Assembly: GCA_949152475.1 (NCBI GenBank)
Contig: OX424559.1
Location: forward strand, 15,531,809 to 15,595,808
Origin: Terebella lapidaria
Taxonomy: Eukaryota; Annelida; Polychaeta; Terebellida; Terebellidae
Length of the DNA stretch: 64,000 bases
Direction of reading: 5' to 3'
In this document: piece by piece, positions 1-64,000 of the stretch
How positions within the stretch are numbered: the first letter of the stretch is position 1
Layout: each line of letters opens with the position of its first letter
Notes under the pieces: generated by a model
What the model was told of the DNA's origin: nothing
Seen by the model: the letters and a program-made list of their open reading frames with translations, nothing else
Databases searched by the model: none
Program-made: the position numbers and the translations under genes

Positions 1-1419
1 CCGATTGGTCGTCGGCGGGAACAGCAGGCAAAGTTGACGAGCAACCTCGCCGAACGTCACTGTTCCCACCGGCAGACACGGCATCATGCGGAGAGCTTTC
101 CCTTCCAGGCTCCCCGCGAGGACGTGTCCAGCTTCATGCTGGGACCATCCTTCGTACACGGCGGTACGCCATACCTGGAGCAAGTAGTCCTCCAAGTCGG
201 CGTTATCCCCGTTGAACCGTTTCCGCCACGAAGAGTGGTCGGGCCCGTCATCGCGTTTGCTACGCGCCCGACGTGCGGTCCCGGCTCCGGGGTCGTCCGT
301 GTACAGCGGCAAGTTCCGTGCGCTTCCTGCGCCTGCGGCGGAGTCTGCCGGAGCAAACATCGACGCCGCGGACGGAGGAGCAGGGAAGCTCACGTTTGCC
401 GCCGGGGTCATTCCCGCTAAAAACCCACTCTGGCTAGGTGCGGGCGGGGCTCCCATCGAACCTACTGGGTAGGCTCCAGAAGGGGCGGCAAAGCTTGGGG
501 CCGAAGCCACCTGTTGCCACTGCCCGTCCGGCACACTATACGTGCCAGGGTAAGTCGACCACGCGGCTTGCGCTCCAACCGTCGGAACGGTCGACGCGGT
601 CGCCAACGTGGTGCCTCCGAGCCGCGGGGCAGGCGCGGGTCCCATTGCGGGGGCCACTGGCGCCTGCGGACTCGGCAGGACTTGGGGAGGGGCTACTGGC
701 CCAGACATCCCCGGACTTGAGATGGCCGACGGGTCAACGCTCGAAGGCGGCTGATTCCGCTTGAACAGTACAAGCGCCTCGGATATCAGCCACCTCTCCC
801 TCTCCGTCAAAGGCCCCGAGTTGCCTTGTGACAGCGGAGAGAGGGAATGGTTCCGCCGGTCAGATCGTCCCTGATGGGGCGACCGGGCGCGGTCATAGCG
901 CCCTCTGGGGGCCAGCTCACCAAGCGCGTCGGCGAGCTGGTCTACCACATCACCCGGTGCGGACCGACCAGAGCCCATGCCGGAGGCTCGCGATGGAGCC
1001 CACCCGGCCAGGAGTGGCATCTGATACTGCTGGTCCGCCTGTCCAGAAGTGCCCGCAGTAGTTGGCGCTCGATTCCGGACGTCCGGAGACGTCCCACGGA
1101 AGAGTGCCGCTTGCCACGGACTCATTCTGGGCCTGGGCGGGCGCGGCGTAGAGCCGTTGCCGGCTCCGCCTACCGCGCCTAACACATCAAGGCCCGGCCT
1201 TGATGACAACTCCTGTTGCGGCCCCGCGGGGCTAGACTCTACGTCCGGAGACGGAGTCAGGGACGCCGGAGTCGACTCCGCAGACTGGGTTCTGTCCGCG
1301 GAGGGCTCCGCACATTCCCTCCGGCCGCCGGAGTCACCCGAAGATGTCTCACGGCGGCTGTCGCGCGACCGGGTGTGATCCGCGACATTACCTCCCGTTT
1401 CCCCCCCCCTTGGGTTCAT
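1..1419 (-). CDS. Gag-like protein of an LTR retrotransposon, 5' part, cut by the window edge
   Basis: Read on the minus strand, the frame is open from a stop at 1453-1455, with the first ATG at 1417-1419, to base 1: 473 codons and no stop. The first roughly 380 residues are Pro/Ala/Gly/Ser-rich and look disordered. From about residue 398 (the Trp of SSWRKRF) the sequence becomes a compact, Trp- and Leu-rich stretch (FNGDNADLEDYLLQVW, then GWSQHEAGHVLAGSLEGKA) of the kind found in Ty3/Gypsy capsid domains. The primer-binding site and 5' LTR lie just upstream, which fixes it as the first ORF of the element. Capsid C-terminus, nucleocapsid and pol must lie beyond the left edge. The Gag assignment rests on position plus capsid-like composition; clade is not determined. 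Confidence 0.72.
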   Translation of the reverse strand, partial: MNPRGGETGGNVADHTRSRDSRRETSSGDSGGRRECAEPSADRTQSAESTPASLTPSPDVESSPAGPQQELSSRPGLDVLGAVGGAGNGSTPRPPRPRMSPWQAALFRGTSPDVRNRAPTTAGTSGQADQQYQMPLLAGWAPSRASGMGSGRSAPGDVVDQLADALGELAPRGRYDRARSPHQGRSDRRNHSLSPLSQGNSGPLTERERWLISEALVLFKRNQPPSSVDPSAISSPGMSGPVAPPQVLPSPQAPVAPAMGPAPAPRLGGTTLATASTVPTVGAQAAWSTYPGTYSVPDGQWQQVASAPSFAAPSGAYPVGSMGAPPAPSQSGFLAGMTPAANVSFPAPPSAASMFAPADSAAGAGSARNLPLYTDDPGAGTARRARSKRDDGPDHSSWRKRFNGDNADLEDYLLQVWRTAVYEGWSQHEAGHVLAGSLEGKALRMMPCLPVGTVTFGEVARQLCLLFPPTTNR

Positions 1420-1548
1420 TAGCCTTATCTCTGGCTTTGTCTCTTTCCTTTGTCATCCTTTGAGATGTCCTTGAGGAGCGGGCGATCCCCAGGGACTAAG
1501 GAGGCTACAACACTGTGACGGTAGGCTGCGATGGAACACTGTCGGACT

Positions 1549-1567
1549 GATCCTGGTCACGGCACCA
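1549..1567 (-). other. Primer-binding site, histidine-tRNA type
   Basis: On the minus strand, one base after the LTR end (ACA at 1569-1571), the sequence is TGGTGCCGTGACCAGGATC. This complements a 3' end ...CCTGGTCACGGCACCA, which I recognise as an invertebrate tRNA-His acceptor/T-arm. The match was made from memory of the tRNA. A 129-base leader separates it from the Gag ATG. Confidence 0.65.
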
Positions 1568-1568
1568 A

Positions 1569-2305
1569 TGTAAAGTTATTGACTACCGTCCGCTCTTCGG
1601 GATCCTCGAGGATAGTCCTCTCTCATCCGAGTCCTTGCGGACGCGCATCCGCTATTCCGGATCCTCGCGGCAGGGCCGCTCACCGGAGGTCGCGGCGGAC
1701 ACGGTAACTACTTCATCATTAACGGTAACCAGGTAACAGCCCACCCGACACTCCCAGGCCTACGGACACCGTTCAGAAACTAGTTCATCCCTACGGTGTT
1801 AACTGGCGGGGCCTGGCGAGCCGCGGTCTGCCTCGGGGACGGAACCCCGTACAGTCCGACATGCTGGCCAGAGCCTCTGTCACATGTCCCGGGAAGGGAG
1901 AGAGCTGGCGATCCACAGGGCCGAAGGCCCCCGAGTCAGCAACTCGTCTCTCCCAGCCCGGGCCTCCCCACGGAAATCGTCCCCAGGGCTCTAGGAGCCC
2001 ACTACTCGCAAACAGGGAACACAAAGCTCATGGCCGAGCCTCGTGTGCGTCCTGTCTCTCGATCTTGGACAATCTCCTCGAACGAGTCGCTTCCAGTGTA
2101 TATATAATACACCAGAAACTGTAGGGCGCACGCGAGGTTAAATCGATCCATTGTTATAGTTTACTGGAACGTAAATTACAATACGTCGCCGTGACAACGC
2201 ACGCTCGAACGGAGCATGTCAAAACAAGGCCAAGTACGAAAAGGCCACATAAATGGCATTTATGTTTACAAACACCTGCCGCGTGCTTAGGGCAAAATCG
2301 CCACA
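1569..2305 (-). repeat. 5' LTR of the left-edge retrotransposon
   Basis: On the minus strand it starts TGTGGCGATTTTGCCC (2305) and ends CTTTACA (1569), so it has TG...CA ends and is 737 bp. A TATA-like run (tatatata, about 2099-2106) sits in the expected promoter position. Its start matches the starts of the LTRs ending at 3108 and beginning at 5945, which makes all three one family. No matching target duplication can be tested because the other end is off the window. Confidence 0.75.
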
Positions 2306-2552
2306 GTTAATAAAACATTCCGCGAAATTACAGGCGTGCTGGTAGTAATGGGACAATTGACCTGAATCTGATTTGAGTTCGATTTAGATTCGAGTTCAGT
2401 CACTTTACACTTAACGGCACTTTACAGATAACGTCGTGGCATGCTTGCATTTCGAACTATTCCCCTTGTGTATGAATGCCTTGAACTGCTCGAAAAGGCC
2501 ACAATGAAAGCCCATTAGAATTGCACAAATTAGCCACTGGAGACAAAACCTT

Positions 2553-3108
2553 TGTAGAAACAGAGACACATTCACTCACTGGCGGATTTGGGGGGGGGGG
2601 GGTGCACCCGGCGCGCACCCGTGTGGGCATGTTGCTGGCCGGCCTCGCCGACGGCACTGCCGCAGCGATAGAACCTTGGACAGCCCGACAGTCTACCAGA
2701 GCCTGTGTCACAACATCCCAGGGCGAGAAACCGGTGATCACAGGGACGAGCCTCGAATCATCACGGTCCCCTTCCTGGGCGCCCCCCTATGGGAATTGTC
2801 CGAAGGGCCCTTGCGGGCCTTAGCCGGTGAGAAGAGACGTAGAGCTCATGGCCGAGCCCTCCGTCGTCCTCTCGCCTTGCCAGCACTTGAGACAACTCCA
2901 CTGAACAAGACGGTTTCAGTATATTTATAACCCCTGAAGCACGAGACATGAGGGATGAAGTAAGACGACATGACATTTTTACAGTACAGTGGAGCGAGAG
3001 GATAAGAGGGCGTTGCTATGCAGCGCATGTGCTTCGAACATGAGGCAGCCAGAACTAGTAGTGTTTTCCGAGAATCTCCTGCCGTGATCTTTGGGCGAAA
3101 TCGCCACA
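2553..3108 (-). repeat. Related LTR, probably the 3' LTR of a second, older copy
   Basis: On the minus strand it starts TGTGGCGATTTCGCCCAAAG at 3108, shares blocks with the 1569-2305 LTR (for example the conserved 'ctcatggccgagcc' segment) and has a TATA-like tatatttata at about 2919-2928. The far end at 2553 (minus-strand ...TTTCTACA) is my best estimate and would give 556 bp, close to the 567 bp of the solo LTR. It contains a 12-base G run and is probably degenerate. A purine-rich tract abuts its 5' end, as expected for a 3' LTR. Confidence 0.6.
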
Positions 3109-3121
3109 TTACCCCCTTCTT
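3109..3121 (-). other. Polypurine tract
   Basis: The minus strand reads AAGAAGGGGGTAA immediately before the TGTGGCG start of the LTR. A purine run touching the LTR start is the plus-strand priming site of retroelements and marks this LTR as a 3' LTR. Confidence 0.6.
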
Positions 3122-3659
3122 ACAATGTTGGTCCCCAACATGCTCCGCTTGCGCTCAAAACCTGCCGAAACAGGACGAGGGCATCCCATGGCGGAACCTG
3201 AAGGAAGCAAGGTGAGCGGCACCCAGAAGTCACGACGCAGAAGGCTCAGGCCTTAAGGGCGTCATACATCACATCCGGACAGATTATACTGTAACGCGCT
3301 CCATAATTTGGAATAAACCTAGTAAACAAGCTAAAATTTGACCGAGGTAGTCCAAAAAGGATGATGACTTTGGAAGGTCATCTGCCGAAAGGGACGGTGT
3401 GCCGAGTCTTTGGAATATCTTTACAATTAAACTTTAAATTTAGGAATTTTGTAAAACGACACACCAAGTGATCAAAAGTGGTGGTATCTGTAAAAAGTGT
3501 TGCCGGCCGCCTGGCCGGCCGATTCCTCAGACCTGGGGAGAGGGTCTGAAGTGAGGCGGAGCCGCGGGAAGCAACTCTTGCACGCACTGTGTCTCCGCAG
3601 CGACGAGACTACGCTAGCCTGACTCCTCCATCGGCTGCTTGTCCTTGCCATCCTTCTTA

Positions 3660-4765
3660 TCTGGAGACGGCAAATCCCGATGCTTTGAAGCGGGTTGGTA
3701 GACCTGCTGTGCCAAGATCTGTGATGGGCTCGAACATGTCTACCGTGTCTTGGATGTGCTGTGGGCCAGACGTACATTCTTCCCATTTCTGGACTAGAAT
3801 GGGGAATATCGCCAGCTCCAGAGCAGCATCCAACCACCGTGCATTTGACTGCACGAGCGCGGACGACATTGGGTCGTTGACGCCCTGTTGCAGGCGAGCT
3901 TGAGCAGCCTTATTCTCAGCCACAAGTTGTTGCATCTCAGCGGTGACCTCGGCGGAGGCAAAACTCTTCTCGGTCTTGGCGACTTGAGCAGCCTCAGCTC
4001 GGTACCGGCCAAGCCGTTCCAGATAGCTCCTGACCATCACGGTATGCGCTCCTGACCATCACGGTGATGACGGACTCGCGGAAAGTCTTGTAGGCCCGAG
4101 CGCTCCCGGAACCAAACTGTCTGAGAATATCCTCCACCGGATCAATAGGATCCATGTCCAGGGAGGCGGTACTTAGCCAACGGGCGGGCGATCCTTCGAT
4201 CAACAGGGAGGACGGGGACGCCGACCTCGAGAGAGGTGGTGCACGTCTGGACTCACCTGCACTCGAAGGAGCCGCACTACGGACCTCAGGCCGGGTCCCC
4301 ACTGTCAAGCTTGAGGGTGCGGTGGTGTCCGCCATCACACATCCCGCTGACGGACTCCCAGGGACCGTCACCTCCAGCAAGGTCGGATACTCTTCGTCCT
4401 TTAGCGCACTCGGTGACTGAAGAGGGGTTTCGGTTCCCGGAAGCAGTTCTTCCCCTTAGCCGCTGGCTGGGATGGCCGCTTGGGCGAAGCCACGCACGTC
4501 CGTGCCGCAATCTGAGGCATCTCAGACACGACCGTGGTGATCCGAGTCCGCTCTTCCACTTGTTGGGTCTCCAGCGGTTCTCCTCGGAACCCGTAACACT
4601 GTCCTGATCGGAGACAGCCTCTCGGCTATCATCCTCGGGGCCGGGGCGTCCCGAAAGCGTGTCACTGTCCTCAAGGGACTCATCTTCAGACAGGATTTTG
4701 AAATCACTGGCCGGAGGATCCTTCCCTCCCCTGCCTTCCCCGTCAGATACTTCTGACATAATCAA
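3660..4765 (-). pseudogene. Broken ORF upstream of a 3' LTR; product unknown
   Basis: Three overlapping minus-strand frames read like one protein damaged by frameshifts. The N-terminal part (from 4765) is acidic and Ser/Asp/Glu-rich; the middle (from 4380) contains DMDPIDPVEDILRQFGSG; the C-terminal part (3657-4040) is Ala/Gln/Glu-rich and coiled-coil-like, then hydrophobic and Trp-containing (ARWLDAALELAIFPILVQKW). One frameshift lies where 'gcgctcctgaccatcacggt' has been tandemly duplicated, near 4022-4065. Because it ends about 540 bases before the polypurine tract and 3' LTR, it may be the 3'-terminal accessory ORF of that element. I do not recognise the family. Confidence 0.5.
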
Positions 4766-5635
4766 GCACTTGAATGACCAGCGAACGCTGCCTACATTGC
4801 ATATACGGCAGTAAGAGCTGGCAGCTATTCTGCACGTGCAGCAGTGTAGTGCGTCTCCATGGAGACGTCTTTTCTTAGCATGGATTGATACAGGCCAACA
4901 AACGGATTACGTTCTCTTGGTAGGCTCATACATATACACGCATCTCCCGCCAGTGACTCCTGTCATGTCATGTATCCGGGTGGCCTAAAAATAGACCATC
5001 CAGGTCGGTCCCGCAATCACATACAGTAATTAAAATAAGTCATTAGCTATTGCTGTCGCACTGGCGGTCAATGACGTTAATTTAATCACCCCAGCAGAAT
5101 AAAGATTGTATATAAACTAATGAATACCAAGCTACTTGTGGATGTCACAATTATGATCATCCTGAAAGCAGTGATAAAAATAAATATACCACGCCTTCCA
5201 CACTGTTTTTTCTTTCCGTAGAGCACGACATACAGCTTTCACTAGAACATACACAATCTTTTACACCCCTCTTTCGATATGGAGTGTTTTTAGGGTCAAT
5301 ATTCATTGACATGCATTGTAGATTTTCTTGTTGTGAATGATCGTTTCAAACGCAAAATTCTTTATTCCACATTACTGTTTCTAAACTTTCTGTGTCGAAT
5401 TTACATATTATTACTACATAGTTCTAACTTCTATCTCCTTGCTGCTTACTTCCAAGTTCTTACTGGTACTTTCTCAATGCTTAATTCACCATGTCAAGTT
5501 CTAACACCTTTGTCCATGCAAACTATCAAAAACAAATCGCATCTGGCACAATGCATATGGGACTCAGCACATTGCATTTAGAATATAGCATATCGCATGA
5601 TGAACAACGCACAACGAATGAAGCACTCGGCGGTT
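4766..5635. other. No gene seen
   Basis: AT-rich sequence; the only notable element is a short palindrome, gtctccatggagac, near 4855. A 91-codon ORF at 5306-5581 has no recognisable domain or coding character and I do not support it. Confidence 0.5.
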
Positions 5636-5718
5636 AGCGCCGCCTGTCGTCATAATGATACAGTAGTAATTGTTGTGGACAAAATTACTACTGCAACATT
5701 ATGACGACAGGAGGCGCT
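5636..5718. repeat. Short hairpin (inverted repeat)
   Basis: 35-base arms at 5636-5670 (agcgccgcctgtcgtcataa...) and 5684-5718 (reverse complement with three or four mismatches) enclose a 13-base loop. It has the form of a miniature foldback element or hairpin RNA precursor. Confidence 0.7.
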
Positions 5719-5944
5719 GGCCGCATGTAGCCACATGATGTATGAGAAACTAAGACCTCCCTTCATTTGTTACGTGAGTTTTTGGCGCCACACTCATGCA
5801 GCTGAGATGCACAGGCCCCAATGAATTCCCGCACCCCAGGCGCGGACCCAGACCGGTTTGCAACGGTTCGAACAAACCGGTCAGATTTTGAGCACCGGTT
5901 CGGACCGATTTGGAGAGAAAATCCACAAAAAAATCAATAATTCA

Positions 5945-6511
5945 TGTGGCGATTTTGCCCAAAGATCGCGGCAGGTGCTTCTTTTTAAACACGCTTGTTT
6001 CTCGGCCTTGTTTTGGACGCTTCTGTTCGAAGCACGAGCATTGCTCGACAGGTGAGCTCACGCCATGAGCTCCTTGTCTCTGTTCGGGTAAAGGCCAGTC
6101 AGGCCTCAGGGACGACTTCCATAGGGGGCCCAGGTGGAAAAGACCTTGATGACTCGGGGGTGTACGCCCTCTGGATCACCGGTCTCCCACCTGGGATGGT
6201 GCGACACAGGCTCTGGCAAACCGTCGGGGTGTCCAGGGTTCTATCCCAGCAACATGCCCACGTGCGCGAGTTCGGTGGTTCCGCTCCTATGGCATCTCAG
6301 GCTCCGCACACGGCCACATTACCATAACTATGTACTATGTATGTTGTATGTGATGTTGTTGATGTTGATGATGATGACGGTGATGGTGATGTGTTATGAT
6401 GTGATGTATGACGGCCGAACTCGTCCGGACGGACTGTCACCTGGTTGTAGTTCCAATAATTACCGATGCCCGCCGCGTGCGCCCTGTGCGCCTCGGGCGT
6501 CGAACTTTACA
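5945..6511 (+). repeat. Solo LTR with 4-bp target duplication
   Basis: Starts TGTGGCGATTTTGCCC and ends GAACTTTACA, the same termini as the LTR at 1569-2305, but on the plus strand and with no internal region attached. It is flanked by TTCA at 5941-5944 and TTCA at 6512-6515, a perfect 4-base duplication. This is the footprint of a full insertion reduced to one LTR by recombination between its LTRs. A GATGTT/GATGATG microsatellite (about 6350-6405) lies inside. ORFs across it are incidental. Confidence 0.8.
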
Positions 6512-6640
6512 TTCATGATGCATTCGAAATGCTTTGACCTTTATTCGCTTGTATTTTGTTCAAAATCGCCTATCAGGCGAACGTTTGTGGAGTCGCCCCC
6601 ACGTAGCCTACTGTTTCTGGGTATTGATTCCATGTCTATT

Positions 6641-6707
6641 AGGTAAATTTACTTCACTCTGGGGTGGATGGCCCGACCCACCCACCCAGAGTGAAGTAAC
6701 TTTACCT
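6641..6707. repeat. Hairpin, 28-base arms
   Basis: The left arm starts at 6641 (aggtaaatttacttcactct) and is mirrored by the arm ending at 6707 (agagtgaagtaactttacct), with about 10 bases between the pairing parts. It sits in otherwise featureless sequence between the solo LTR and element A. Confidence 0.7.
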
Positions 6708-6951
6708 AGTCCGAGATATGCCATTTAAATTTATAATGGATTAACATTAACATTAAGTTGTATGTATTTCTTCAAGTTTTAATATAATAGCCGGATATTG
6801 AGAAAAGTGTCATGTAGTGTTGACACTTGGCTCATTTTCCGAACTTCGCTCACGAAGATAATCGTGTGCCTAATTTTAGGACCAACACAAGTCTGTGACA
6901 TGTCATAATATATGTAGCATCGAATGCACAGATCGGGTGATATAAAACATA

Positions 6952-8330
6952 TGTAACGGATTCTTCACCCTTCTGTGACGTCTTGATGAACCGGTTTTCT
7001 TGGGAGGTGGGTGAGTTGTTATTTAACCGGAGCTGAAACGGTAAAACTCCGGGAAACTGCTACTGCTGTACGGTTGAACTCCGGCTAGAAGTCTCTGAAG
7101 GTTGGTAGCGTGGTCTGGAATGGACCTCTTAACCGTTGTCCGACTGCCAATCTGCAACTGCACCTGTAAAGTAAGAATCCGGAGGCGTTTCCGTCTCCGG
7201 GTACTGCAACTGCTCCGTCGGGATACCGCTTTACTGCACCAGCTCCGTCATTTTCCGCCTTACTGCAACTGCGACTGCACCTGGAATAGAGAATCCGGGA
7301 ACGTTGCCGTTTCCGAATACTGCAACCGCTCTGCCAGGTTCCGCCTCACTGCAAACTGCTCCGGTTGGCTCCGCCTCACCGCAACCTGCGACTGCACCTG
7401 AAATGGAGAATCTCGGAAGTGTTCTCACTTCCGGTTACCGCAACCGCTCCGTCAGGTACTGCCTCTGCTACTCCGTCGTCCGGTACCGCCTCTGCAACTG
7501 CTTCGTCGTTCCCGTCTCTGCAACTGTTCCGTCCGGTACCGCCTCCGTAGTTGCTCCGTTGAATTCCACCTCCGTCTCCGTCTCCTTCCTTGGTGATCTG
7601 GGTTCTTGGATCACCCTAAGACGTCGTTACAACTTGGTCTTAACCGACTGTGGACTTATCTCCCTTTTCTCCGTATTACTTTCTTTTCCGGTGAACTAAC
7701 TTTATCATAAATTCCAGTTCCCTAACCAACACGAAAAAACAACTCGGTTGAAGTTTTCATGTTTATTTTCCAAGTGCACAGCCAGAAGGCTTAACTGCTA
7801 TCATCTGGTATGACACAAGCCGGAGTAAGGGAGTACTCTGCTATGGGAGAAGGGGTCTGCACAGGTCGACGTCAGGACACCAACTCCGCCATCCGCTGTG
7901 AAGCGGGGGCTTTTATAGACCTGAGACCCACGTCACGTGACCAACCTATTGTGACGTCATAGTCCGCCAAAACACTGATTTTTCCGGAATTTCCAAAAAC
8001 ATGCTAGAACCAATCAGTGGCTGACACGTCACCTTTTAAACCGAAAACGAGGCTGATCACATGACCTTCCGGAAATAACGTCATTACGTTTTTGTACTCC
8101 ATTGTTCCGACTCCGTCTCCGGTTCCGTCTCCGTCTCCGTCTCCGGCTTTACCAACATCAAAAATATACTAAGTTCCGAGACGGAAAACCTTCTAAATAT
8201 CACCAATACGGAACCGAATGAACCCTTAAACACATACACATTTCAATAAACGGTTATTTAACCGTAATATCACAAAACACTGCTAGAATTACCTAGGGGA
8301 AACTTTTGGGAACACCCCAAAACCGTTACA
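6952..8330 (-). repeat. Element A 3' LTR
   Basis: 1379 bp with TGTAAC...GTTACA ends. It carries the same U3 signals as element B in reverse orientation: TGACGTCA, GTCACGTGAC and TATAAAA (minus-strand reading of about 7912-7960). Unlike the other LTR of A, it keeps the block just downstream of the TATA box. ORFs across it are low-complexity shadows of CCGGA/GGAGC-type repeats. Confidence 0.85.
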
Positions 8331-8610
8331 CTCCCCCTTTCTTAGGCTCTGTTCGTCCCGAACAGATCAATATCACATATCACATATACATAAATTTTTA
8401 ACCGTGAAATTGTCCGTATAATCAAACACAACTGTTTCCGTGATCCGGGTACTGGTATCTCTTAACTAGTTTACGGTCACTGTACCCGGATATCTTGCTT
8501 GTTCCGTTTCCCACTTTTAACTCTTAATTATACTAGAATCTGGGAAACGGTTCTTCTTTCTTCTCCTTGCGCCGACTTGACTTGCGACGACTTGCGGCGA
8601 CTTGCGACGA

Positions 8611-9616
8611 CTACTGCCCACCAGTATCATGGCGCGAACTGCTTCCTGACGGCGGACGAGGTGGAATGGTATTTGGTACCAACGTTACGGTCGTCCGAAG
8701 CTTGTTCCTCTGGCATCAACCGGGAGAAGATCGGGATCATGTAAACTCCACTGGGGTGGCACGTAGAACCCATTCCTAAGGCGTTCGTCCCGGATGGACC
8801 AATCTGGAATCCGGACGATCTGACGGGTTGGGACGAGACCAAACGGTGACTCTCTCTGCTCCATGGTCTCCACGTAGATGCCAGAGTTTCTCATCTCGGC
8901 TGGCCCCCACTGCTCCGGTCCCCAACGTACGGCATAGTATCTGGCATGCTCCGGGACTGCAGGTGCAGAGACGGATGCACTCCGTCCTCCAATATTCACC
9001 GGGAAACAGTGGGACGGACACGGTTGAGTTGAAGGACCGCCAAACGGGTAGAAAGTGTATGGTGGACTCTGGGTTGGTGCTCGGGCTTGGCTCCTTCCGG
9101 ACCGCTCACTGGAAGACTAACGAGGCCTGGTTTCCACCGGAGACAGGATTCCGGGTGTAGCTCTGGCTTGATCTATCAGGATACTCCAGCAGGCTCTCTG
9201 CACGTCCGCATGGCTTCGGTCAGACGCGGAAGACTCCATTCCGTCATCCCTAGGCACTGTACTGGTTCTGCTTCCGGCTACTGCTTGAATGGTTGCCGGT
9301 AAAGTTCTCTCCGTGGATCCTCGGGTCTCCGTCTCACTGTCAGCACTGCTCCTGGTTCCGCCTTCTGCTTTGGTCTCCGCTCTGCCTCCTGATCTGCCAT
9401 CGGGTCTGCTGTCCGCTCGGCTATCTGCTCGGCTATCTGCTCTGCTATCCGCTCTGCTATCTGCTCTGCTATCGGCTCTGCTATCGGCTCTGCTATCTGC
9501 TCTGCTATCTGCTCTGCTATCTGCCTCCGTCGACCGCTACACTGCCTCCGCTTCCACCACACGGCCATCCGCCTCCGTCGACCGCTACACTGCCAACCGC
9601 CTCCGTCTACTGCCAC
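8611..9616 (-). pseudogene. Remnant of accessory ORF3 (C-terminal part)
   Basis: 8685-8999 encodes 104 residues nearly identical to the C-terminal domain of element B ORF3 (HARYYAVRWGPEQWGPAEM, PDWSIRDERLRNGFYVPPQW), and the stop corresponds to 8611-8613. Further upstream the GCAGATAGCAGAG repeat region survives (about 9400-9530) but is read in shifted frames. The N-terminal C2H2 fingers and their promoter are missing. Confidence 0.75.
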
Positions 9617-9841
9617 ACCGCCTCCGCTTCTGCCACCCTGCTTTTACTGCATTTTTCTTCGGGACTGGTGGTCTTCCGGGAAATACTTTGTCATTTTTTT
9701 TTACTGCAAAATCTGCTCTTGCCGGAAAATGCTGGACTTGATTCAATTCCGCCAAACTTTGTCTGCGATGTGCACAGCTCAAGGTCTGCTCTCCAACTGC
9801 TGTCAGAGCCCGATTTCAAGGCCCCTTTATACCCTTTCTGC

Positions 9842-10144
9842 TCACGTGACTTGAAAAGCTCCACGCTGATTGGCTGCCTCAGGAGTGACGTCACAATTAT
9901 GCAAAAACTCAACCGTTAACCGAGAGGTGTCCGTCTCCGGTTCAACCGGCTTCTCCGGGTTTTTTTTCCGGCTCCCTTTCAACTGCTTCTCCGAGCGAAG
10001 TATCTGCAATTTCGAAGTATTTCTGCCATCAGGAGGGTTGAATAGAGTCTCAGCCAGTTGAATCTGCCTGCCAGACGTACATCTAGACTGCAAGTTGGGT
10101 GTTTCCGCCATCTGTACTGCTTCGTCAACTGCATATCTGCTCAC
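9842..10144 (-). CDS. Conserved 100-residue ORF of the element family (copy in A)
   Basis: 100 codons, aligned end to end with the 99-codon ORF at 21183-21482 of element B. They differ at a few residues and by one extra Lys, caused by a run of 8 A versus 5 A, a frame-preserving indel. No domain is recognised. The 3' part coincides with an internal promoter-like block, so the open frame could be fortuitous. Confidence 0.35.
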   Translation of the reverse strand: MSRYAVDEAVQMAETPNLQSRCTSGRQIQLAETLFNPPDGRNTSKLQILRSEKQLKGSRKKNPEKPVEPETDTSRLTVEFLHNCDVTPEAANQRGAFQVT

Positions 10145-10645
10145 TGGTATTACTGCTTGTCGACACTGGAAACTGCATACATTCTGTCCAGGAGGAGGCG
10201 CCTTCCTACCTGGGGTGATGTTTCTCCGTTTCTGTCAATCTGCAGTCGGTTTACTGTCTCTGCTAAGTGGAAACTCCGGTTGGATGTCTACAGCCGGAAA
10301 ACTTTTCCGTCTTAATTCTCCTCATACGGAAGACGTGTAGCTGCTTCTTCTGGAGATTCTAGACCGCTAACCCAGGTTCTTCTGGACCCCTGGCCGCTAC
10401 CCTGGACTGGTTGACTATGCGCTCAACCCAGTCAGAACCTCTAGGATGTCTCTATCCGGTCTCTGCACCCTGTTCCGCTCTACTTCCTTTCTCCGCCCTG
10501 TTTCCGGAACCAGCACTTGCTCACTGTTCCAACTTCTTGCGGTCGCTCTCTGCCGGAACTCAACGTTTTACCAGGGTCTCAGCTATCTCCTTCTCCTGCT
10601 CTACAGCTCACCCCGTCTTCCCATATTTCTTCGTCCTCTGCGGCT

Positions 10646-13119
10646 TTACTCCGAGTCCGTATCCGACTCAGAGACCGTCTGTTCCGACTCCGGAACACTA
10701 CTCTGCTTCGGCGGCTCGGTCTGCCTCCAGGAATCCGCCATTCTCCGCTTCATCCATCTCGGATGCTTGACACCATTATACGGTTTCAGCAAATCGAAGT
10801 GAACCACCTTCTGCCGAGTTTCACTCTCTGCAATCTCGTAGGTCACGTCGGTAAATCTGCTCAGCACTAGCTTTGGACCGCTCCACTTCCTCTGCAACTT
10901 GGGTGCCTTGCCCTTCTTCCGTGTTTTGACCGCCATCCACACTCGGTCTCCTGGCTGGAACTGATTGTCGACCTTCCTCCGGTCATACAGCTTTTTCTGC
11001 CGTTCCATCTCTCTGCCAGATTTCGCTCGAACCGCCTTGTATACTGCTTCTAGTCGCTCCCGGAGCTGACTGCCATACTCTGTTACTTCTGCTGTCGATT
11101 CGCCCGGAGGCCCGCCAATCAGTAACTCTACCGGAGTGTTGACTTCTCTGCCCAGCATCAGCAAATTGGGACTCTGCCCGGTTGTCTCCTGCGGGGTACT
11201 CCGGTAAGCTGCCATCGCCAACGGAACTAGCTGATCCCAGTTGGTCTGCCGCTCGCTTACGTACAGGCTCAGGATCTGCTGCAGCGTCCGGTTGAATCGC
11301 TCAATGAAACCGTTCGACTGAGGTCGGAAAGCGGTTGTCCGTGTCTTGTGAATCCCCAGGATTCTGCAAACATTTCTCAGCAAGTCGGACTCGAAATTTC
11401 TGCCTTGGTCGGTGTGGATCTCCATCGGGATGCCGTACCGCGCTGCAAACTGGTTGACGAATATGTCCGCAACCGTCACCGCTTCCTGATTCGGCATCGG
11501 GTAGGCCTCTACCCACTTGGTGAAGTAATCACCGATTACTAAGATGTACCGGTTCCCCCGGGTGGATTTAGGTAATGGACCCATCACGTCCATTGCCACC
11601 CTCTCCATGGGCGTTCCAACCCGGTATTTCTGCATCGGAGATCGTTTCAAGTTCTGCATACTTCTTGACGCACATTCGTCACAGCTCAGTACCCACTGCT
11701 TTATGTCCCGCATCATAGCCGGCCAGAAATACCGCCTCCGAATGCTAGCCGCCATCCTTCTGCTTCCGAGGTGTCCTCCCGTCCGGCTCTGATGGGCCAG
11801 ACGGAAAATCTCCTGTCTCAGCTCCTTCGGGGTTAATAACTGCATTCGGCTGGTTCCTTTTGCCGTTTTCCATTTCCGATAGACTACTCCGTCGACTTTC
11901 AGCAAGGTCTTCCGCATCCCGTACAGCACTTTCTCCTCGCTGCTCATGCTGGAAAAGTCTGCACTGCCAGCTGTACCGCTCCCGTCGATCAGCGACGTCA
12001 CCAGTGGGTGCCAAGGTTCTGCTTGCTGCATTCTCCGCAAATCATCTGGTCGATATTTGTGCCCCAGCACAGTATCCTGGTCCGCATTTTCCGCCAGCCT
12101 AATCTGCTCTGCAACCGCATTTTCCGCATCCTTCCGTACTGCAACCGGCCTCCGAGAAACAGCTTTCTCTGCATCTGTCTTTTCTGCAACTGCATCCGCT
12201 TTTCCTGGAACTGCCTTCTCCGTCACCGGAACCGCAACCGGCTTCCAGAACACTGCCTTCTCTGCTACTGCAACTGCCTTCCTTGGGACTGCTTTCTCCG
12301 TCACCGCAACCGCAACCGGCTTCCGGGACACTGCCTTTTCCGTCACCGCAACCGCAACCGGCTTCCGGGACACTGCCTTTTCTGTCCCCGCATCCGCAAC
12401 CGGCTTCCGGGACACTGCTTTCTCTGCTACTGCAACTGCCTTCCTTGGGACTGCTTTCTCCGTCACTGCAACCGCAACCGGCTTCCGGGACACTGCCTTT
12501 TCCGTCACCGCAACCGGCTTCCGGGACACTGCTTTCGCTGCTACTGCAACTGCCTTCCTTGGGACTGCTTTCTCCGTCACCGCAACCGCAACCGGCTTCC
12601 GGGACACTGCTTTCTCTGCTACTGCAACTGCCTTCCTTGGGACTGCTTTCTCCGTCACCGCAACCGCAACCGGCTTCCGGGACACTGCCTTTTCCATCAC
12701 CGCAATCGCAACCGGCTTCCGGGACGATGCTTTCTCTGCTACTGCAACTGCCTTCCTTGGGACTGCTTTCTCCGTCACCGCAACCGCAACCGGCTTCCGG
12801 GACACTGCCTTGTCTACTACTGCAACCGCCTCCGCCCCAGTTGGAACCTCCATTGTTTCTGCCAAGTCTGCTTCTCCAGTCGATTTCCGTGACCGCCTCC
12901 GGCGAACCCCCTTCCTTGGATTGAGCTGTGGAGTTTCTTTGCTCCTAATCTGCCGGACAATCCGGGCAATCCGCCATTGCTGCTGCTGTCTTGGGAGTCT
13001 GCAATCCCGGGCAAAATGCCCCTTCTTGCCGCAGTTGAAACACTCCAAATCTGCTCTGGCTCCGCGCTGCTGTTTCCGTGACTGCCTCCGATGTCGGGTC
13101 TGCCGGACAATCCACCGTG

Positions 13120-13150
<31 letters not shown>

Positions 13151-14353
13151 TGGGTGCTGCTGTTGTTGTTGTCGCTGCTGCTGCTGCTGCCGCGGCTGTC
13201 TGCAGTCTCGGGCAAAATGTCCCTTCCGGCCACAGGTAAAGCACTTTGTCAGCGTAAAGAACTTTGGCTCTTGGTCAGCGCTGCTGACTCTGATTGATAA
13301 CCGCCTCCTTGACCTGAGTCATCAGGTCCAACAGCTGCTGCTGCGTTTGCTCCGCCTGCTTCCTCAGCTCGCCTACCTGCTGGCTCCATTCCGGCTCCGC
13401 GTTCAGCTGTATTGTCCGGTGCCGCTCTGCCATCCTACTGCTATCAGTCTTCATAATGCTTTCATACTCGGTGGCGAAAGCCAGAGCCTGCGACAGCGTT
13501 TCTGGATGGCTTTTCAGCACCGACAACCGCATATCTCGGTTAGTAAGACTGTTGCAAAAATGCATCTTCATGAGCACTTCTGTTGTTGCCGGGTCCGCTT
13601 TTGGGTAAGCTAGCCGCGTCTTGCTCCGTATGTCTCTGGCCAGCTCGGACAGCTCCTCCTCCGGCTGCAATTTCCGCGTCTGCAATTCCGCCTGGAAAAC
13701 AAATGTTTTCTCCCCCGGACAAAACTGTTGTTTCAATGCCGCCACAACCGTATCAAAGCTGCATCTCTGCTCCGCGGACAATTCCAGTAGTATGCTGCGG
13801 GCATTACCCCTCAAACTGACACATAAGTTCAGTGCCTTTTCCTCTTCTGTCCAACGGTAGTACCGAGCATATTCAAGGAGGTGAGCCTCATACTCCGACC
13901 ACGGATCAGTTCCGTCGTAGGTCATTAATCTGGCTACTCCTGCCCTTGGGGCTGGTTGTTGTACTGCTTCTGCCTGCTGCTTTCCGGTCACTGCCAGGTG
14001 CTGTTGAAACACCTCCATTTGGGTCGCCAATAATCTGGTCAGGTTGTCGACTAAATTCTCACCGCCTTCCGGTTCTGCATCCGGTTCCCGATCGCCAGCC
14101 TGGTCCGGAAAGTTAATTTCCACCTCTGCTAACTGCTCCGCAGGCTGTACTCCTTGAGGAACCCGAGGGGGCTCTTCTGCAACTGCTTTCTGCATTTCCG
14201 GTTGCAACAGCTTTCGCTCGGCAGGACGAACTGCTTCCTTTCCGCAACCGGCATCTGCAACACCTCAGCTCCAACTGCTCCTGCTGACTGCTCCGTGTCC
14301 GACACGGCTGTCTTCAGCTGCTGTTCCGCCAATTTGCCCCGTCTAGTAGTCAT
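10646..14353 (-). pseudogene. Gag-integrase fusion gene of element A, frameshifted
   Basis: Three segments: start MTTRRGK at 14353; a shift near 14240 into the frame 13275-14207, which carries the capsid region; then, after a stop at 13275, the frame 10646-13048, which begins at a CCHC knuckle (ECFNCGKKGHFARDC) and continues through the repeat linker and integrase. The integrase part is intact, with HHCC zinc site, D-D-35-E core (HTDQG, SNGFIERFNR) and GPY/F-like C-terminus. The linker (about 12190-12830) has more repeat units than B. No protease or RT lies between knuckle and integrase. Confidence 0.85.
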
Positions 14354-14362
14354 ACTGCAGAT

Positions 14363-14381
14363 GATCCCACCGCTGCCACCA
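14363..14381 (-). other. Primer-binding site of element A, leucine-tRNA type
   Basis: The minus strand reads TGGTGGCAGCGGTGGGATC, six bases from the end of the 5' LTR and identical to the site in element B. Confidence 0.7.
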
Positions 14382-14387
14382 AAAAGT

Positions 14388-15703
14388 TGTAACGGGTTCT
14401 TCACCCTTCTGTGAAGTCTTGATGAACCGGTTTTCTTGGGAGGTGGGTGAGTTGTTATTTAACCGGAGCTGAAACGGTAAAACTCTGGGAAACTGCTACT
14501 GCTGTACGGTTGAACTCCGGCTAGAAGTCTCTGAAGGTTGGTAGCGTGGTCTGGAATGGACCTCTTAACCGTTGTCCGACTGCCAATCTGCAACTGCACC
14601 TGTAAAGTAAGAATCTGGAGGCGTTTCCGTCTCCGGGTACTGCAACTGCTCCGTCGGGATACCGCTTTACTGCACCAGCTCCGTCGTTTTCCGCCTTACT
14701 GCAACTGCGACTGCACCTGGAATAGAGAATCCGGGAACGTTGCCGTTTCCGAATACTGCAACCGCTCTGCCAGGTTCCGCCTCACTGCAAACTGCTCCGG
14801 TTGGCTCCGCCTCACCGTAACCTGCGACTGCACCTGAAATGGAGAATCTCGGAAGTGTTCTCACTTCCGGTTACTGCAACCGCTCCGTCAGGTACTGCCT
14901 CTGCTACTCCGTCGTCCGGTACCGCCTCTGCAACTGCTTCGTCGTTCCCGTCTCTGCAACTGCTCCGTCCGGTACCGCCTCCGTAGTTGCTCCGTTGAAT
15001 TCCACCTCCGTCTCCGTCTCCTTCCTTGGTGATCTGGGTTCTTGGATCACCCTAAGACGCCGTTACAACTTGGTCTTAACCGACTGTGGTCTTATCTCCC
15101 TTTTCTCCGTATTACTTTCTTTTCCGGTGAACTAACTTTATCATAAATTCCAGTTCCCTAACCAACACGGAAAAACAACTCGGTTGAAGTTTTCATGTTT
15201 ATTTTCCAAGTGCACAGTCAGAAGACTTAACTGCTATCATCTGGTATGACACAAGCCGGAGCAAGGGAGTACGTCCGCTGTGAAGCGGGGGCTTTTATAG
15301 ACCTGAGACCCACGTCACGTGACCAACCTATTGTGACGTCATAGTCCGCCAAAACACTGATTTTTCCGGAATTTCCAAAAACATGCTAGAACCAATCAGT
15401 GGCTGACACGTCACCTTTTAAACCGAAAACGAGGCTGATCACATGACCTTCCGGAAATAACGTCATTACGTTTTTATACTCCATTGTTCCGGTTCCGTCT
15501 CCGGCTCCGGTTCCGTCTCCGGTTTTACCAACATTGAACTACTCTAAGTTCCAAGGCGGAACATCTTTCTAAAACCATGAATATACAACCGTATGAACCT
15601 TTAAACACATATACGCTTTAATAAACCGTTATTCAACCGTAGTATCGCAAAATATACACGAATTACCTTGGGGAGCTTTTGGGAACACCCCAAAACCGTT
15701 ACA
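14388..15703 (-). repeat. Element A 5' LTR, with an internal deletion
   Basis: 1316 bp against 1379 bp for its partner. Most of the difference is one gap at about 15271, where the block from the CTCTGCTATGGGAG segment to just before the TATA-proximal GTCCGCTGTGAAGC is missing. That block lies right downstream of the TATA box, so the transcription start region of this LTR is gone and the promoter is probably dead. Confidence 0.85.
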
Positions 15704-16028
15704 CTATTGTAACGGTTTTGGGGCGTACCCAAAGGTTTCCCCTAGGTATTTATGTTAGTGTTTTGTGATATTATGGTTAAATAACCGTTTATTAGGGTGT
15801 ATATGTGTTTAAAGGTTCATACGGTTCCGTATTGTTAATGTTTTAAAGGTTTTCCGTCTCGCAACTTAGTAATTTATGATGTTGGTAACGCCGGAGACGG
15901 ATCCGGAGACGGAGACGGAACCGGACACGGAGCCGGAACAATGGAGTACAAAAACGTAATGACGTTATTTCCGGAAGGTCATGTGATCAGCCTCATTTTC
16001 GGTTTAAAAGGTGACGTGTCAGCCACTG

Positions 16029-16132
16029 ATTGGTTCTAGAGTGTTTTTAGAAATCCGGAAAATATCAGTGTTTTGGCGGACTATGACGTCACAATAGGTT
16101 GGTCACGTGACGTGGGTCTCAGGTCTATAAAA
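16029..16132 (+). promoter_or_regulatory. LTR promoter: inverted CCAAT, CRE, E-box, TATA
   Basis: Seen in order: ATTGG (16029-16033), the CRE palindrome TGACGTCA (16084-16091), GTCACGTGAC E-box/USF-type palindrome (16102-16111) and TATAAAA (16126-16132). Spacing fits a pol II core promoter starting about 16155-16160. The same block recurs in the 3' LTR and in both LTRs of element A. The factors that bind are inferred from motif knowledge only. Confidence 0.75.
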
Positions 16133-16274
16133 GCCCCCGCTTCACAGCGGACGGCGGAGTTGGTGTCCTGACGTCGACCTGTGCAGACCCCTTCTCCCTT
16201 AGCAGAGTACTCCCTTGTTCCGGATAGAGTCATCCAGATGATAGCAGTTAAGTCTTCCGACTGTGAACTTGGAA

Positions 16275-16280
16275 AATAAA
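16275..16280 (+). terminator. Polyadenylation signal in the LTR
   Basis: AATAAA about 145 bases downstream of the TATA box, in the place expected for the R-region poly(A) signal. Confidence 0.6.
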
Positions 16281-17101
16281 CATGAAAACTTCAACCGAGT
16301 TGTTTTTCCGTGTTCGTTAGGGAACTGGAAGTTATAATAAAGTTAGTTTCCCGGAAAAGACAGTTATACGGAGTAAAGGGAGATAAGACTACAGTCGGTT
16401 AAGACCAAGTTGTAACGACGTCTTAGGGTGATCTAAGAACCCAGATCACCGAGGAAGGAGTCGGAGACGGAGACGGAGGTGGAAATCAACGGAGCAACTA
16501 CGGAGGCGGTATCGGACGGAGCAGTTGCAGAGACGGGAACGACGAAGCAGTTGCAGAGGCGGTACCGGACGACGGAGTTGCAGAGGCAGTACCTGACGGA
16601 GCGGTTGCGGTAACCGGAAGTGGGAACACTTCCGAGATACTCCATTTCAGGTGCAGTCGCAGGTTGCGGTGAGGCGGAGCCAACCGGAGCAGATTGCAGT
16701 GCGGCGGAACCTGGCAGAGCGGTTGCAGTATTCGGAAACGGCAACGTTCCCGGATTCTTTATTCCAGGCGCAGTCGCAGTTTGCAGTAAGACGGAAAACG
16801 ACGGAGCTGTTGCAGTAAAGCGGTTTCCCGACGGAGCAGTTGCAGTACCCGGAGACGGAAACGCCTCCGGATCCTTACTTTACAGGTGCAGTTGCAGATT
16901 AGCAGTCGGGCAACGGTTAAGAGGTCCATTCCAGACCACGCTACCAACCTTAGAGACTTCTAGCCGGAGTTCAACCGTACAACAGTAGCAGTTTCCCGGA
17001 GTTTTACCGTTTCAGCTCCGGTTAAACAACAACTCACCCACCTCCCTAGAAAATCGGTTCATCAAGACGTCACAGAAGGGTTCGAACCCGTTACAACTTT
17101 T

Positions 17102-17120
17102 TGGTGGCAGCGGTGGGATC
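17102..17120 (+). other. Primer-binding site, leucine-tRNA type
   Basis: TGGTGGCAGCGGTGGGATC lies six bases after the LTR. It complements ...ATCCCACCGCTGCCACCA, which I recognise as the 3' end of a eukaryotic tRNA-Leu. The Gag ATG follows at 17130, leaving almost no leader. Confidence 0.75.
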
Positions 17121-17129
17121 ATCTGCAGT

Positions 17130-20100
17130 ATGACTACTAGACGGGGCAAATTGGCGGAACAGCAGCTGAAGGCAGCCGTGTCGGACACGGAGCAGCCTGT
17201 AGGAGCAGTAGGAGCTGAGCCGTTGCAGATGCCGGTTGCGGAAAAGGAAGCGGTTCGTCCTGCCGAGCGGAAGCTGTTGCAGCCGGAAATGCAGAAAGCA
17301 GTTGCAGACGAGCCCCTCCGGGTTCCTCAAGGAGAACAGCCTGCAGAGCAGTTAGCAGAGGCGGAAGTTAACTTTCCGGACCAGGCTGGCGATCGGGAAC
17401 CGGATGCGGACCCGGAAGGCGGAGAGAACTTAGTCGACAACCTGACCAGATTATTGGCGACCCAAATGGAGGTGTTTCAGCAGCACCTGGCAGTAACCGG
17501 AAAGCAGCAGCAGGCAGAAGCAGTACAACAACCAGCACCAAGGGCAGGAGTAGCCAGATTAATGACGTACGACGGAACTGATCCGTGGCCGGAGTATGAG
17601 GCTCACCTCCTTGAATACGCTCGGTACTACCGTTGGACAGCAGAGGAAAAGGCGCTGAACTTATGTGTCAGTCTGAGGGGTAACGCTCGCAGCATACTAC
17701 TGGATCTGTCCGCGGAGCAGAGACGCAGCTTTGATACGGTTGTGGCGGCATTAAAACAGCAGTTTTGTCCGGGAGAGAAAACATTTGTTTTCCAGGCGGA
17801 ATTGCAGACACGGAAATTGCAGCCGGAGGAGGAGCTGTCCGAGCTGGCCAGAGACATATGGAGCAAGACGCGGCTAGCTTACCCAAAAGCAGATCCGGCA
17901 ACAACAGAAGTGCTCATGAAGATGCATTTCTGCAACAGTCTGACTAACCGAGATATGCGGTTGTCGGTATTGAAAAGCCACCCGGAAACGCTGTCGCAGG
18001 CTCTGGCTTTCGCCACCGAGTATGAAAGCATTATGAAGACTGATAGCAGTAGGACGGCAGAGCGACACCGGACGATACAGCTGAACGCGGAGCCGGAATG
18101 GAGCCAGCAGGTGAACGAATTGCGGAAGCAAGCCGAGCAGACTCAGCAGCAGTTGGCGGATCTGATGACTCAGGTCAAAGAAGCGGTTAGCAGGCAGCAG
18201 CAGCAGCGCAGTTCCCGAGCGGATTTAGAATGCTTTAACTGTGGTCGGAAAGGGCATATTGCCCGAGACTGCAGATTGCCGAGACAACAGCAGCAAAGGC
18301 GGCAACCCCAGCAGCAGCAGCAGCAACAGCAGCAACCACTGCAGCAGCAGCAGAGACAGCAGCAGCAACAGCGGATTGCCCGGATTGTCCGACAGACCCG
18401 AAGTAGTGGAATTCCACAGCCCAAGCCAAGGAAGGGAGGTCGTCGGAGTCAGTCACGGAAACAGCAGCGCCGACCAAGAGCAGATCTGGAGTGTTTTAAC
18501 TGCGGCAGGAGGGGGCATTTCGCCCGAGATTGCAGGCTCCCGAGACCACAGCAGCAATGGCGGCAACCACCGCAGCAGCAGCAGAGACGGCAGCAGCAAC
18601 GATGGATTGTCCGGATTGTCCGGCAGACCCAGAGCAGTGAAACTCCAGAGCCCGAACCAAGGAAGGGGGGACGCCGGAGGCGGTCGCGGAAATCAGCCGG
18701 AGAAGCAGAGCTGGCAGAAGAGGAGTCTCCGGTAAAAGCAGAATCCAAGGCGGTTGCGGTGGCGGAGAAAGCTGTTCCCGGAAGGCCGGTGGCGGTTGCA
18801 GGGAAGGCGGATGCGGAGAAAGCTGTTTCCCGGAAGCCGGTTGCGGTGACGGAGAAAGCAGTCCCAAGGAAGGCAGTTGCAGTAGCAGAGAAAGCAGTGT
18901 CCCGGAAGCCGGTTGCGGTTGCGGTGACAGAGAAAGCAGTGTCCCGGAAGCCGGTTGCGGTTGCGGTGATGGAGAAAGCAGCGTCCCGGAAGCCGGTTGC
19001 GGTTGCGGTGACGGAGAAAGCAGCGTCCCGGAAGCCGGTTGCGGTTGCAGTGACGGAGAAAGCAGCGTCCCGGAAGCCGGTTGCGGTTGCAGTGGCGGAG
19101 AAAGCAGTGTCCCGGAAGCCGGTTGCGGTTGCGGTGACGGAGAAAGCAGCGTCCCGGAAGCCGGTTGCGGTTGCGGTGACGGAGAAGGCAGTTCCAGGAA
19201 AAGCGGATGCGGTTGCAGAGCAGATTAGGCTGGCGGAAAATGCGGACCAGGATACTGTGCTGGGGCAGAAATATCGACCAGATGATTTGCGGAGAATGCA
19301 GCAAGCAGAACCTTGGTACCCACTGGTGACGTCGCTGATCGACGGGAGCGGTACAGCTGGCAGTGCAGACTTTTCCAGCATGAGCAGCGAGGAGAAAGTG
19401 CTGTACGGGATGCGGAAGACCTTGCTGAAAGTCGACGGAGTAGTCTACCGGAAATGGAAAACGGCAGAAGGAACCAGCCGAATGCAGTTAATAACCCCGA
19501 AGGAGCTGAGACAGGAGATTTTCCGTCTGGCCCACCAGAACCGGACGGGAGGACACCTCGGAAGCAGAAGGATGGCGGCTAGCATTCGGAGGCGGTATTT
19601 CTGGCCGGCTATGATGCGGGACATAAAGCAGTGGGTGCTGAGCTGTGACGAATGTGCGTCAAGAAGTATGCAGAACTTGAAACGATCTCCGATGCAGAAA
19701 TACCGGGTTGGAGCGCCCATGGAGAGGGTGGCAATGGACGTGATGGGTCCGTTACCTAAATCCACCCGGGGGAACCGGTACATCTTAGTAATCGGCGATT
19801 ACTTCACCAAGTGGGTAGAGGCTTACCCGATGCCGAATCAGGAAGCGGTGACGGTTGCGGACATATTCGTCAACCAGTTTGCAGCGCGGTACGGTATCCC
19901 GATGGAGATACACACCGACCAAGGCAGAAATTTCGAGTCCGACTTGCTGAGAAATGTTTGCAGAATCCTGGGGATTCACAAGACACGGACAACCGCTTTC
20001 CGACCTCAGTCGGACGGTTTCATTGAGCGATTCAACCGGACGCTGCAGCAGATCTTGAGCCTGTACGTAAGCGAGCGGCAGACCAACTGGGATCAGCTAG

Positions 20101-20681
20101 TTCCGTTGGCGATGGCAGCTTACCGGAGTACCCCGCAGGAGACAACCGGGCAGAGTCCCAACTTGCTGATGCTGGGCAGAGAAGTCAACACTCCGGTAGA
20201 GTTACTGATTGGCAGACCGCCGGGAGAATCAACGGCAGAAGTAACAGAGTATGGCAGTCAGCTCCGGGAGCGACTAGAGGCGGTATACAAGGCGGTTCGA
20301 GCGAAATCTGGCAGAGAAATGGAACGGCAGAAGAAGCTGTACGACCGGAGGAAGGTCAACAATCAGTTCCAGCCAGGAGACCGCGTGTGGATGGCGGTCA
20401 AAACACGGAAGAAGGGCAAAGCTCCCAAGTTGCAGAGGAAGTGGAGCGGTCCAAAGCTAGTGCTGAGCAGATTTACCGACGTGACCTACGAGATTGCAGA
20501 GAGTGAAACTCGACAGAAGGTGGTTCACTTCGATTTGCTGAAACCGTATAATGGCGTCAAGCATCCGAGATGGATGAAGCGGAGAATGGCGGATTCCTGG
20601 AGGCAGACAGAGCCGCCGAAGCAGAGTAGTGTTCCGGAGACGGAACCGACGGTCTCTGAGTCGGATACGGACTCGGAGTAA
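17130..20681 (+). CDS. Gag-integrase fusion polyprotein without protease or RT
   Basis: 1183 residues, one uninterrupted frame starting 10 bases after the primer site. Residues 1-140 are charged and Gln/Glu-rich; about 145-305 are a Gag capsid-type domain (MTYDGTDPWPEYEAHLLEYA start). CCHC knuckles lie at 368-381 and 455-468, with a poly-Gln stretch between. About 545-695 is a repeat linker of VAVxEKAxSRKP units. About 700-800 is the pre-integrase linker seen after RNase H in Ty3/Gypsy Pol. Integrase follows: zinc site H802, H809, C839, C842; catalytic D870, D930, E966 (35 residues between the last two); and a GPY/F-like C-terminus (KWSGPKLVLSRF). The join replaces exactly the PR-RT-RH segment of a normal element. 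Integrase could act on cDNA made by another element's RT; that is inference. Confidence 0.92.
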   Translation: MTTRRGKLAEQQLKAAVSDTEQPVGAVGAEPLQMPVAEKEAVRPAERKLLQPEMQKAVADEPLRVPQGEQPAEQLAEAEVNFPDQAGDREPDADPEGGENLVDNLTRLLATQMEVFQQHLAVTGKQQQAEAVQQPAPRAGVARLMTYDGTDPWPEYEAHLLEYARYYRWTAEEKALNLCVSLRGNARSILLDLSAEQRRSFDTVVAALKQQFCPGEKTFVFQAELQTRKLQPEEELSELARDIWSKTRLAYPKADPATTEVLMKMHFCNSLTNRDMRLSVLKSHPETLSQALAFATEYESIMKTDSSRTAERHRTIQLNAEPEWSQQVNELRKQAEQTQQQLADLMTQVKEAVSRQQQQRSSRADLECFNCGRKGHIARDCRLPRQQQQRRQPQQQQQQQQQPLQQQQRQQQQQRIARIVRQTRSSGIPQPKPRKGGRRSQSRKQQRRPRADLECFNCGRRGHFARDCRLPRPQQQWRQPPQQQQRRQQQRWIVRIVRQTQSSETPEPEPRKGGRRRRSRKSAGEAELAEEESPVKAESKAVAVAEKAVPGRPVAVAGKADAEKAVSRKPVAVTEKAVPRKAVAVAEKAVSRKPVAVAVTEKAVSRKPVAVAVMEKAASRKPVAVAVTEKAASRKPVAVAVTEKAASRKPVAVAVAEKAVSRKPVAVAVTEKAASRKPVAVAVTEKAVPGKADAVAEQIRLAENADQDTVLGQKYRPDDLRRMQQAEPWYPLVTSLIDGSGTAGSADFSSMSSEEKVLYGMRKTLLKVDGVVYRKWKTAEGTSRMQLITPKELRQEIFRLAHQNRTGGHLGSRRMAASIRRRYFWPAMMRDIKQWVLSCDECASRSMQNLKRSPMQKYRVGAPMERVAMDVMGPLPKSTRGNRYILVIGDYFTKWVEAYPMPNQEAVTVADIFVNQFAARYGIPMEIHTDQGRNFESDLLRNVCRILGIHKTRTTAFRPQSDGFIERFNRTLQQILSLYVSERQTNWDQLVPLAMAAYRSTPQETTGQSPNLLMLGREVNTPVELLIGRPPGESTAEVTEYGSQLRERLEAVYKAVRAKSGREMERQKKLYDRRKVNNQFQPGDRVWMAVKTRKKGKAPKLQRKWSGPKLVLSRFTDVTYEIAESETRQKVVHFDLLKPYNGVKHPRWMKRRMADSWRQTEPPKQSSVPETEPTVSESDTDSE
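18755..19215 (+). repeat. Coding minisatellite in the Gag-integrase linker
   Basis: Units of mostly 42 bases encode VAVAVxEKAxSRKP. About ten variable units are present; element A has a longer version on its minus strand (about 12190-12830). Unit lengths are multiples of three, so expansion keeps the frame. The encoded peptide is basic and Ala/Val-rich, probably an unstructured tether or nucleic-acid-binding tail. Confidence 0.8.
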
Positions 20682-21182
20682 AGCCGCAGAGGACGCAGAA
20701 ATATTAGAAGACGGAGTGAGCTGTAGAGCAGGAGAAGGAGATAGCTGAGACCCTGGTAAAACGTTGAGTTCCGGCAGAGAGCGACCGCAAGAAGTTGGAA
20801 CAGTGAGCAAGTGCTGGTTCCGGAAACAGGGCGGAGAAAGGAAGCAGAGCGGAAAGCGGTGCAGAGACCGGATAGAGACATCCTTGAGGTTCTGACTGGT
20901 TTGAGCGCATAGTCAACCAGTCCAGGGTAGCGGCCAGGGGTCCAGAAGAACCTGGGTTAGCGGTCTAGTATCTCCAGAGAAGCAGCTACACGTCTTCCGT
21001 ATTCAGAGAATTAAGACGGAAAAGTTTTCCGGCTGTAGACATCCAACCGGAGTTTCCACTTAGCAGAGACAGCAAACCGGCTGCAGATCGACAGAAGCGG
21101 TGAAACATCATTCCAGATAGGAAGGGCCCTCCTTCTGGACAAGAATGTATGCAGTTTCCAGTGTCGACAAGCAGTAATACCA
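20682..21182 (+). other. Spacer after Gag-integrase; no gene seen
   Basis: About 500 bases with no supported ORF and no clear AATAAA. It is conserved in element A (about 10145-10645), so it belongs to the family. It could hold a 3' UTR or terminator, but nothing visible proves that. Confidence 0.45.
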
Positions 21183-21482
21183 GTGAGCAGATATGCAGTT
21201 GACGAAGCAGTACAGATGGCGGAAACGCCCAACTTGCAGTCTAGATGTTCGTCTGAGAGGCAGATTCAACTGGCTGAGACTCTTTTCAACCCTCCTGATG
21301 GCAGAGATACTTCAAAATTGCAGATACTTCGCTCGGAGAAGCAGTTGAAAGGGAGCCGGAAAAACCCGGAGAAGCCGGTTGAGCCGGAGACGGACACCTC
21401 TCGGTTAACGGTTGAGTTTTTGCATAATTGTGACGTCACTCCTGAGGCAGCCAATCAGCATGGAGCTTTTCAAATCACGTGA
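21183..21482 (+). CDS. Conserved 99-residue ORF, function unknown
   Basis: Matches the 100-residue ORF at 9842-10144 of element A with few substitutions and a frame-keeping 3-base indel, which hints at coding constraint. It is hydrophilic, with no transmembrane segment or known motif. Its last third overlaps the promoter-like block for ORF2, so conservation might instead reflect that DNA. Confidence 0.35.
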   Translation: MSRYAVDEAVQMAETPNLQSRCSSERQIQLAETLFNPPDGRDTSKLQILRSEKQLKGSRKNPEKPVEPETDTSRLTVEFLHNCDVTPEAANQHGAFQIT

Positions 21483-21500
21483 GCAGAAAGGGTATATAAG
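21431..21500 (+). promoter_or_regulatory. Internal promoter-like block before ORF2
   Basis: TGACGTCA (21431-21438), CCAAT (21451-21455), TCACGTGA (21475-21482) and TATATAAG (21493-21500): the same motifs as the LTR promoter. ORF2 begins 245 bases after the TATA box. Element A keeps this block on its minus strand (TATA about 9827-9833). Confidence 0.65.
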
Positions 21501-21744
21501 GGCCTTGAAATCGGGCTCTGACAGCAGTTGGAGAGCAGACCTCGAGCTGTGCACATCGCAGACAAAGTTTGGCGGAATCGAATCAAGTCCAGCATTTTCC
21601 GGTAGCAACAGATTTTGCAGTGAAAAACGACTAAGTGTTTCCCGGAAGACCACCAGTCCGGAGAAGCGGTGCAGAGGCGGCGCAGAAGCGGTGCAGTAAA
21701 AGCGGTGCAGTAGATCGACAATTTCAGTTTCCCGGCCTTCCGGA

Positions 21745-22521
21745 ATGGCCTACTCGGCGTTCCTTGATAGACAAGATCGCGGCCGGAGCAGAGATTGGGC
21801 AACCCCGCAGTCACCGGATTATAGCCGGCTGCCACTGGATTATAGCCGGCTGTGTAAGCGGTGTGACCGGATGTTTGAGAGTGCGAGGGACCGGAGACGG
21901 CATGTGTGCCCAGCCCAGAGATTTCATTGCTGTTTGTGTGCCTTCTATGCCAACCGGGCGAACGACCTTAGGAGGCATCTCCGGGAGATGCACGGGTGGA
22001 AGTACCCTTCCGGGAACCGTCCTCCTCAGGACGAGGCCACCCTCAACCATGTGGGAACCTTTGATTCGGCCTGGCGGGGAACAGCAACGCAGTCCCGGCA
22101 TAAGCGTTTCCGGCGATACTGCACCCGGTCACCAAGGGAGAATACAGTTCCGGGAACTTATGCGGACCAGCTTCCGTTTGGCCCTGACTGGGATGCCGGA
22201 GCAGCCGCCCCCATCGGACAACCGGAGCAGTTAGATCTCCAGGAATGGGTTCCGGATCCACAAGGCTGTCTCCGGGCCGCCGACGACGCTCCTCCGGAAA
22301 GCTGGGATCAGGAGATGGAGCTGATTGCAGAGGCGGTCAGAGCAGTTATGCCGGATCAAGCAGAGAAACCCGAAGAGGAAGATCAGCCGGTGGAAGACTG
22401 GGAGGCAGAGATCCGGGTGTGGGAATATCGACCACCTTCTCCCACTTCGGAGCCGGAGACGGAGGAGTCGGAGTATGAGACGGCAGATGAGGACTCCTGG
22501 ACGGAAGCGAAGGCAGTGTGA
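21745..22521 (+). CDS. Accessory ORF2: two-finger C2H2-type zinc-finger protein
   Basis: 258 residues. Finger 1 is C37-x2-C40-x12-H53-x-C55, a variant ending in Cys; finger 2 is C62-x2-C65-x12-H78-x4-H83 (FHCCLCAFYANRANDLRRHL). The C-terminal half is acidic and Pro/Glu-rich (about 205-255), resembling an activation-type or disordered tail. It follows its own CCAAT/E-box/TATA block and precedes ORF3 on the same strand. A nucleic-acid-binding role, perhaps regulating the element or guiding its complex, is inferred. The copy in element A is deleted. I know no standard retroelement protein like it. Confidence 0.8.
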   Translation: MAYSAFLDRQDRGRSRDWATPQSPDYSRLPLDYSRLCKRCDRMFESARDRRRHVCPAQRFHCCLCAFYANRANDLRRHLREMHGWKYPSGNRPPQDEATLNHVGTFDSAWRGTATQSRHKRFRRYCTRSPRENTVPGTYADQLPFGPDWDAGAAAPIGQPEQLDLQEWVPDPQGCLRAADDAPPESWDQEMELIAEAVRAVMPDQAEKPEEEDQPVEDWEAEIRVWEYRPPSPTSEPETEESEYETADEDSWTEAKAV

Positions 22522-22616
22522 AAGTAGACGGAGGCGGTTGGCAGTATAGCGGTTGACGGAGGCGGTTGGCAGTTTGGCGGAGACGGAAGAAGCGGTGGCA
22601 GTTAGCAGCAACAACA

Positions 22617-22617
<1 letters not shown>

Positions 22618-22656
<39 letters not shown>
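22618..22656 (+). repeat. A39 homopolymer between ORF2 and ORF3
   Basis: 39 uninterrupted A residues about 100 bases after the ORF2 stop and about 50 bases before the CCAAT box of the ORF3 promoter block. No AATAAA lies just upstream. It could be a captured poly(A) tail or simple slippage. Confidence 0.85.
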
Positions 22657-22659
<3 letters not shown>

Positions 22660-22706
22660 TATTTATCCAAGAAGACCACCAGGAGGAGTTGCAGTTTGCT
22701 GAGCAG

Positions 22707-22756
22707 CCAATCATCAAGCAGATAAGCCAGTCACGTGACTTCCAGAGACTATAAAA
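22707..22756 (+). promoter_or_regulatory. Internal promoter-like block before ORF3
   Basis: CCAAT (22707-22711), GTCACGTGAC (22730-22739) and TATAAAA (22750-22756). The gap from E-box to TATA is 10 bases, the same as in the ORF2 block. ORF3 starts 78 bases after the TATA box, so the 5' UTR would be short. No CRE is present here. Confidence 0.65.
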
Positions 22757-22834
22757 GGGGCAGTTAGCTGTTACCGGATGCAGAAGGCAGTTTGCTGTAG
22801 CTGAGTCAACATCGATACAAAGCAGAGAATCAGA

Positions 22835-24694
22835 ATGCCGAAAGTAAAGACAACACCCCGCAAGCCCCGCCCTCACCGGTGTGGAGACTGCAACCAAGAG
22901 TTCAAGAGCAAGCACACGTTGCTCCGGCATGTCACGGAGCAGCACACAAGTGAAGTCACCGTCTTCGCCTGTCCGCAGTGTGACCATTGGAGCAGACGGA
23001 AAGAGGGAACACAGAAGCATCTGCAGTCCCGGCACGCAATGGACGCAAACCCGATTCGACTGAGGGTGGGCAGAGAGCAGTTTGAGGAGAAAAGCCTCCG
23101 GTCCAAGATGACCCCACGGAAAAGCAAGAAGCCGGTAACACGGCATGACCAGTTGTCGGATACGGAGTCGGAGTCGGGAGGTTCGGTTTCGTCCCGGACC
23201 CGGTACCGTTCCGGTACCCAGTCGGTGGCCGCACTAGCAGCCGACGTTTCGTCCACGGAGGCGGAGAGCAGTTCGGAAGAGGAAGCGGAGCTGAAAATCA
23301 TGGCAAGTGAAGACGAGTTGCAAGAACCAGGAGACCCGAAGCCGGTTAAGCCGCCTGTGACCCGGAGTTCTTCCCGGAACACCTCCCGGAAAAACAGCCC
23401 TGACTCATCTCGAGGTACCGGAGCAGATCGAGACCGCGGAAAGAAGCGGAGTCGCAGCCGTTCGCCGGATAATTCCGGACGCCATCAACGCCGAGAATAT
23501 AGGAAAGAGAGCCCGGAGCGAGCCAAGGACCGAGGCGGAGAACGTGGTCGAGAGGAGAAACGACACACCCCACCCAAGTCTTCCGGAGGCAGCGTCAAAG
23601 GAAAAGGCAAGGGGGTGTATGACTACAAGTTCCGGCTGTTGGAGGAAGGTTCCGGCGGAGCAACGGCAGAAGTGGGAGTGGCAGACATTGCGGAATTGCA
23701 GAGCCGAGACGATGAGGAAGACCTTTTCCGGAGTCCACCTCCGAGAACAACTAGCAGTGGCAGAGCAGTGAGCAGTGTGATTGTCCGGCCCGGAGGCGGA
23801 GCAGAAATCAGATCCAGCGGCCGAGCCGATAGCAGAGCAGATAGCCGAGTCGATAGCAGAGCAGATAGAGCAGATAGCAGAGCAGATAGCCGAGCGGACA
23901 GCAGACCCATTGGCAGATCGGGAGGCAGACCAGAGACCAAAACGGAAGGCGGAAACCGGAGCAGAGCTGGCAGTGAGACGGAGACCCGAGGATCCACGGA
24001 GCGAACTTTGCCGGCAACCATTCAAGCAGTAGCAGGAAGCAGAACCAGTTCAGCGGCTAGAGATGACGGAATGGAGTCTTCCACGTCTGAACGAAGCCAT
24101 GCGGACGTGCAGAGAGCCCGGAGGAGTATCCTGGTAGATCAAGCCAGAGCTACACCCGGAATCCTGTCTCCGGTGGAGACCCGGCCTCGACAGTCTTCCA
24201 GTGATCGGTCCGGAAGGAGCCAAGTCCGAGCACCAACCCAGAGTCCACCCTACACCTTCTACCCGTTTGGCGGTCCTTCAACTCAACCGTGTCCGTCCCA
24301 TTGTTTCCCGGTGAATATTGGGGGACGGAGCGCTTCCGTCTTTGCACCCGCGGTCCCGGAGCACGCCAGATACTATGCAGTACGTTGGGGACCGGAGCAG
24401 TGGGGGCCAGCCGAGATGAGAGACTCCGGCGTCTACGTGGAGATCATGGAGCAGAGAGAGTCACCGTTTGGTCTCGTCCCGACCCGTCAGATCGTCCGGA
24501 TTCCAGATTGGTCCATCCGGGACGAACGCCTCAGGAATGGATTCTACGTCCCGCCCCAGTGGAGCCTCCATGATCCGGATCTTCTCCCGGTTGATGCCAG
24601 AGGGACAAGCTTCGGACGACCGTTGGTACCACAGACCTTTCCACCGCGTCCGCCGTCGGGGAGCAGTTCGCGCCGTGATACTGGTGGGCAGTAG
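22835..24694 (+). CDS. Accessory ORF3: C2H2 zinc-finger protein with long disordered middle
   Basis: 619 residues. Two standard fingers at the N-terminus: C16-x2-C19-x12-H32-x4-H37 and C46-x2-C49-x12-H62-x4-H67. Residues about 85-500 are Ser/Arg/Glu-rich and low in hydrophobics, with SR/RS clusters (about 170-250) and an ADSR repeat (about 327-360). The last 110 residues form a compact, aromatic-rich domain (HARYYAVRWGPEQWGP...) that is also preserved in element A. Stop at 24692-24694. The fingers suggest DNA or RNA binding; the C-terminal domain is unrecognised. Position between integrase and polypurine tract is where LTR elements carry env or accessory genes, but I see no signal peptide or membrane segment. 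Confidence 0.82.
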   Translation: MPKVKTTPRKPRPHRCGDCNQEFKSKHTLLRHVTEQHTSEVTVFACPQCDHWSRRKEGTQKHLQSRHAMDANPIRLRVGREQFEEKSLRSKMTPRKSKKPVTRHDQLSDTESESGGSVSSRTRYRSGTQSVAALAADVSSTEAESSSEEEAELKIMASEDELQEPGDPKPVKPPVTRSSSRNTSRKNSPDSSRGTGADRDRGKKRSRSRSPDNSGRHQRREYRKESPERAKDRGGERGREEKRHTPPKSSGGSVKGKGKGVYDYKFRLLEEGSGGATAEVGVADIAELQSRDDEEDLFRSPPPRTTSSGRAVSSVIVRPGGGAEIRSSGRADSRADSRVDSRADRADSRADSRADSRPIGRSGGRPETKTEGGNRSRAGSETETRGSTERTLPATIQAVAGSRTSSAARDDGMESSTSERSHADVQRARRSILVDQARATPGILSPVETRPRQSSSDRSGRSQVRAPTQSPPYTFYPFGGPSTQPCPSHCFPVNIGGRSASVFAPAVPEHARYYAVRWGPEQWGPAEMRDSGVYVEIMEQRESPFGLVPTRQIVRIPDWSIRDERLRNGFYVPPQWSLHDPDLLPVDARGTSFGRPLVPQTFPPRPPSGSSSRRDTGGQ

Positions 24695-24735
24695 TCGTCG
24701 CAAGTCGTCGCAAGTCGTCGCAAGTCAAGTCGGCG
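24690..24735 (+). repeat. Short tandem repeat after ORF3
   Basis: Three and a half copies of a 10-base unit (gtcgtcgcaa) overlap the ORF3 stop. The copies in element A (8572-8612) are more diverged. Confidence 0.7.
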
Positions 24736-24956
24736 CAAGGAGAAGAAAGAAGAACCGTTTCCCGGATTCTAGTATAATTAAGAGTTAAAAAGTGGGAAAC
24801 GGAACAAGCAAGATATCCGGGTACAGTGACGGTAAACTAGTTAAGAGATACCAGTACCCGGATCACGGAGACAAGTTGTGTTTGATTTTACGGACAGTTT
24901 AACGGTTGACAATTTGTATATATGTGATATTGTTCTGTTCGGGACGAACAGAGTCT

Positions 24957-24969
24957 AAGGAAGGGGGAG
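24957..24969 (+). other. Polypurine tract of element B
   Basis: AAGGAAGGGGGAG directly abuts the TGTAACGG start of the 3' LTR, the normal plus-strand priming site. Confidence 0.75.
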
Positions 24970-26357
24970 TGTAACGGTTTTGGGGCGTACCCAAAGGTTT
25001 CCCCTAGGTATTTATGTTAGTGTTTTGTGATATTATGGTTAAATAACCGTTTATTAGGGTGTATATGTGTTTAAAGGTTCATACGGTTCCGTATTGTTAA
25101 TGTTTTAAAGGTTTTCCGTCTCGCAACTTAGTAATTTATGATGTTGGTAACGCCGGAGACGGATCCGGAGACGGAGACGGAACCGGACACGGAGCCGGAA
25201 CAATGGAGTACAAAAACGTAATGACGTTATTTCCGGAAGGTCATGTGATCAGCCTCATTTTCGGTTTAAAAGGTGACGTGTCAGCCACTGATTGGTTCTA
25301 GAGTGTTTTTAGAAATCCGGAAAATATCAGTGTTTTGGCGGACTATGACGTCACAATAGGTTGGTCACGTGACGTGGGTCTCAGGTCTATAAAAGCCCCC
25401 GCTTCACAGCGGACGGCGGAGTTGGTGTCCTGACGTCGACCTGTGCAGACCCCTTCTCCCTTAGCAGAGTACTCCCTTGTTCCGGATAGAGTCATCCAGA
25501 TGATAGCAGTTAAGTCTTCCGACTGTGAACTTGGAAAATAAACATGAAAACTTCAACCGAGTTGTTTTTCCGTGTTCGTTAGGGAACTGGAAGTTATAAT
25601 AAAGTTAGTTTCCCGGAAAAGACAGTTATACGGAGTAAAGGGAGATAAGACTACAGTCGGTTAAGACCAAGTTGTAACGACGTCTTAGGGTGATCTAAGA
25701 ACCCAGATCACCGAGGAAGGAGTCGGAGACGGAGACGGAGGTGGAAATCAACGGAGCAACTACGGAGGCGGTATCGGACGGAGCAGTTGCAGAGACGGGA
25801 ACGACGAAGCAGTTGCAGAGGCGGTACCGGACGACGGAGTTGCAGAGGCAGTACCTGACGGAGCGGTTGCGGTAACCGGAAGTGGGAACACTTCCGAGAT
25901 ACTCCATTTCAGGTGCAGTCGCAGGTTGCGGTGAGGCGGAGCCAACCGGAGCAGATTGCAGTGCGGCGGAACCTGGCAGAGCGGTTGCAGTATTCGGAAA
26001 CGGCAACGTTCCCGGATTCTTTATTCCAGGCGCAGTCGCAGTTTGCAGTAAGACGGAAAACGACGGAGCTGTTGCAGTAAAGCGGTTTCCCGACGGAGCA
26101 GTTGCAGTACCCGGAGACGGAAACGCCTCCGGATCCTTACTTTACAGGTGCAGTTGCAGATTAGCAGTCGGGCAACGGTTAAGAGGTCCATTCCAGACCA
26201 CGCTACCAACCTTAGAGACTTCTAGCCGGAGTTCAACCGTACAACAGTAGCAGTTTCCCGGAGTTTTACCGTTTCAGCTCCGGTTAAACAACAACTCACC
26301 CACCTCCCTAGAAAATCGGTTCATCAAGACGTCACAGAAGGGTTCGAACCCGTTACA
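24970..26357 (+). repeat. Element B 3' LTR
   Basis: 1388 bp; every segment I compared with 15708-17095 was identical, including the incidental ORFs and the promoter motifs. Followed by CTAT, the target duplication. Confidence 0.9.
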
Positions 26358-26361
26358 CTAT

Positions 26362-26921
26362 TTACGCACTCTAACATGATTGGCAAAAAACTAGCATCTC
26401 ACTCTTGCATGATTCGACATGATCGGACCTTTGCAGACCGAGACAGAGATCTTTATGATGGAGGACGTGTTAATAAATACAAATGGTGTATCCTAAGTTA
26501 TGCTTGAATGAATCGTTACACCAGATAACTATCCGATAATTCATTCATTTAGATAGCAGATGGTTTCTCTGTCACTGTAACCTAAAATCTCACCTGGGAA
26601 GAGGTCGTCGGTTCTGCGTGGAAATTTGTCAGTAGCCTATACTAAATAAGATGTCTACTTTCCGACAAGAGAAAACAAAATTGGGGTCACCTGCGGAGGC
26701 TCCCTCGTGGACGATATTCCGCGACTGTTTGTTCCCACAAACATTCTCCAGCTGCACTGCCGTCTGGTTTCGTGGATATACTAGATCATATCAAATTATG
26801 GCTTTGCAACCCGAGTTACCAAATTTATTAGCGGAAACCCCCTAAACTAGCACGTCCGTTAATTTGCCCATGAGTGTATTTACTAATTTTTTTTTTCGAA
26901 AATATATATTATGTTATTTTA
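26362..26921. other. No gene seen
   Basis: Unique-looking AT-rich flank of element B. A 64-codon ORF at 26651-26845 has no recognisable feature. Confidence 0.45.
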
Positions 26922-27201
26922 AGCTTACCGGTCCATATAGGAAATGATATATGTCAAATATTCTGATGACCTTGAATTTGACCTTTGACCTCATTTTCAA
27001 GGTCAGATCACAAATTGGCTAATATCTCGCCTATTATCTACTTTACAGCTTCGGAATCAATTATGAACATGTACATGTTTGGAATAATTTTGCGACGAAT
27101 GAATGAATATTCTTGCGACCTCGAATTTGATCTTCGACCATACTTTCAAGGTCCCTGAACAAATTGGCTAAGATCTACAACATATATTGTCCGGTAACCT
27201 T
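26922..27201. repeat. Short copy of the AGGTCA / TTACCGGAC repeat family
   Basis: Left edge cttaccggtccat resembles, and right edge tgtccggtaacct matches, the family terminus AGGTTACCGGAC. Inside are about two of the tandem units, with TGACCTTTGACCT at 26979-26991. Other copies lie at 33.9-35.4, 56.7-58.6, 59.7-60.1 and 62.6-64 kb. Confidence 0.65.
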
Positions 27202-27795
27202 CTTAAAACTCAGTTTTATGCTACCTGATGTGCCTCCACCCTGGAATGAGGACACATCTCAGATCATTGAGAAAAGACATCTGTAGAATAAGTTTAATTA
27301 ACAGCCACATAAATTCTGGGGAAAAAACACATGGCATACCACGATTTATTTTGGAGGAATCATGCAAGAGTGGGGAGGTACACCATGCAAGAGTTCGCAT
27401 TTGATTTTTTTTTATTAATTAACATTGCTATTCTTCGTCTTCACAGTAATTTCGATGTGCCAATCGTTTAACCAATTGTACGTCCAGATACGATTGGTCA
27501 GATAACTGAAGTATATTTTGTGAACTATTCCATAACATATATATTTTGACCCTGTTTGATCCCATTTTCACGCAACTGTGTCCACAACTTTGTGATACTA
27601 AAGATTCCCCAGTGATAATAAAATAGTCCAATATGTCTAATGTTCCGTGCCAATCACATAAATGTAAAAACCTTATCTCATTCCACGCAATTCAGATCTT
27701 CCTTCTACCGCCATCTGTGTTTTGTTTACGCAAGAGTTCTTAGCGATCAGTTAGAGTTCGGAAATCAAGCAAGAAGATTCGGCGAATTTTGTATA

Positions 27796-28735
27796 AGATT
27801 TCGCCTCGGCGAAATGTTAACTCGCCTCGCCGAAATATTAACTGGTATCTTATCAACCAACTGTTACTTCGCCTCGGCGAACTGTTATCACGCCTCGGCC
27901 AATTGTTATCTCGCCTCGGTGAACTGTTATCTAGCCTCGGCCAATTGCTTTCTTGCCTCGGCGAACTGTTATCTCGCCTCGGCGAACTGTTATCTCGCCT
28001 CGGCCAACTGCTAACTCGCCTCGGCCAACTACTAAAATGCCAGTTATGTAACACATCTAAATGGCAACCACAGTTCGCCGAGGCGAGTTAGCAGTTCGCC
28101 GAGGCGAGATAACAGTTCGCCGAGGCGAATGAACAGTTTGCCGAGGCGATTTAACGGTTCGCGGAGGCCAACTATTGAGTTGCCAGTTATGTAATCCTTA
28201 CAAACGGCAGCCACAGTTCGCGGAGGCGAGTTAGCAGTTCGCGGAGGCGAGTTATAAGTTCGCCGAGGCGAGATAACAGTTCGAGATAACAGATAACATT
28301 TTATCTCGCCTCGGCGAACCGCTAACTCGCCTCGGCGAACTGTTATCTCGCCTCGGCGAATTGTTATTTCGCCTCGGCGAACTGTTATCTCGCCTCGGCG
28401 AACTGTGGCTGCCGTTTGTAAGAATTACATAACTGGCAACTTAGTAGTTGGCCTCGGCGAACTGTTAACTCACCCCGGCGAACTGTTAATTCGCCTCGGC
28501 GAACTGTGGTTGCCATTTAGGTGTGTTACACAACTGGCATTTTAGTAGTTGGCCGAGGCGAGTTAGCAGTTCGCCGAGGCGAGATAACAGTTCGCCGAGG
28601 CGAGAAAACAATTGGCCGAGGCGAGATAACAGTTCGCCGAGGCGAGTTAACAGTTGGTTGATAAGAGACCAGTTAGCAGTTCGCCGAGGCGAGTTAGTAG
28701 TTCGCCGAGGCGAGTTAGTAGTTCGCCGAGGCGAA
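27796..28735. repeat. Foldback element: large inverted repeat built from about 20-bp tandem units
   Basis: Roughly 940 bases in which the two halves are reverse complements around about 28285-28305. Each arm is a tandem array of a unit close to tcgcctcggcgaactgttat, so orientation switches at 28.07, 28.30 and 28.53 kb. Unique markers confirm the mirror: ctactaaaatgccagtt (about 28030) against its complement near 28540, and cagccacagttcgc (about 28210) near 28390. Long terminal repeats made of short tandem units are the hallmark of Foldback-type transposons. The frames on both strands (SRLGELLSRLG, NSSPRRDN) are repeat shadows. Confidence 0.8.
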
Positions 28736-28739
28736 CTTA

Positions 28740-30695
28740 ACTTATGGGGCAAATGTCCTATCTGGGCTTCCGTAGCTTCCGTACTACTCGGTGTATTACT
28801 GCTAATATACTGTAGTGTTCTGTTACCGCGGATAGCGTTTTGTGGATCAAATAATAATTGATCCTATATATGCGAATGCCGTTCAGTCTCATTTGTCAAT
28901 AAATATGTGCACGACAATGAACCTAAGAGCTAGAGAACCTCAATCATAAATGTTGTTTATAGGCGTCGAAAGAAGTAATCCATGATTACCAACATTAAAC
29001 ACCAATAGAATTACGTTAACCCGAGCATCAGGACGTTAAAAACTCACGGATAAACTGACAAGAACATATTCTGGACAGATATATGACATCGCATTTTATA
29101 AGAAAAGGAAGCTGAACAACTTATGTTTCCGAATGCAAAATTTCTCCGGAATTTGCAAAAGATTAGATGCTCTAAATTGAGAGAAGTCGGTTGTTATCCC
29201 TGACATTAGTGCAACGTCATTGTAGTACAAGACACTTTTCTCGCAAACTCTTGCCATTAATGTGGCAATCTCCATGTACACCTTTTGATAATATTCTCGG
29301 ACAAGCAATAGGATGGATTATAAACATTAGGCCCAAAAAAAAGTATTATGGTTTTGGTTATTTGGGTCACCGAAAAAGTGATGCGACGACGCGATTTTCT
29401 TCTCTTTTTTTTGCTAAAATTGGCGGCCGATGACTGATCCGGTCAAATATTACCCATTTGGCCCACCATTTTAACCTGAAATTGGCTGTTGATAAGCGAC
29501 CCGTTTGAGTTTGCCCTGTTTGGCCAGCCGTACACCAAGTTTTGCAATGTCAAAGACACTTGGGACTATTTTACTCGATCAGTGAAAACCCCAAATTTTA
29601 ATTGAAATTTGCTGTTTATTGTTATTACTCACCTCCAAGAAAATTTACTCACCCCCGAGAAAATTTTTGAATTGGTGTTCTCTCAGAACATTTCTGGCAT
29701 GTACTAGTACCTTGGGCCCAGTTCAGTGTTATGTTTGTGGGGGTATCAAGGGATTAACGTTTTCTTTAATTGGAAATTTGTCATCTAAAATAGGCCCAAA
29801 GAATACAAGCCACTCCATCTTTTATCATCTTTATGAAAAGTTACTGAGCAGAACAGATGGGCATGATATAAAATAGGTAGACTGTACTGAGTATGTGCCC
29901 CTGATGTCTGTATTATAACTCAATTCCACTTTATTTCCCCCGCAAGGGTATCACTACGGAGTCCAGGATCGCCCCGACTTGGGGTCTGAGCTTCCTGATA
30001 GAGGGGGTATAAAATATATGTATGCACACAAATCGCGACCGAGCAGTGAGATAGCCAGCATACGGCGTGGGGTCTGGGGCCTGCTCAAAGGCCCCAAAAG
30101 CCAGTGCTCTTTTGGTGTTCTGAGGTTGACTCTGAACTTTTCCTGGTTCTCAACTTACCTGATTTCCATTCCACGGATTTCTTAACTTGTTTTTAAAATA
30201 TTGACTATTGACTTTATTTTTTATCATTCAGTGATTAAGTCCATATGGATCTTAATTAATTTTGTGTGTGCTTTCTACCACACAAATTGTGTGTGAAATC
30301 TTACTTCTTGGACAAATAAACACAATGAATGTGATAGAATTAGTCCACATTCCGGCCCTTACGATATGTTTTAACGGAATATTCGATCTGGCCGAAAAAG
30401 ACATAGAGATGTGTCGGCACACGATCGTCGGCACATGACTCCACATAGACAGTCCTCACCACAACCTTCACCCTTCTGAATAGTGTAGTTGTGGAGATAT
30501 CTGTAGCCCTGTTAGGGTGATAGGAAAAGAATAATCGCTTGCGATCTTCCCTGATGGATATGGTCTTTCCCGATGGATATGATGGATATGATCTGAGCGC
30601 CTCCGACCACTAGCTAGAGCGCCTTCGACCTCGACCACTAACTAGAAAGAAGGTTTTCATTGTGAGACGTTGTAAGGACACCCATGGTAATTTGG
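28740..30695. other. No gene identified
   Basis: Mostly AT-rich sequence with only short frames. A small tandem repeat of gatggatatgat and a duplicated gcgcctccgaccactagctag segment lie at about 30550-30650. I see no domain, promoter or RNA gene that I would defend. Confidence 0.4.
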
Positions 30696-31450
30696 TCAGA
30701 CAATAAAGCACAAATGCCATGTCCCAATCGGGGAGAGTAGACACTCCCCTCGATCTTTGCATCCTAAAGGACCAGCAAGGATACGACTATTGGTCAAATC
30801 GACCCCCTTAGCACGAAATACAGGGCCCAACATGTACTTGTATCCCTCGAACATAGTAGATTTCAAATTATGGCTATCAAAGAGATAGCAGAGAAAGTCT
30901 AGCACTGCATTCAGGGGGGCAGAGAGCAGATCAATGTTCCCTCCAAAGACTCTCCACTCAGCCTCATACTTTCTAGAAGAAGACCACTTTGTGTAGCACT
31001 TCCGTTAGGAACCGGGTTGGCGAGTATGCATACCCGGACATTCCGTCCCAAGACTGGGGCATTGCATCCACGGCAAGTGCCTCGCTCTCTGGCAGTGGTG
31101 AGAAGTACACCAGGAGCTTGTGATTCCGGGAGGGCATGAAGAGGTCTATGTTCAGTTTCCCGAAAACCTGACAAATGCAATGAAACACCTCCGGGTGTGA
31201 GCTCCATTCCGTGCCCATGATCTTATCAGGTCTCAACAGGACATCAACTAAGGTGTTCCTGCGGCCCGGCAAATGACGTGCCCTGATGTACAGACCATAT
31301 TTAAAGGCAAATCTGATCAGACACTCGGCTTCCAAGCAGAGATCCCTCGACCGAGTTCCTTCCTGCTTGTTTATGTGTGCCACGACCGACGAGCTGTAAT
31401 CGATGACTGAGCCAAAGCATTTTGCATCGCCACAGACGCCTTGAGAACTC
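30696..31450 (-). pseudogene. DIRS-type retrotransposon fragment: RNase H region and start of tyrosine recombinase
   Basis: The frame at 30973-31450 reads VAHINKQEGTRSRDLCLEAE, IRARHLPGRRNTLVDVLLRP, TEWSSHPEVF and ALAVDAMPQSWDGM, the conserved run found in DIRS-like elements between RNase H and recombinase. A second frame (30696-30905) reads LDFLCYLFDSHNLKSTMFEG and resembles the N-terminal core-binding domain of their tyrosine recombinase. The two are separated by a frameshift; upstream RT and downstream catalytic recombinase parts are missing. Confidence 0.75.
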
Positions 31451-31656
31451 TCTTCTCCGGGGAAAGAGCTACGCTTCGATTCAGATCTTAATCTACCCCG
31501 ACATACTCGAATCGTCCCGAGCATGTTTGTGAGTAATGCGTAATGCATAAGTGTATGAATAAATTCAAATAACAATGTGTTCTTATTTGCTTTCCATCTC
31601 AATGAGATGCTGTTATCATTTTAAATTGATATTATATAGCTAGAATAACACCAAAA

Positions 31657-33425
31657 ATGGAATCTACATACCAAAATACCCTTGAAAGTAAGTATCACAC
31701 ATCTTTATAGCACAATTAGTTACGAACTTGAATTTTCGGGGTGTGTTTAGCAGGCATCTTGGATTTATGTTAATTACCAAAACTAACGAAATTAAGCTCT
31801 ATTGTTCAATAATTTATTGGGATTGCAAATCAGTAAAAGTCTCTATCAGAAATATCCAAGCAAGATCCACAATTGAGACCATAGGGGTGTCAAGGGGGCT
31901 ATGTTCGAGAGATATCTAAATGAATGTGTAGTGTGTACCATGTGTGCAGGTGTACATGCATCAAAAGAAATAGCTTGATTGTATTTATTTGTTATAGTCA
32001 ATTGTTATAGTCCTAACAGTTTAGTTTGTCTTAATTGTTGTATATTATTCTGTGTAGGAGACAGAATTTCTGGATGAAGATATCGGCACAGAGGAATGTG
32101 CACCGACAGAGCCCCAAGTAAGCATGGACTCGAACTAGAAAAATAGCATTGAAATTGACTCTCTAACTATTCTACTGATCATCAGGGTTTTTTGTGATAT
32201 AGTATACAAAATTTGTCATCGTCATAACAAATCTTATGATGTGTAAAATACTGTTCGATATTACCATTAAACTTGAGTTCAACACAAAACCTCGTATGAT
32301 TTTTGGCGATAACTTCATTTAGGATGGTCGGATCAATTTGAAATTTTATATGCTTCCATTTGGCACAAAACCATATTTTTTCACCAAACTTCAGACTTCT
32401 ATCTTGAAAACAGAAAAAGGTGGCAATCTACCCCAATGTTAAATGTTGGGCACTAATCGGATCACAGGAATTCAGGCAAATTTGGGGGATTTCATGATCT
32501 TTATTCCGCTAAGGAATACAATATGAGGAAAGTTTTTGAGTTAGAATAATCATACAGGTGTATTCTAATAGAATATCATTCTTACAAACTACTGTGCAGT
32601 GTGAACATCGAACAACATGCCAAATTCTGTTCGAACTTGCAAATTCCACGCTTGATGTTAAATTTAACAGTGGAGTAGATTGCCAACTATTTCAATTTTC
32701 AGGATATAAGTCTGAAATTTGGTGAAAAAATATGGTTTTATGCCAAATGGAAACAAATAAAATTTCAAATTGATCCAACAATCCTAAACGAAGTTATCGC
32801 CAAAAATCATATGAGGTTTTGTGTTGAACTTGAGTATAGACACCATTAGACATGATTGTTCTTAATTACATGTACCGTTCAATACTTATGACACTTTTAA
32901 AGCTCCAGTTTCTCTCTCCTCAGAGTCCATTGTTAGCAACACTGGAAGTGAACGAGAGTTTGGTGAAGAATGTGCTGCAAGGAATGGGAAGTGATGAGAT
33001 ATTGATTCTCTCCAACCACAACATCAAAGATGTTATATCACATGTAAATGGTAAACTATTTGTGGCAACCGTGAAAACATTTGCACACCAGATATTAGCT
33101 CAATCCAGAAATGTCGTTTTTCTGTGCCATAGTTTTTGAGAATTTTATTGCAAATAAGTTTTGTTTTTCAGTGAAGGAACTGGTTCCTGTCTTAGCTGAA
33201 ATGAATACTTTCATATCATCCGGTCTGTTCCGTCGATCGATACGTGAGAAAGCCTTGACCACTTTTCATCATCATCATGAAGCGCCAACAGCCAAGGTGA
33301 AGCCATTCATCGCCAGTGAGCCGCTGGCTGCTCTCCTTGTGTTCAGGACCATGGAGGAACTACTGCGTACCCTCGCACTGAACCACAGCACCAGATCAGA
33401 CTTTTTTTTAGTGGACTGTCGCTGA
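31657..33425 (+). CDS. Possible four-exon gene, product unknown
   Basis: Hand-built model: exon 1 31657-31687 (ATG, donor GTAAGT), exon 2 32065-32117 (donor GTAAGC), exon 3 32924-33050 (acceptor CTCCTCAG, donor GTAAAC) and exon 4 33172-33425 (acceptor TTTTTCAG, stop TGA). Phases join at every junction and give an open frame of about 154 codons. The protein is acidic at the start, then Leu/Val-rich and probably helical, with His4 near the middle; no family recognised. Intron 2 contains a miniature element (32263-32846), as expected for an insertion tolerated in an intron. The last exon overlaps, antisense, the final exon of the transposase gene. The first exon is the weakest part. Confidence 0.35.
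32263..32846. repeat. Miniature inverted-repeat element, about 190-base arms
   Basis: Left arm about 32263-32455 and right arm about 32650-32846 are imperfect reverse complements (aaacttgagttcaacacaaa against tttgtgttgaacttgagt). The inner motif 'ggcaatctaccccaatgtta' is shared with the element at 43.56-44.06 kb, so the two are related. Confidence 0.72.
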
Positions 33426-33526
33426 TGACCACTGATCGCTTTCCGCCCTGATGACCTGCGGTGTTCTTTTTCGGGTTGAAGGAAAACGCAAGCGACCTCT
33501 GCAGCCTCAGCTGATTTTCCTGGTGC
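33343..33526 (-). pseudogene. Transposase exon 10 (C-terminal tail)
   Basis: Acceptor GATTTGCAG before 33526. Read in the phase given by exon 9 it yields QLRLQRSLAFSFNPKK and SDSPLKK, the basic tail typical of P-element transposases (NPKK..., then a short acidic and Lys-rich end). Stop at 33343-33345. Confidence 0.65.
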
Positions 33527-33716
33527 CTGCAAATCATTAAACTATATGTTTCACAGAAAGATCTTACATGAGTGTGTCACTCCCAGCTTACTATACTACA
33601 AATCATCAAATAAAAACATTGTATATTAATACTTAGAATAAACAGGAGGATATAGAATTATGCCAGTTCTGTACTAGTATTTGGTATCACAGTCTGGTAA
33701 ATTTACAGTCTGAACA

Positions 33717-33890
33717 AGTCGTTTGATTTATCAAACCTGAATTTGTCAAGGGTAGGGTTGTCGGCGCGCCCCGCTAGACCTTTGTGCCTCCCAAAATGTT
33801 CCTCGAGGGGGTCTTGACAGAATTGCTGACTCAGAACGAAGGGCACTTCATGTTGAAGGAGGTACTTGGTTACCTCCACGAAGGCATGGA
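33717..33890 (-). pseudogene. Transposase exon 9 (catalytic Glu region)
   Basis: Acceptor TTCTCTAG, donor GTAAAT. Encodes VEVTKYLLQHEVPFVLSQQF followed by CQDPLEEHFGRHKG and GRADNPTLDKF. The QDPLE(E)xFG motif carries the glutamate of the P-element catalytic triad and is intact. Confidence 0.8.
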
Positions 33891-33947
33891 CTAGAGAACA
33901 AAAAAAAGTTTTCAAATATCAATCGAAAATAAAACACTTTGTACATG

Positions 33948-35392
33948 AAAAATTAGCCCAAAGGCTAAGATAGGTTACCGGACAATTTTGGTTTGGATAA
34001 TGGAATGTAACAGACCTTGAGATTTATCAATCAAGGTTATCAGTGTGAACATTATGACCATGAGATTTACCAATCAAGGTCATCCATGTGAACTTCAATG
34101 TCACCATTACATGTACGGGTGCGGTATTTGATTTTCTATATGTTCATAATACAAAGATACGTCTGGGTGCAAGTGTATAGGCCACTCAAGCCAATGTACA
34201 CATTCTCAGTCAGACGTTTGGCACTCAAGGTCATCTGAGGTCAAGTTCAAGGTCATCATTAGTTGTGCCATATATGTCTTCCTATATGTTCATAATGCAA
34301 ACATAAGCCTTATCTGCAAGCATTTCATCTATAGAGGCAAATCTGGGTATTTTTTGACACAGAAATGGCTGTTTCAACCTTTTAAGGTCATCCAAGGTCA
34401 AATTCAAGGTCACCACACAAGTCGCCATATATGACTTTCCAATTGGAAGTGCCAATTTCTAAGCTCTATCTTCAGGCGTTCTATGAGTACAGTTCTGGCA
34501 GCTCTCATTATGAAGGAAAAAATTGTCCAAAAATTTTTTCAAAGGGTGAAATTTTTTTTTCCCTGGAAATGGCCCAAAATGGATAGTATTGCGATTTGGG
34601 GTGAAAAAGTTTTTTTTCGCCGACTTGTTAAAAATTCAAAATGGCCGCCACACGCAGATCGGCGATTCAAGGGCAACCAAACTTATACACATCACAGAGG
34701 TCCATAAGGGGAATCTTTTGAAACAAAAATCTCAAAACTGTCTGAACAGTTTTCGAGAAAAGACAGACAAGGTGCAAATTTGGGCATTTTTCGACCCAAA
34801 AATGGCTGTTTTGACCTTTCAAGGTCATCCAAGGTCAAATTCAAGGTCACCACATAAGTCGCCATATATGACTTCCCATTTGAAAATGCCAATTTCTAAG
34901 CTCTATCTTCAAGCGTTCTATGAGTACAGTCCGGACAGCTCCCATTATGAAGGGAAAAATAGTAATGCGATTTGGGGCGAAAAAAATGTTTTTCGCCGAC
35001 TCGTCAAAAATTAAAAATGGCCGCCCCACGGAGACCGGCGATTCAAGGGCAACCAAACTTATACACATCACAGAGGTCCATAAGGGGAATCTTTTGAAAT
35101 AAAAATCTCAAAACTGTCTGAACAGTTTTTGAGAAAATGGCCGTCAAAGTCCAAAATTGGGCACTTTTCAACAAAAATGGCCGCCATTTTGAGGAAAATG
35201 CGGAAATCAAAAAACGAAAAAAAACCTTTCCTGGGACTATTTTTAGCTATTTTTGTGCAAAATTTCAGAAAGATTCGACTGTAAACTTTGAAGATAAAAA
35301 TGTGGACGGACGACAGACGACGGACGGACGGACGCCGGACAAAACGCCATGCCAATAGGTTATCGGACCATAGGTCCGGTAACCTAAAAAAA
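33948..35392. mobile_element. Copy of the AGGTTACCGGAC-ended repeat inside a transposase intron
   Basis: Ends are aggttaccggac (33972-33983) and gtccggtaacct (35374-35385), a 12-base terminal inverted repeat. Inside is a tandem duplication of about 430 bases (about 34380-34810 and 34815-35150) with ctgtctgaacagtttt and aatggccgcc motifs, plus AAGGTCA clusters near 34225-34265, 34385-34415 and 34820-34850. It lies wholly within the intron between exons 8 and 9. ORFs across it (35068-35535 and others) are shadows. No transposase is encoded. Confidence 0.75.
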
Positions 35393-35420
35393 ATGCTAAG
35401 AAATTGCAATTCCAACGTAC

Positions 35421-35553
35421 CTGTCATGGTGAGTCCTTCATAGGTCTGGTCAGAGAGGAACATTTTCTTCTTCTCCATCTTTGAGAAGCCGGGCCGAGTT
35501 GAGACGGACGTGTGCCAGGTATCGAAATAGCCCAAGACATCTTTGTGTAGAAA
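35421..35553 (-). pseudogene. Transposase exon 8
   Basis: Acceptor TTTTTTCAAG, donor GTACGT. Encodes FLHKDVLGYFDTWH, then KMFLSDQTYEGLTMT, the conserved FLS-QTYEGL block of P-element transposases. Intact within itself. Confidence 0.8.
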
Positions 35554-35602
35554 CTTGAAAAAAGTGAGATTTCATTTTGAGTGCCAGTAAAATAACAATT
35601 AC

Positions 35603-35783
35603 CTCAGAGCGGGGGTGATCGACAGATCTGTACGGCTCCAGATATGGTTTCCGTGCGCGAACACCCTCAGGGAGTGACCTAACATTCAAGCAGTCAAATA
35701 GGCGATCACACAGGAGTATCAACCGTGCCGTCTCTGCCATCTCATCTCCATAATACTCTTGCATGACTCGAGTTGTTTAGGAC
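35603..35783 (-). pseudogene. Transposase exon 7, frameshifted
   Basis: Acceptor TTTATTCAG, donor GTAATT. The first few codons (VLNNS) and the rest (VMQEYYGDEMAETARLILLC, LFDCLNVRS, ARKPYLEPYRSVDHPRSE) are in different frames, a one-base shift near 35765. Family match is clear from FDCLNV and KPYLxPY. Confidence 0.75.
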
Positions 35784-36004
35784 CTGAATAAACACACCAC
35801 AAATATAATCAGTGATTTTCACAAGCATTTAGTTTGACTGGGACACAAAGGTCATCTAAATTCAACATATTTCGAAATTAATTGAATTACCTCAATCATT
35901 AGTAAGAAAAACATTTCTGGGTACAGATTCAATACATGTAAGTACATTGTACAGCAATAACATCCAGGATTTAGAGCATATACCAAGACATACGGATATC
36001 GCAC

Positions 36005-36141
36005 CTGTACAGCTAATCTTACACTCATTGTTGACGACGGGGTGAGGTTGACGTGGCTGTAGGTCAGTTTGGTACGATACAGGTGTCCTTGCGCGTCATC
36101 CTGGTACACCCGAAACACGTGTGTCCACCACAAGTGGTGCC
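36005..36141 (-). pseudogene. Transposase exon 6, acceptor lost
   Basis: Encodes NGHHLWWTHVFRVYQDDAQG through SSTMSVRLAVQ, with donor CAG|GTGCGA at its 3' end. No AG acceptor is visible just upstream; instead the LINE insertion starts about 10 bases away, which probably removed it. Confidence 0.7.
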
Positions 36142-36149
36142 CATTGGTT

Positions 36150-37056
36150 ATAAAAAATAGTAAGAGTTGTTGCTGAGATGAACATATATGGTATAATTTT
36201 GTGGGGTAACACCTATAATGTATATCTTAATAAGCTGATTGTTCTGCAGAAAAAAATAATCAGAATGATTTGGGGGGCAGATTACAATGCACATACTGAG
36301 CCATTATTTAAAATGCTAAATGTACTAAAACTGACTGATGTATATAAATTGCAAGTGGTAAAATTTGTTTTCACTTTCATCCAGCAAGGCCTGCCTCAGT
36401 CTTTAAATGATTTATTTACAAGAGTAGGGGATTCCAAAACTCACATCACACGTCAAGTGAAGGGTTGCAAACTGCGGGTGCCATTGGCACGTACAAATAT
36501 ATCGCATAGAAGTATTGTTACTATGGGACCTAAGATCTGGAATTCTATACCGGCTAACTTATACCAGTACCAGTTAAGGGACACAACTCAAATGGTTGGT
36601 GTGAAATGTCTGCTGTATAAATATAAACAATTATTACTAGGAATGTATAATTGATTGTACATGTAGAGTTCTCCAATAGTAATTGCTATAGGTCCAACTT
36701 TACTTTATTATATGAAAACTAGGCTGACTACTAGTAATCATGGTAATGCCATTTAAAAATTCTAACTGTACTGACTTACATGTATGTATTATACCTAGAT
36801 GTGATTATCCATAATATTCTTTGTACCTTCACCATTGTGACCAGATCATATGTATATATAGATTTGCTCATTCAGAATTTCTAGCTAAGCTTAAGTATAA
36901 CTATATTTGTTCGGGGCACGGGACCCTCCAGATGTGGAGGCTACAGTCTATAGACTCTGTCCTGTGTCCTGGGGCTTCTGACGATGTATATGTTTGTATC
37001 TACTGTAAATTCATTATTGCTGAAGCTCTAAATAAAATACAATACAAAATATGTTA
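36150..37056 (+). pseudogene. 5'-truncated LINE: reverse transcriptase C-terminus and 3' UTR
   Basis: 36178-36654 encodes 158 residues, including GIILWGNTYNVYLNKLIVLQ, KKIIRMIWGADYNAHTEPLF and MGPKIWNSIPANL, the region after the RT core in metazoan Jockey/CR1-like non-LTR elements. A 400-base untranslated part follows and ends in aataaaatacaatacaaaat near 37040. It is inserted in the transposase intron, opposite to the host gene. Truncation at the 5' end is normal for LINE insertions. Confidence 0.8.
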
Positions 37057-37145
37057 ACTCATACAAACTAATCATACCATGAAGGGAGAGTATTGTTTAT
37101 AAGAATCCGAAAACCCCTGAAACATGCACTGCTGCCAGTATTTAC

Positions 37146-37355
37146 CCATAGGCATCTGGTTCCTCCTGACTTGGATTTGACAAGGTTGTTTCTGATAGTT
37201 TTCATCAGATGTGGAGCATCAGACATGAAGTAGAGAAATCGTGGCTCGGATGAATACATGTTTCGTGCCTTGTAGACAATGGTCTCGCTTCCGGTTCGAT
37301 GCATGCGATACATACTCTGGTTTGGTGACGCTTTATCACTGGTTGATGTGATAAC
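37146..37355 (-). pseudogene. Transposase exon 5 (second catalytic Asp)
   Basis: Acceptor TTTCTTGCAG, donor GTAAAT. Encodes ITSTSDKASPNQSMYRMH and then RFLYFMSDAPHLMKTIRNNL. SD.PHLxKT.RN is one of the most conserved P-element transposase motifs and is intact here. Confidence 0.85.
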
Positions 37356-37523
37356 CTGCAAGAAAGACATAGTTTCAGATCTAGATCCTAAATTCAGAGG
37401 AAATAAAACTGTGTTGTTATTGTTGCTGTAAGCAATGACCAAATTCAAATGAGATTCAAGGTATGAACATGTACCGGCATGTAGAATTCCATTCTCATAT
37501 AATGCACAACACTTAGTATATAC

Positions 37524-37692
37524 CTTCAAGTCACAGACTAGTTCCAAGTAGGCAACGGCAGACCAAAGCAACTCGAACAGTTCATCACCGGTGGCAGTCT
37601 TGGTTCCGAAATGGTTCCAAGCTGGTCTTGATGTGGTTATTGATCCCCACCACCATGAAAACCAGAACGTGTGTGGCGACATTATCCATGTC
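37524..37692 (-). pseudogene. Transposase exon 4, frameshifted
   Basis: Acceptor TTTATCAG, donor GTATAT. Begins DMDNVATHVLVFMVVGI, the ATH-LVFMV motif of the family, then shifts by one base near 37600 into HFGTKTATGDELFELLWSAV and ends LELVCDLK. Confidence 0.8.
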
Positions 37693-37796
37693 CTGATAAA
37701 AATAAGAAAAATACATTTGATATTCTCTTCCTGAAAGAAAAAGAGTATTGCTCCATTACATGGGAATGGAATTGACAGTGATAACAAAAAGCATAC

Positions 37797-37950
37797 CTGA
37801 TCAAATTTTCACATGGCTGGATTGGTGAACCCAATCATTTCTCCACTTTTTGTTGTCATACACTAGATCTGCTTGTTCCGACATCTCGTCATGGAGTAGG
37901 GCCACAAATCGCTTGGGCCTTTCGAGACACCTCGCCTGTTCCCTCAGTTC
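37797..37950 (-). pseudogene. Transposase exon 3 (first catalytic Asp), frameshift and stop
   Basis: Acceptor TTATACAG, donor GTATGC. Encodes ELREQARCLERPKRFVALLH then DEMSEQADLVYDN, with the first catalytic Asp in LLHDEM. A shift in the run of A near 37860 changes frame to SGEMIGFTNPAM, which is followed by TGA. Confidence 0.8.
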
Positions 37951-38239
37951 CTGTATAAGGGAAGTGAATTGTTTTTTTAGTAAGTTGGCAAGTTAATCTT
38001 ATATAACCGAAAACATCTTCAAAATAGAAATAATTATGTCATGAAAAGAATGTTTCAAAACAAGTTGCAGATGCATAAAACAAAAGATCAGATTCCTGGC
38101 AGCACACAACAAGTCTATGCTGACAATGATTCATCGTCACCTCTCATTGTCCAGATATTCAGAGAATGGATCATGTAGTAGTAAATCATTCATGCTCATG
38201 ATTATCTGAATCAGCTGAGAGGAGCAGATTTTTGTTTAC

Positions 38240-38967
38240 CTGAATAACTTCAGGCTGGAAGCCTGCTTTTGGCTGAACGACATTGGTGTAATCTCTCAGA
38301 GTTGCTTCGTTTGGGAGACACAGAACACCGGTGTCCTGCAAAGCCTTGTACGCTCGCGGGCTTTGGAAATGCAAATAAATTGCAAACCGAATCATCATTG
38401 GATGCCAGCGTCGTCCTTTCGGTGTGCAGCTGAATGCTTTCTTCTGCTCCTTCCAGAACAGGTCCATCAACGGGGTGGAAGTGATGTCATTTCCATCCAG
38501 AACAGACGTCAAGCCATCGGCAACTTTGTCGGAGAGAAGTACACCCTGTTTCTCCAGGTCCTGCTTCATCACCTCTATATTCCGCTGTAGCTGCTTCACA
38601 TCAGATCGCACTATCTTGATCTCCTGAACTAGCTGATCTCTGGATAGGCTTGCTATCGGTGTTTTCGGGTGGACTTTCTTGGCAGCAACACTTTCACGTC
38701 TCTTGACGAGGTCACGCAGCAACCGGTCACAATACTGACACATTCCAGTTGCTGTGGATGGCAAAAGTCCTTCACAGACCTTCGACCGGATGACACAGGA
38801 TGTGACAGCTTCTCCCTGTAGTGACACACTCGTCGAGTAGTACCGATAGCCATCTGTACAGGGGATGCTATCGAAGTCACTGGTAATGCCTGTGCCTTTA
38901 TTCTTGCTTTCGATGGTCTTGAGGAGCCGTACCTTTTCGAGATTCCAAGTCTTCCTCAGATGTACAT
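38240..38967 (-). pseudogene. Transposase exon 2 (coiled coil and HTH region)
   Basis: 728 bases, acceptor TTTTTTTTGTAG, donor CAG|GTAAAC, no internal stop. It contains a Cys pair (MCQYC), a heptad-like coiled coil (VQEIKIVRSDVKQLQRNIEV), then WHPMMIRFAIYLHFQSPRAY and LPNEATLRDY, matching the region in THAP9 and P-element proteins before the catalytic core. Its first codon completes with the G left by exon 1. Confidence 0.85.
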
Positions 38968-39177
38968 CTACAAAAAAAAGTTAGGGTGCTATTGGCGTGC
39001 AACCATACCAAACCACAGTTGTACCACATACTCTAGAATGTTTACATTTGAGCTTATTATGTTCAGAATCATTCACAAGATAGTGTTTACAAGCCCAATA
39101 TTTCCCTTGAGGAGATCATGAGATATAATTACCTCCTAGAGACACTGTGGCAGTCAATGAACTGTTGACAACTAAGC

Positions 39178-39422
39178 GGACCCGAATGCAGGTGCAGCTG
39201 TCATCATTTTGTTTCCGCTTCATCAAGGTGCAGCGGACCCGAATGCAGGTGCAGCAGACCGAATGCAGGTCCGCAGATCTAGAATGCAGGTCCGCTGCAG
39301 GTGCAGCGGACCCGAATGCATGTGCAGGTGCAGGTGCAGCGGACCCGAATGCATGTGCAGGTGCAGGTGCAGCGGACCCGAATGCAGGTGCAGCTGTCAT
39401 CATTTTGTTTCCGCTTCATCAA
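39178..39422. repeat. Minisatellite with GTGCAGCGGACCCGAATGCA units
   Basis: Six or so units of about 30-36 bases; the outermost two carry an identical extra stretch (cagctgtcatcattttgttt...), giving a direct repeat of about 50 bases at 39178 and 39372. It lies in the first transposase intron. Frames on both strands are repeat shadows. Confidence 0.8.
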
Positions 39423-40400
39423 GCAGAAACAAAATATAAGCGGTACAAAAACAAGCTAACTTCAATTCTGCGTTGTGCTGAAAAGTCATATTATTGTTCA
39501 AAACTAGCGGATTGTAAAAATGATATAAAACAAACTTGGAAAATACTTAATGAAGCAATTAAAAAAAGACCACAAAAACAAGAACTACCAAACAGGTTTA
39601 TTCTTGATGATAAATGCATATCTGATGAGAAAACCATTTCTGATAAATTTTTGGATTTTTTTTACAAATATTGGTCCAACACTTGCTAAAAAAATACATA
39701 AATGCCCAGACAGAAGCTACTCTGATTTTCTCGGTGATAGTGTGGCGAGATCGATGTATTTAAACCCTATTACTGAGGATGAATTTTAAAAATTGTTTCA
39801 AATTTCCGCAGGAAAAATTCCTGTGGTTTTGATGATATTAAAAATCAATTTTAATATCAGCCAAATTTAGCGATATTGATTGTCACGCAAATTTGAAACT
39901 ACATCTCGAGAGAGTCAGGAATATATAGGAAATAGGCACAGTTCGGCAACAGATACTCAGAAAATTGCCGTTAATCGTGCATGAAAACAGTGGATAGAGA
40001 ATGATCGGCCTGCCTACATTGCCGGTTGCCACAGTATCTACACAAATACCAATGACGTCACGAGACTGTGTGTAGAAATCGCTCGCAAGGCGGGTCGCTT
40101 TGAGAAAAAAAATGATTTGAATCTTGATTTGACAATCCAATTTAGGTACGCAATACACATTTTCAGACCCAAATTTGTACGATATCTCATTCTATAGACA
40201 AAATAAAGCTACCGCAGAATGAATAAATTTTGTCAATTCTAAAAGTGATTATAGCTTTAATATGCACATTGTTAAACATACCATCAAAGAAATTGTAAAA
40301 CCATTGTGTCATATTTGTAACATATCCTTTGAGTCAGGATTTTTTCCTGACAAAATGAAAATTGCTAAAATTATACCTTTATTTAAAAGCGTTTAAAATC
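39423..40400 (+). pseudogene. LINE fragment: endonuclease-RT connecting region and start of RT
   Basis: 39423-39790 reads KYKRYKNKLTSILRCAEKSY, QTWKILNEAIKK and, after a shift, NIGPTLAKKI; then CGFDDI near 39830. After about 370 unrelated bases (39850-40215) the theme resumes with HTIKEIVKPLCHICNISFES and KMKIAKIIPLFKS (40267-40398). These are standard blocks of Jockey/CR1-type RT proteins. It is old, interrupted, and lies in the transposase's first intron. Confidence 0.72.
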
Positions 40401-40710
40401 ATTTAAAACCGTATCATAATCACAACAAGAACAAACAATGAAATGTGGAACGTGAACGAAGTACTGTTTCAGTATATGCTATTTTGGGGTTTAATTGAAA
40501 AATATGTTTCAAGCATCAACACCTGATGCTGTAACAGATGAGAATGAGGCGAAAACAAAATTGTTGTTACATCATGTACATTCATGACAATAAATTGAAC
40601 ATTCAAAGTGAAAGAATGTAATCTTTCCTTTACAAATTTAATCAGCTCCAAGAGGTAGTTGATATAAAATTAGAAACTAAATTACTGGCATCAATGACAA
40701 TTTAACTGGA

Positions 40711-41070
40711 TTATTTCAATATGCCATACAATCCAATAATCGATATAACAGCCAAAAGTCTGTTGGACGCGAAGTAGTCAGCTTGTCCAATAGAAAATTC
40801 GAAGTCAGAGCAATTCGGATCGGTCGAATATAGAAGACGTCCCTGATCTGCAGTTGTCCACGCGCGAGCCAATTCTGTGGTCTGGTTGAACGCCAGGCGA
40901 CGACGTGTCCCGATGTCTACGCTCCAATCTTGGACATTAGCAAGCCCGTAAGCGTACCGGCGACAAGGGTGACTGCTCGCAGCGCCATGTGTGACCCGAG
41001 GTTCGGGAAAAATGAAGACAGTGTGCTCTTGTTCATTTATTACATCGCACTTGTATACACACTCACAGAC
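40711..41070 (-). CDS. Candidate 3'-terminal exon of an unidentified gene
   Basis: A strong acceptor (TTTTTTATTTGTGTCTGTAG) ends at 41071 and is followed by 119 sense codons and TAA at 40711-40713, with no stop between. The peptide starts Cys-rich (VCECVYKCD), contains YAYGLANVQDWSVDIGTRRR and NCSDF, and ends in a hydrophobic stretch (RLLAVISIIGLYGILK), suggesting a secreted or membrane-anchored protein. There is no ATG in frame near the start, so earlier exons are needed; I could not place them. It is not an alternative end of the transposase, because joining it to exon 1 gives an immediate stop. Confidence 0.35.
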   Translation of the reverse strand, partial: VCECVYKCDVINEQEHTVFIFPEPRVTHGAASSHPCRRYAYGLANVQDWSVDIGTRRRLAFNQTTELARAWTTADQGRLLYSTDPNCSDFEFSIGQADYFASNRLLAVISIIGLYGILK

Positions 41071-43100
41071 CTACAGACACAAATAAAAAACAACAGTCAT
41101 ATCTTGCACATGTATACATACTGATCATTGCCCATGGTCTCTAGCATATTAACACTCAATATATTATTCCTATTCTTAGTCTCGAAATAAGGTCATACCA
41201 ATTTACTAGCTGTATTGTCAAAGGTCCATAATTCATCCCGGAACACACTATCATTCGATACACTAATATGTCAACTTCCCTAGTAATTGTATGAACCATT
41301 GATCGGTGATTACCCTGAGCAATGAATGCAAGCACAATAGACACTATCAGTCTAATACCGACGTCACCATTAGATTGTGAACATACCCTTATCCCGGACC
41401 AAGTCCTGACGGGCCTACAGGTTACGGAAGTTCTCTAATACACCTGGAATAACAACAACTCATTATATATCGCTGCTATATGCTAGGCAAACAGTAACAT
41501 AACTCTGTATTGGCATTTAAGCCTGTTCACACTCAACTTCAGATTCGACCACGTGTTAATTGTGAAGACGTAATTTCAATTAATTGTAGCTTGAGCAATT
41601 CATAAAACCATGAACTAGGTTACACGACATATAATAAAACATGATACCGTTACCCTATTTGGGATATATTTCTTACGTACGGACAACTGACCCGAGGATA
41701 CTCGTAAAGAGCTTTGGAGACAAATTCAGGCGTGTTCTCTCCGTGAGCAAATATGGCTGACAAACCTCCCGCAAAAGTTGATCACGTGACGTGCCACGAA
41801 GTGAATGTACGGATATTATTTGAATTTGGAATAGATTACAAACTAAGCATTTAAGTGTTTCTTTTATATTCCCATGTAATATATAAGTCACTAATGTTAT
41901 AAAGACAATTTAGAAAACTATCTGGTCTCACAAATGGAAGTATTAATTTAATCCTGAATAATGAATGTCTTGTATAATGACGAGATCATAATGTGCAAAT
42001 ATATTATTCCCCAGTATGTTCCAAATCATAACGGTCACATTTGAACAATTCTAGTATGTAAAATATTTTTTTTTAAGTTGACAGTTGCAGAATATGTAGT
42101 ATGTAAGTGATGTACATGTAGGTCCTTATGATTCAATCAGGGAAACTGTAAACAAACCAAACTTTTTTTGGAGTGGAATATCTAATTTTTATAGGCTTAC
42201 AGCCTTTCGTGGCTGTTGACTGGGAGTTTCTATTGATTTTTTGGGCATAAAGAGAGTTGGAAGGCTTCCGGGTACAATGGTATAATCCTCTCCCTACAAA
42301 ATGCATCCACATCAGCGATAATAGCAACACAAAGTACCCCTAATTTCAGATTAATATTGCAAAATATATTATTCATTTTCCAGTTTCAAACTCCTTTCCC
42401 TGCTGAACAAAATTTGTCATGATAACCAATTTTGCAAACACTCGGCATACTTAGCACTATCACGGATAGGGCGGATTAATAAGCTGAACCAGCGCTGGGC
42501 TGGGGAATAACTATTTTGGGCCGTTTTTGGGGCAGATATCAAAATGCAGCAATATTTGTTCTTCGATTTATTGTCTCAAAAAAAAACTCTCAACTTCAAT
42601 GAATGATGTACATATTTGCCAAAACACGTGATGAATCTGAAGATTAACTGCTGCCTTCATCCAGTATCAACCTAAGTAAGCCTAGGTAAGTAAGTGCTGG
42701 TTACATTAATGACTTTTTGCAGGATGTCATTGAGGCAATCTCAGGCAAAGTCATTTATGATTGAATTAATTGAGAAAGATTTAGTGAATTTCTTCCTAGC
42801 AATGCGAAATAACATCCAAATGTTGTTTTGAAAAATGTGTCATGAAAATATATCTCAATATATAAATTTTTCTCTCATTATTTAGGGGCCGGTCGATCAG
42901 AACCTCGATCGGGCCGGTGGCGATCATGGTGGTAATTGCCCCATTTGCCCCATTATATTTATAATTCGCCACTGAGCTGAACTAAGGCCTACTTAATTGG
43001 TAGCCTTACAAAAAATTCCTAATTATCAGGCGTACAGTACACTATGTTTACACTACACCCACTGTGAGTGTGACTGTCTAGAGCTGCAGAGCAAATTTCT
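41071..43100. other. No gene identified (intron-like)
   Basis: AT-rich; lies within the first transposase intron. A 33-codon plus-strand ORF near 41753 (MADKPPAKVD) sits beside a CACGTG palindrome but is too short to claim. Confidence 0.4.
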
Positions 43101-43183
43101 CATTCATGACCACAAATTTCCAGCGTCAATACAGAATTTGTGGGCTTCCTCATAAACAATACTAATAGAACCAGGTGGCTTAC

Positions 43184-43403
43184 CATGAAATACCAAGCAC
43201 TTCGACTCAAAGTGCACAGTGCAGATGTGCATGGTGTCGGCATTGAAGGAGGGGTCAGACCGGTTGACAGATGCGATCAATCTGCGCCTCCATTCCTCCG
43301 CCTCAACACTCAATCCTTTCTTGGGGAAACCAACAAAAGTTATATTTTTGTTCTTGACACTTGTGTTGTGGCATCCAACTACACAGCAGTGTTTTCCTCC
43401 CAT
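43184..43403 (-). pseudogene. Transposase exon 1: THAP zinc-finger domain
   Basis: Starts MGGKHCCVVGCHNT and reaches WRRRLIASVNR and HICTVHFESKCLVF: C-x3-C, Trp and C-x2-H in THAP order and spacing. THAP domains bind DNA sequence-specifically and form the N-terminus of P-element and THAP9 transposases. The frame is also open upstream to 43493. A donor GTAAGC after 43184 leaves phase 1, which fits exon 2; reading on instead reaches a stop near 43104. Confidence 0.8.
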
Positions 43404-43560
43404 TGTGGTTGCAAGAAAAATGCAAAAATCCACAAAACTGCCGAGCGATAAAACAGGATCGTTGTCAATGTCACTGGTGACACTCACTTGCATCGCTGCG
43501 ATCGGCGGGACATATTTGGCGGAAAGCCAGAGAGCGCAGTTCCTCTGCTTTAGCCTTTAG

Positions 43561-44062
43561 GTCTATGATTTTTCTAACTTGTTTACACCGGTTTTTGACG
43601 ATATTTTTGCGATGCTAGGTGGCAGAGTTCTATACCTTGGCATACTTCACCTGTGAGTCAAACGGTAATTACCTACCAAATTTCAGACTTCTGTCGCGAA
43701 AAATGAAGAAGTTGGCAATCTACCCCAATGTTAAAATTCAGCCCCAAAACTGAATCTCGAAAATCTGAGCATATTCGAGGATTTGGTCCTGTTTTCATCC
43801 TTCAGGATTCGAAACATTGTTATAATTTTGAACCAGAAGACACATTGGGGTGTATTCTACAGAAGCATGTTGATTTCGAAAGATTTCACCACTACAAAAC
43901 CGAGCAAATTTTTTCAGTTTTGGGGATAGAATTTTGAAATTCTGTAGAAAATTGCCGTTTGACTCTCAGGTGAAGTATGCCAAGTTATAGAAAGATACCA
44001 TGCAGTTAGCATCGCAATAATATCAGGAAAAAACAGGGTGGGTTAGAAAAATCAGAGTATAC
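43561..44062. repeat. Miniature inverted-repeat element, about 110-base arms
   Basis: Arms about 43561-43673 and 43946-44062, for example ttggcatacttcacctgtga against its complement at 43965-43984. Shares 'cagacttct' and 'ggcaatctaccccaatgtta' with the element at 32.3-32.8 kb. It lies just upstream of the THAP exon. Confidence 0.72.
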
Positions 44063-44365
44063 ATTCCTGAATGTATACGTCATTTTATGACGGGAAACGA
44101 GACTTAACCTAAAACCGCCCCTACCTGTGAACAGGTAAAGTCCATTGGCGAATATATAGTAGTGTTATACACTTGAAATCATCACTCAAGATATGATCTA
44201 TGTTGCTCGCACTGTGTTTTTTTTCCATTGGCTCTGATTGTTATCGATGACATACTGTTCAGCTACCCCAGAAAGGAAAGAAGTGGAGATTAATTGGTAA
44301 GCTATTACCACTTGTCTTAACTTTCGACTCAACAATCAAATTAACAATAACCTGATTCTAGAGGG

Positions 44366-44457
44366 CGTCATACTTTTAGACTGGCCCGACGTCGATAATT
44401 AGCGGCCTTAGCCAGTATTTTATAGGCCCGAGAGAGGGCCAATCTAAAAGTATGAAG
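44366..44457. repeat. Short inverted repeat
   Basis: cgtcatacttttagactggc (44366) is mirrored at 44437-44457; 50-base loop. Confidence 0.6.
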
Positions 44458-44938
44458 CACGAGAATAGCCTATCATGTTAATACAATTATTATCATATGC
44501 CAGAATGACAGTTGATGCAAATGGCGTAGTTAATGCTATTATACAGTAATTTAAATTACTGTCAACAAACTTAGACCTGAAAATACACCATTTCTATGTG
44601 TTTTGTTTTTCAATAGCTGTTCCTATTTTTCCAATAACAAACTTCTGCCCGGCGGGCTGTAAATTCCACACTTGCCCGGGCAGCTCCCAGTTCAAGAAAA
44701 CGTCATTATTTTGAAGGGTAAACAAAAGCACATGGTGGCTCTCCGGGCCCGATTCCGTCATGTTTGACGTTTTTGCCGCCAATTTACGTTCTATGCTGAT
44801 GCTCTTGGAACTCTGAAATGGTCTGTGAATCGGATAAATGTGTGCATAAAAGCTGTATTTTTTGCTTATTTCTTTCTAATCGGATATGATTCGGTCATTT
44901 GAAACATACTAAAATGTCCCCGACATGCACTGGCATAT

Positions 44939-45077
44939 GATAAACGGGTTATTGCACAATATGGGGTTTCATGCCCTCGGGCCAAGTCTTCAAGAAGCCC
45001 TCCGCTTCGCGTCGGGCTTCTCAAAGACTTGACCCTCGGGCATAAAACCCCATATTGTGCAATAACCCTATATTATC
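44939..45077. repeat. Strong hairpin, 62-base arms, 13-base loop
   Basis: Left arm 44939-45000 and right arm 45014-45077 pair almost perfectly (ttattgcacaatatggggtt against aaccccatattgtgcaataa), with loop tccgcttcgcgtc. It looks like a young miniature foldback or a precursor-like hairpin. Confidence 0.8.
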
Positions 45078-45764
45078 AGCTGCGAATGAGTAGGCCTAAC
45101 ATATAATCTGAACGTACATGTATATTGTATCAAACATGTGTCCGCATTATGACGTCATAGATTTTGCGCACCAAACACTTGAGTGCAAGTACAATGAAGT
45201 AGCGGGCCGCTAATGAGTCCCCATCGCCATTATCGGCCCACGACTGTCTGTTTTGTTAGTTCACATGAATAATATAGCTTTTCACGGCCCTCAGAATTGA
45301 GATATATTCTACTGGTAACGCCTTCATAGCTGATAATTAGTTATTTATGTTAAACTTTAAGTTTCATTGATGACCGTGTGCACTAAGATGCTCATTCTCA
45401 ACGGTATTTGTGTATTACTGAGTGTACGGTTACCATGGTTACTTATGTCACAAAACGACATCACTGTATTGTTTAACATTTTGTATGGAAACATACAGAG
45501 TGAGAACTCATCGAAATGAATTCCAAACTTGTCCTCGAGTCCAAAAAAACTAGTCTTTCATACAGAGTAGACTTCGATAAATTTGTAGGAAAATCAGTTA
45601 TTTTTCTATTGGGTTCTGCTCTCGACAGGTTATAGTGGTTTAATATCAAAAATACATGTTAACATAATTGCGCGTATCACTTCCATACCATCACTCAATT
45701 TTAATGAATTTTGATATACATTGTATTGTAAACCATCTAAGCGGTACTTATTTACGATTGACTG

Positions 45765-45985
45765 TTAGTGCCAGGTGTGAAAATTTATGTGGCGGCCACC
45801 ACATAATTATCTGGCGGCCGCCATATATAGTAATTAAGTGGCGACCGCCAGATAAATATATTTTCAGACCTTGCAGTATCTCGCCTCAACGGGCCTCCGT
45901 ATGGAAGACCGTTAGTGCCAGATGTGAAAATTTATTTAGGGTCGGCCGCCAGATAAATATATTTTCCCAATTTGCAGTATATCCA
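45765..45985. repeat. Partial tandem duplication with CGGCCGCCA motifs
   Basis: Two related copies about 155 bases apart begin 'gttagtgccaggtgtgaaaa' / 'gttagtgccagatgtgaaaa' and contain gcggccgccagataaatata-type blocks in both orientations. Confidence 0.6.
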
Positions 45986-46328
45986 GCAGGCCAATTGATG
46001 GATAGTTCTATCTACTGTTGTTGAATGGTAAATTATTTTCAGGAATGTAGTGAGTGGCAAATAGTAAACCCTGAATAATTAGTAGAGGGTTTCATCCCGA
46101 AATTGTCAAACCTATGGATTGCGTTTTGGTATGTAAACGTGCCTGTTTTTCTATTTCCATTTTCTTTCTCCCCAAACGCATTTCCCCAAACTCGCTCCTG
46201 ACGCATTTAGGTCGATTTGCACATTTAAAGACGAGAAAACGTAAGATACGTGAAATTTATCTTACTTTATTTGCTTTATATATTAATAACTTAATGGCTG
46301 AGGAAATCAAAAAGTTAAACAAAGGTAT

Positions 46329-46700
46329 AGCTATTAATGATAGGAATACATCAAACTCAGACAGGAAAGGTTGATTTTATTTTCTGGCATTTTGCCAGTT
46401 TGCGTGTACTATGTTCATAGTGACGAATAAGCCCTGTGAAGAAAAGCATACCTTGGATAAAACCACCAAACATGTATGATAAAAAGATATAATACATGTT
46501 TGGTGGTTTTATCCAAGATATGTGTGTTGATATACAGATCTACATGTAGGTCTACATACAATGTAAACAAACAGCATAATAAAACCAGACGCTCCCAGTC
46601 TCAGAGGGCTTATCCGTCACTATCCGCAAACTGGCAAAATGCCAGAAAATAAAATCAACCTTTCCTGTCTGAGTTTGATGTATTCCTATCTTTAATAGCT
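46329..46700. repeat. Nested foldback element
   Basis: Outer arms of 76 bases (46329-46404 and 46625-46700; cagacaggaaaggttgattt against its complement) enclose an inner hairpin with 29-base arms (46449-46477 and 46493-46521; ttggataaaaccaccaaac). The two levels suggest one element inserted in another or a compound palindrome. Confidence 0.78.
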
Positions 46701-48203
46701 TGGTGGTTTTATCCAAGATATGCTTTTTACAGTGTGTGTTGATATATAGTCCATGAGCCCAAGGGGTCCACCGTTCATCCCCCCAGGACTCTCCACGAGG
46801 AGTGTCATTTTGTTCAGGTATCCAGGGTAGGACTCGATATCCAGGGTTGGACTGTCCAATACATAGATATAGATATCTATAATCTAATATGGCGGCTTTT
46901 CAAAATGGCCGCCATAAAAAATTTCTTGAAACAGAAATTTGTATTTTTCTATGCCCCTAATTGTGCTAGAGACACAAATTTGGTACCTAAACATATGTTT
47001 TAGAGGTCAAGGAATGCAATGAAAATATTTTCAACTACTTCAACCTAGCCCTTTAGCATGAATATGGGAATTATGAGCAGTAATGCAGTAAACAGTATGA
47101 GTGACTTCAATGAGTGTGTTTAAACTCAAGTGACAGCTGAGCAATGTTATTGCTTATGTGCATATTTTTCAAAAGTCAGTGGTTGATCTCATAATGAATG
47201 TGTCAGGGCCTATTCGGGGTTTCCCCAATTTGAAAGTCAGCATTCTTACCAGCTAGGCTATTAGGGAATTTCCATTACCATGATTACCTCACTTGATAAA
47301 TGTGTCAGTTCGTTGATTCTTGGGTTGGATCCTCCCTCAAGCAAGTGGATTTTCCCAACCCCACAATATTGGCCTACGAACAGTTTCGCCTGAATAAATA
47401 CACAGAGGGCATCAACCTAATCCAAAGAGGAAATATTGAACAACGAAAACTATTATATCATGCAGGAGTATTACCATGGCGAAGAATATAAAGTTGATGC
47501 ATTGCTGTACACATTGATTTACCCAGTGGATATTCCATTAATCAAAGAAATGTGAATCACAAATAAGGATACAACATAGCTCTATATTTCCGAAAATCTT
47601 GTGACGATATCATTCATATATTGTTTCATTAATTATTCTACCGCTCACGACTGTTATGACTTCAATGATAACAATCAATAGGCTTCATACCAGATCTAAG
47701 AAAGTTAGTGCACCTGCACATACGTCCAAGTGGTACTTATAATACCTAAATCTGGATTGAAAATGGATGGCTGATGTATCGATATTGTATCTCTTATTAT
47801 ATACCTGCGATGTTATTCGTTCGCACAACACTGTTTGTGTCCTGTACGATAACAACGCTCAGCGGGCAAATACGAGGGCAAATACCCCGCACATTGTGGA
47901 AATGTGCGGGTTCAGTCATAGAATAAAATGGACTGAAAATCTCAAAACCGCCAAAAATTGAGTTACGCCATTTATGCTCTAGGAGGGCGATATTTAAAAA
48001 AACACACACAGATAACAACATGCTGAAAAATTACTATAGAAAGTGCGTGAGGTACTCCAGAATTACTTCACTTGAATAATATAACCCACAGAAAATATAT
48101 TGGTAAACTCTGCACAACATGGGTTCCTCGAACTTAAATATCAGCATTACACACGTCCATTTACACAGTAGCATAACACTTAGTTGTAATATAACAATTA
48201 GTT
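46701..48203. other. No gene identified
   Basis: Contains only short frames; one of 63 codons at 47300-47491 (FPNPTILAYEQFRLNKYTEG) reads somewhat protein-like but lacks splice or promoter support. Confidence 0.35.
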
Positions 48204-48400
48204 GTATACTAATTCCATCAGGTGTGCAGTAGAAATAACTACATTTAACACACTGTCTGCGACTGGTGACGCCAGTGTGTCTTTGGATAAACTATTTGGT
48301 CGGGCTTTGTTTATGTTGCAAAATGTTGTATTTTACGTTTGTTATTGGCATCATCAAAATCTGATTGTATTGGTGGTAATAGATTGATACTTACATTGAT
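48204..48400. repeat. Single dispersed copy of the 363-bp repeat (197 bases)
   Basis: Matches the second half of the tandem unit at 54.7-56.1 kb (ttgtatactaattccatcag through tgatac.tacatt) with about a dozen differences. Confidence 0.8.
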
Positions 48401-48463
48401 GTGTCTGTATACAACAAGAACATATTTGATATCCATTCATTTTTCACCACTCTACTACGATAT

Positions 48464-48588
48464 GGCCCAAGTATCATACACTGCGCCTTCTTCTATATTC
48501 CATAAGGATTGAAAAGGTGACAAACGGCTTAAATGGCATTCATTGAGTGGACGAATAGTATTAAGGCACAGTGTATGATACTTGGGCC
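48464..48588. repeat. Small inverted-repeat element, GGCCCAAGTATCATACACTG ends
   Basis: 125 bases with 24-base terminal inverted repeats. A second, truncated copy with the same left end starts at 48658. Confidence 0.75.
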
Positions 48589-49889
48589 CAAGATTATAAG
48601 ATGTAGGTTCGGGGAAGTGGGAATGTTCCGCCATTGTTCGTTACTGAGTATGTTTTTGGCCCAAGTATCATATTCCGCGCATTCTTCTATTTTCAAAAAG
48701 GACTAAAAGGGTTTGAGACGGGTCAAATGGTTTTCTGTTTACCGGTAGTATCAAGGTGACTTGACACCTCTAAGAATCACATACACTTCCAATGTAATGT
48801 TTTGCTGGAAAATACTTGCTAAATGTTCCGAATAAATTTATTATGTGAAAGCAGTATAACTTCTAAAATATTTTTTTTTAAATATGTTGTAGAAATAGAT
48901 CCTTCACTATAAGCACTTGACTGACACTTAGCGAATACCTCGACAAACAAACGCCAAAATAAAGGGCCGATTTACTCAGTTGTGCTTCCGCCCAGTGAAA
49001 GCTTATGGGAATCTTATACTAATTGAATTGGCCATTTATTTTTTTAATTATTATCATTATTATTATTATAATAAGGATCGTACCCATAAAAGGCGACCTC
49101 TCCTAAAAAAATTTATAACTCCCTCAGATTGTAAAATTTGTCAACAAATATGACCAGATGACATATATTATTGTTCTTGCATAGTTTTAGATGGCTACTG
49201 GTTCGAACTTGTTTTAATTTTGGGAGTTTCTGAGATAACTCTCAAAACGTCTTACGAAACGGGGCATGTCATGCATTGTGATGAAATACCTTTGTGATGT
49301 GCGGGTTTCAAATATATTTCAGCATAGAAGCATTATTTGGGTGTCAATAATTTTCATTAACAGCATTTCTCATTATCTACAGCAAGAAAAAAGTTGAGAT
49401 TTCCGAATTTGAGAACATGCGGTTCCGGGGTAGTATTTGAATCACACTCAAAAGCTCCCGTTGACACGCAAATGTTGTTTAGAACAAAGACATCTATTTA
49501 CCTTTGACCGAATTACTTTTCATGCACATGAGTGAGTATATACATATGGTCCATACCTAGAGAAGCGGTAATGATGATCATAGGCATTTGGGTGCATTAA
49601 CATCATTAAAATCTGCATGTTTGGAAAATGGGTACAGAATTCCAGCCGCAGGCGGGGTATGTAAACCAGCCTCGGAAGGGGTATGTAAGCCCGCCTGAGG
49701 AGGGATATTGGCATGTATGACACGGAACAAGGTGGGAAGATCGACATTTCGTGCACGTAAATTAATATATACATACAACACATGCCAAGACAAGCAGATT
49801 TAATGACCCTAGACCTTTGCATTTAATATCATGCCCCCTCGGCAGGGGTATGTAAGCCAGCCCAAGGAAGTGTATAGCTGCTAAGGAGG

Positions 49890-50860
49890 GTAGTTGACCC
49901 ATGCCAGGAGGCCTAAGTATTGGAGTTGACCCATGCCTAAGGAGGCCTAAGGTGGGGAGGTGACCCATGCCTAAGGAGGCCTAAGGAGGGGAGGTGACCC
50001 ATGCCTAAGGAGGCCTAAGGTGGGGAGGTGACCCATGCCTAAAGAGGCCTAAGGTGGGGAGGTGACCCATGCCTAAGGAGGCCTAAGGTGGGGACGTGAC
50101 CCATGCCTAAGCAGGCCTAAGGTGGGAACGTGACCCATGCCTACGGAGGCCTAAGGTGGGGAGATGACCCATGCCTAAGGAGGCCTAAGGTGGGGAGGTG
50201 ACCCATGCCTAAGGAGGCCTAAGGTGGGGACGTGGCCTATGCCTAAGGAGGCCTAAGGTGGGGAGGTGACCCATGCCTAAGGAGGCCTGAGGTGGGGAGG
50301 TGACCCATGCCTAAGGAGGCCTAAGGTGGGGACGTGACCCATGCCTAAGGAGGCCTAAGGTGGGGAGGTGACCCATGCCTAAGGAGGCCTAAGGTGGGGA
50401 GGTGACCCATGCCTAAGGAGGCCTAAGGTGGGGACATGACCCATGCCTAAGGAGGCCTAAGGTGGGGAGGTGACCCATGCCTAAGGAGGCCTAAGGTGGG
50501 GAGGTGACCCATGCCTAAGGAGGCCTAAGGTGGGGAGGTGACCCATGCCTACGGAGGCCTAAGGTGGGGAGGTGACCCATGCCTGAGGAGGCCTAAGGTG
50601 GGGAGGTGACCCATGCCTAAGGAGGCCTAAGGTGGGGACGTGACCCATGCCTAAGGAGGCCTAAGGTGTGGAGGTGACCCATGCCTAAGGAGGCCTAAGG
50701 TGGGGGGGTGACCCATGCCTAAGGAGGCCTAAGGTGGGGAGGTGACCCATGCCTAAGCAGGCCTAAGGTGGGAACGTGACCCATGCCTAAGGAGGCTTAA
50801 GGTGGATAGGTGACCCATGCTTCGGGAGACCTAAGGACAGGAGGTGACCCATGCGTATCA
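49890..50860. repeat. 34-bp minisatellite, about 28 units
   Basis: Unit close to ggtgacccatgcctaaggaggcctaaggtgggga, with nearly every unit carrying one or a few substitutions (for example gaggtg/gacgtg) and decaying at both edges. No spacers of distinct sequence, so it is not a CRISPR array. Confidence 0.92.
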
Positions 50861-51117
50861 GGATGCGAAAGGAGGTGTCCAATATGTAAGCCGGCATAAG
50901 GATTGGCATTGGTATGTATGACCTGAAAGGTGGGAAGATCGGCACTTCAAGCACGTAAATGGATATAGACATACGGTAATACATGCCTAGACAAGCAGAT
51001 TTACTGATCCTAGACTCTTGGGTGCATCTGATATTATGAAAAATAGTGGACTAGTAGGCCTAAGTTGGGATGACGGGGTATCTAAACCAGCCTACGGAGG
51101 TGTATTGGCATATATAA

Positions 51118-51250
51118 TAATAATAATAATAATAATACTTTATTTTTATATAGCGCATACAAATTAAAATTCTCGATGCGCTTAACAATAAAACCACAAG
51201 GTAAACAACACAAAAGTGTACAAAACATTATTAAATAACACAAAAGTGAG
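51118..51250. repeat. (ATA)n plus 'tttatatagcgc' repeat tail
   Basis: An AAT microsatellite is followed by actttatttttatatagcgc and gatgcgcttaacaataaaa. This resembles the tail of a short interspersed repeat I recall as common in marine invertebrates. Confidence 0.5.
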
Positions 51251-51370
51251 TAAAATAGATTAAAATATGCTATTGGATTATATGACCTGGAGGTGGTAAG
51301 ATCAACTTTTCAGGCGCGTTAATGAATATATACATACATTAGATTACATGCCTAGGCAACCAGATTTAAA

Positions 51371-51463
51371 GCTGACGGAGCCGTTTATAAGGGGGGCCCT
51401 CCCCCCGCCCACTGCAGAGCATGGGCTGGGGGGACGCCTCCCCTTATATACGGCTACGGCAGC
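51371..51463. repeat. GC-rich hairpin, about 41-base arms
   Basis: Arms 51371-51411 and 51422-51463 pair with several mismatches (gccgtttataaggggggcc against ggcctccccttatatacggc-like sequence); 10-base loop. Confidence 0.65.
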
Positions 51464-51553
51464 TTTAATGTTCTTAGGGATGATGGGATATGTAAGTCCC
51501 AAGTGTGCCTGCTGTGTCAGGGCATCAATGGAAAGAAGCATATTATCTCCATG

Positions 51554-52154
51554 TAGGGTAGAGACGGACCGGTGTGTAATATGGACCACCCCAGGTAGAA
51601 GCAGCAGGACGGTATATATATTCATGGCGATTGACGTAGTTATGACACTCATCAATTGTGTGTTTTTGTCGTCGAGGAGAACAACATCACAGAAGGCATG
51701 GTGAATTTAATGAAATTTAAGTGAAAATCGCTTAAAAATCGCTAAAAATTATGTTATTTTTCATTGTTAATATTATCACCTGGTCAACCATTGTTTATCC
51801 CAAGGGCTACGTTGTGATTAATTATTACATATCAGTAAATATAGTTTTTCGAAGGTTAGTTGTGTTTTGCCTTCAATTCGTTGTGAACCAAATTACATGC
51901 GACATGGTCCGTCCATTATCACTACATGGTGGTCCATATTACACGTGGCTGTGTAATATGGACCACTTGTACCCTAATTTGTACGTTCTTCACTACAGTG
52001 CCAGTTCCCATGTGACATCATTTTTATACAGCGCCACATACAGAGTATTATTCATACAATTCACACATATGTAAGATGTATGGGATTATCGAGAAGCCTT
52101 ACTGGAAAGTGACTAAAAGTCTTAAGTGGTCCATATTACACGTCTCTCCCCTAC
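51554..52154. repeat. Inverted-repeat element with a GTGTAATATGGACCAC motif at ends and centre
   Basis: Ends gtagggtagagacggaccgg... (51554) and ...ccatattacacgtctctcccctac (52154) are inverted. A perfect 16-base inverted repeat of the same motif with 6-base loop lies inside (51929-51944 and 51951-51966). It could be two adjacent smaller elements sharing a terminus. Confidence 0.68.
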
Positions 52155-52194
52155 TCAGTTGGTTTGCTTTGATCTTCCCAAATAAGTATATCAG

Positions 52195-52540
52195 TCCCTT
52201 TTGATGGGTAAGTAGTACCCTCAGTAGGGGTATGTAGCACCCTCCGACGGGTATGTCAGGCTTTCAAAGGGGGTATGTATCTCCTTGTATGGGGTATCTC
52301 TAACTTTCGAAGGGGTATGTCGGGCCCTGAAATGGGCATGTCATGCCTTCAATGGGGGTATGTCTGTCTTGAGAAGGGTATGTCTGACCCTCCGATGGGG
52401 TATATCCTGCCTTGCCAGGGGTATATATGACTTTCGTGTGGGGCATGCCCGACCTTCATGTACCCTCATGGGTGGGGTATGTGCGGCCCTTACTTGGAGA
52501 CCATGGGGTAGTTCAAGATAATCTGTCGTACATACCCCCA
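52195..52540. repeat. Degenerate GGGGTATGT tandem repeat
   Basis: About a dozen units of 25-30 bases built around aaggggtatgt(c/a). Frames across it are shadows. The same gggtatgtaa theme occurs in the flank of the 34-bp minisatellite. Confidence 0.65.
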
Positions 52541-52546
52541 CAATTA

Positions 52547-52587
<41 letters not shown>

Positions 52588-52588
52588 T
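52541..52588. repeat. (TTA)n microsatellite
   Basis: About 15 uninterrupted TTA units. Confidence 0.9.
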
Positions 52589-52599
52589 GCTAGCTTTTT

Positions 52600-53130
52600 G
52601 GATACTTGTTTTGTTGCTGTTTGAGATTTCGGCAGTTGGCTAGAACGTGATGCTGCGTTTCGTCCCGTTCATTCAGCTTCAGCATCCTTGTTCTTAGGTG
52701 GAATATATTTGAACATGTTGATCTGTCATAGATTGTCATATAGGTTGGCCTTTATCCAATATCTGTTCTGGGTTTGTTTTCTATGAGGTCCCTTATTTTT
52801 TAAATTTTGTGCTTGCTGCTTGCTAGAAGGAATCTTTTGTGTGTTTTAGTGCTTGTTTCCTGGTGAGGTTTTTGGCTTGGAACTGTTTTTTGGAGAGCAG
52901 GTCTTTATGCTTATCTTGAACTTGTGGAGACTTTTTTTCCAAGTTTTTTTCATCCATGGGTGTCTAAGTTGGAGCATTAGGATTTTTAATGTGGGCGTTC
53001 CGTCGTTTTGTGTTAGTTTGTGGTAATATAGTATTTGTTTTTCTGCTCCTTGTTTTTCGATGCTTGTAATGCCGGATTCAAGTTGTAGTACCTGGGTGAT
53101 GACTCAGGGGCTTTGAGGATTCTCCTGATC
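52600..53130 (-). pseudogene. LINE remnant: RT C-terminus with Cys/His motif
   Basis: One minus-strand frame reads SNIFHLRTRMLKLNERDETQ then HHVLANCRNL (52620-52730), resembling the C-terminal zinc-type motif (R..ML, ET..H.L..C) of non-LTR elements of the I/Nimb-R1 kind. Upstream frames (LYYHKLTQNDGTPTLKIL...) continue the remnant with several shifts and stops. Confidence 0.5.
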
Positions 53131-53872
53131 ATGGGACCATAATACCACATGTTATTTTCGCTATTCTGCCTCGAATGGACCCCCCCCCCCTCCGGGGTGA
53201 AAAAACTCGCAATTATGGGTGCTGATGGCCATGCAAAACCCCTTTGCGTCCCCAGCTCCTGAGAAGAACGCTAACAAGATACTGTCTTGAAAACCGGGTC
53301 ATCATTTCCCAGCGGTGTATTTTTTCAGATGAATACACACTCTACCAGAAATCTGACATAAAAATATATGAGGTGATGTTTCACAACAGTTGCCCTATAA
53401 ATTGCGTAGGTGGGTGGACGATCGCTGATTGGCTGAACGAGTTCCCGTAATGTGTCCTTATTTCATATTGGAAACCTACATGTAGGAAGGGAAATGGTTG
53501 TCCTACAAGCATAGGAACTAAAATGATATAGTATCTTGATGCTCCGTTTTGATCAAATAAGGAAATCGATACCGGTCGATAACCTTATGGAGCAGTGTAC
53601 GTAACTTAGGCCTTATTTTTTTCATGTGAGTCAAACACTCAGAAGGTGGGTGCGTAGGTGCTAGCGCATTGTTATTATGCAGATCTGCTTAGCATCTGCG
53701 ATTACACTTGGTATCTAAAATATATGCAGGTATTTCTATCTTACGATGTACGGTCATGTACGGTCATGATATATTCCTTTTATTACTTTATGGCCACAAT
53801 AAAATTCACCACAAAAGGGGCTTCAGTATTGACACACTGATACCATAAGAAACCGCATGGACATCGAGACGT
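53131..53872. other. No gene identified
   Basis: Includes a run of 11 C (53170-53180) and only short frames. Confidence 0.4.
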
Positions 53873-54206
53873 ACGGAAGCGCAGTGCTGCCACATGAGAA
53901 AAAAATAAGTCGTTTTAACGAGATAATAAGTCAATTTAACGACATAAATAATCGATTTAATGAGATAGTTTTGGTAGTTTTAACCGTAAAATCATGGGTC
54001 GAAGCCAATACACATTGATAGTAAGTCATCTTTTAACATTTTCCCCTATGGCAACACAGGGCTCCAGGAAAGAAAAAGAAAAAAAATATTAAGTCCTTTT
54101 AACGAAATAGTAAGTCGATTTAACGAGATATTAAGTCGATTTAACGAGAAAATATCTCGTTAAAACGACCTAATTGTTTTTCTCAGTGGCAGCACTGCGC
54201 TTCCGT
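53873..54206. repeat. Miniature element with ACGGAAGCGCAGTGCTGCCAC ends
   Basis: 334 bases with 21-base perfect terminal inverted repeats continuing less perfectly (gagaaaaa...). The interior is made of 'taagtcgatttaacgagata' tandem units running toward an inverted unit at the right end. No coding capacity, so it would be moved by an unrelated transposase. Confidence 0.82.
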
Positions 54207-54667
54207 AGTGACGTGATTCACTGTCAATAAATACTGGTTGAGTAGCAAGTGAGGTCACGAGCATCAAATGCTTTGTAAACTATAACATACCAAACCCAAA
54301 GAAAGGCAATAAAATTCAGTTACAGTCATAAAGTACATTCATTGAGTAAACAGTCATAAAGTATGCTATCTAATTCTTGGCAACCAAGTTAAACTCTACA
54401 ATTCCTCGTGAAATAAATGGGAAGGTTCTGACAAACAAGGCTGTGGTCCAGTACTGTAATAAGTAACAACTGTAATCTATTTTTATTGTCATAGTTTCAA
54501 GGTCAAGGTCAATAGTTTCAAACCTTTCAAGGTTTCAAGGAAATCCAAGGTAGTTATAGTTATACCATACAAACATCATTGTAGATTTTAGAGTCCTTTG
54601 TATACCAAAATGAACATGAACAAGCACGAATTTACATCGTCATTTTAACGGAAAAGAAATACTATTC

Positions 54668-56077
54668 CCCCGAGGATACCATCAACTCAGTAGCCTTCTG
54701 GCTATTGATTAGGTACTTATGTACTTGTCATATATCTGTTCCATGGGGTTTGTTTCGGATTTCCAAAATATTTTCATAGGTTGTTGGGCAGTTGTATACT
54801 AATTCCATCAGGTGTACAGTAGAAACAACTACATTTAACACACTGTCTGCCCCTGATGACGCCAGTGTGTCTTTGGATAAACTATTTGGTCGGGCTTTGT
54901 TTCTATTGCAAAATGTTGTACTTTACGTTTGTTATTGGCATCATCAAAATCTACTGTATTTGTGGTAATAGATTGATACCTACATTCATACCACTGAGTC
55001 GGTGTCACTGCTGGCGGACGTTAAATCTGTCCCCGAGGATACCATCAACTCAGTAGCCTTCTGGCTATTGATTAGGTACTTATGTACTTGTCATATATCT
55101 GTTCTATGGGGTTTGTTTCGGATTTCCAAAATATTTTCATAGGTTGTTGGGCAGTTGTATACTAATTCCATCAGGTGTACAGTAGAAACAACTACATTTA
55201 ACACACTGTCTGCCCCTGATGACGCCAGTGTGTCTTTGGATAAACTATTTGGTCGGGCTTTGTTTCTATTGCAAAATGTTGTACTTTACGTTTGTTATTG
55301 GCATCATCAAAATCTACTGTATTTGTGGTAATAGATTGATACCTACATTCATACCACTGAGTCGGTGTCACTGCTGGCGGACGTTAAATCTGTCCCCGAG
55401 GATACCATCAACTCAGTAGCCTTCTGGCTATTGATTAGGTACTTATGTACTTGTCATATATCTGTTCCATGGGGTTTGTTTCGGATTTCCAAAATATTTT
55501 CATAGGTTGTTGGGCAGTTGTATACTAATTCCATCAGGTGTACAGTAGAAACAACTACATTTAACACACTGTCTGCCCCTGATGACGCCAGTGTGTCTTT
55601 GGATAAACTATTTGGTCGGGCTTTGTTTCTATTGCAAAATGTTGTACTTTACGTTTGTTATTGGCATCATCAAAATCTACTGTATTTGTGGTAATAGATT
55701 GATACCTACATTCATACCACTGAGTCGGTGTCACTGCTGGCGGACGTTAAATCTGTCCCCGAGGATACCATCAACTCAGTAGCCTTCTGGCTATTGATTA
55801 GGTACTTATGTACTTGTCATATATCTGTTCCATGGGGTTTGTTTCGGATTTCCAAAATATTTTCATAGGTTGTTGGGCAGTTGTATACTAATTCCATCAG
55901 GTGTACAGTAGAAACAACTACATTTAACACACTGTCTGCCCCTGATGACGCCAGTGTGTCTTTGGATAAACTATTTGGTCGGGCTTTGTTTCTATTGCAA
56001 AATGTTGTACTTTACGTTTGTTATTGGCATCATCAAAATCTACTGTATTTGTGGTAATAGATTGATACCTACATTGA
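54668..56077. repeat. Tandem array, exact 363-bp period, four units
   Basis: Unit starts (ccccgaggataccatcaact) at 54668, 55031, 55394 and 55757; the last unit is incomplete (321 bases). Units are almost identical; one difference is ttctatgggg instead of ttccatgggg in the second. The identical 66-codon ORF in each unit is a by-product. Confidence 0.95.
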
Positions 56078-56712
56078 TACTCATACATGACTGATATGAT
56101 TATAAAACGTAAATTATATATCTTGAAAATTTGAGATATCCAACAAATTATACAACAATAACCTGAATATATGTTACAATACTGAGAGTGATAAATGTAC
56201 TGACCATTCATAAACATGGTTTAACTCAAAGGCGAGGGGACAAAAGACCCTCGATTGTATTTCGTATTTTAACGGACAAGAAATACTAGGAATAATAGAC
56301 AGGACTTAAATGATACAACAATAAACGTAAACTGCACAAGTTGATTAGCGGTGACAGGGATGTTGGTGGAGGGATTGAAAAATTATAAAACGTAGAAATC
56401 GGGAAACCTCATGTGACCAATTTGCGCGAGCCTTGATTTCAAATCAAACCTAAATTCCGACTACATTAAGAACAATCCTCAGGAAATAAACACTGACTAC
56501 TTGTAGCATCACCAACTAAATGACAGTACCTACTGAAACCATATACAAAATGAAGGAACAAATTGTTCCAATAAATGAAATTAATATCCATTAATTTCTG
56601 TTTTATTATGCACATCTGAAGTGTGGTCGAATTAATAAGTTAGGTGTCCCAGGGCCGCGGCTTACTGCGGTTACATTGGAAATTTAGGCGGAAATTGGTT
56701 CTAACGCTGGTT
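56078..56712. other. No gene identified
   Basis: AT-rich; no repeat structure or coding frame that I would support. Confidence 0.4.
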
Positions 56713-58580
56713 TTTAGGTTACCGGATCTTTGGTCCGATAATCTATTGCCGTGGCGTTCCGTCTGTTGTCCGTCGTCGTCCGTTGTCGTCCGTCGTCATC
56801 GTCCGTCGTCGTCCATCTACATTTTTATCTTTAAAGTTTACAGTCGGATTTTTCTGAAATTTCTGAAGCGTTGCGTCCGTCGTCCGTCGTCGTCGTCCGT
56901 CGTCGAAAGTCTACATTCTTATCTTTAAAGTTTACAGTCGGATTTTTCTGAAATTTTGCACAAATTTGCCTAAAAATATTTCGAGAGGGATGTATTTTTT
57001 ATTTTTTTTTTTTTTTGCATTTTTTTAAACTTTCTGTTAAGTAACATTTTTTCTTACTGTTGCATAACACTCCTCGTATGTACTCCTGTGACATGTATAA
57101 ATTTCGTTATCCTTGAATCGCTCGAAGTGGGCCATTTCGGGCCCAAACTCGGCCCAAATGGGACTTTCCCATGTTAAATTCTCCTATGCTTTATAATGGG
57201 ACACATTAAGCCTAATATCTCACTTAATATTGAGATTAGAGACTAAGAATCAATTGTGAACATATAAGAAATGATATATGCTGAATATTCTCGTGACCTT
57301 GAATTTGACTTCTGACCTCGGTTTCAAGGTCAGAGCGGCTGTTTTCGTTGAAAAATGGCCAATTTTGGAATTTGACGGTCGTTTTCTCAAAATCTGTTTA
57401 GTCACTTTTTTTCTTATTGATGCATAACACTCCCCATATGTACCTCTGTGACATGTATAAATTTCGTTGCCCTTGAATTGCTCGAAGTGGGCCATTTTGG
57501 GCCGAACTCGGCCCAAATGGGACTTTCCCATGTTAAATTCTCCTATGCTTTATAATGGGACACATTAAGCCTAATATCTCACTTAATATTGAGATTAGAG
57601 ACTAGGAATCAATTGTGGACATATAGGAAATGATATATGCTGAATATTCTCGTGACCTTGAATTTGACTTTTGACCTCATTTTCAAGGTCAGAGGACAAA
57701 ATGGCGAATATCTCGCTTATTATCGACTTTACAGCTTAGGAATCAATTGTGAACATATGGGAAATGATATATGCTAAATATTCTCGTGACTTTGAACTTG
57801 ACCTTTGACCTCATTTTCAAGGTCACATGACAAAATGGCTAATATCTCGCTTATTATCGACTTTACAGCTTAGGAATCAACTGTGAACATATAGGAAATG
57901 ATATATGCTGAATATTCTCGTGACCTTGAATTTGACCTTTGATATCATTTCCAAGGTCACAGGACAAAATGGCCAATATCTTGCTTATTAGCGACTTTAT
58001 AGCTTAGGAATCAATTGTGAACATATAGGAAATGATTATGCTGAATATTCTCGTGACCTTGAATTTGACTTTTGACCTAAATTTCAAGGTCAGTCATTTT
58101 ATTTTCAAGGTCAGAATACAAAATGGCTTATATCTCGCTTATTATCAAATTTACAGCTTAGGGGTCCATAGTGAACATATAGGAAATGATGTATGCTGAA
58201 TATTTTGGTGATCTAGAATTTGACCTTCGATCTCATTTTCAAGGTCAGGGAACAAAATGGCTAATATGTCGCTTATTATCATCTTCACAGCTTAGGAATC
58301 AATTGCGAATATAGAGAAATGATATATACTGAATGTTTTCATGACCTTGAACTTGAACTTTGACCTCGTTTTCAAGGTCACATCACAGAATGGCTAATAT
58401 CTCACTTATTATCGACTTTACAGCTTAGGAATTTATTGTGGACATACTAGAAGTGATATATTTGTTGAAAATTTCATGGCCTTGAATTTATCAGTGACTT
58501 TATTTACAAGTTCACTGGACAAAAGGCTAATATTTAAAATGTATATTGTCCGGTAACCTTTCTTAGCCCTTGGCCTAATT
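56713..58580. mobile_element. AGGTTACCGGA-ended element with AGGTCA tandem units
   Basis: Left end aggttaccgga (56716-56726), right end gtccggtaacct (58548-58559). Next to the left end is a CGTCCGTCGTC microsatellite (56760-56910). About ten tandem units of some 130 bases follow, each containing (t)tgacctttgacctcattttcaaggtca-like sequence, tatatcattt/aaatgatata and agcttaggaatcaattgtga. 57799-57811 is a perfect TGACCTTTGACCT. No coding frame. Confidence 0.78.
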
Positions 58581-58589
58581 TTTTTTTTC

Positions 58590-59737
58590 TTCTTTTTTTT
58601 TTCTTCCGCCGTTTGGTTTCCGAATCATAACTCTTGAACGCCTTGATCTATCTTTCCGAAATTTTCACAGCTCATCCGAAATACTTTGCTCCTGACCCCT
58701 AATGTTTTTCGTCGAGATCCGAAATCCAAGATGGCCGCCAGTGGCCATTTTGGAAAAAATCGGGCGATACCTGTCAATGTCATAATTTGATTCAGGCAAT
58801 TCCCACGGGGGGGGGGGGGGATTTTTGGGTGTATTTTTTTGGACCTGGTTTACATGGTAAAAGAATGAACATGGTAAAATAATGAAGTCAATAGTTGGTT
58901 ATATATAATGAGCCAACACACATGACACAACATGCTTGGGGAATGATTTGCCCTGTCTACATTTATATTGTACAAGCATGTATTGTTTGAATGTTTTGTT
59001 ATTCAACTCTATTTCACATGCAATGACCAAATCATCATTGTTTTAGTTAGCTGGGAAATGTTTGGCTTTGGTTATAATATGAATGCAAAAATTCCGCTGT
59101 ATTGTACAAGTTTTGAAATCACAAAATTGGCTGATGACACACCATTCTTTTAGTCAAGTATCATTTTACATTTGACAGGAGCACCTGAAAAATATCACGA
59201 ACATCCTGATTTAATATACTAGTACTCTGAATAATATTGGCTGGGTAATTGTCCATTCATTTTGGGTGGCAAATGTCTGGTGGGCCAAGTTGTCAAGATG
59301 ATAGAAAGCAGTTCTGGTAAGAAACTGTCTGATGAGCTCTCACTCTTACCCACATACCATGGCCTATGTATCCTTTTTTCTCAGTCCAGTATGACCACTT
59401 GAAATGATAAGAACAAATTGGGGGATGCCACAAAGCCTATAGGCTTTTATGTCTAGTTTGTTTTTGGACTCAGCAAGGGAAAGCACCTGTCCAGTAAAGA
59501 TTTTTGCGTATGTAGTTATGCTGGCATTAATAAATAAATTGCTGATTAACATAATTTAAACAAATTTGCCCATAATAAAGATAGTTGAATTTCAAAGGAG
59601 ATCTGAAGTCAGAATACTGGTACCGGTACTCATCTTTGTTCAAATGATAGAGTGAATCTCACGGATTACAACATGTCCATCCATATATAGCCGGTCTTTA
59701 TGGAGATATGACAGTTCTAGTGCAAGTTCTAGTGCGG
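58590..59737. other. Repeat-like opening, then no gene
   Basis: 58590-58830 is a T-rich segment with 'ccaagatggccgccagtggc' and a run of 14 G; it resembles dispersed non-coding repeat. The rest has only short frames. Confidence 0.4.
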
Positions 59738-60115
59738 ACCAACCTTTGGTCCGATAACCTATTGGCATGGCGTTGCGTCCGTCGTCCGTCCGTCCGTCCG
59801 TCCGGCGTTAACATTTTTATCTTTAAAGTTTATGATCGAATCTTTCCGAAATTTTGCACAAAAATGCCTAAAAATATTTTGAGAAGGAGGTATTTTTTGT
59901 TTTTTTATTTTCGCATTTTATTCAAAATGGCGGCCATTTTTGTCGAAAAACGTTCAATTTTGGACTTTGACGGCCATTTTCTCAAAAACTGTCTGATCAG
60001 TTTTGAGTTTTTGGTTTCAAAAGATTCCCCTCATATACCTCTGTGATATGTATAAGTTTGGTTTCCCTAGATTCGCCGGTCTCCGTGTGGCGGCCATTTT
60101 GAATTTTTGACGAGT
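59738..60115. repeat. Truncated copy of the TTACCGGAC repeat family
   Basis: Begins 'tttggtccgataacctattg' and a CGTCCGTC run, matching the left end of the 56.7 kb copy, then 'tttatctttaaagtttatga' and aaaatggcggcc; stops before any AGGTCA unit. Confidence 0.7.
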
Positions 60116-60740
60116 ATAAGACTTGCGGATGAAGGCTATCACACTTTTCACTGACAGAGTATAAGTACTGAAATATCGATTACTCACCACGGAACATGTC
60201 AACCAATATTACTTTACGCACTCCTTGGGCAGGTGATGAAAATGTTAACCTCTGCAGATATACAAACAATCAGGGTGATTCAGATTTTTTTTACCGAAAT
60301 GTCCTGTGAAGTTATCGACTTCTATTCATGTTCACTGAACACATTACACACAGGCAGTTAGATACGGTGTCAGACGTCAATGTATATTTTCACAAGTTAA
60401 AAATATTTTTACACTTTAAATTTTTATGCTATATGGGTGAATGATAAAAAACTTCACACAGAGCATTATTCCAGAAAATCCTGATACATTGTTGATTTGT
60501 GGCATTATCTTGACAATATTTTTCGGGGGTACTCAGAAGTAACCTAATTGTGATTAGTTTTGATACATAACCGTTGGTATCAACATACATACTTAGGAAA
60601 CACCATTAATTGAGCGGCATTTATCAATAATAATTTATCAATAAACACTAACAGGGTGAAGCCGTGTATCAGTCTGGTGGGCAACATGTTGAACATGATG
60701 AAAAACGATGGACATAATTCATCCAATCAGCATTAAAATT

Positions 60741-62050
60741 GTTTTTACCCTCGTCCGATAGGGGAAGAGGGTGTTGCATTTTGGTCTGTCTGTCTCCCTG
60801 TCTCCCTCCCTGTCTCCCTGTCTGTCTGTCTGTCCACGCGCATAACTCGGAAAAAAATGGTCCGATCGATTGAAAATTTATAGGGATGAAGCGGTATGGC
60901 ATCAACTAAAAACTGTTGCCATGCCAGCGGAAAAGTGAAAATCACATAATTGGCTATAACCCCAGTTATACTTGATATTAATTTTTCCAACTATTTTGTA
61001 CTTTTTTGTACCAATTCCCGATCGTATGGTGTAAGACCAATAGTCATTACAACAAAAACTCTCCATTATCGCCCGATGTCGAAAAATTGGTGGTCAGGAT
61101 TTTGGTTATTTTTTGCCAGCGACGTTTCAATGCAAATGTCTGAGCTCATATCTCCGAGGCAAACATCCCGATAGATCTGGAATTTAGAGGGCTGGAGTGC
61201 TTTGGTGGTGGCTCAATCCTCTTCAAATTTTGTCAAAATCGGATAAATTTGGTTGCCATGGCAACGGAAAAAATACAAATCACATAATTGGCTATAACTC
61301 CGATTCTAATCAATATTGAAATTCCAAACTTTTTTTTTATTCTTCTTTGGCCAATTCTCGATCGCATGGCGTACAACCGATGGTTTCAAGACCAAAACTC
61401 TCAACTATTACCCAAGGTCGAAAATTTGGGGGTCACAATTTTACGACTTGTGAGTGTTTTGAGATTCGAGACCATATTGTGAAGCCAGTTATCAATCTTT
61501 TTTAAACCGTTTTCGTTCAGTAGATGTGCCTTGATAATAGAAACATTACGGTGAAATTTTACAGCTCAGTATTGAACGACAAGGTCAAGGTCACAGAAGA
61601 GGTCAAAAACGAAAAGTTGCAATAACTCCGTTTATATTTATGATTTATTTTCCCTAATAATTTTGTATTTTTATGTGGTCAATTCTCCATCATTTGCTAT
61701 ATGACCAATGGTTGTACGATCAAAACTCCCCATTATCAGCTGAAATCACCGATTCGTAATATTTCACGTAGTATTAATTCAGACACCACTGATGATATTC
61801 TAATGAATATTACGCAGTATAAATCTGAGTGAGCTTTGCGAAGTTTGGAAGGTCCGAGTCAAGAATTCAGGCCATGGTCGAGAATATGGTCAAATTAGAG
61901 AAATCGTAAGGACTCTACTTTTATTGATTAATTTAATGATTAATTATTCCATTATTTTTCTATGGCCATTTCCCGACCATTTAATCGACAGCTTCAATTG
62001 TAGTGATTAAATCTGAAGGGCCAGGGTATCTGATTGTCTCGTTAGAATGT
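60741..62050. repeat. Degenerate tandem repeat of about 330 bases, three units
   Basis: Starts with a CTGTCTGTCTCC microsatellite (60784-60835). Related segments at about 60920, 61250 and 61590 share 'tcacataattggctataac', 'ttttgta...ccaattc(c/t)cgatc' and 'caaaactctccattatc'. ORFs in it are incidental. Confidence 0.6.
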
Positions 62051-62399
62051 TTTTGAAATATGGTAACGATTTTGAGCCGAAAAATTGTGTTCAGCTAGGT
62101 ATAATACATGTTTATTAAACATTATATGTGGTTAACTGATGTTATTCGGTGTTTGAAAAGGTTTACAATTGATTCAGAAAGTGTATATATGTTCGTTAAA
62201 GTTCGGGTATTTTTCAGTGGCTTTGGTTGCTCTTCTTTTGACCACCAACTCAGACCTTGGCGGTCAAAATACATGATTACATAAAAATGTTAGGGAACGG
62301 ATTTGGAACAATGCACATTATTACCTGGCGGTTCCTTATTGGTTATCATTTATTTTTAAAAATCGGTAAAAAAACATCAGTTTTGATTGGTTGGGTTAG

Positions 62400-62605
62400 G
62401 TCACGTGACAACTACCCCAAAATGTATAAATACTGCCGATTCACAGCAGTCAGCGTATTTTAAGTCTGGGATACCACCCAGTTCACATCGTGGTACAGCC
62501 GAACTGATACATGTATCGAATGGCCGAAAAGTGGGAGCTACCGACTCCGTGTTCTGGTACACAGATGAATTGAAACCGAAGTTGAACTTAGAGAATTTCA
62601 AGTGA
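62400..62605 (+). promoter_or_regulatory. Promoter-like block with possible first exon
   Basis: GTCACGTGAC (62400-62409) is followed 15 bases later by TATAAATA (62425-62432), the same E-box/TATA order as in element B. Downstream a frame is open to 62605 (IPPSSHRGTAELIHVSNG, FWYTDELKPKL) but lacks an in-frame ATG; another frame gives only 20 codons. It is cut off by the repeat element starting at 62627. It could be a host promoter or a retroelement remnant. Confidence 0.35.
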
Positions 62606-62626
62606 AGTCACCTGAAGTAATAGGAA

Positions 62627-64000
62627 AAAATTAGGCCAAGGGCCAAAGATAGGTTACCGGACAAAATATGTTTAATATTTTAGATGTTAGCCAAGTCACT
62701 GGTTAAATTCAAGTTCAAGAGAATATTCAGCATATATAATATTAAGCATATATCATGTCCACAGTTGATTGCTAAGCTGTGAATTCAATAATCAGAGATA
62801 TATTAACAATTTTGTGCTGTGGCCTTGAAAATGAAGGCAAATGTCAAACTCAAGGTCATCAGAATATTTAGCGTATAACACTTCCTATATGTCATTGATT
62901 CACACACTATGAAATCAATAAGTGAAATATTAGCCATTTTGTTCTGTCACCGTGAAAATCAGGTCAAAGGAAACTTGAAAATAAGGTCATTGGTCAAGTC
63001 GAGGTCACGAGAATATTCAGCATATATAATTCGGAGTTTGACCACAATAGATTCCTAAGCTGTAAAATCGATAATAAGTGAGATATTAGCCATTTGTGAT
63101 CTGACCTTGGAAATGAGATCAAAAATCAAATTCAAGGTCATGAGATATTCAGCATATATCATTTCCTGTTCGCAATTAAAGTCGATAATAAGCGAGATAT
63201 TAGCCGTGTTGTTCTTTGACCTTGAAAATTAGGTCAAAGGTCAAACTCAAGGTCACGAGAATATTCAGGATATATCATTTCCTATATGTCCACAATTGAT
63301 TTATAAGCTGTAAAATCGATAATGAGTGAGATATTAGGCATTTTGTCCTGTTGACCTTGAAAATGAGGTCAAAGGTCAAATTCAAGGTCATGACAATAAT
63401 CTGCATATATCATTTCCTATATGTTCATAATTGATTGCTAAGCTGTAAAGTCGATAACAAGCAAGATATCAGCCATTTTGTCCTGTGACCTTGAAAATGA
63501 GGTCAAAGGTCAAATTCAAGGTCATCAGAATATTCAGCATATATCATTTCCTATATGTCCACAATTGATTCCTAAGCTGTAAAGTCAATAATAAGCGAGA
63601 TATCAGCCATTTGGTGCTCTGACCTTGAAACTGAGGTCAGAGATCAAATTCAAGGTCACGATAAAATTCAGCATATATCATTTCCTTTATGTCCACATTG
63701 ATCCGTAAGCTGTGAAATCGATAATAAGTGAGATATTGGCGATTTTGTCCTGTGGCTTTGAAAATGAGGTCACAGGTCAAAATCAAGGTTATCAGAATGT
63801 ACGGCATATATCATTTCCTATATATCCACAATTGATTCCTAAGCTGTAAAGTCGATAATAAGCGACATATTAGACATTTTGTGCTCTGACCTTGAAACCG
63901 AGGTCAGAGGTCAAATTCAAGGTCACGAGAATATTCAGCATATATCATTTCCTTTATGTCCACAATTGATCCCTAAGCTGTAAAATCGATAATAAGTGAG
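62627..64000. mobile_element. AGGTTACCGGAC-ended element with AGGTCA tandem units, cut by the right edge
   Basis: Left end ttaggccaagggc...aggttaccggac (core 62651-62662), then about ten units of roughly 133 bases to the window end. Units contain ttgaccttgaaaatgaggtc and caattgattcctaagctgta. DR1-type AGGTCAAAGGTCA occurs at 63231-63243, 63366-63378 and 63500-63512, and AGGTCAGAGGTCA at 63901-63913. Confidence 0.8.

What the first reader, a model, noticed from the sequence alone, without database searches (positions are those of the whole stretch)
17130..20681. LTR element family whose polyprotein joins Gag directly to integrase, with no protease, RT or RNase H
The sequence shows one 1183-residue frame: capsid, two CCHC knuckles, repeat linker, then a complete integrase (H802, H809, C839, C842; D870, D930, E966). 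In Ty3/Gypsy elements PR-RT-RH lies between nucleocapsid and integrase; here that part is cleanly absent, while the pre-integrase linker is retained. Element A has the same arrangement despite independent damage, so the structure predates both insertions and has been propagated. B has perfect-looking LTRs and a target duplication, so it moved recently through reverse transcription by an enzyme it does not encode. Non-autonomous elements usually lose integrase too; one keeping Gag and integrase while dropping RT is unusual.
Basis: partly seen in the sequence, partly recalled or inferred. Interest (0 to 1): 0.88.

Follow-up and report, generated by a model that had tools for sequence, protein, structure and literature searches.

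The report
RT-less Gag-integrase LTR element with helper
A jumping element in this genome has lost its own copying enzyme but still encodes its shell protein fused to its integrase, and its copies have spread and swapped pieces with complete sister elements that could supply the missing enzymes.

Summary
B (15708-26357) has identical 1388-bp LTRs, a 4-bp target duplication and one 1183-aa Gag-integrase frame; profiles find no protease, RT or RNase H in the window. The arrangement is not confined to A and B: 39 scored loci (B included) plus A carry it, and seven zinc/catalytic residues of integrase are intact in 40 of 40. In eight read, integrase is 98.4-99.5% and Gag (seen in seven) 95-98% identical to B's; one LTR is 99.5% identical. 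The short form is thus an internal-deletion allele of an ordinary Ty3/Gypsy element, joining Gag in frame to integrase. A private core in 40 of 40 short and 0 of 8 complete copies points to one origin. Gag and integrase trees mix both forms, and a second deletion occurs in both, so they recombine. Helper enzymes in trans are the best explanation (inferred). Low N/S of Gag and integrase cannot be credited to the short form; its private core shows constraint too (0.37, biased sample). Semi-autonomous elements I read about keep Gag or Gag-protease; Gag-integrase looks like a new variant.

The parts
15708..17095 (+). 5' LTR of B, 1388 bp, identical to the 3' LTR
   Evidence: 99.5% identical over 1339 bp to the 5' LTR of one complete sister (L057, upstream of L054)
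15704..15707 (.). 4-bp target duplication CTAT, left copy (also the gap between A and B)
17096..17118 (+). spacer ACTTTT and primer-binding site TGGTGGCAGCGGTGGGA (tRNA-Leu recalled)
   Evidence: leader 97-99% identical in 7 of 8 complete sisters, no hit in L051
17130..20681 (+). Gag-integrase fusion ORF, 1183 aa
17412..18224 (+). Gag part tested for selection (residues 95-365)
18225..18710 (+). two CCHC knuckles, each followed by the deletion junction (duplication at 231-bp spacing)
   Evidence: repeat D18
18455..18760 (+). core block private to the Gag-integrase form: found in 40 of 40 short copies and 0 of 8 complete copies
   Evidence: N/S ratio 0.37 for residues 443-560
18831..19250 (+). 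14-residue (42-bp) repeat linker
19488..20678 (+). integrase (H2C2 finger, D59D35E core, C-terminal domain)
21745..22521 (+). ORF2, 258 aa, C2H2-like fingers
   Evidence: weak; ratio 0.22, 6 of 10 copies
22835..24694 (+). ORF3, 619 aa, C2H2-like fingers, RS-rich, conserved C-terminus
   Evidence: weak; no relative among the 7990 candidates scored
24958..24969 (+). polypurine tract AGGAAGGGGGAG
24970..26357 (+). 3' LTR of B
26358..26361 (.). 4-bp target duplication CTAT, right copy
6952..15703 (-). element A, older copy of the same form: LTRs 14388-15703 and 6952-8330, Gag and integrase in different frames, ORF2 and front of ORF3 deleted

Best explanation
B is a semi-autonomous internal-deletion allele of an ordinary Ty3/Gypsy retrotransposon. 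One ancestral deletion removed PR-RT-RH and joined the glutamine-rich tail of Gag in frame to the linker before integrase; a second knuckle was gained by duplication. Shown: a sister form with PR-RT-RH exists at 36 scored loci, and in the eight read its integrase, and in seven its Gag and leader, are nearly those of B; a private core is shared by 40 of 40 short copies; short and complete forms share Gag, integrase and ORF2/3 variants. Inferred: both RNAs enter the same particle, the sister's protease and RT act in trans, and template switching during reverse transcription keeps refreshing the short form's flanks. Because the fusion needs no frameshift, it may make integrase at Gag level; whether that helps or hinders the particle is unknown.
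For: No PR/RT/RH in the window at E<=1 or in the 3' parts of 8 further copies at E<=0.1. PR-RT-RH-IN sister at 36 scored loci, 32 without an in-frame stop in the matched part; PR DTG, RT YLDD and integrase triad intact in 8 of 8 read. Gag 95.2-98.3% (7 of 8), integrase 98.4-99.5% (8 of 8), leader 97-99% (7 of 8) identical; one LTR 99.5%. Five of 5 further short copies tested have LTR pairs with 0, 0, 1, 1, 5 mismatches, 4 of 5 a perfect 4-bp duplication, while their LTRs differ from B's by about 1-2%: pairs regenerated together. Private core in 40 of 40 short, 0 of 8 complete copies; the same join, by eye, in 33 of 33 readable of 40. Trees mix the forms: 6 label changes for Gag (shuffled mean 6.7), 8 for integrase (7.5-7.6). 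All four combinations of two structural alleles are present.
Against: No RNA or protein data: co-packaging, trans-supply and the fusion protein are inferred. Mixed trees could also come from gene conversion between genomic copies. Only 8 of 36 complete copies were read; well-supported branches alone force at least 3 label changes in each tree, and many forks are weak. For Gag only 1 of 40 short copies is nearest to a complete copy (15 of 40 for integrase), and nine short copies, A and B among them, form a Gag group without complete copies. L051 shows no Gag in the stretch held and L056 has an early stop in Gag. Copies were chosen by protein similarity to B, so broken copies are under-represented and totals are unknown.
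Confidence: 0.87

Rival explanations
1. The short copies are retrotransposed spliced RNAs of the complete element (PR-RT-RH left out as an intron), arising repeatedly.
For: The missing part lies cleanly between two coding parts and the frame is restored.
Against: The 40 short copies share a private core absent from 8 of 8 complete copies, and the piece beside the junction is only about 77-79% identical to the complete form while Gag is about 95% and the integrase part 96-99% (six complete copies): one old event, not recurrent splicing. The left breakpoint lies in CAG repeats; I saw no clear splice donor by eye; no splice-site program was run.
Confidence: 0.05
2. The Gag-integrase protein is itself selected: a stoichiometric integrase supplier (or interferer) rather than a passenger deletion.
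For: N/S ratio 0.37 in the private core (38 copies; 0.36 with all 40), which the complete form as read cannot refresh, with in-frame stops there in 1 of 40; at least 23 of 40 fusions uninterrupted; the nine-copy Gag group made of short copies keeps a ratio of 0.18, 0.30 without A and L045.
Against: Copies were picked by protein score, which lowers N/S; pairs are not independent; some linkers look as if taken from the complete form (L005, L030, L035, L042, by eye); counting distinct variants gives weaker ratios (Gag 0.29, integrase 0.37; not done for the core).
Confidence: 0.35
3. A bipartite system in which the complementary half (PR-RT-RH without Gag and IN) is a separate element.
For: None found.
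Against: The helper found carries PR-RT-RH-IN in 8 of 8 and Gag in 7 of 8 read. The query held integrase, so a PR-RT-RH-only element would have scored lower and may have been missed.
Confidence: 0.03
4. The ancestor had integrase before RT (Gmr1-like order, recalled) and the short form lost a terminal RT.
For: One distant hit, P0001, reads PR-IN-RT (by eye).
Against: Of the 120 nearest listed integrase proteins 83 are PR-RT-RH-IN, 27 RT-RH-IN and none IN-RT; the genome's own sister has RT before IN in 8 of 8.
Confidence: 0.01

Closest known systems
Semi-autonomous RLG_Sabrina_SA of wheat (PMC9744471, passages read)
   Same: Non-autonomous Ty3/Gypsy element that keeps an intact structural ORF and is thought to be moved by a partner with the same primer site and LTR start.
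   Different: Keeps Gag and protease, lacks RT and IN; partner has hardly any sequence homology. Here Gag and IN are kept, in one frame, and the partner is nearly identical.
RLG_Quinta with RLG_Cereba, einkorn wheat (PMC11302176, passages read)
   Same: Deletion-derived partner of an autonomous Gypsy element, thought to contribute Gag; shared LTR ends and primer site.
   Different: Lost both RT and IN, encodes Gag plus DUF1; Gag strongly diverged.
Non-autonomous Fatima, wheat (PMC3129301, passages read)
   Same: Non-autonomous partner with 91% identical LTRs.
   Different: Keeps Gag and protease; internal regions mostly dissimilar to the autonomous form.
Recombining LTR families: ONSEN (PMC5668417, abstract read) and grass centromeric CR elements (PMC4079200, passages read)
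   Same: Recombination between family members, with co-packaging and template switching proposed; most CR2-Sb-B members lack or truncate RT and IN.
   Different: No Gag-integrase fusion in what I read.
Ty3/Gypsy relatives P0013-P0018 and P0020 (protein database, organisms unnamed)
   Same: Integrases 63-67% identical to B's; sister group to the window's two.
   Different: RT and/or RNase H precede integrase in all seven (three are truncated at the front).

Membership tests
Ty3/Gypsy LTR retrotransposon | Integrase with H2C2 finger and DD35E core of Ty3/Gypsy type | tested here: met
   (Ty3 polyprotein 1.1e-27; PFV integrase 4.6e-28)
Ty3/Gypsy LTR retrotransposon | PR-RT-RH-IN order in pol | tested here: not met
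   Not met by B itself; met by the sister form in 8 of 8 read. B is filed as a deletion derivative of a member, not as a complete member.
Ty3/Gypsy LTR retrotransposon | TG...CA LTRs, primer site, polypurine tract, short target duplication | tested here: met
   identity of the primer tRNA recalled only
Semi-autonomous LTR retrotransposon | Lacks RT but keeps an intact structural ORF | tested here: met
   (at least 23 of 40 open)
Semi-autonomous LTR retrotransposon | Autonomous partner with the same LTR ends and primer site in the same genome | tested here: met
   (full LTR compared for one sister only)
Semi-autonomous LTR retrotransposon | Both forms recently active | tested here: inconclusive
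   Short form recent; LTR pairs of complete copies were not fetched, only their open frames seen
Semi-autonomous LTR retrotransposon | Mobilised in trans by the partner | not testable with these tools
   Needs RNA, particle or insertion data
TRIM / LARD | No coding capacity | tested here: not met
   three open frames
Gmr1-like element | Integrase before RT | tested here: not met

The most novel reading that the evidence does not exclude
The Gag-integrase fusion is a working, selected product: a particle-building protein that carries integrase into every particle without frameshifting, kept as a balanced structural allele of a freely recombining retroelement population, so that one family divides labour between a copier and an integrase-rich packer.
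Probability: 0.3. Interest if true: 0.68.

Novelty: new variant of a known kind. Interest (0 to 1): 0.5.

Why it matters
Non-autonomous partners in the papers I read have lost RT and integrase together. Here a defined deletion keeps Gag and integrase in one frame, is found in many recent copies beside a near-identical complete sister, and shares flanking variants with it. That gives a natural test of whether integrase is needed in cis, what Gag-to-integrase ratio a particle tolerates, and how recombination keeps structural alleles of a mobile element alive.

Tried and rejected
Gmr1-like ancestry was suggested by the best hit of the first protein search (P0001; 7986 candidates scored, 12 hits); a search with residues 740-1150 alone and the genome's own sister rejected it.

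DNA transposition by the fusion, without RT, was rejected: LTR pairs within an element differ at 0-5 sites while LTRs of those copies differ from B's by about 1-2%.

I first read the low N/S of Gag (0.14) and integrase (0.16) as selection on the short form; the mixed trees show that this cannot be concluded.

ORF3 C-terminal structure: AlphaFold mean pLDDT 44.5, not used. ORF3 found no relative among the 7990 candidates scored, and its best match to P0111 is one finger-like stretch of 36 residues. A pair of complete elements on C17 was checked as a parallel to the A/B contact; their LTR ends are 228 bp apart, so it is not one. Genome-wide counts by LTR or pattern could not be had: the machine was busy at each try.

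Literature: ten answered searches of the paper library. In the lists shown (at most 20 titles each, of up to 734 papers) I recognised no Gag-plus-integrase element without RT; few of those papers were opened and most subscription journals are not held, so this is weak evidence of absence.
Full report
What is there. B is a full LTR element on the + strand, 15708-26357: LTRs of 1388 bp, identical to each other, with TGTAACGG...CCGTTACA tips, flanked by CTAT on both sides. After the 5' LTR come ACTTTT and TGGTGGCAGCGGTGGGA, which I recall as the complement of a tRNA-Leu end (not tested). The first frame, 17130-20681, is 1183 aa with two CCHC knuckles, a 14-residue repeat linker and a complete integrase. 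Two more frames follow: ORF2 (258 aa) and ORF3 (619 aa), with C2H2-like fingers that Pfam scores only below its cut-offs. ORF3 had no relative among the 7990 candidates scored from a database of about 5.8 billion proteins. Element A, in opposite orientation, is an older copy: its LTRs differ at 56 of 1316 aligned sites, and its Gag and integrase lie in different frames.

No hidden RT. Profiles for PR, RT, RH and IN were built from those of the 120 nearest listed proteins that covered the domain (50, 99, 109 and 119; P0019 left out) and run over six frames of the window. Only the two integrases matched; nothing for PR, RT or RH reached E<=1. The same test on the 3' parts of eight other copies (L009-L016), from integrase end onward, gave nothing for PR, RT or RH at E<=0.1. 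Among the 120 relatives the order is PR-RT-RH-IN in 83, RT-RH-IN in 27, RH-IN in 7, and three odd pieces. One of those, P0071 (a Patiria miniata gene model), reads knuckle, PR, short RH remnant, IN, without RT. So the ancestor was conventional.

A propagated form. A search of the window's own genome (761.6 Mb, 438 contigs) with the fusion scored 39 of 12165 first-look candidates. Its 67 matches fall, by my grouping, into 39 loci in which Gag and integrase matches abut, with no room for PR-RT-RH. With A this makes 40. All 40 have at least 90% of the Gag and integrase codons tested. The seven zinc and catalytic residues are present in 40 of 40, and at least 23 of 40 fusions are uninterrupted by a motif test (two called interrupted, L019 and L047, have frames of 1249 and 1099 aa and may be misjudged). 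The sample favours intact copies, because ranking was by protein score; A itself was not in the list.

Recent movement through RNA. Five further copies with both LTRs in hand have 0, 0, 1, 1 and 5 mismatches between their LTRs; four of the five have perfect 4-bp target duplications and the fifth differs at one base. Their LTRs differ from B's by about 1-2%, so each pair was regenerated together.

The helper. A search with the relative P0013 scored 36 of 14281 candidates; its 51 matches fall, by my grouping, at 36 loci with frames of 1357-1415 aa, 32 of them with no in-frame stop in the matched part. Eight were fetched (L049-L056). Their integrase is 98.4-99.5% and their Gag 95.2-98.3% identical to B's (Gag and leader seen in 7 of 8; L051 gave no hit), and the leader with primer site is 97-99%. 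PR DTG, RT YLDD and the integrase triad are intact in 8 of 8. The 5' LTR of one, L054, is 99.5% identical to B's over 1339 bp. In 7 of 7 examined, pol lies one base back from the Gag frame; the two overlap in six, and in the seventh, L056, Gag has an early stop. These elements would thus make integrase only after a -1 shift or equivalent (inferred), whereas the short form joins it to Gag directly.

One origin. At the DNA level B follows the complete form to the glutamine-rich end of Gag, then jumps to the linker between RNase H and integrase; in six complete copies compared, the piece beside the junction is only about 77-79% identical while Gag is about 95% and the integrase part 96-99%. The block with the second knuckle and second junction was found in 40 of 40 short and 0 of 8 complete copies. 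In one search, 33 of 40 copies could be read across the junction (7 lacked the search string); by eye all 33 carry the same join. Thirty show two knuckle starts (the pattern checks only the first residues; L017 has lost its first knuckle's histidine), L027 a damaged second, L029 and A one. The deletion therefore looks like a single event, older than the present Gag and integrase sequences around it.

Free exchange. In trees, complete and short copies are mixed: 6 label changes for Gag (39 short, 7 complete; L044 and L051 dropped) against 6.7 for shuffled labels, and 8 for integrase (40 and 8) against 7.5-7.6; well-supported branches alone force at least 3 in each. Mean difference between short and complete copies (integrase 1.48%, Gag 2.64%) is no larger than among short copies (1.75%, 2.78%). 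For integrase, 15 of 40 short copies are strictly nearest to a complete copy and 5 tie; for Gag only 1 of 40. Not all is mixed: nine short copies, B and A among them, form a Gag group of their own (100/99). A second structural allele gives an independent test. A deletion of ORF2 and the front of ORF3, with left end at 969-1101 and right end at 3110-3115 after the stop and a retained island at 1821-1884 or 1821-1906, occurs in short copies A, L003 and L005 (L006 has a like deletion without the island) and in complete copies L049-L052. It is absent from short B, L002, L007 and L014 (and L004 and L008 as far as held) and from complete L053-L056 as far as held, about 1.5 kb; L015 and L016 have other, smaller losses. 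Twelve short and eight complete loci were compared. All four combinations exist, which, if each deletion arose once, needs recombination. Co-packaging with template switching is the usual explanation (PMC5668417, abstract; PMC4079200, passages); gene conversion in the genome is not excluded.

What selection says. N/S against a neutral expectation with the same substitution spectrum: Gag 0.14, linker 0.39 (18 of 40 copies), integrase 0.16; by distinct variants 0.29 and 0.37 for Gag and integrase. Because both are exchanged with the complete form, this does not show that the short form needs integrase. The private core was not seen in the complete form; its ratio is 0.37 in 38 copies, with stops in 1 of 40. 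ORF2 (0.22, 6 of 10 copies) and ORF3 (0.14, 0.27, 0.11 in three parts; 5, 7 and 10 of 10 copies) are constrained too, while an overlapping frame over ORF2 gives 1.27. Copies lacking ORF2, L003/L010 and L005/L011, have identical LTRs and so moved recently without it. The sample bias towards intact copies applies to these ratios.

Mechanism. Best supported: a semi-autonomous deletion allele, co-packaged and copied by its complete sister's RT, possibly over-supplying integrase fused to Gag. Deletion, potential helper and exchange are shown; co-packaging, trans-supply and the fusion protein are inferred. Compared with wheat Sabrina, Quinta and Fatima (passages read), which keep Gag or Gag-protease, the retained pair Gag plus integrase in one frame is the new point.

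Noticed in passing
window 15690-15712: B's end lies exactly at A's outer LTR edge, head to head, with only the 4-bp CTAT between them; A has no matching duplication on its other side (CATA versus CTAT).
   Followed up: partly
window 22835-24694: ORF3: C2H2-like fingers, RS-rich middle, conserved C-terminus, in the env position of a Ty3/Gypsy element, no relatives found; carried at least in part by both short and complete forms.
   Followed up: partly
L049-L052 and A, L003, L005: Shared complex deletion of ORF2 and the front of ORF3 with a retained island of about 62-86 bp.
   Followed up: yes
P0071 (Patiria miniata gene model): Gag knuckle, protease and integrase with only a short RNase H remnant: possibly a similar RT-less arrangement, or an artefact of gene prediction.
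   Followed up: no
P0001: Distant hit with integrase before RT (PR-IN-RT order, read by eye).
   Followed up: no
G000 C17:27856700-27857700 (L058): Two complete elements lie tail to tail, LTR ends 228 bp apart.
   Followed up: partly
window 49770-50987: Array of a 34-bp unit (28 in-register matches of a 300-base reference).
   Followed up: no
window 54668-56056: Four in-register copies at 363-bp spacing, 100% identical over the 300 bases compared.
   Followed up: no
window 38186-38827: P-element-like transposase fragment (Pfam PF12017, just above its cut-off).
   Followed up: no
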